Source: Thiobacillus sp.
GTDB lineage: Bacteria > Pseudomonadota > Gammaproteobacteria > Burkholderiales > Thiobacillaceae
DNA length: 32,215 nucleotides
Assembly: GCA_024709685.1 (NCBI GenBank)
Contig: JANJWF010000101.1
Location: 1-32,215, forward strand
Direction: 5' to 3'
The position numbers were made by a program, and so were the translations under genes. The notes beneath the pieces are model-generated. The model had not been told where the DNA came from and searched no databases. It saw only the letters and a list, made by a program, of their open reading frames with translations. Positions within the stretch are counted from its first letter, which is position 1. Each line of letters opens with the position of its first letter. Of this stretch, positions 1 to 32,215 are shown piece by piece.

Positions 1-2704
<2,704 letters not shown>

Positions 2705-2721
2705 TCTGAAAAGGCAAGGCT

Positions 2722-3198
2722 GTGAACAAATTCCCCCTCACCATCGTGGGCGCCGAAAAACTGCGCGCCGAGTTGCAACGCCTCAAAGGCGTGGAACGCC
2801 CCGCCGTGATCCAGGCGATTGCCGAAGCGCGCGCGCAGGGCGATCTGTCGGAAAACGCAGAATACGACGCGGCCAAGGAAAAACAGGGCTTCATCGAAGG
2901 CCGTATCGCCGAGCTTGAAGGCAAGCTGTCGAATGCGCAGATCATCGACCCGACGACGCTCGATGCGGATGGCCGCATTGTTTTTGGTGCAACGGTCGAA
3001 TTGGAGGATGCCGAATCCGGTGATACCGTCACCTACCAGATCGTCGGCGACGACGAGGCCGACATCAAGCAGGGAAAGATTTCGGTGTCGTCGCCGATCG
3101 CGCGCGCGCTGATCGGCAAATATGCCGGTGACAGCGTCGAGGTGAAGGCGCCGGGCGGTGCCCGCCACTACGAAGTGTTGGACGTCGAGTACATCTGA
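2722..3198 (+). CDS. greA: Transcription elongation factor GreA
   Basis: Binds the secondary channel of RNA polymerase and stimulates cleavage of backtracked RNA so that stalled complexes resume. The 158-residue length equals E. coli GreA. The N-terminal coiled coil carries the tip motif GDLSENAEY with the catalytic acidic pair D41 and E44. The C-terminal FKBP-like domain follows ([24 protein letters not shown]). The start is GTG at 2722, chosen because the protein then begins like the family ([14 protein letters not shown]) and lies 17 bases after carB. The carB-greA pairing is common in proteobacteria. Nothing is missing. Confidence 0.96.
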
Positions 3199-3200
3199 TC

Positions 3201-3653
3201 ATGCGGAGCTTCTGGGACGGGCTTGCCGGGACGATGCTGGTGCTGTGGATCGGAGGCATGTGGGCGATCGGGTATGTCGCCGCACCGGTGCTGTTTGCCA
3301 GCGTCGACGATAAGCGGCTTGCCGGGATGTTGGCAGGCAATCTCTTCGAGATGATGACCTGGATCGGTATGGCTGCCGCGAGCTACCTGCTGATTTATCG
3401 TATTGCGCTCGATCGAGGCGCTGCGCTGAAGGACCTGTTTTTCTGGTTGGTGGTGCTGATGCTGGCACTGATCCTGGTCGGCCACTTCGGCGTCCAGCCG
3501 ATCCTGCAGGGACTGAAGGATCAGGCCATGCCGCATGCTGTGATGCAGAGCGTGTTCGCCGACCGCTTCGCGCGCTGGCACGGCATCTCCAGCATCCTCT
3601 ACCTGATTCAGAGCGCGCTGGGGCTGCTGCTGGTCTGGCGTCTGGTGCGGTAA
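3201..3653 (+). CDS. DUF4149-family small membrane protein
   Basis: A 150-residue, strongly hydrophobic protein with about four membrane segments (roughly residues 7-30, 50-68, 80-100 and 128-148) and a short polar loop carrying DRFARWHGIS. The N-terminal pattern (LVLWIGGMWAIGYVAAPVLF) and overall layout fit DUF4149, a family of unknown function that I recall between greA and yhbY in betaproteobacteria. Its ATG lies two bases after the greA stop, so it is probably translated with the carB-greA transcript. It converges with yhbY; a small palindrome (GGCCT gaatc AGGCC, 3663-3677) lies where the two genes meet but has no T-run. No catalytic motif is visible, so I assign no function beyond inner-membrane location. 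Confidence 0.8.
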   Translation: MRSFWDGLAGTMLVLWIGGMWAIGYVAAPVLFASVDDKRLAGMLAGNLFEMMTWIGMAAASYLLIYRIALDRGAALKDLFFWLVVLMLALILVGHFGVQPILQGLKDQAMPHAVMQSVFADRFARWHGISSILYLIQSALGLLLVWRLVR

Positions 3654-3670
3654 ACCCGGGCAGGCCTGAA

Positions 3671-3967
3671 TCAGGCCGGCAGGACGATGGCCGGTTTGGC
3701 TGCGGCCCGATAAATCACAAGAACCTTGCCGATCTGCTGCACTGGTGCGGCGCCGGTGGCGGCGCAGATTTCCTCGAGCCAGGCCCGGCGCGTGTCGGAC
3801 TCGTCGCTGGCGGCCTTGATCTTGACGAGCTCGTGCGCCTTCAGTGCGAGATCGACCTCCTTCAACACGGCAGCCGTCAGCCCCTGGTTTCCGATCATGA
3901 CCACCGGCTGGCGCGCGTGGGCCAGCCCCTTCAGGAATTGCCGCTGTGCGGGCGTGAGAGATTTCAT
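3671..3967 (-). CDS. yhbY: CRS1/YhbY-domain RNA-binding protein
   Basis: A 98-residue single-domain protein of the CRS1-YhbY fold, linked in E. coli to assembly of the 50S ribosomal subunit. The GxxG-type RNA-binding loop is visible (VMIGNQGLT), as is the start typical of the family (MKSLTPAQRQFLKGLAH). Length matches E. coli YhbY (97). Reading on the minus strand, an AAGGAAG ribosome site lies just upstream of the ATG (complement of 3965-3967), supporting this start. It is divergent from rlmE, an rRNA methyltransferase also used in 50S maturation, with only 40 bases between their start codons, so their promoters must be close together or overlap. Confidence 0.92.
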   Translation of the reverse strand: MKSLTPAQRQFLKGLAHARQPVVMIGNQGLTAAVLKEVDLALKAHELVKIKAASDESDTRRAWLEEICAATGAAPVQQIGKVLVIYRAAAKPAIVLPA

Positions 3968-4007
3968 GCGTCTTCCTTAATCTGAGCGCGGATTGTAGCC
4001 GATAGAC

Positions 4008-4676
4008 ATGGTGCAGAAAGCGAAGCGAACCAAATCGGGCAGTGCATGGATGCATGAGCACGTGACCGACCCCTACGTCAAAAAGGCGCAGCAGGATGGC
4101 TACCGGTCGCGCGCCGCCTACAAACTGCTGGAAATCGACAAGCGCGATCATCTGTTGCGCCCGGGCATGACGGTGGTCGACCTGGGTGCGGCGCCGGGTA
4201 GCTGGTGCCAGGTGGCGGTGCAGAAGATGAAAGGGCGGGGCAGGGTGCTGGCCATTGACCTGCTACCGGTGGCGCCGATGGCGGGGGTCGACAGTCTGGA
4301 AGGCGATTTCACCGATCCGGCAGCGCTGGCTTGGCTGGAGGAAAAGTTGCAATCGGGTCGGGTTGACCTTGTATTAAGCGATATGGCGCCCAATATAAGC
4401 GGGGTGATGCTGACGGACCAGGCGCGGCATTATGAATTATGTGAGTTGGCGCTCGATTTTGCCGTGAACTGGCTGAAACCAGATGGCGGTTTTCTCGTCA
4501 AAGTATTTCAGGGTGTCGGGTTCGAGGATTTCCGGACACAAATGCGTCAGGCATTCGAGCAGGTGCTGATCCGCAAACCCGATGCTTCCCGTGATCGCAG
4601 TGCCGAAGTCTACCTGCTGGGACGCCGCCCCGTTGCGGCACGGGCGGGGGCACAGGAAACTGTGACAAGCCGGTAA
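4008..4676 (+). CDS. rlmE: 23S rRNA (uridine-2552 2'-O) methyltransferase
   Basis: Also called FtsJ or RrmJ. It methylates the ribose of U2552 in the A-loop of 23S rRNA on the 50S particle using S-adenosylmethionine. The SAM-binding motif [11 protein letters not shown] is at 56-66. The K-D-K-E catalytic tetrad is complete: K39 (AAYKLLE), D125 (SDMAPN), K165 (VKVFQG) and E200 (AEVYLL). At 222 residues it is slightly longer than the E. coli enzyme (208) because of a C-terminal tail of about 15 residues. The stop at 4674-4676 lies 71 bases before ftsH; rlmE-ftsH adjacency is widespread in proteobacteria. A likely ftsH promoter overlaps its last codons. Confidence 0.96.
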
Positions 4677-4689
4677 AAGTAGTTAGAAT
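4662..4689 (+). promoter_or_regulatory. Candidate sigma-70-type promoter for ftsH
   Basis: GTGACA (4662-4667) and TAGAAT (4684-4689) are separated by 16 bases and resemble TTGACA/TATAAT. The site overlaps the rlmE stop codon and lies about 60 bases before the ftsH GTG. I saw no clear heat-shock (sigma-32) pattern, although ftsH is often heat-inducible. Motif match only. Confidence 0.4.
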
Positions 4690-4747
4690 GAATTTAGGCA
4701 TGCTGCGCTTAAATTGAACGTGCCGTACTCGGCACTCAGGAGTAAAC

Positions 4748-6640
4748 GTGAACAATTTGTCCAAGAACATCGCCATCTGGCTGATCATCGCCGTCGTCCT
4801 GATGACGGTGTTCAACCAGTTCGGTGCACAGCGCACCGCGCAGACGCAGATGCCGTACTCGCAGTTCATCGAAGAGGTGCGCCAGCAGCAGATCTCCAAG
4901 GTGGTGATCGAGGGCAATGTGCTGAAGGGCGAGCGCAGCGACGGCCAGCGCTTCACCAGCTACGCGCCGAGCGACCCGTGGATGGTTTCCGACCTGCTGA
5001 AGAACGGCGTTTCGGTCGAGGCCAAGCCGGAAGAGCAGCCTTCGTTCCTGATGAGCCTGTTCATTTCCTGGTTCCCCATGCTGCTGCTGATCGGCGTATG
5101 GATCTTCTTCATGCGCCAGATGCAGGGTGGCGGCCGGGGCGGTGCGTTCTCATTCGGCAAGAGCCGGGCCCGCCTGCTAGACGAAAATGCCAACCCGGTG
5201 ACCTTTGCCGACGTGGCGGGCTGCGACGAGGCCAAGGAAGACGTGGCCGAACTGGTGGATTTCCTGAAAGACCCGTCCAAATTCCAGAAGCTGGGCGGCC
5301 ATATCCCGCGTGGCGTGCTGATGGTGGGACCGCCCGGGACGGGCAAGACCCTGCTGGCCCGCTCGATTGCAGGCGAAGCCAAGGTACCGTTCTTCAGCAT
5401 TTCCGGCTCGGATTTCGTCGAAATGTTCGTCGGCGTCGGTGCCGCGCGCGTGCGTGACATGTTCGAGCAGGCGAAGAAGAATTCGCCCTGCATCATCTTC
5501 ATCGACGAGATCGACGCGGTCGGTCGCCAGCGCGGCGCCGGTCTGGGCGGCGGCAACGACGAACGCGAGCAGACCCTCAACCAGCTGCTGGTGGAAATGG
5601 ACGGCTTCGAGGCGACCACCGGCGTCATCGTCATCGCCGCGACCAACCGTCCCGACGTGCTCGATCCGGCTCTGTTGCGCCCGGGCCGCTTCGACCGCCA
5701 AGTCGTGGTGGGCCTGCCCGATATCCGCGGCCGCGAACAGATTCTGCTGGTGCACATGCGCAAGGTACCGGTTGCCCCTGACGTGCGGGCCGACATCCTG
5801 GCGCGCGGCACGCCCGGCATGTCCGGTGCCGATCTCGCCAACCTGGTCAACGAGGCTGCCCTGTTCGCCGCACGTGGCAACAAGCGTCTGGTCGACATGG
5901 ATGATTTCGAGAAAGCCAAGGACAAGATCCTCATGGGCGCCGAGCGCAAATCCATGGTGATCACACCCGAGGACAAGAAAAAGACCGCCTACCATGAGTC
6001 CGGCCATGCCGTGATCGGCATGAGCCTGAAGGGCTGCGACCCGGTGCACAAGGTGACGGTGATCCCGCGTGGGCGGGCCTTGGGCGTGACCATGTCACTT
6101 CCGGAAATGGACCGCTTCAGCCTGTACAAGGACCAGATGCTGGACCAGATCAGCATGCTATTCGGCGGGCGGGTGGCGGAGGAAATCTTCGTCGGCAGTA
6201 TCTCGACCGGTGCCTCCAATGACTTCGAGCGCGCCACCAGCATCGCGCGCGACATGGTGACGCGCTACGGCATGTCCGAAGCCCTGGGACCGATGGTGTA
6301 CGGCGAAAACGAGGGCGAGGTGTTCCTGGGGCGTTCGGTGACCACCCACAAGAACATGAGCGAAGCCACCATGCAGAAGGTCGATGCCGAGATTCGCCGC
6401 ATCCTGGACGCACAATACGCGCTGGCGAAGACGATCCTCACCGACAACCGCGACAAGGTCGAGGCGATGACGGCGGCCCTGCTGGAGTACGAAACCATCG
6501 ACGCCGACCAGATCGACGACATCATGGCGGGCCGTCCGGTGCGTCCACCGAAACCGGCTGCCACGCCGCAGCCACCGGCGGGCGGAGGCGACAAACCCAG
6601 CGCGCCTGCGCCGACCGCCCAGCCTGCGCAGGAAACCTGA
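4748..6640 (+). CDS. ftsH: ATP-dependent zinc metalloprotease FtsH
   Basis: Membrane-anchored AAA+ protease that extracts and degrades membrane proteins and regulators such as LpxC and sigma-32 in E. coli. The 630-residue protein has two membrane segments (about 6-24 and 98-117) around a periplasmic domain. The AAA module has Walker A GPPGTGKT (194-201), Walker B IIFIDEID and the second region of homology [20 protein letters not shown]. The zinc site HESGH is at 416-420. The C-terminal tail is rich in Pro and Ala ([15 protein letters not shown]) and probably disordered. Start is GTG at 4748 after a CAGGAG ribosome site; earlier in-frame starts would not match the family. A terminator follows the stop. 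Confidence 0.97.
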
Positions 6641-6668
6641 GCGCCGGCTCGCTATCAACGATTACAAT

Positions 6669-6696
6669 GGAGGGGCTTTTGCCCCTCCGTTTTTTT
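6669..6696 (+). terminator. Rho-independent terminator after ftsH
   Basis: A perfect 8-bp stem (GGAGGGGC 6669-6676 with GCCCCTCC 6681-6688) with a TTTT loop is followed by a run of seven T (6690-6696). It ends one base before the folP start codon. A TACAAT at 6663-6668 sits immediately upstream of the hairpin. Confidence 0.9.
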
Positions 6697-6697
6697 C

Positions 6698-7537
6698 ATG
6701 TTTGCCCTTCACGCAGGTTCGCACCGGCTCTCGCTTGCAAGACCGCTGGTCATGGGGATCGTCAACGCCACCCCGGATTCGTTTTCCGATGGCGGGCGCT
6801 GCCTGGATTCCCAGGCTGCGATCCGGCATGCACTCAAGTTGTTTGAGGACGGCGCCGCCATCCTCGATGTAGGGGGAGAATCGACACGCCCGGGCGCAGC
6901 CGCCGTGCCTGCTGCCGAGGAAATGCGGCGCGTGCTGCCGGTGATCGGAGCGCTTGCAGGCCGCGGTTGCGTGGTTTCGGTCGATACCAGGAAGCCCGAG
7001 GTCATGCGGGCAGCGCTCGATGCGGGTGCTGTCATGGTGAACGATGTGACGGCGTTGCGTGCGCCAGGCGCCCTGGAAGCCGTCGCAGCCTCTGATGCGG
7101 CGGTCTGCCTGATGCACATGCAGGGCGAGCCGCAGACCATGCAGCATGCGCCCGCTTATGTCGATGTTCTTGAAGAGGTGAAGCGGTTCCTGCAGGGCAG
7201 GGCAGATGCGTGTGAAGCGGCGGGCATCGGCCGCGAGCGACTGGTGATCGACCCCGGTTTCGGCTTCGGCAAGGCACTCGAACACAATCTGGCCCTGCTC
7301 GCGCACCTGGATCGCCTCGCTGAACTCGGGTTGCCGGTGCTGGCGGGGCTGTCGCGCAAATCGATGCTGGGCACCCTCACCGGGCGCGCTGTGGAGGAAC
7401 GCGAGTTTGCCGGCGTGGCGGCGCATCTGGCAGCAGTGGCGCGCGGCGCACGGCTGGTCCGGGTACACAATGTTGCGGCCATGCGCGATGCGCTGGCCAT
7501 CTGGAATGCAGTGGAGGAACAACAGGATGGGACGTAA
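6698..7537 (+). CDS. folP: Dihydropteroate synthase
   Basis: Condenses p-aminobenzoate with dihydropterin pyrophosphate to give dihydropteroate in folate synthesis; the target of sulfonamides. The 279-residue TIM barrel shows the signature blocks [14 protein letters not shown] (about 20-33), [23 protein letters not shown] and [11 protein letters not shown]. The start at 6698 gives the usual 18-residue lead before the first signature, and the next in-frame ATG (residue 19) would cut the first strand. There is no ribosome-binding site directly before this ATG; the only GGAGG-like stretch is in the 5' arm of the terminator hairpin. The 3' end overlaps glmM by 11 bases. folP-glmM order is common downstream of ftsH. 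Confidence 0.95.
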
Positions 7538-8879
7538 GTATTTCGGCACCGACGGCGTGCGCGGAAGGGTGGGCGAGTCACCGATCACGCCGGAGTTCGT
7601 GATGCACCTCGGGTATGCGGCCGGGCAGGTACTGGTCGCGGATCGCGGCAGCCTGCCACCGAACCAGCACCCGACCGTGCTGATCGGCAAGGACACCCGC
7701 ATTTCCGGTTACATGCTGGAAGCCGGCTTTACCGCGGCCGGGGTGAACGTCCTGATGACCGGGCCGATGCCGACACCCGCGGTGGCGTACCTGACGCGGG
7801 CGCTTCGCCTGCAGGCGGGCGTGGTGATCTCGGCTTCGCACAATCCGTTCGAGGACAACGGCATCAAATTCTTTTCCGCCAGCGGCCAGAAGCTGCCCGA
7901 CAGTGTCGAGCAGGCGATCGAGGCGAGGCTGGACCGCCCGATCGTGACGGTCGAGGCACGCCAGTTGGGACGCGCCCGCCGGATCGAGGATGCGGCGGCG
8001 CGCTACATCGAGTTCTGCAAGAGCACCTTCCCCAACAACCTCGACCTGCGCGGGTTGCGCATCGTAGTCGACTGCGCAAACGGCGCGACTTACCACATCG
8101 CGCCGCACGTGCTGCACGAACTGGGCGCCGAGGTGATCGCGATCGGCAATGAGCCGAATGGCTTCAATATCAACGACGAATGCGGGGCGACCCACACCCT
8201 GGCTTTGTCCGAAGCGGTGCGCCTCCATCATGCGGATATCGGTATTTCGCTCGACGGCGACGGCGACCGCCTGATGATGGCTGATGCGGAGGGGCGGATT
8301 TACGATGGCGACCAGCTGGTCTACATCATTGCACGCCATCGCATCCAGAGCGGCTACATGAAGGGAGGCGTGGTCGGCACGCTGATGACCAACCTAGGCA
8401 CCGAGCACGCGCTCGGCCGTATCCATGTTCCATTCGAGCGCGCCAGGGTGGGCGATCGCTATGTGCTGGAGCGTCTCCATGCCAACGGCTGGACCCTGGG
8501 AGGGGAAACTTCGGGGCACATCCTTTGCCTGGACAAGCACACCACGGGTGACGGCATTGTCTCGGCGCTGCAGGTGCTGCGCGCATTGCGCGAAACGGGT
8601 GACACGTTGGACGCGTTCACCGCTGATCTGGAGACCTATCCCCAGGTCATGATCAATGTGCCGGTAGCCAAGGGATTCAAGCTGGACGCTGCGCCCGCGG
8701 TCAGGGCAGCGGTGGCTGAAGCGGAGGCCATCCTGAACGGCAGTGGACGCATCGTCCTGCGTGCGTCAGGGACCGAGCCGCTGATCCGGGTCATGGTGGA
8801 GGGCCGCGACGCCGAACTGGTCAGGCGCACAGCTGAAACCATCGCGGCTGCGGTCAAGGCTGCGGCGGCAGGCGCGTGA
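7527..8879 (+). CDS. glmM: Phosphoglucosamine mutase
   Basis: Interconverts glucosamine-6-phosphate and glucosamine-1-phosphate on the way to UDP-GlcNAc for peptidoglycan and lipopolysaccharide. At 450 residues it is the usual length. The phosphoserine loop ISASHNP has its second serine at S104. Also visible are the Mg-binding loop DGDGDR, the sugar-binding loop GGETSGHI and the phosphate-binding loop [11 protein letters not shown] near the C-terminus. The frame extends upstream inside folP, but the family start ([13 protein letters not shown]) is the ATG at 7527, preceded by GGAGGAACAACAGG. The 11-base overlap with folP implies coupled translation. Confidence 0.96.
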
Positions 8880-8888
8880 TTTCCCCGG

Positions 8889-8922
8889 CTGAAATATATC
8901 TGTAATATTTGCCCGCTAGTAT
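8889..8922 (+). promoter_or_regulatory. Pho box and -10 element upstream of pstS
   Basis: CTGAAATATATCTGTAAT (8889-8906) matches the PhoB consensus CTGTCATAWAWCTGTCAY at 15 of 18 positions, counted by eye, with both half-site CTG triplets 11 bases apart. A -10-like TAGTAT (8917-8922) starts 10 bases after the box, the spacing known for PhoB-activated promoters in which the Pho box replaces the -35 element. This predicts activation of the pst genes under phosphate starvation. Confidence 0.8.
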
Positions 8923-8968
8923 GGCGACGTTTCCCAGCGGCAACGTCAACGACTACCGGAGATATTAC

Positions 8969-9988
8969 ATGTACACCTTCAACAAACTGGCTCAAGGCAC
9001 GCTGGCTGCGGTCGTCGGGCTGGCATTCTCGGTTGGCGTGCTGGCCGCTGACATCACCGGTGCGGGCGCGACCTTCCCCTATGCCATCTATACAAAGTGG
9101 GCCGAAGCCTACCAGAGCGCGACCGGCAACAAGGTCAACTACCAGGGCATCGGCTCGTCGGGCGGCGTCAAGCAGATCAAGGCCAAGACGGTCGATTTCG
9201 GTGGCACCGATGCGCCGCTCAAGGAAACCGATCTGAATGCGGCGAAACTGGTGCAGGTGCCGACCGTGATGGGGGGCGTGACCATCGTGACGAACGTTCC
9301 GGGTATCGGCTCGGGCAAGCTCAAGCTGGACGGCGTCACCGCCGCCGATATCTTCCGCGGCGCCATCACCAAGTGGAACGACCCTGCCATCGCCAGGCTG
9401 AACCCCGGCGTCAAGCTGCCGAACCTGGCCATTACCGTGGCGCACCGTTCCGACGGTTCCGGCACCACCTATGCATTCACCAACTATCTCGCCAAACAGT
9501 CGATGGCGTTCAAGCGGGACGTCGGCGCCGGCAACACGGTGAACTGGCCGGCCAACGCCGTCGGCGGCAAGGGCAACCCAGGGGTCGCGGCCAACGTGCA
9601 GAAGATCAAGGGCGCGATCGGCTATGTGGATATTGCCGATGCGATGAAGAACAACATGACCTTCATTGCACTGAAAAACCGCACCGGCCACTACATCGTG
9701 CCGAGCCGGCAATCGGTTGCCGACGCGGCCGCCGGTGCCGATTTCAAGGTGAAGGGCATGGCGCCTGACCTGCTCGACCAGAGCCACAAGAACGCCTGGC
9801 CGATCACCACGGCCACCTACGTGCTCGCGTATGAAAAAGGCAAAGACCCCATCAGGCAGAAAGGCGTGGTGGACTTCTTCACCTGGTCGCTGAACAACGG
9901 CCAGAAAATGGCTGAAGAACTGGGCTTTGTGGCGCTTCCGGCCAACGTCGTGAAAATGGTCGAAGCGGAAATGAAGAACATCAAGTAA
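8969..9988 (+). CDS. pstS: Periplasmic phosphate-binding protein PstS
   Basis: Binds inorganic phosphate in the periplasm and delivers it to the PstCAB transporter. The 339-residue precursor has a signal peptide (KLAQGTLAAVVGLAFS core; likely cleavage after VLA at residue 26). Phosphate-binding loops of the family follow: GAGATFPYAIYTKW, GIGSSGGVKQI, FGGTDAPL and HRSDGSGTTYAFT. Start: an upstream in-frame ATG at 8909 would place the signal peptide internally and lies in the promoter region; the ATG at 8969 has a CGGAGA site at the right distance. It is the first gene of pstSCAB and is preceded by a Pho box. Confidence 0.96.
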   Translation: MYTFNKLAQGTLAAVVGLAFSVGVLAADITGAGATFPYAIYTKWAEAYQSATGNKVNYQGIGSSGGVKQIKAKTVDFGGTDAPLKETDLNAAKLVQVPTVMGGVTIVTNVPGIGSGKLKLDGVTAADIFRGAITKWNDPAIARLNPGVKLPNLAITVAHRSDGSGTTYAFTNYLAKQSMAFKRDVGAGNTVNWPANAVGGKGNPGVAANVQKIKGAIGYVDIADAMKNNMTFIALKNRTGHYIVPSRQSVADAAAGADFKVKGMAPDLLDQSHKNAWPITTATYVLAYEKGKDPIRQKGVVDFFTWSLNNGQKMAEELGFVALPANVVKMVEAEMKNIK

Positions 9989-10004
9989 GGTATGACTCGA
10001 TCTC

Positions 10005-10030
10005 GCCGGGCCAGCGTGCTTGTGCCCGGC
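10005..10030 (+). promoter_or_regulatory. Intercistronic hairpin between pstS and pstC
   Basis: A 7-bp perfect stem (GCCGGGC 10005-10011 with GCCCGGC 10024-10030) with a 12-base loop lies in the 113-base pstS-pstC gap and has no T-run. Such hairpins often protect the 3' end of a binding-protein message so that it is more abundant than the membrane subunits. That role is inferred here. Confidence 0.45.
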
Positions 10031-10101
10031 TAGCTTCGAAAGCGGCTGCCCCCTGGGGCTGTTTTCGGAGATAACAAACCGAACCGATAGGCACCCCCAT
10101 C

Positions 10102-11079
10102 GTGAGCGAGCCCAGTGTGTCCGCCGGAAAAGATCCGCATGCCCAGCAGGTCCGAAAATTCCGGTTGCAGGACCAGTTTTTTCATTATTCCACCCAGTTT
10201 TTTGCCTTTGTCGTCCTGGCAGCGCTGGTGGGCATCCTGGTGTCGCTCGCCCTTGAGGCCTGGCCCAGCCTGAAGGAATTCGGCCCAGCCTTTCTGTGGA
10301 CCAATGTCTGGAGCGTGCCGGACGATCAGTACGGGGCGCTGGCAGCCATTTATGGAACCGTCGTGACGTCCGTGCTGGCGTTGCTGATAGCGGTGCCGAT
10401 CAGCTTCGGGATTGCCTTGTTTCTGACCGAGACCTGCCCGCTCTGGCTGCGCCGCCCATTGGGTACGGCGATCGAACTGCTGGCGGGGGTGCCTTCCATC
10501 GTGTACGGCATCTGGGGACTTTTCGTGTTCGCGCCGCTGTTTGCCGAGTACGTCCAGCCTCCCTTGCAGGAACTGCTCGGGGAGGTCGCCATCATCGGCG
10601 GCCTGTTCTCCGGTCCGCCCATCGGGGTGGGCATCCTGACCGCCGGCATCGTGCTGGCCCTGATGGTGATTCCTTTCATCGCGTCGGTGATGCGCGATGT
10701 GTTCGAAACCGTGCCGCACGTGCTGAAGGAGTCGGCCTACGGCGTCGGTTGCACCACTTGGGAGGTGGCGCGAAACGTCGTGCTGCCGTATACCCGCGTC
10801 GGCGTCATTGGCGGCATCATGCTGGGGCTGGGACGCGCGCTTGGCGAGACGATGGCGGTCACGTTCGTGATCGGCAACGCCAACCGCATCAACGGCAGCC
10901 TGTTCGCGCCCGGCACATCGATTGCGTCAACCCTGGCAAACGAGTTCGGCGAGGCCGATCCCGGCCTGCACATTGCTTCCCTGTTTGCACTGGGCCTGGT
11001 GCTGTTCATCATCACTTTCGTGGTGCTGGCAATTTCGCGCTGGCTGATCAGCCGCAGCATGGGCTCCGAAGGGCTGTAA
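10102..11079 (+). CDS. pstC: Phosphate ABC transporter permease PstC
   Basis: One of the two inner-membrane permeases of the high-affinity phosphate importer. The 325-residue protein has about six membrane segments, the first near residues 33-53 ([19 protein letters not shown]). The permease signature before the last third ([21 protein letters not shown] then [15 protein letters not shown]) is the EAA-type loop that contacts PstB. Start is GTG at 10102; the ribosome site is weak, so the exact start is less sure than the rest. pstA begins four bases after the stop. Confidence 0.94.
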
Positions 11080-11082
11080 AAC

Positions 11083-11928
11083 ATGATGAGCCTGTACACC
11101 CGCCGCATCTGGATCAACCGCATCGGCATTACCCTCTCCATGCTCGCGATGAGTCTGGGTCTGATTGCGCTGCTGTGGATCTTGTGGACCCTGTTTTCCA
11201 GGGGGTTTGCTGCGCTGAGCTGGGACCTGTTCACCCAGGACACGCCGGCGCCTGGTTCCGAAGGTGGCGGCCTGCGCAATGCCATCGTCGGCAGCGGGCT
11301 CATTCTGCTGTTTTCTATGCTGATCTCGACGCCGGTCGGCATTCTGGCCGGGATCTATCTGGCCGAGTTCGGACGAATTTCGAAGTTCGCGTCGTTCACC
11401 CGTTTCATGACCGACATCATGCTGTCGGCGCCGTCCATCGTCATCGGCCTGTTCGTGTACGCGCTGTTTGTGGCGACCACCGGCGGATTCTCGGGCTGGG
11501 CCGGCTCGCTGGCGCTGGCGTTGATCGCCATTCCGGTGGTGGTGCGCACCACGGAGAACATGCTGAAGCTGGTGCCGACCAGCCTGCGCGAAGCCGCCTT
11601 TGCGGTGGGCGCGCCGCGCTGGCAGGTGTCGCTCAAGGTGACGCTGCGCGCGGTCAAGTCGGGGGTGGTGACCGGCGTGCTGCTGGCGATGGCGCGTATC
11701 ACCGGCGAGACTGCGCCACTGCTGTTCACCGCACTGAACAACCAGTTCCTCAACACCGACATGGCGGAACCGATGGGCAACCTGCCAGTCGTGATCTACC
11801 AGTTTGCGCTGAGCCCTTACGACAACTGGGTTGACCTCGCCTGGGGTGGAGCGCTGCTGATCGCCTTCCTGGTGCTGGCGGTCAACATCGGCGTGCGTGT
11901 GATTTTCCGCAACAAAGACAAACGTTAA
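11083..11928 (+). CDS. pstA: Phosphate ABC transporter permease PstA
   Basis: Second inner-membrane permease of the Pst importer, partner of PstC. The 281-residue protein has about six membrane segments, an N-terminal RRIWINRIG that precedes the first segment, and the EAA-type cytoplasmic loop ([20 protein letters not shown]) followed by [11 protein letters not shown], characteristic of PstA. Tandem ATG codons occur at 11083 and 11086; either could be used. It is followed after 17 bases by pstB, with CCGGAG as the pstB ribosome site. Confidence 0.95.
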
Positions 11929-11945
11929 ATTCACCGGAGCTTCTG

Positions 11946-12728
11946 ATGCCCGATCATGCCATGCCAACCGGCGAAAACGCAGCCTTGCAGGTCCGCAATC
12001 TGGATTTTTATTACGGTGATTTCAAAGGTCTCAACAATGTCAATCTGGATATCGCCCACAAGAAGGTGACGGCCTTCATCGGTCCGTCGGGTTGCGGCAA
12101 ATCCACCCTGCTGCGCACCTTCAACCGGATGTACGACCTCTACCCGGGGCAACGCGCCGAAGGGCAGATCCTGTTCCACGGCAGGAACCTGCTCGACAAG
12201 GGCCAGGACGTGAACCTGGTGCGTGCCAGGATAGGCATGGTGTTCCAGAAGCCGACGCCGTTTCCGATGACGATCTATGAAAACATTGCCTTCGGCGTGC
12301 GGCTGTATGAGCGCATGTCGCGAAGCGCCATGGACGATCGCGTGGAATGGGCGCTCAACAAGGCTGCGCTGTGGAGCGAGGTGAAGGACAAATTGCACCA
12401 GAGCGGCCTGTCGCTCTCCGGCGGCCAGCAGCAGCGCCTGTGCATCGCGCGCGCGGTTGCGGTCAAGCCCGAAATCGTGTTGCTTGACGAGCCGACCTCG
12501 GCGCTGGATCCGATTTCGACCGCCAAGATCGAAGAACTCATCAACGAACTCAAAAGCGACTACACCATCGCCATCGTCACCCACAACATGCAGCAGGCCG
12601 CTCGGATTTCAGACTTCACTGCCTTCATGTACCTGGGCGAGCTGGTCGAGTTCAACGAAACCGCCACCATCTTCATGCGGCCGGCCAAGAAGCAGACGGA
12701 AGACTACATCACTGGCCGCTTCGGCTGA
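11946..12728 (+). CDS. pstB: Phosphate ABC transporter ATPase PstB
   Basis: Cytosolic ATPase that powers phosphate uptake through PstCA. At 260 residues it is typical. Walker [10 protein letters not shown] is at 46-54, the Q-loop region [11 protein letters not shown] at about 98-108, the ABC signature LSGGQQQR at 157-164, Walker B EIVLLDE at 176-182 and the switch histidine H213 in VTHNM. In many proteobacteria pstB is followed by phoU; here the next gene is tpiA with its own promoter, so phoU, and phoBR, must lie elsewhere or be absent. Confidence 0.97.
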
Positions 12729-12757
12729 CCTCCATTTGCCTGCAACGGCGGCGGCGG

Positions 12758-12786
12758 TTGACCGTGCGGCGCGTTGCGCTTACCAT
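12758..12786 (+). promoter_or_regulatory. Candidate sigma-70 promoter for tpiA
   Basis: TTGACC (12758-12763) and TACCAT (12781-12786) are separated by exactly 17 bases, and the tpiA ATG lies 26 bases after the -10. The site sits in the 84-base gap after pstB and would free tpiA-secG from phosphate control. Confidence 0.6.
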
Positions 12787-12812
12787 CGCGGACTTTTGTT
12801 TGGCGGACTCCC

Positions 12813-13559
12813 ATGCGCAAGAAGCTCGTAGCCGGAAACTGGAAAATGCATGGCAGCCTGGCTGAAAACGCCGCGCTGCTGGCTGCAATCAAACCTGCTT
12901 TGGCTGGAATCGATGCCGCCGTGTGCGTGCCTTTCCCTTATCTGGCGCAGGTGCAGGCCGCGCTCGCCGGCTCCTCGATTGCCTGGGGCGCGCAGAACGT
13001 GTCCGAGCAGGCCAAGGGCGCGTTTACCGGCGAAGTGTCCGCGTCCATGCTGCTTGATTTCGGCTGCAGCTACGTGATCGTCGGGCATTCCGAGCGGCGT
13101 AGCCTGTACGGTGAATCCGATGAACTGGTGGCCAAGAAGTACATGGCTGCACAGGCGGCCGGCCTGACACCCATCCTGTGCGTGGGCGAGTCGCTGGCTG
13201 AGCGCGAGTCGGGCGTGACCGAAGCGATCGTCGCGCGCCAGCTTGACGCCGTGATCAAGGCCACTGGCGTGACGTCGCTGGCCAAGGCGGTGATCGCCTA
13301 CGAACCCGTGTGGGCGATCGGCACTGGCAAGACCGCCAGCCCCGAGCAGGCGCAGGCCGTGCATGCCTTCATTCGCGGCAAGATCGCCGCCCTCGATGCG
13401 GGCGTCGCAGACGGCTTGGTGATCCAGTACGGGGGTAGCGTAAAAGCAGCGAATGCGGCAGAATTGATGGCTCAGCCGGATATCGATGGCGGTCTGATTG
13501 GCGGTGCTTCCCTGGTCGCCGATGAGTTCATCGCAATCTGCCGGGCCGCAGCCAAGTAA
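12813..13559 (+). CDS. tpiA: Triosephosphate isomerase
   Basis: Interconverts dihydroxyacetone phosphate and glyceraldehyde-3-phosphate in glycolysis, gluconeogenesis and the Calvin cycle. The 248-residue TIM barrel keeps the active-site residues N9 and K11 (AGNWKMHG), H92 (VGHSERR) and E164 in the signature [13 protein letters not shown], plus the phosphate-binding YGGSVK and GGLIGGASL loops. The frame is open to an ATG at 12774, but that lies in the promoter; the ATG at 12813 gives the family start [12 protein letters not shown]. secG follows after nine bases, a widespread tpiA-secG pairing. Confidence 0.97.
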
Positions 13560-13568
13560 GAGCAAATC

Positions 13569-13919
13569 ATGGAAACACTGGTCTGGGTCGTTCACATTAT
13601 CGTCGCCATAGCAGTCATCGCGCTGGTGCTGTTGCAGCATGGCAAGGGTGCCGACATGGGTGCAGCCTTCGGCAGCGGATCGTCGGGCAGTCTGTTCGGG
13701 GCTACGGGCTCGGCCAATTTTCTGAGTCGCAGCACGGCGGTTCTCGCGTCGCTGTTCTTTCTGACCAGCCTGGGCCTGGCGTATTTCGGGCTTCAGCAGC
13801 ACAAACCCGCCAGCGTGATCGAACGTACGGCGGTACCGGCGAAGGCCGCACAGCCTGCTGCGCCCGCTCAGGTTCCGGGCCAGAACAGTGGCTCGAAAGC
13901 GGGAGACATTCCGCAATAA
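13569..13919 (+). CDS. secG: Preprotein translocase subunit SecG
   Basis: Small accessory subunit of the SecYEG protein-export channel. The 116-residue protein has two membrane segments (about 3-20 and 53-72) joined by a glycine-rich loop with the family pattern KGADMGAAFGSGSSGSLFG. The C-terminal tail after residue 80 is Ala/Pro/Gln-rich and probably disordered; such tails vary in this family. It lies between tpiA and tRNA-Leu, a common order upstream of nuo operons in proteobacteria. Confidence 0.94.
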   Translation: METLVWVVHIIVAIAVIALVLLQHGKGADMGAAFGSGSSGSLFGATGSANFLSRSTAVLASLFFLTSLGLAYFGLQQHKPASVIERTAVPAKAAQPAAPAQVPGQNSGSKAGDIPQ

Positions 13920-13951
13920 ATCAGCAGTACGCATTGGGCACCAGCCTATTG

Positions 13952-14036
13952 GCCGACGTGGTGGAATTGGTAGACACGCTATCTTGAGGGGGTAGTGACG
14001 CAAGTCGTGCGAGTTCGAGTCTCGCCGTCGGCACCA
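13952..14036 (+). tRNA. tRNA-Leu (anticodon GAG)
   Basis: An 85-base class II tRNA with encoded CCA. The acceptor stem pairs GCCGACG (13952-13958) with CGTCGGC (14026-14032), then A and CCA (14034-14036). The D-arm has the leucine-type GTGGAATTGGTAGACACG. The anticodon stem CTATC/GGTAG encloses TTGAGGG with GAG at 13986-13988, reading CUU/CUC. A long variable arm is present (GTGACGCAAGTCGTGC region), and the T-arm has GAGTTCGAGTCTC. It is close to E. coli tRNA-Leu(GAG) from recall. Confidence 0.97.
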
Positions 14037-14056
14037 ACGAACAAAACAACGCGTAT

Positions 14057-14126
14057 CATCCGGCGATGACGATCTGCCATGTACGCGCATGAAAATGCAT
14101 TCGGCGCCCCTGAAAAACGCCGGATG
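14057..14126. repeat. Inverted repeat CATCCGGCG/CGCCGGATG
   Basis: Perfect 9-bp arms at 14057-14065 and 14118-14126 with a 52-base interior that itself contains GCAT gaaa ATGC (14089-14100 region). It starts 20 bases after tRNA-Leu. It could fold at the end of the tRNA transcript or be a protein-binding palindrome; no T-run follows. Confidence 0.5.
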
Positions 14127-14179
14127 CTTGCTTCGTCAGCCATTTGCCGGCGGGCACGAATTGCAGGTAATCTGCTCGA

Positions 14180-14254
14180 AAACCCGCGTGGTTGCTTGGG
14201 TTCGGCGATGCGGCATGAGGGAGTCAAGCAGCAACTCCCAGCAAACCCGCGTGG
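14180..14254. repeat. 12-bp direct repeat AAACCCGCGTGG
   Basis: Two exact copies at 14180-14191 and 14243-14254, 63 bases apart start to start, in the non-coding gap upstream of nuoA. A small hairpin lies between them and another overlaps the second copy. The function is unknown; they could be binding sites or the trace of a short duplication. Confidence 0.5.
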
Positions 14255-14366
14255 ATTCTGGTGATTCGAATCCAGCAATTTCCATCATCAAATTTCCTGA
14301 TTGGTTCATTAGTGTGCGCTATTGGATAAGCTGTTGATTTTAAATAAAAATGTGCCAATTTTTTGC

Positions 14367-14396
14367 TTGACAGTAGACGCTTCGCACTAATAAACT
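14367..14396 (+). promoter_or_regulatory. Likely nuo operon promoter
   Basis: A perfect -35 TTGACA (14367-14372) is followed after 18 bases by TAAACT (14391-14396); overlapping alternatives such as TAATAA (14388-14393) would have a shorter 15-base spacer. The preceding DNA is AT-rich. The site is 50 bases before the nuoA start and is the only convincing promoter for the complex I genes here. Confidence 0.6.
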
Positions 14397-14445
14397 TCGA
14401 GCCATAGTTACTCATCAGCCCATGTGGGCTTAGTGGTGGAATCCG

Positions 14446-14802
14446 GTGCTGGAGAATTACCTCCCCATTCTGTTGTTCATTCTGGTCGGGCTGGCGTTTG
14501 GGATCGGCCCCATCATTGCAGGTGGCCTGCTGGCACCGCACCGTCCCGATAGCGAAAAACTCTCTCCCTACGAATGTGGCTTCGAGGCGTTTGAGGACGC
14601 GCGCATGAAATTCGACGTGCGCTACTACCTCGTTGCCATCCTGTTCATCCTGTTCGATCTGGAAATCGCCTTTCTTTTCCCCTGGGCCATCGTGCTCGAG
14701 GAAATCGGTTTGGCCGGCTTCGTTTCCATGATGGTCTTTCTCGGCATCCTGGTGGTCGGATTCATCTACGAATGGATGAAGGGGGCGCTGGAGTGGGAGT
14801 GA
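14446..14802 (+). CDS. nuoA: NADH-quinone oxidoreductase subunit A
   Basis: Membrane subunit of proton-pumping complex I. At 118 residues it has three membrane segments (about 4-27, 62-82 and 88-108). The loop after the first has the family pattern [21 protein letters not shown] with its conserved Cys and acidic residues, and [12 protein letters not shown] marks the second segment. Start is GTG at 14446, which gives [11 protein letters not shown] as in relatives; TGGTGGA upstream can serve as the ribosome site. First gene of the nuo operon. An unusual 142-base spacer separates it from nuoB. Confidence 0.95.
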
Positions 14803-14938
14803 GGCTTTTGAGCTGCTGGGCGAGGGGCCCCGCGGCAGGGGGGATCGACCCGGCGAAAAGGCCTGCCCGCGACGCACGAGGGGCGGGTTCGTCGCTGAGG
14901 CTTGTGGAGCGGGCGCGAGCGAGCCGCTGGGCTAGGGG
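14800..14938. repeat. GC-rich spacer with near-duplicated ends between nuoA and nuoB
   Basis: Two segments recur: TGAGGCTT...GAGC at 14800-14813 and 14896-14910, and GAGCTGCTGGGCGAGGGG (14810-14827) against GAGCCGCTGGGCTAGGGG (14921-14938), 16 of 18 identical. Between them lie an imperfect inverted repeat (CGCGGCAGG near 14831-14839 with CCTGCCCGCG 14863-14872) and a 6-bp stem GCGACG/CGTCGC (14869-14874/14890-14895). The first repeat includes the nuoA stop codon. It looks like a small palindromic element or duplication inserted in an otherwise tight operon. Confidence 0.5.
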
Positions 14939-14944
14939 GGGCGC

Positions 14945-15421
14945 ATGAGCATCGAAGGCGTCCTCGAGCAAGGCTTCGTCACCACCAAGGCCGACCAGCT
15001 CATCAACTACATGCGCACCGGATCGATGTGGCCGATGACCTTTGGCTTGGCATGCTGCGCGGTGGAGATGATGCAGGCCGGCGCCGCGCGCTACGATCTC
15101 GACCGCTTTGGCATCGTGTTTCGCCCGAGCCCCAGACAATCGGATGTGATGATCGTGGCGGGCACGCTATGCAACAAGATGGCGCCCGCGTTGCGCAAGG
15201 TCTACGACCAGATGGCCGAACCCCGTTGGGTGATTTCAATGGGATCGTGTGCCAACGGCGGCGGTTACTACCACTATTCGTATTCGGTGGTGCGCGGGTG
15301 CGACCGCATCGTGCCGGTCGATATCTACGTACCGGGCTGTCCGCCCACTGCGGAAGCGCTGTTGTTCGGCATCATCCAACTGCAGAACAAGATTCGCCGC
15401 ACCAATACCATCGCCCGTTAA
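14945..15421 (+). CDS. nuoB: NADH-quinone oxidoreductase subunit B
   Basis: Peripheral-arm subunit that holds the terminal [4Fe-4S] cluster N2, the electron donor to quinone. The 158-residue protein carries all four ligands: adjacent C37-C38 ([10 protein letters not shown]), C102 ([12 protein letters not shown]) and C132 (YVPGCPP). The start ATG at 14945 follows a G-rich CTAGGGGGGG that can act as ribosome site. nuoC begins six bases after the stop. Identification is certain. Confidence 0.97.
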
Positions 15422-15427
15422 TCCCTC

Positions 15428-16027
15428 ATGCCCCAGACTTTGGACGCCCTTTCTTTGTCCCTTGAAAAAACGCTCGGCGATGCACTGGTGCAGTCTTTTG
15501 TCCGCCTGGGAGAGCTGACGCTGGTCATCAAGCCGCAACACTATGCATCGGCAATGCGTGCGCTTCGCGATCATCCGGATTGTCGCTTCGAGCAACTGAT
15601 CGATCTGTGCGGCATCGATTACTCCGACTACGGAAATGGCGCCTGGGAAGGCGCGCGTTTTGCCGTGGTGGTGCATCTGCTGTCTGTTTCAAGCAACCAG
15701 CGCGTACGGGTGCGCGTGTCCTGCCCCGACGACAACCTGCCGGTGGTGGCCACGATGGTCGATCTCTGGCCGTCCGCCAACTGGTTTGAGCGCGAAGCCT
15801 TCGATCTGTACGGCATCGTGTTCGAGGGGCACCCCGACCTGCGCCGCATTCTCACCGACTACGGGTTCATCGGCCATCCTTTCCGCAAGGACTTCCCTCT
15901 CTCCGGCAACGTCGAGATGCGCTACGACCCAACCCAGCAGCGAGTGATCTATCAGCCGGTTTCGATTGCACCGCGCGAAGTCACCCCGCGCATCGTGCGT
16001 GACGAGAGCTACGGGGAAGGGCGCTGA
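15428..16027 (+). CDS. nuoC: NADH-quinone oxidoreductase subunit C
   Basis: Peripheral-arm subunit (30-kDa type) that packs against NuoD; it binds no cofactor. At 199 residues it is a separate protein, not the fused NuoCD of E. coli. The family signature is visible near the middle and end: [20 protein letters not shown], then [16 protein letters not shown]. It ends with TGA one base before the nuoD ATG, so translation is probably coupled. Confidence 0.96.
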
Positions 16028-16028
16028 C

Positions 16029-17282
16029 ATGGGCGAAATACGCAATTACACGATGAATTTCGGGCCGCAGCATCCGGCCGCACACGGCGTGCTGCGCCTG
16101 GTGCTCGAACTCGACGGCGAGGTGATCCAGCGCGCCGATCCGCACATCGGCCTGCTGCACCGCGCGACCGAGAAGCTCGCCGAGCACAAGACCTATCTGC
16201 AGTCGGTGCCCTACATGGACCGGCTCGACTATGTGTCGATGATGGTCAACGAGCATGCCTACGTGATGGCGATCGAGAAGCTTCTTGGCATCGAGGTGCC
16301 CGAGCGCGCGCAATACATCCGCGTGATGTTCGACGAGATCACGCGCATCCTCAATCACCTGCTGTGGCTCGGCGCGCACGCACTCGACGTCGGCGCGATG
16401 ACAGTTTTCCTGTACGCCTTTCGCGAGCGCGAGGACCTGATGGACGTCTACGAGGCGGTGTCCGGCGCACGCATGCATGCCGCCTACTACCGGCCCGGCG
16501 GCGTCTATCGCGATCTGCCGGACACGATGCCGCAGTACCAGGCACAGCACACCCGCAGCGAGCGGACGATGAAATCGATGAACGCCAACCGGCAGGGGTC
16601 GTTACTCGATTTCATCGAAGATTTCACCAAGCGTTTCCCGGGCTACGTCGACGACTACGAAACGCTGCTGACCGAAAACCGCATCTGGAAGCAGCGTACC
16701 GTCGGCATCGGCGTGGTGTCGCCCGAGCGTGCCCAGGCGCTGGGTTTCACCGGACCGATGCTGCGCGGCTCGGGCATCGAATGGGACCTGCGCAAGAAGC
16801 AGCCCTACGAAGTCTACGACCGCATGGATTTCGACATCCCGGTCGGCACCAATGGCGACTGCTACGACCGCTACCTGGTGCGCGTCGAGGAAATGCGCCA
16901 GTCCAACCGCATCATCCAGCAGTGCATCGACTGGCTGCGCAAGAACCCCGGCCCGGTCGTCACCGCCAACCACAAGGTCGCGCCGCCGCCGCGGATCGAC
17001 ATGAAGCAGAACATGGAAGAGCTGATCCACCACTTCAAGCTCTTCTCCGAGGGCATGCACGTGCCGGAGGGTGAGGCCTATGCGGCAGTCGAACACCCCA
17101 AGGGCGAGTTCGGGATCTACCTGGTGTCGGACGGGGCCAACAAGCCTTATCGCCTGAAAATCCGTGCGCCGGGCTATGCCCATCTGGCGGCACTCGATGA
17201 GATGAGCCGCGGACATATGATCGCCGACGTCGTTGCCATCATCGGCACGCAGGATATCGTTTTCGGAGAGATCGACCGTTGA
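16029..17282 (+). CDS. nuoD: NADH-quinone oxidoreductase subunit D
   Basis: 49-kDa-type subunit that forms the quinone-binding cavity with NuoB. At 417 residues it begins [20 protein letters not shown], and the cavity motif [13 protein letters not shown] follows. Other family blocks are [21 protein letters not shown]-like [10 protein letters not shown] and [13 protein letters not shown]. The frame is open 63 bases upstream into nuoC, but the start at 16029 after GGGGAAGGGCG matches relatives. Its TGA overlaps the nuoE ATG (TGATG). Confidence 0.97.
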
Positions 17283-17782
17283 TGGCCAACCCTGATTTGA
17301 ACAACCTGCGGCTGAGTGCTGAATCCCTCGCGTTGATCGATGCTGAGATTGCCAAATACCCACCGGACCAGAAGCAGTCGGCGGTGATGGCTGCGCTGCG
17401 CATCGCGCAAACCGAACGCGGCTGGCTCAAGCCCGATCTCATCGAATACGTCGCGGACTATCTCGAGATGCCGGCGATCGCCGCATATGAGGTTGCCACG
17501 TTCTACAACATGTACGACACCCAGCCGGTGGGGCGTCACAAGATCACCTTGTGCACCAATCTTCCGTGCATGCTGAGGGGGGCGAACGAGGTTGCGGAGC
17601 GTCTCAGGGAAAGGCTCGGAATCGACTTTGGCGAGACCACCGAGGACGGACGCTTCACGCTGAAGGAAGGCGAGTGCATGGGCGCCTGTGGCGATTCGCC
17701 GCTGTGTCTGCACAACAACCACACGATGCATACTCACCTGACGCCAGAGCAGGTCGACGAGTTGCTGGACAAGCTGAAATGA
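17282..17782 (+). CDS. nuoE: NADH-quinone oxidoreductase subunit E
   Basis: 24-kDa-type subunit of the NADH-dehydrogenase module; it carries [2Fe-2S] cluster N1a. At 166 residues it has the ligands C91 and C96 (CTNLPC) and C132 and C136 (CMGAC). An upstream in-frame TTG is possible, but the ATG at 17282, overlapping the nuoD stop by one base, is the natural start. Its stop overlaps the nuoF ATG (ATGA). The N-terminal half ([17 protein letters not shown]) is the usual helical region. Confidence 0.96.
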
Positions 17783-19059
17783 GTTTGCTGAAGCCGACAC
17801 CGCAGGTCTGCAGCTGGACGCAGGCGCTCGACGACCCGGCATCGCTCGCGACCTATGTCGCGAACGGCGGCTACCAGGCATTGCGCCGCATCGTCACCGA
17901 GAAGGTGCAAGGTGACGACATCATCGCCGAACTCAAGACCAGCGCGCTGCGCGGGCGGGGGGGGGCGGGTTTTCCGACCGGGCTCAAGTGGAGCTTCATG
18001 CCGCGTGCGTTCCCGGGCGACAAGTACATCGTCTGCAACAGCGACGAGGGCGAGCCGGGCACTTTCAAGGACCGCGACATCCTGCGCTACAACCCGCACC
18101 AGCTGATCGAGGGGATGGCGATCGCAGGCTACGTGCTGGGCGCGCGGACGGGCTACAACTACATCCACGGCGAAATCTTCGAGGTCTATGAAACCTTCGA
18201 GCGTGCGTTGAAGGACGCGCGCGAGGCCGGCTACCTTGGCGACAACCTGTTCGGCACCGATTTCAGCTTTCAGCTGCACGCGCACCACGGCTATGGCGCC
18301 TACATCTGCGGCGAGGAAACGGCGCTGCTGGAATCGATTGAGGGCAAGAAGGGCCAGCCGCGCTTCAAGCCGCCGTTTCCGGCCAGCTTCGGTCTGTACG
18401 GCAAACCGACAACGATCAACAACACCGAGACACTCGCCTCGGTGCCATGGATCATGCAGCATGGGGGGCAGGCCTTCCTGGAACTCGGCAAGCCCAATAA
18501 CGGCGGGTCGAAGCTCTTCTCGGTCTCGGGCCACGTCAACAAGCCGGGCAACTTCGAAGTGCCGCTCGGTACGCCGTTTTCTGAACTGCTCGCGATGGCG
18601 GGAGGGGTGCGCGACGGTCACAAATTGAAAGCAGTGATCCCGGGCGGATCATCCGCGCCTGTGCTGCCGGCCGACATCATGATGGACTGCACCCTGGATT
18701 TCGACTCCATCGCCAAGGCGGGGTCCATGCTGGGGTCAGGTGCAGTCATCGTGATGGACGAAACGGTGTGCATGGTGCGCGCACTGGAACGGCTGTCCTA
18801 TTTCTATTTCGAGGAATCGTGTGGCCAGTGCACACCGTGCCGCGAAGGCACCGGATGGATGTACCGGGTGATCCATCGCATCGAGCACGGCCAGGGGCGG
18901 CCGGAAGACATGGATCTGCTCAACAGCGTGGCGGGAAATATCGCCGGCCACACGATCTGTGCGCTGGGCGATGCGGCAGCGATGCCGGTGCAGAGCTTCC
19001 TCAAACATTTCGGCGATGAGTTCGCGTACCACGTCGAACACAAGCGTTGCATGGTGTGA
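17779..19059 (+). CDS. nuoF: NADH-quinone oxidoreductase subunit F
   Basis: 51-kDa-type subunit that oxidises NADH; it binds FMN and [4Fe-4S] cluster N3. At 426 residues it shows the nucleotide-binding loop [11 protein letters not shown], the FMN/NADH stretch [14 protein letters not shown] and [15 protein letters not shown]. Cluster ligands are C348, C351, C354 ([10 protein letters not shown]) and C394. The start is the ATG at 17779 overlapping the nuoE stop; a longer frame upstream is a shadow of nuoE. A run of nine G (17957-17965) codes for part of the RGRGG loop and could be prone to slippage or sequencing error; the frame is intact. Confidence 0.97.
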
Positions 19060-19063
19060 TCAG

Positions 19064-21439
19064 ATGGCTACCTTGAACATCGAAATCGACGGCAAGTCGG
19101 TGCAAGTCGAAAGCGGAGACACCATCATGGATGCGGCGAACCAGGCCGGCATCACGATTCCGCATTTCTGTTATCACAAGAAACTCTCCATCGCTGCCAA
19201 CTGCCGGATGTGCCTGGTTCAGGTGGAGAAGGCGCCGAAGCCGCTGCCCGCCTGCGCCACGCCGGTGACCGACGGAATGAAGGTTCACACGCGCTCTGAG
19301 TACGCGATCGACGCGCAGAAAAGCGTGATGGAATTTCTGCTTATCAACCATCCACTCGATTGCCCGATCTGCGACCAGGGCGGCGAGTGCACGCTGCAGG
19401 ATCTGGCAGTGGGCTACGGCGGTTCGTCGTCGCGCTACCATGAAATGAAGCGCGTGGTACGCGAAAAAAATCTCGGTCCGCTGATCGCCACCGACATGAC
19501 GCGCTGCATCCACTGCACCCGCTGCATACGTTTCGGCCAGGAAATCGGCGGTGTGATGGAACTCGGCATGGCCAGTCGCGGCGAGCATGCCGAGGTGATG
19601 CCGTTTCTGGAAAGCCAGGTGGCGTCCGAGCTGTCAGGCAACGTCATCGACCTGTGCCCGGTCGGCGCGCTGACCAGCAAGCCCTTCCGCTACACCGCGC
19701 GCTCCTGGGAATTGTCGCGCCGCCCCTCGATCAGCCCGCACGACAGCCTCGGCTCCAACCTAGAAGTCCAGGTCAAGGACAACAAGGTGATACGTGTGCT
19801 GCCGCGCGAGAACGAGGATGTCAACGAGTGCTGGCTGGCGGACCGTGACCGCTTCTCCTACGAAGGCCTCAACACGGCCGAGCGCCTGACCCAGCCGATG
19901 GTCAAGCACGACGGCCAGTGGGTCGAGACCACCTGGCAGGCTGCGCTCGAGTTTGTGGCGAACAAATTGAAGGCGATCCTGGCCGGGGAGATCGGCGCAC
20001 TGTCGACGCCGTATCGGCCGGCGGAGGAGCTCTTCCTGCTGCAGAAACTGATGCGCGGCCTGGGCAGCGGCAACGTCGACCACCGCCTGCGGCAGTCGGA
20101 TTTCTCGCTCGACGACACGGCTCACGGGGGCTTCTGGCTGGGTATGCCGGTGACTTACATGTCACGGCTCAACCGTATGCTGGTGGTGGGCTCGAATCTG
20201 CGCAAGGATCATCCGCTGATGGCGCACCGTATCCGCGAATCGGTGCGCTGGAACGGACAGCTCAATCTCATCAACGCGGCGGATGACGAGTTTCTCGGCA
20301 AGGTGCACGCCAAGCGCATCGTCGCGCCTTCCCAGCTCGCCGGCACCCTGGCGGGCGTGTGCCGCGCGCTGGCCGAACTGAAAAACCTGCCGGTCCCCGA
20401 TATCGCCGCACACGGCATCGCCGACGACGCCGCGCGCAGGATGGCCGAGAGCATTTCGGGTGGCGGCCAGGGCGCTTCGGGTGCAGAAGCGCGCGCGGTC
20501 TTCCTCGGCAACATGGCGCAGCACCATCCCAGCTATTCGCAGATTCACGCCCTGGCGCAGGAAGTGGCGAAGCTTGCGGGCGCGAGCTTCGGTGTCCTCG
20601 GCGAGGCGGCCAACAGCGTTGGCGCGGTGGCGGTCGGCGCGGTTCCGGCGCATGGCGCCCTGGGCCAGCCCGCCATCAAGGGCCTGAACGCGCAGCAGAT
20701 GCTGGCAAAGCCGCTGCGTGCCTATCTTCTGCTGGGTGTCGAAGCCGAACTCGACACCCATGACCCGGTGGCCGCGATGGCCAGTATCGACGCGGCAGAG
20801 TTCGTCGTGGTGATGTCGCCGTACAAGGGGAAATCGCTCGACTACGCCGATGTATTGTTGCCGATCGCGCCCTGGACTGAGACTTCGGGCACCTTCATCA
20901 ATACCGAGGGCCGCGTGCAAAGCTTCACTGCCGTGGTCAAGCCGCTTGGCGATACGCGCCCGGCCTGGAAGGTGCTGCGCGTGCTGGGCAATCTGCTGGG
21001 TCTGTCAGGATTCGATCACAACGATTCACGGGACGTCTTGCGCGATGCGCTGGGAGAAACGCCCACCGGTTCGGTGCAGGCTTTCCTCAGCAACGAGGTT
21101 GGCGCCGTGCCGGTGGCGCTGCCACACGCAGGCAAGGGACTGGAGCGCGTCGCCGAAGTGCCGATCTATCAGACCGATGCCGTGGTGCGTCGATCGCCGT
21201 CGCTGCAGATGACCCTCGACGCGGCGCTGCCCGTGGCCCGCATGCACAGCCGTCTGATCGGGAAGCTGGGCCTGGAGGAGAACGGCCGTGTCTCGGTGCG
21301 TCAGACTGCCGGCGCCCTGACGCTGAAGGTGCAGCGTGATGACCTGCTGCCCGATGACTGCGTTCGCATTCCAAGCGGCCACCCGCTGACGGCCGCGCTC
21401 GGGCCGATGTTCGGCGCGATCACGGCGGAGCCGGTCTGA
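19064..21439 (+). CDS. nuoG: NADH-quinone oxidoreductase subunit G
   Basis: 75-kDa-type subunit carrying a chain of iron-sulfur clusters. The 791-residue protein has [2Fe-2S] ligands C36, C47, C50, C64; the His-coordinated [4Fe-4S] set H96, C100, C103, C109 ([14 protein letters not shown]); and a third set C148, C151, C154, C198. After these comes a molybdopterin-oxidoreductase-like region. I see no Cys set for the extra N7 cluster known from E. coli. The ATG at 19064 gives [13 protein letters not shown]; the frame upstream to 18959 is within nuoF. It overlaps nuoH by one base. Confidence 0.96.
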
Positions 21440-22455
21440 TGGGAAACCTGTACGTTGACTGGGCTGCCGTACAAGCCGTCGTGTGGGCGCTGCTCAAGAT
21501 CGTGGCGCTGGTGATTCCGCTGATGCTGGGCGTGGCCTATCTCACCTACGCGGAGAGGAAGGTCATCGGCTGGATGCAGGTTCGGATCGGCCCCAACCGC
21601 GTGGGTTTCCAGGGGTTGCTGCAGCCGATTGCCGACGCCGTGAAGCTGCTGATGAAGGAAATCATCATTCCTTCCGGCGCCAGCCGCGGCCTTTTCATCC
21701 TCGGCCCCATCCTCGCCATTGCGCCGGCGCTTGCGGCGTGGGCGGTGATTCCGTTCACCGATACCCTGGTGGTCGCCAACATCGATGCCGGGCTGCTGTA
21801 TGTGATGGCGGTCACCTCGATGGGTGTCTACGGCGTCATCATCGCGGGTTGGGCATCCAACTCCAAGTATGCCTTCCTCGGCGCCATGCGTTCGGCGGCC
21901 CAGATCATCTCCTACGAGATCGCCATGGGCTTTGCGCTGGTCGGCGTGCTGCTGGCGGCGCAGTCGTTGAATCTCGTGGACATCGTCCGTGCCCAGGCGG
22001 GGGGGTGGCAGCAATGGTATATCTGGCCGCTGCTTCCGTTGTTCGTGGTGTATCTGGTCGCCGGTGTCGCCGAGACCAACCGCGCGCCGTTCGACGTCGC
22101 CGAAGGCGAATCCGAGATCGTCGCCGGCTTCCATGTGGAATATTCCGGCATGGCATTCGCCGTGTTCTTCCTCGCCGAATATGCCAACATGATCCTGGTC
22201 GCCGCGCTGACCACGCTGATGTTCCTCGGCGGGTGGCTCTCTCCGGTGAACGTCCTGCCCGACGGCATCGTCTGGTGGCTGCTCAAGACCGGCTTCGTGC
22301 TGTTCCTGTTCCTGTGGTTCCGCGCCACCTTCCCGCGCTATCGCTATGACCAGATCATGCGCCTGGGCTGGAAGGTCTTCATTCCCGTTACCATCGTCTG
22401 GATCGTCCTGGTCAGCGGAATGATGCAGACGCAGTATGGCCACCTTTTCCACTGA
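21439..22455 (+). CDS. nuoH: NADH-quinone oxidoreductase subunit H
   Basis: Membrane subunit that links the peripheral arm and quinone chamber to the proton-pumping arm. At 338 residues it has about eight membrane segments. Family motifs include [34 protein letters not shown], and the acidic loop [23 protein letters not shown] overlaps the nuoG stop (TGATG), implying coupled translation. A short G7 tract (21999-22005) is in frame. Confidence 0.97.
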
Positions 22456-22462
22456 GCACGCC

Positions 22463-22951
22463 ATGCGACGGATTTTCCATTTCTTCGGCAGCCTGTTCCT
22501 GATCGAGCTTCTGCGCGGCATGATGCTCACCGGGCGCCACATGTTCGCGCGCAAGATCACGGTACAGTACCCGGAGGAGAAGACTCCCCAGTCGCCGCGC
22601 TTCCGTGGGCTGCATGCACTCCGTCGCTATCCCAACGGCGAGGAGCGCTGCATTGCCTGCAAGCTGTGCGAAGCGGTATGCCCGGCGCTTGCCATTACCA
22701 TCGAATCGGAAAAACGCGATGATGGCACCCGCCGCACCACGCGCTACGACATCGACCTCACCAAGTGCATCTTCTGCGGATTCTGCGAGGAATCCTGCCC
22801 GGTCGATTCCATCGTCGAGACTCGCATCCTCGAATACCACGGTGAAAAACGTGGCGATCTCATCTACACCAAACCCATGCTGCTCGCAATCGGCGACCAG
22901 TACGAGGAGCAGATCGCGCAGGACCGTGCGGCCGACGCGCAGTATCGCTGA
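22463..22951 (+). CDS. nuoI: NADH-quinone oxidoreductase subunit I
   Basis: Ferredoxin-like peripheral subunit with two [4Fe-4S] clusters (N6a, N6b). At 162 residues it has ligand sets C63-C66-C69-C73 ([12 protein letters not shown]) and C102-C105-C108-C112 ([12 protein letters not shown]). An N-terminal amphipathic stretch ([14 protein letters not shown]) lies along the membrane. An in-frame ATG at 22436 exists inside nuoH; I prefer 22463, seven bases after the nuoH stop, because it gives the family length and start. Confidence 0.94.
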
Positions 22952-22975
22952 CGTCGAGCATTGATAACCAAAAAT

Positions 22976-23620
22976 ATGAGCTATACGACCTCGATTTTCT
23001 ATTTCTTTGCCGCCATCCTGGTGTTTGCAGGATTGCGCGTGATCACCGCGCGCAACCCGGTGCATGCCGCGCTGTTTCTGGTACTGGCCTTCTTCACCGC
23101 AGCGGGCCTGTGGATGCTGCTGGAAGCAGAATTTCTCGCCATCACCCTGGTGCTGGTCTACGTCGGAGCGGTGATGGTGCTGTTCCTGTTCGTGGTGATG
23201 ATGCTCGATATCAACCTAGACAAGCTGCGCGAGGGGTTCTGGGATTACCTGCCGCTCGCCGGTTTCGTCGCAGTGCTTCTGATGATCGAGATGGCGCTGA
23301 TTCTGGGTGGCCGCCACTTCGGGCTGGACGTGACCGGCGTGCCGGCGCGCCATGCTGCCGATTACAGCAACACCAAGGAACTCGGCCGCCTGCTGTACAC
23401 CGATTATGTCTATGCATTCGAACTGGCGGCGGTGATCCTGCTGGTGGCGATTGTCGCGGCGATTGCGCTGACGTTGCGCCGCCGCAAGGACAGCAAGTAC
23501 ATCGACCCCGCCGAGCAGGTGAGAGTCAGGCGCGGCGATCGCCTGCGTATCGTGAAAATGCAGGCCGAAAAGAAGGGGTCAGGGCCCGGCAGCCCGGATT
23601 CGGGGGGGGAGGGCGCATGA
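22976..23620 (+). CDS. nuoJ: NADH-quinone oxidoreductase subunit J
   Basis: Membrane subunit of complex I near the base of the pumping arm. At 214 residues it has five membrane segments; the third contains [20 protein letters not shown], the conserved region with the pi-bulge. The C-terminal tail is polar and ends in Gly/Ser/Pro-rich sequence ([14 protein letters not shown]) encoded partly by a G8 run (23602-23609). An upstream in-frame TTG (22961) is possible, but the ATG at 22976 gives the family start [11 protein letters not shown]. The stop overlaps the nuoK ATG. Confidence 0.95.
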
Positions 23621-23922
23621 TTTCCTTGTCGCATTACCTGGTGCTGGGCGGCATCCTGTTTGCCATCAGCGTGCTGGGCATCTTCCTCAACCGCAAGAAC
23701 GTCATCATCCTGCTGATGGCGATCGAACTCATGCTGCTCGCGGTGAACATGAATTTCATCGCGTTCTCGCATTATCTGGGCGACATCCACGGCCAGGTAT
23801 TCGTGTTCTTCATTCTTACCGTTGCCGCGGCCGAATCTGCGATCGGCCTGGCGATTCTTGTGGTGCTGTTCCGTAGTCTGCACACGATCAACGTCGATGA
23901 CCTCGACCAACTGAAAGGCTGA
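23617..23922 (+). CDS. nuoK: NADH-quinone oxidoreductase subunit K
   Basis: Small antiporter-like membrane subunit. At 101 residues it has three membrane segments and the two conserved membrane glutamates needed for proton transfer, E37 (MAIELML) and E73 ([10 protein letters not shown]), which match E36 and E72 of E. coli. Start ATG at 23617 overlaps the nuoJ stop (ATGA) and is preceded by GGGGAGGG, a strong ribosome site lying within nuoJ. It ends three bases before nuoL. Confidence 0.96.
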
Positions 23923-23925
23923 CGC

Positions 23926-25932
23926 ATGGATATGCAGATGCTTTATCTGATCGTGCCGCTGGCGCCGCTTTTCGGGGCGATCGTCGCGGGCCTTTTCGGC
24001 AGGCTCATCGGGCGTAGGGGTGCCCATGTCGTCGCCCTCGCCGGCGTGGCGATATCGTTCATCGCCTCGTGGGTGGTGTTCCAGGATGTGCTCATCGGCA
24101 ACACATTCAACGGCTCGGTCTACACCTGGATGGCGCTGGGCAACCTGCGCTTCGAGGTCGGTTTCCTGATCGATCCGCTCTCGGCGATGATGATGCTCGT
24201 CGTCACCTTCGTGTCGCTGATGGTGCACGTCTACACCATCGGCTACATGCGCGACGACCCCGGTTATCAGCGCTTCTTCAGCTACATCTCGCTGTTCACC
24301 TTCTCGATGCTCATGCTGGTGATGAGCAACAACTTCCTCCAGCTGTTCTTCGGCTGGGAGGCGGTCGGGCTGGTGTCCTATCTGCTGATCGGTTTCTGGT
24401 ACACCAAGGAAAGTGCGATCTACGCCGGCCTCAAGGCCTTCCTGGTCAACCGCGTGGGCGACTTCGGCTTCATCCTCGGCATCGGTCTGGTGCTGGCGTA
24501 TTTCGGCACGCTCGACTACGCCACCGTGTTCGTCCGCGCGCCTGCGCTCGCCGACACGACCATTACGTTATTGCCCGGCACGCCGTGGCTGCTGATGACC
24601 GTCATCGGCATCCTGCTGTTCATCGGCGCGATGGGCAAGTCGGCGCAATTCCCGTTGCACGTCTGGCTGCCCGACTCGATGGAAGGTCCGACGCCGATTT
24701 CCGCGTTGATTCACGCGGCGACCATGGTCACCGCCGGCATCTTCATGGTCGCGCGCATGTCGCCGCTTTTCGAACTGTCCGACGTGGCGCTCTCCTTCAT
24801 GATGGTGATCGGCGCGATCACCGCGCTGTTCATGGGTTTGCTCGGCATCGTGCAGAATGACATCAAGCGGGTGGTGGCGTACTCGACGCTGTCCCAGTTG
24901 GGTTACATGACGGTCGCGCTTGGCGCCTCGGCCTACTCGGTCGCGGTATTCCACCTGATGACCCACGCCTTCTTCAAGGCGCTGCTGTTTCTCGCCGCGG
25001 GCTCGGTCATCATCGCCATGCACCACAATCAGGACATCCGCTACATGGGCGGCCTGAAGAAACACATGCCGATCACCTGGATCACCTCGCTGGTCGGGTC
25101 GCTGGCGCTGATCGGCACGCCTTTCCTGTCGGGTTTCTACTCGAAGGAGACCATCATCGAGGCGGCGAGACTGTCGCACCTGCCGGGTTCCGGTTTCGCT
25201 TACGTGGCGGTGGTGGCCGGTGTATTCGTCACCGCGTTCTATTCCTTCCGCATGTATTTCCTGGTGTTCCACGGCAAGGAACGCTTCCGGCAGGGACACG
25301 CGCACGGCAACGAGCCCGATGCGCACCACGACGACCACCATGGTCACGGCGGCACCCCGCATGAAACCCCCTGGGTGATCACCGGCCCGCTGCTGGCGCT
25401 GGCGCTGCCTTCGCTGGCAATCGGCTACATGACTATCGAGCCGATGCTGTTCGGCGAGTTCTTCGGCAAGTCAATCTATGTCGCCGACCGCCACCCGGTG
25501 ATGAACGAGCTCAACCGGGAATTCCACGGCCCGTGGGCGATGGGGCTGCATGCAGTGATGACGCTGCCGTTCTGGCTTGCGGCCGCGGGCGTGGCGCTGT
25601 CCGCGTTCTTCTACCTCAAGCGTCCGGACATTCCGGCGGCGCTCGCGCGGCGCTTCCAGTTCCTCTACCGGCTGCTGGTCAACAAATACTGGTTCGACGA
25701 ACTCTACGGCTGGATGTTTGCCAAGGGCGCGCGGATGCTCGGCACCGGGCTGTGGCGCGGCGGTGACCAGGGCGTGATCGACGGCCTCATCGTCAATGGC
25801 TCCGCGCGTCTTGTCGAACGTGTCTCCCGTCTCGCCAGGGTACTGCAGTCGGGCTACATCTATCACTATGCCTTCGCCATGCTGATCGGGGTGTTCTCCC
25901 TGGTTACCTGGTGGTTCCTGCGGCTCAACTAA
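23926..25932 (+). CDS. nuoL: NADH-quinone oxidoreductase subunit L
   Basis: Large antiporter-like proton-pumping subunit with the long lateral helix. At 668 residues it has the expected ~16 membrane segments. Family blocks are LFFGWEAVGLVSYLLIGFW, FPLHVWLPDSMEGPTPISAL, IHAATMVTAG and the K-containing NDIKRVVAYSTLSQLGYM. A histidine-rich cytoplasmic or periplasmic loop (HHDDHHGHGG, about residues 456-483) lies before the last third; I recall similar loops in betaproteobacterial NuoL. The C-terminus (YIYHYAFAMLIGVFSLVTWW) is intact. nuoM follows after 11 bases. Confidence 0.96.
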   Translation: MDMQMLYLIVPLAPLFGAIVAGLFGRLIGRRGAHVVALAGVAISFIASWVVFQDVLIGNTFNGSVYTWMALGNLRFEVGFLIDPLSAMMMLVVTFVSLMVHVYTIGYMRDDPGYQRFFSYISLFTFSMLMLVMSNNFLQLFFGWEAVGLVSYLLIGFWYTKESAIYAGLKAFLVNRVGDFGFILGIGLVLAYFGTLDYATVFVRAPALADTTITLLPGTPWLLMTVIGILLFIGAMGKSAQFPLHVWLPDSMEGPTPISALIHAATMVTAGIFMVARMSPLFELSDVALSFMMVIGAITALFMGLLGIVQNDIKRVVAYSTLSQLGYMTVALGASAYSVAVFHLMTHAFFKALLFLAAGSVIIAMHHNQDIRYMGGLKKHMPITWITSLVGSLALIGTPFLSGFYSKETIIEAARLSHLPGSGFAYVAVVAGVFVTAFYSFRMYFLVFHGKERFRQGHAHGNEPDAHHDDHHGHGGTPHETPWVITGPLLALALPSLAIGYMTIEPMLFGEFFGKSIYVADRHPVMNELNREFHGPWAMGLHAVMTLPFWLAAAGVALSAFFYLKRPDIPAALARRFQFLYRLLVNKYWFDELYGWMFAKGARMLGTGLWRGGDQGVIDGLIVNGSARLVERVSRLARVLQSGYIYHYAFAMLIGVFSLVTWWFLRLN

Positions 25933-25943
25933 CAAGCACAGCG

Positions 25944-26207
25944 ATGTTCGGACAGGAAATCCTCTCTCTCGTTATCTGGGTCCCGATCGTCGCCGGGATC
26001 GCGGTGCTCGCCACCGGATCCGACCGCAATGCGCCGCTGGCACGCATGCTGGCGCTGCTCGGCGCGCTGCTCGGCTTCATCGTCGCGATCCCGCTGGCCA
26101 CCGGTTTCGACACCGCTACCGCGGCGATGCAGTTCGTCGAGAAAAAATCGTGGATCCCGGCATTCAACGTCCATTATCACCTCGGCGTCGATGGCATCTC
26201 CATGCCG
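25944..26207 (+). pseudogene. nuoM: NADH-quinone oxidoreductase subunit M, 5' fragment cut at the chimeric join
   Basis: Antiporter-like subunit of complex I. Only about 88 of the usual ~490-500 codons are present. They read as a normal NuoM N-terminus with two membrane segments (EILSLVIWVPIVAGIAVLAT and MLALLGALLGFIVAIPLA) and the stretch HYHLGVDGISMP, at which family members continue with hydrophobic residues. Instead the frame runs into 17 unrelated codons (QKPSSIPRDLKG...) and stops at 26259-26261. The gene is not decayed: no frameshift precedes the break. I read this as an intact gene truncated by a mis-join. nuoN, expected next, is missing for the same reason. Confidence 0.93.
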
Positions 26208-26213
26208 CAAAAG
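26205..26213. other. Chimeric junction between two genomes
   Basis: To the left, nuoM matches its family to codon 88 (CCG at 26205-26207). To the right, the frame beginning at 26210 (AAA GCC TTC) matches glucose-6-phosphate dehydrogenase. The two genes are in different frames, both are cut internally, and composition drops from GC-rich to AT-rich within tens of bases. No mobile element, repeat or attachment site borders the point. Confidence 0.92.
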
Positions 26214-26692
26214 CCTTCGTCGATACCCCGCGATTTAAAGGGGTACCCTTCTACTTATTGACAGGGAAAGCTTTAGAACAAAAAGAATCGGTCATCATCA
26301 TTGAATTTGAAGAAACATCCGAACAACATAAATGGGATTTGCCATTATTCACCAATAAGCTTTATATCAAAATAGCCCCTCAAGATGGCATTAGTTTGAC
26401 CTTGAACTCTAAAGTACCAGGGTTACGAAATGCCGTTGAAGAAGTGGACTTGGATTATTGTGTTGCATGTAACGCGGTAGGTAACTTACCAGAAGCCTAT
26501 GAAAAACTCATCTTAGACATGACCAAACACAGCAAATCCCTTTTCACCCGTTGGGATGAAATTGAGCTTTCATGGCAATTCATTGATCAAGTTAAACAAG
26601 ATATCGTTAACAAACAAATCCCACTTCGCATATACAAGAACCATCAAGAACTTTATGACCTCATATATGAAATGACAGGAGAATTGATTTAA
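26210..26692 (+). pseudogene. zwf: Glucose-6-phosphate dehydrogenase, C-terminal fragment cut at the chimeric join
   Basis: G6PD oxidises glucose-6-phosphate with NADP in the pentose phosphate pathway. About 160 C-terminal residues remain of the usual ~480-490. Recognisable blocks are TPRFKGVPFYLLTGKAL (family: RWxGVPFYxRTGK), SLTLNSKVPG, LPEAYEKLILDMTKHSKSLFTRWDEIELSW and the end region. The N-terminal Rossmann domain and catalytic His residues lie beyond the join. An ATG at 26150 opens the same frame, but its first 20 codons are out-of-frame nuoM sequence and it is not a real start. The stop TAA abuts the next ATG. It was probably an intact gene in its source genome. Confidence 0.85.
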
Positions 26693-27313
26693 ATGAAAAT
26701 CTACGATATTTCGATGGAAATCCATCCAGATATGCCGGTTTATAAGGATTTACCTTCCAAAAAGCCAACCTTCAAAAATGTAGCGAACTTTAAAGATCAA
26801 AGCCACTATGAAACAGACGTGACGATGAATGTCCACAGTGGTACCCATGTGGACTTCAATTTACACATGATCGATGGTGGAGACACCAGCAGTGAAGCCA
26901 AACTAGACCACTACATCAGTGAAGCTCGTGTATTTGATTTATCCTATGTATTAGAAACCATTACGAAAGAAAATTTAGTGAATTTAGCCATACATAAGAA
27001 CGATTTTGTGATCTTTAAAACCAGAAATTCTCAAGACGAAGGTTTCAATCCTAACTTTGTATTCGTTGGTGAATCTGCAGCGAACTATTTAGCAGAAATT
27101 GGCATCAAAGGCGTCGGCATCGATGCGTTAGGTATTGAAAGAAGCCAAACAGGTCATCCTACCCACAAAGCATTGATGTCTAAAAATATCATCATTTTGG
27201 AAGGACTTCGTCTAGCAAACATCCGTAGTGGGTCTTACACCTTGATTGCTTTACCACTCAAACTACGCGGTTTAGATGCTTCACCAGTCAGAGCTATTCT
27301 TTTAGGAAACTAA
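26693..27313 (+). CDS. Cyclase-family protein (kynurenine-formamidase-like metal hydrolase)
   Basis: A 206-residue protein of the cyclase family (PF04199 type), which includes KynB, isatin hydrolase and actinomycete polyketide cyclases. The metal-binding motif HxGTHxD is present as VHSGTHVDFNLH, with H48, H52, D54 and H58 as probable ligands. Later family blocks are VGIDALGIE (cf. GIDTLSID) and HKALMSKNIIILEGL. The substrate cannot be told from sequence; no tryptophan-degradation genes are nearby, so KynB activity is not assumed. The ATG directly follows the zwf stop and has AGGAGA upstream, so the two were probably co-transcribed. A strong terminator overlaps its stop. Confidence 0.85.
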   Translation: MKIYDISMEIHPDMPVYKDLPSKKPTFKNVANFKDQSHYETDVTMNVHSGTHVDFNLHMIDGGDTSSEAKLDHYISEARVFDLSYVLETITKENLVNLAIHKNDFVIFKTRNSQDEGFNPNFVFVGESAANYLAEIGIKGVGIDALGIERSQTGHPTHKALMSKNIIILEGLRLANIRSGSYTLIALPLKLRGLDASPVRAILLGN

Positions 27314-27332
27314 GCCATTTAGTTTCCTTTTT
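27305..27332 (+). terminator. Rho-independent terminator after the cyclase gene
   Basis: A 9-bp stem (GGAAACTAA 27305-27313 with TTAGTTTCC 27319-27327) with a 5-base loop is followed by five T (27328-27332). The 5' arm includes the TAA stop codon. It closes the zwf-cyclase transcript. Confidence 0.88.
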
Positions 27333-27358
27333 GTCATCAATAAACGCTATGTTATAAT
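27331..27358 (+). promoter_or_regulatory. Promoter for the CotH-family gene
   Basis: TTGTCA (27331-27336) and a perfect TATAAT (27353-27358) are spaced by 16 bases. The -35 begins within the T-run of the preceding terminator. The ATG lies 18 bases after the -10, with GAGGT as ribosome site between. Confidence 0.7.
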
Positions 27359-27376
27359 GATATTGAGGTATGTCAT

Positions 27377-28843
27377 ATGAAACGATTTTGGATTTTGATT
27401 TTGGGCATCACATTTTTGGTTGGATTGGCGGGTTGTACGCCCCCTGAAGAAACCAAAGCGTTGGTCCTAGATGAAGTACCAACACAAATCACTGCCGATT
27501 TTGCTTTACCAACTGTATATGAAGATTTTAATCTAGAATGGTTTTTAAATGATGAGCCCATTGGGTTCGTTTTACCAATCAAATATTCTTTCAAAGGCAT
27601 CACCGATGTGTTATCGGTCAAGATGACCAAAGGATTTACAGTCGTCACTGGCGAAAAAGAAGTTACCTACGCCCTCAGTTCAATCACAACCGATTTATAC
27701 ATTCAAACCGAAAACAATCAAAGTATCACCTCAAAAGATACCTATGTTCAAGGTTCAGTTCGACTAGACTCTGATGTCGATGCATTCGACCAAGAGAATC
27801 TAACGATGGGCATCAAAGGTAGAGGAAACTCCACTTGGGATTTCCCTAAAAAACCATATCGAATCAAATTCACAGAAAGACAAAGTTTGTTGGGTATGCG
27901 TCCCGCCAAAGATTATGTGCTATTGGCTGAATACAACGATAAATCTTTGATTAGAAATTACTTAGCACAATATTTCGCAACTTTATTAGATATTGAATAC
28001 ACGTTGGAAAACCGTTTTGTACAGCTTTATATCAATGGCAATTATAATGGATTATATCTATTAACAGAACAAGTAGAAGTGGATAAGAATCGTTTAAACA
28101 TCGATGAATCGGTGGATGCGGATGGTGGATTCTTAATTGAAATGGAATCCAATGACCGTATTTGGCAAGAAGGCGAAGAAAATCTCAACTGGGTGAAAGT
28201 CGATGATTACAACTATGTCATTAAATCGCCAGATATGGATGAACTCACTGCGACTCAAGTTGAAGGTAAAGTTCAATTCATTAAGAATACCTTAAATACC
28301 TTTATCCAATCCATCGGACAAGGTACTTATGAATCCTACATGGATATGAACCAGTTCATCGATTATTTCATCATTTCTGAACTCTTTAAGCAAGTCGATG
28401 TTGGCTATTCATCCGTGTATATTTACAAAGATAAAAATGAACTCATGCGTATGGGTCCAGTATGGGATTTCGACATTTCAAGTGGGAATGGAGACTATTA
28501 CGATTCGGGTCCTGAAGGCTATTGGGTCGATTACAACCCATGGTTTAATTACTTGATTGATAAACCTGAATTTGAATCTAGATTCATCGTGAGATTCATG
28601 GAAGTCTCGTATCAATATTTTGATCAATTGATTGCAGAACTGGATTTGGTGTCCTCTTTATTATTCACGGATGCGCTAATCAATTTTGAGAAGTGGCAAA
28701 TCCTCGGCATATATGTATGGCCAAATCCACCACAAATGGTCGAAGCGGATACGTATGCAAAACAGATTCAATACTTAAAAAATTATTTAATCCAACGTGA
28801 AGCGTGGTTAACCACCACTTTGACCACGGAGGGGTATCGATAA
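27377..28843 (+). CDS. CotH-family lipoprotein (putative secreted protein kinase)
   Basis: A 488-residue exported lipoprotein. The signal peptide (MKRFWILILGITFLVG) ends in lipobox LAGC, giving a lipid-anchored Cys20. Residues ~25-105 look like a bacterial Ig-like domain. The rest matches CotH: GRGNSTWDFPKKPY, LLAEYNDKSLIRNYLA, LYINGNYNGLYLLTEQVEV with VDKNRLNI, and PVWDFDISSGN near the presumed active site. Bacillus CotH is an atypical kinase of spore-coat proteins, but CotH-like lipoproteins also occur in non-sporeformers, so the substrate is unknown. It forms a single-gene unit with its own promoter and terminator. Confidence 0.87.
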   Translation: MKRFWILILGITFLVGLAGCTPPEETKALVLDEVPTQITADFALPTVYEDFNLEWFLNDEPIGFVLPIKYSFKGITDVLSVKMTKGFTVVTGEKEVTYALSSITTDLYIQTENNQSITSKDTYVQGSVRLDSDVDAFDQENLTMGIKGRGNSTWDFPKKPYRIKFTERQSLLGMRPAKDYVLLAEYNDKSLIRNYLAQYFATLLDIEYTLENRFVQLYINGNYNGLYLLTEQVEVDKNRLNIDESVDADGGFLIEMESNDRIWQEGEENLNWVKVDDYNYVIKSPDMDELTATQVEGKVQFIKNTLNTFIQSIGQGTYESYMDMNQFIDYFIISELFKQVDVGYSSVYIYKDKNELMRMGPVWDFDISSGNGDYYDSGPEGYWVDYNPWFNYLIDKPEFESRFIVRFMEVSYQYFDQLIAELDLVSSLLFTDALINFEKWQILGIYVWPNPPQMVEADTYAKQIQYLKNYLIQREAWLTTTLTTEGYR

Positions 28844-28866
28844 AATAGGCGATTGCCTATTTTTTT
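28844..28866 (+). terminator. Rho-independent terminator after the CotH-family gene
   Basis: A 7-bp stem AATAGGC (28844-28850) with GCCTATT (28855-28861), loop GATT, runs straight into a T-rich tail (28860-28866). The stem starts at the base after the TAA stop. Confidence 0.88.
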
Positions 28867-28892
28867 CGATAGAGAGAAAGCGCTTTATATAG

Positions 28893-28898
28893 TATAAT
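28893..28898 (+). promoter_or_regulatory. -10 element of the probable lplA-gcv operon promoter
   Basis: A perfect TATAAT lies 21 bases before the lipoate-ligase ATG in a very AT-rich stretch, after the preceding terminator. The -35 region (around 28870) is poor. An AGAAGG ribosome site follows. Confidence 0.45.
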
Positions 28899-28919
28899 AT
28901 AAACAGAAGGATGTGAATT

Positions 28920-29891
28920 ATGAAATACGTGAACTTAAGCCGTTACGGCAGACAAATCGATCCTTTTTTCTTTGCGTTAGAAAGCGTCTTACTCGAAGAC
29001 TTGAAGGCAGATTTATTTTTCATTTGGCATGTCTATGGGGCTGTCATCATTGGTAAAAATCAGTTATTAGAAACCGAAGTCAATGAAGCCTTTTTAAAAG
29101 AAAACAATATCCCAGTATTCAGACGTTTGTCTGGTGGTGGGGCAGTATACTCGGATGAAGGGTGTATCAAGTACAGCTTTTTATCCAAAAAATTTGATAA
29201 AGATGTCATTTTCAAAGAATCATTAACCAAAATCAAATCCGTATTTGACGCTTTAAACATACCAGTGGTGTTATCAGGTCGAAATGACATTCTTTTTGAC
29301 GGGAAGAAATTCTCAGGAAACGCCTATTTTCATAATCAATACGGGTCATGTTTACACGGTACCATTTTGTATGACACAGACTTTGAAACCTTGGTCAAAT
29401 CGATAACACCTTCGAATGAGAAACTCATCTCTAAAGGCATTGAATCGGTCAGACAACGCGTCACCAACATGAAAAATGTGGTTGGTAAAGACATTGAAGA
29501 TTTTACCCATTTCTTGGTGAATCAATTGACCGATGGTGAATACGTATTAACCGAAGCACAAGAACAAAAAGTGTTTGAGCGGATGAAACGATTCAGTGAA
29601 CCAAGCTATATCAAAGGCAATAACCCGCCCTATAGTTTTAAACATATGAAGCGATTCAACTGTGGGTCGGTGGGTGTTAAATTAGACATCAACCGCGGAA
29701 TCATCAAAGACTTTATCGTATATGGGGATTATTTCACAGACCAAGAACCCGAAGATTTAAAAGGTTATTTTGTCAATCAACCCTTCCATGTGGAAACCAT
29801 TGAAACAATCATCAATCAATTTCATGTGGGCGATTATATTGTTGGGTTAACCAATGAAGAATTCATCAGTCTATTCAAGGAGGATGTATGA
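28920..29891 (+). CDS. lplA: Lipoate-protein ligase
   Basis: Activates lipoate with ATP and transfers it to a lysine of lipoyl-domain proteins. The 323-residue protein has the ligase motif RRLSGGGAVYSDEG (about 69-82), then SGRNDILFDGKKFSGNA with the conserved lysine that binds lipoyl-AMP, and a C-terminal accessory domain (from about residue 245), so it is a bipartite LplA-type enzyme. Its position at the head of gcvT-gcvH-gcvPA points to GcvH as target. The TGA stop overlaps the gcvT ATG, which also shows that TGA is a stop in this genome. The start follows AGAAGG; an ATG nine bases upstream is followed at once by TGA and cannot be used. Confidence 0.9.
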   Translation: MKYVNLSRYGRQIDPFFFALESVLLEDLKADLFFIWHVYGAVIIGKNQLLETEVNEAFLKENNIPVFRRLSGGGAVYSDEGCIKYSFLSKKFDKDVIFKESLTKIKSVFDALNIPVVLSGRNDILFDGKKFSGNAYFHNQYGSCLHGTILYDTDFETLVKSITPSNEKLISKGIESVRQRVTNMKNVVGKDIEDFTHFLVNQLTDGEYVLTEAQEQKVFERMKRFSEPSYIKGNNPPYSFKHMKRFNCGSVGVKLDINRGIIKDFIVYGDYFTDQEPEDLKGYFVNQPFHVETIETIINQFHVGDYIVGLTNEEFISLFKEDV

Positions 29892-30979
29892 TGGATATGA
29901 AAATCACGTGTCTACACGATAGACACCTCAAACTCGGTGCGAAAATGACCGAATTCGGTGGCTTTGATATGCCGGTATCTTATAAAGGTATCCTACAAGA
30001 ACACCAAGCGGTACGTGAAGCCTGTGGGGTATTTGATTGTTCCCACATGGGCGAGATTGACTTGAAAGGCACAGACGCGGTGAAGTTCTTAAACGAAATC
30101 ACCACCAATGATTTTTCCGATTTAAAAGACAGACAACTACAATACACCTTACTCTGTGAAGCATCGGGTGGGGTCGTCGATGATTTGATGGTTTACCAAT
30201 ACAACAAAGAACACTTTCTATTGGTTGTCAACGCTTCGAATACCACGAAAGATTTTAAATGGTTAACCAGCCATCAATCCGGGTATCAAATCGAATTGTC
30301 CAACGATTCCGAATTTTTTGGACAACTCGCTTTACAAGGACCAAAAGCAGTAGAGGTATTGAAAGGACTCATCCCTGAAGTAGAATCGCTATCCTTCATG
30401 CATTTTGACATGTTTCAATGGAAAAACCACGAATACATCATTTCAAGAAGTGGGTATACGGGTGAAGATGGGTTTGAAATCTATGGGTCACCGAAAGCGA
30501 CCGTTGAACTATGGGACCAACTGATGGGTTTACAAGTTGAACCGTGTGGATTAGGTGCGAGAGATACCTTACGTTTTGAAGCAGGACTCCCCCTCTATGG
30601 CCATGAAATCAATGGGTTCATCACACCACTCGAAGCAGGATTATCTTTGGGGGTTAAACTCCAAAAACCATTCATTGGTAGAGATGTCTTATTGAAACAA
30701 AAAGAACAAGGCCTTGAACGAAGAATCATTGGACTTGAACTGCTCGAAAGAAACATCGCCAGGGATGGGTATATTGTGTATGATGCCAATCAAAAGATGA
30801 TTGGATACATCACCACGGGCTATATGATTCCAAATACATCAAAAGCGCTTGCGAACGCGATGATTGACTCCAATGTTAAAATTGGTACAGAAGTATATGT
30901 TGAAATTAGAAACAAGATGGTGAAAGCCGTCATTAGAAATAGAAAATTCTACGAAAAGAAATATAAAAAAGAGGTCTAG
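29891..30979 (+). CDS. gcvT: Glycine cleavage system T protein (aminomethyltransferase)
   Basis: Transfers the methylene group from the aminomethyl-lipoyl arm of GcvH to tetrahydrofolate, releasing ammonia. At about 362 residues it is the usual length. Family blocks are GGFDMPVSYKGILQEHQAVR, GVFDCSHMGEI, the folate-site region GGVVDDLMVYQ, SRSGYTGEDGFEIY and ARDTLRFEAGLPLYGHEI. Two tandem ATG codons exist: 29888 overlaps the lplA stop (ATGA), 29891 is seven bases after GGAGG and has the better spacing; I use 29891. It is followed after two bases by gcvH. Confidence 0.95.
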   Translation: MDMKITCLHDRHLKLGAKMTEFGGFDMPVSYKGILQEHQAVREACGVFDCSHMGEIDLKGTDAVKFLNEITTNDFSDLKDRQLQYTLLCEASGGVVDDLMVYQYNKEHFLLVVNASNTTKDFKWLTSHQSGYQIELSNDSEFFGQLALQGPKAVEVLKGLIPEVESLSFMHFDMFQWKNHEYIISRSGYTGEDGFEIYGSPKATVELWDQLMGLQVEPCGLGARDTLRFEAGLPLYGHEINGFITPLEAGLSLGVKLQKPFIGRDVLLKQKEQGLERRIIGLELLERNIARDGYIVYDANQKMIGYITTGYMIPNTSKALANAMIDSNVKIGTEVYVEIRNKMVKAVIRNRKFYEKKYKKEV

Positions 30980-30981
30980 AC

Positions 30982-31359
30982 ATGGAAAAAATTCTAAAGG
31001 ATTTACTGTACACCCCAACCCATGAATGGGTTAAGATTGAAAACAATAAAGCGAAGATTGGTATTACGGACTATGCACAACACAGCCTTGGATCAGTGGT
31101 CTTCGTCGATTTGCCAAATATTGGCAGTACATTCGGTCAGTTTGACCCATTTGGCGCGGTAGAATCCGTCAAAGCAGCGTCCGATTTATTGATGCCAATC
31201 ACTGGTAAAGTCATCGCTGTCAATGAAGCTTTACTTTCACAACCAGAACTTTTAAACGACGATGCTTTTGCCAATTGGGTCATCGAAGTTGAAGTCTCTG
31301 ACGCAGCCGAAGTATCTAAATTATTGTCTCCAGAAGCGTATCAAAAGACCCTACATTAG
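30982..31359 (+). CDS. gcvH: Glycine cleavage system H protein
   Basis: Lipoyl carrier protein that shuttles the aminomethyl group between GcvP, GcvT and the L protein. At 125 residues it is typical. The lipoyl-lysine is K64 in the motif GAVESVKAASDL; the family start (TPTHEWVKIE, IGITDYAQHSLG) and end (ANWVIEVEV) are clear. GAGGT precedes the ATG. The TAG stop lies in an AGGAGG that serves as ribosome site for the next gene. Confidence 0.97.
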   Translation: MEKILKDLLYTPTHEWVKIENNKAKIGITDYAQHSLGSVVFVDLPNIGSTFGQFDPFGAVESVKAASDLLMPITGKVIAVNEALLSQPELLNDDAFANWVIEVEVSDAAEVSKLLSPEAYQKTLH

Positions 31360-31367
31360 GAGGACCT

Positions 31368-32215
31368 ATGTTCAAATACTTCCCGCATACTGAGCAAGAC
31401 ATCCAAGAGATGCTTGATAAAATCGGGGTTCAATCGATCGATGAGCTTTTTTTAGATTTACCTAAAAAGCTTCAAACCAAACCCGATTACCAAGTACCGC
31501 TTGCGAAAAGTGAAATTGAGCTCAGAAATCATTTCAAGGGGTTATCGGGTAAAAACCGTGAACTCATCATTTTTAGAGGGGCTGGTGCCTATGACCACTA
31601 TACACCATCAGTCATCCCAGCCATCATTTCAAGAGAAGAATTTTTAACGGCTTACACACCGTATCAACCGGAGATTGCTCAAGGTACACTTCAATACATT
31701 TTTGAATTCCAAAGCATGATTACAGACCTTACCGGGATGGATGTTTCAAACGCCTCCATGTACGATGGTCCAACAGCGACGGCTGAAGCGATGTTTATGG
31801 CCGTCTCTCAAACCAGAAAAAATAAGATTGTACTTTCCGATAACGTCAATCCGAATGTGATTGATGTTGTTAAGACCTATGCATTATATCGTGGTATTGA
31901 AGTCTTGATCATCCCTTCAAAAGCCGGTTTGGTCGACAGAACTTTATTGGATGTAGCGCTTGAAAATGCTGCTGGATTTATCGGCCAAGTACCAAACTAT
32001 TTTGGTTTGGTTGAAAACCTTACGGATGTGTCTGAAAAGGTTCAATCCAAAGGTGGTATCATGATCATCAATGCCGACCCACAAGTCTTAGAGACCATTG
32101 AGTCACCACGCAAGATGAAAGCCGATATCGCATGCGGCGAATGCCAAAGTTTAGGTATTCCTCTATCTTATGGTGGCGCATACGTTGGTTATTTAGGCAC
32201 TACTGAAAAATTATT
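31368..32215 (+). CDS. gcvPA: Glycine dehydrogenase (decarboxylating) subunit 1, 3' cut by window edge
   Basis: N-terminal-half subunit of the split P protein, which decarboxylates glycine with pyridoxal phosphate and loads GcvH. About 282 codons are present of the usual ~440-450; the frame is still open at the last base. Translation from ATG 31368 reads MFKYFPHTEQDIQEMLDKIG, then RGAGAYDHYTPSVIP, AYTPYQPEIAQGTLQYIFEF, ASMYDGPTATAEAM and, near the edge, SLGIPLSYGGAYVGYLGT, all family signatures. AGGAGG lies 3-8 bases upstream. The PLP-binding lysine belongs to subunit 2 (gcvPB), expected next. Use of split P subunits is typical of low-GC Gram-positives and thermophiles, unlike the single GcvP of most proteobacteria. 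Confidence 0.94.
   Translation, partial: MFKYFPHTEQDIQEMLDKIGVQSIDELFLDLPKKLQTKPDYQVPLAKSEIELRNHFKGLSGKNRELIIFRGAGAYDHYTPSVIPAIISREEFLTAYTPYQPEIAQGTLQYIFEFQSMITDLTGMDVSNASMYDGPTATAEAMFMAVSQTRKNKIVLSDNVNPNVIDVVKTYALYRGIEVLIIPSKAGLVDRTLLDVALENAAGFIGQVPNYFGLVENLTDVSEKVQSKGGIMIINADPQVLETIESPRKMKADIACGECQSLGIPLSYGGAYVGYLGTTEKL

Follow-up and report, generated by a model that had tools for sequence, protein, structure and literature searches.

The window analysed here is the entire contig C74 (32,215 nucleotides), which belongs to a bin of 195 contigs with a size of 2.55 Mb, an estimated completeness of 79% and a contamination of 1.3%. All genes described here lie on the forward strand and fall into two sets that meet inside a coding sequence. 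The first part (1 to 26208) is GC-rich and was assigned to the proteobacteria by its protein families and by its matches in congeneric genomes. It carries carB, which is cut by the contig end, ftsH, pstS, pstC, pstB, tpiA, a tRNA-Leu gene and nuo genes up to the start of nuoM. nuoL (23926 to 25932; Pfam Proton_antipo_M/N) is intact, while nuoM is reduced to its first 88 codons plus one base (25944 to 26208), as defined by alignment to 19 congeneric loci and to the nuo locus of another contig of the bin, C114. The second part starts with the last third of zwf, encoding glucose-6-phosphate dehydrogenase (26209 to 26692; Pfam G6PD_C, E = 5.4e-36). It continues with genes for a putative cyclase family protein (26693 to 27313; Pfam Cyclase, 2.5e-21), which has the same position in relatives, a CotH kinase family protein (27377 to 28843; Pfam CotH, 5.7e-47) and a lipoate-protein ligase (28920 to 29891; Pfam LplA-B_cat and Lip_prot_lig_C). 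The glycine cleavage genes gcvT (29888 to 30979; Pfam GCV_T, 1e-89), gcvH (30982 to 31359; Pfam GCV_H, 1.2e-35) and gcvPA (31368 to 32215; Pfam GDC-P) follow, the last of which is cut by the contig end.

Alignment to relatives places the junction between bases 26208 and 26209: the sequence agrees with nuoM through base 26208 and with zwf from base 26209 or 26210 onwards. Matches to the left part end at 26206 to 26208, matches to the right part begin at 26209 to 26210, and the two parents, as judged from their relatives, have no base in common at this point. nuoM and zwf are in different frames, and the nuoM frame encounters a stop 17 codons past the junction. The original prediction had described the window as a chimera of nuoM and zwf joined at 26205 to 26213, with both genes cut internally and fused in different frames, and was thus correct to within a few bases. 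The change from GC-rich to AT-rich DNA, which it had described as lasting to both ends, was likewise observed. The GC content is 0.622 to the left of the junction and 0.390 to the right, neither side reverts to the composition of the other up to the window ends, and the maximum-likelihood change point lies after base 26232 (log-likelihood gain of 528).

The left part was compared by using window positions 23926 to 27313, i.e. nuoL to the first right-hand genes, as query against 60 genomes including its own, 57 of which gave some match. Among the 35 congeneric genomes, 32 showed a match that ended at query base 2281 to 2283, corresponding to window positions 26206 to 26208; G007 gave no match at all, and the matches of G001 and G021 were short and lay in other parts of the query. 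Apart from its own genome, no genome (n = 59) matched this query across the junction. The full-length nuoL-nuoM matches in congeneric genomes are 79 to 88% identical and colinear with the window up to 26208, but the relatives carry a complete nuoM where the window ends after 88 codons. A full-length nuoM of 494 to 506 residues, counted from stop to stop, was found in all 19 congeneric loci that were read from the 32 congeners matching up to the junction. These 19 loci and C114 run on as nuoM at the junction, whereas the window does not. Further upstream, bases 1 to 20000 are mostly 83 to 87% identical to eight chosen congeneric genomes and, except for a short insert at 14037 to 14282, colinear with them to the contig limits. 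The left part had also been called betaproteobacterial, which agrees with one coarse comparison of its NuoL but is not proven by it: among the matches listed from a plasmid collection (10 of 501), two Neisseria records reached 63% identity, Legionella 58%, Paenibacillus 48% and alphaproteobacterial records 42 to 52%.

For the right part, the gcvPA fragment was used to scan named genome contigs. The best 80 of 216 loci were considered, at the top of which were Paracholeplasma vituli, with 88% identity over 282 residues of the protein, and the metagenome-assembled genome (MAG) of Acholeplasmataceae bacterium UBA6235, whose protein is 98% identical over 243 of the 282 residues. When the right part was searched against the genomes of the first four gcvPA loci, all four matched. 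UBA6235 matches on three contigs, at 26210 to 28520 (96% identity), 28908 to 32098 (97%) and 32074 to 32210 (96%), with no match to window positions 28521 to 28907. P. vituli matches at 26210 to 27382 (78%) and 27701 to 32215 (76%) and is colinear to the window end. In the Acholeplasmatales MAG L037, most of the right part is matched in order at 67 to 73% identity, and the fourth genome, L038, gave two short matches only (77 and 66%), which lie on different contigs, so that its gene order is not informative. The order zwf, cyclase, CotH, lplA, gcvT, gcvH and gcvPA is that of an Acholeplasmataceae region seen in UBA6235 and P. vituli, which differs from the window by its intact zwf. The gene encodes 459 residues in UBA6235, in which one contig runs on past the position of the junction into intact zwf, 466 residues in P. 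vituli and 453 residues in L037. The window retains about the last 160 residues and lacks about 299 of the 459 present in UBA6235. The absent remainder of nuoM and the first two-thirds of zwf, noted as missing in the original prediction, are therefore present in relatives, in 19 of 19 and 3 of 3 loci, respectively. Tetranucleotide frequencies of the right part correlate with those of P. vituli and UBA6235 at 0.94 to 0.97. Paracholeplasma is placed by NCBI within the Acholeplasmataceae of the Mycoplasmatota, and the right-hand source, previously described only as low-GC, can on the basis of these matches be named as a member of the Acholeplasmataceae near Paracholeplasma, a bacterium lacking a cell wall.

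Which of the two parts fits the bin was assessed in 20 of the 195 contigs (up to 20 kb each) together with C114; one contig without letters was dropped, which left n = 20. All 20 have GC contents between 0.621 and 0.676, a range in which the 0.622 of the left part lies at the lower edge. Their tetranucleotide correlations to the left part are 0.895 to 0.98, and those to the right part range from -0.19 to -0.32. Elsewhere in the bin, the right part had no match at an E value of 0.001, and 20 kb of P. vituli around zwf and gcv matched, besides C74, only three short stretches at 66 to 71%. The left end of C74 (bases 1 to 141) is an exact 141-base overlap with the bin contig C170. The checks proposed along with the original prediction, namely a tetranucleotide comparison of the halves, separate searches with each half and a search for contigs with the intact genes, had these outcomes: the sampled bin contigs resemble the left part only, the left half finds a proteobacterial genus and the right half Acholeplasmataceae, and intact genes are present on C114 (nuoM-nuoN) and in UBA6235, P. 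vituli and L037 (zwf).

C114 (L003, 7103 to 11397) contains the 3' part of nuoL, an intact nuoM (494 amino acids) and an intact nuoN (497 amino acids). Given these intact genes, C74 is no basis for arguing that complex I is lost, and the earlier statement that loss of nuoM would disable complex I fails for the bin as given. Over window positions 24627 to 26208, C114 is only 84% identical to C74. The bin thus holds two nuoL versions. Either at least one of the two contigs belongs to another strain or species, for instance a contaminating sister species, or a second copy exists. A 20-kb stretch of C10, another bin contig, found its longest match among eight congeners in G015 (82%), which does not decide which nuo version is native. 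The idea that the remainder of the left part's own nuoM lies on another bin contig was rejected, as a search with the equivalent segment from the closest relative yielded C114 alone (80% identity).

The two-source make-up of C74 is established by these sequence comparisons. We consider it very probable that C74 is a fusion of DNA from two phyla that occurred during library preparation, sequencing or assembly, with 1 to 26208 derived from the bin's own proteobacterial genus and 26209 to 32215 from an Acholeplasmataceae organism near UBA6235 and Paracholeplasma. C74 shares its features with other inter-genome chimeric contigs in MAGs: two genomes, an exact single breakpoint, truncation of both genes, a composition of its own on each side and a join seen in no searched relative. 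It differs in having no shared word at the breakpoint, which makes a chimeric read or template likelier than a repeat-induced join. The largest default word of the MEGAHIT assembler is 141. The assembly of the bin appears to have used 141-base words, and the 141-base contig overlaps, a second exact example of which connects C114 (L003, 1 to 141) with C173, are probably the trace of this word length. Ordinary k-mer ambiguity cannot account for the join, because the breakpoint contains no shared word, and a join via a shared word was accordingly rejected. With 141-base words and no shared base, a bridging read or template would have been required, which points to a chimeric molecule or read. Most likely, one or a few such reads or templates would have bridged two thinly covered ends. 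A repeat or a tRNA attachment site was rejected as a cause, since neither is present at the junction: no repeat spanning it was found, and the sole tRNA gene of the window lies at 13952 to 14036, an Rfam search likewise yielding only a tRNA.

A finished contig assembled from a real DNA molecule would look identical to one assembled from a chimera, and real transfer between the phyla has to be weighed against the artefact. In one form, Acholeplasmataceae DNA would have been inserted very recently into nuoM of a proteobacterial chromosome, and the recipient strain would have retained another nuo cluster in intact form. The clean single point with zero shared bases is compatible with such an event, and intact nuoM-nuoN on C114 implies that the disruption need not be lethal. 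Against it, both genes are cut within their coding sequence, no match in the 35 congeners crosses the join, and the contig stops within the foreign part after 6 kb without any return to host sequence. Moreover, composition and gene order of the foreign part have remained its own, and its identity to a MAG from a different organism amounts to 96 to 97%. No transposase or integrase was detected among the 17 open reading frames (ORFs) with an assigned family (20 ORFs scanned, a part of those in the window), and the junction has no repeat or tRNA. We therefore regard this insertion as highly unlikely.

Its formal mirror image, in which an Acholeplasmataceae chromosome would recently have acquired proteobacterial DNA, is extremely improbable: it demands 26 kb of core genes (carB, ftsH and nuo), it has to accommodate the exact 141 bases that the far end of C74 shares with another contig of the proteobacterial bin, and zwf is intact and uninterrupted in the related UBA6235. 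That no junction exists and a single genome changes sharply in composition has practically no probability left; this reading found nothing in its favour and is refuted by the two matched phyla with breakpoints at the same base. Real inter-phylum transfer is thus improbable, with a small residual probability kept, and the preference of the original prediction for an artefact is supported by the fact that each parental lineage was identified independently and is colinear with its own relatives only up to the join. The gene neighbourhood of C74 is almost certainly an artefactual rather than a real one, and the rejection of a linkage of complex I to glycine cleavage, as called for in the original prediction, is upheld. 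C74 is an ordinary metagenomic artefact without biological novelty and matters solely for quality control. It introduces approx. 6 kb of mollicute genes, i.e. the zwf fragment and those for CotH kinase, lipoate ligase and glycine cleavage, into a proteobacterial genome record, and inferences on operons, gene transfer or metabolism drawn from this record would mislead its users.

The left part may itself be mixed. In a tree of 21 rows, window positions 22980 to 24800 are sister to G015 (support 0.95), with 88.6% identity to G015 versus 84.1% to G014. Positions 25400 to 26206 group with G014 and G010 (support 0.999, 22 rows; 90.9% identity to G014), and C114 groups with G015 in this second tree. 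The tree segments were picked after viewing the identity profile, and the affinity signal between 24.8 and 25.6 kb is ambiguous. Judged from these trees, the nearest relative may change from G015-like to G014-like at approx. 24.8 to 25.6 kb, within 24600 to 26208. Such a shift inside nuoL would represent a second, within-genus switch of the assembly or, as a natural alternative, recombination between relatives, and a further species of the genus may be the source of about the last kilobase of the proteobacterial part.

Two further features of the left part were observed. The insert at 14037 to 14282 (approx. 246 bases) lies immediately 3' of the tRNA-Leu(gag) gene. It is absent, with adjoining flanks, in six of the eight congeners compared, the stretch diverges more widely in the other two, and none of 40 other genomes had a match to it. 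It contains a 17-base repeat in three copies, spaced by 64 and 63 bases and 71 to 100% identical. In the pstS region, positions 9041 to 9984 have an 89% identical stretch on the bin contig C76, which could be a paralogue or a further sign of a mixed bin.
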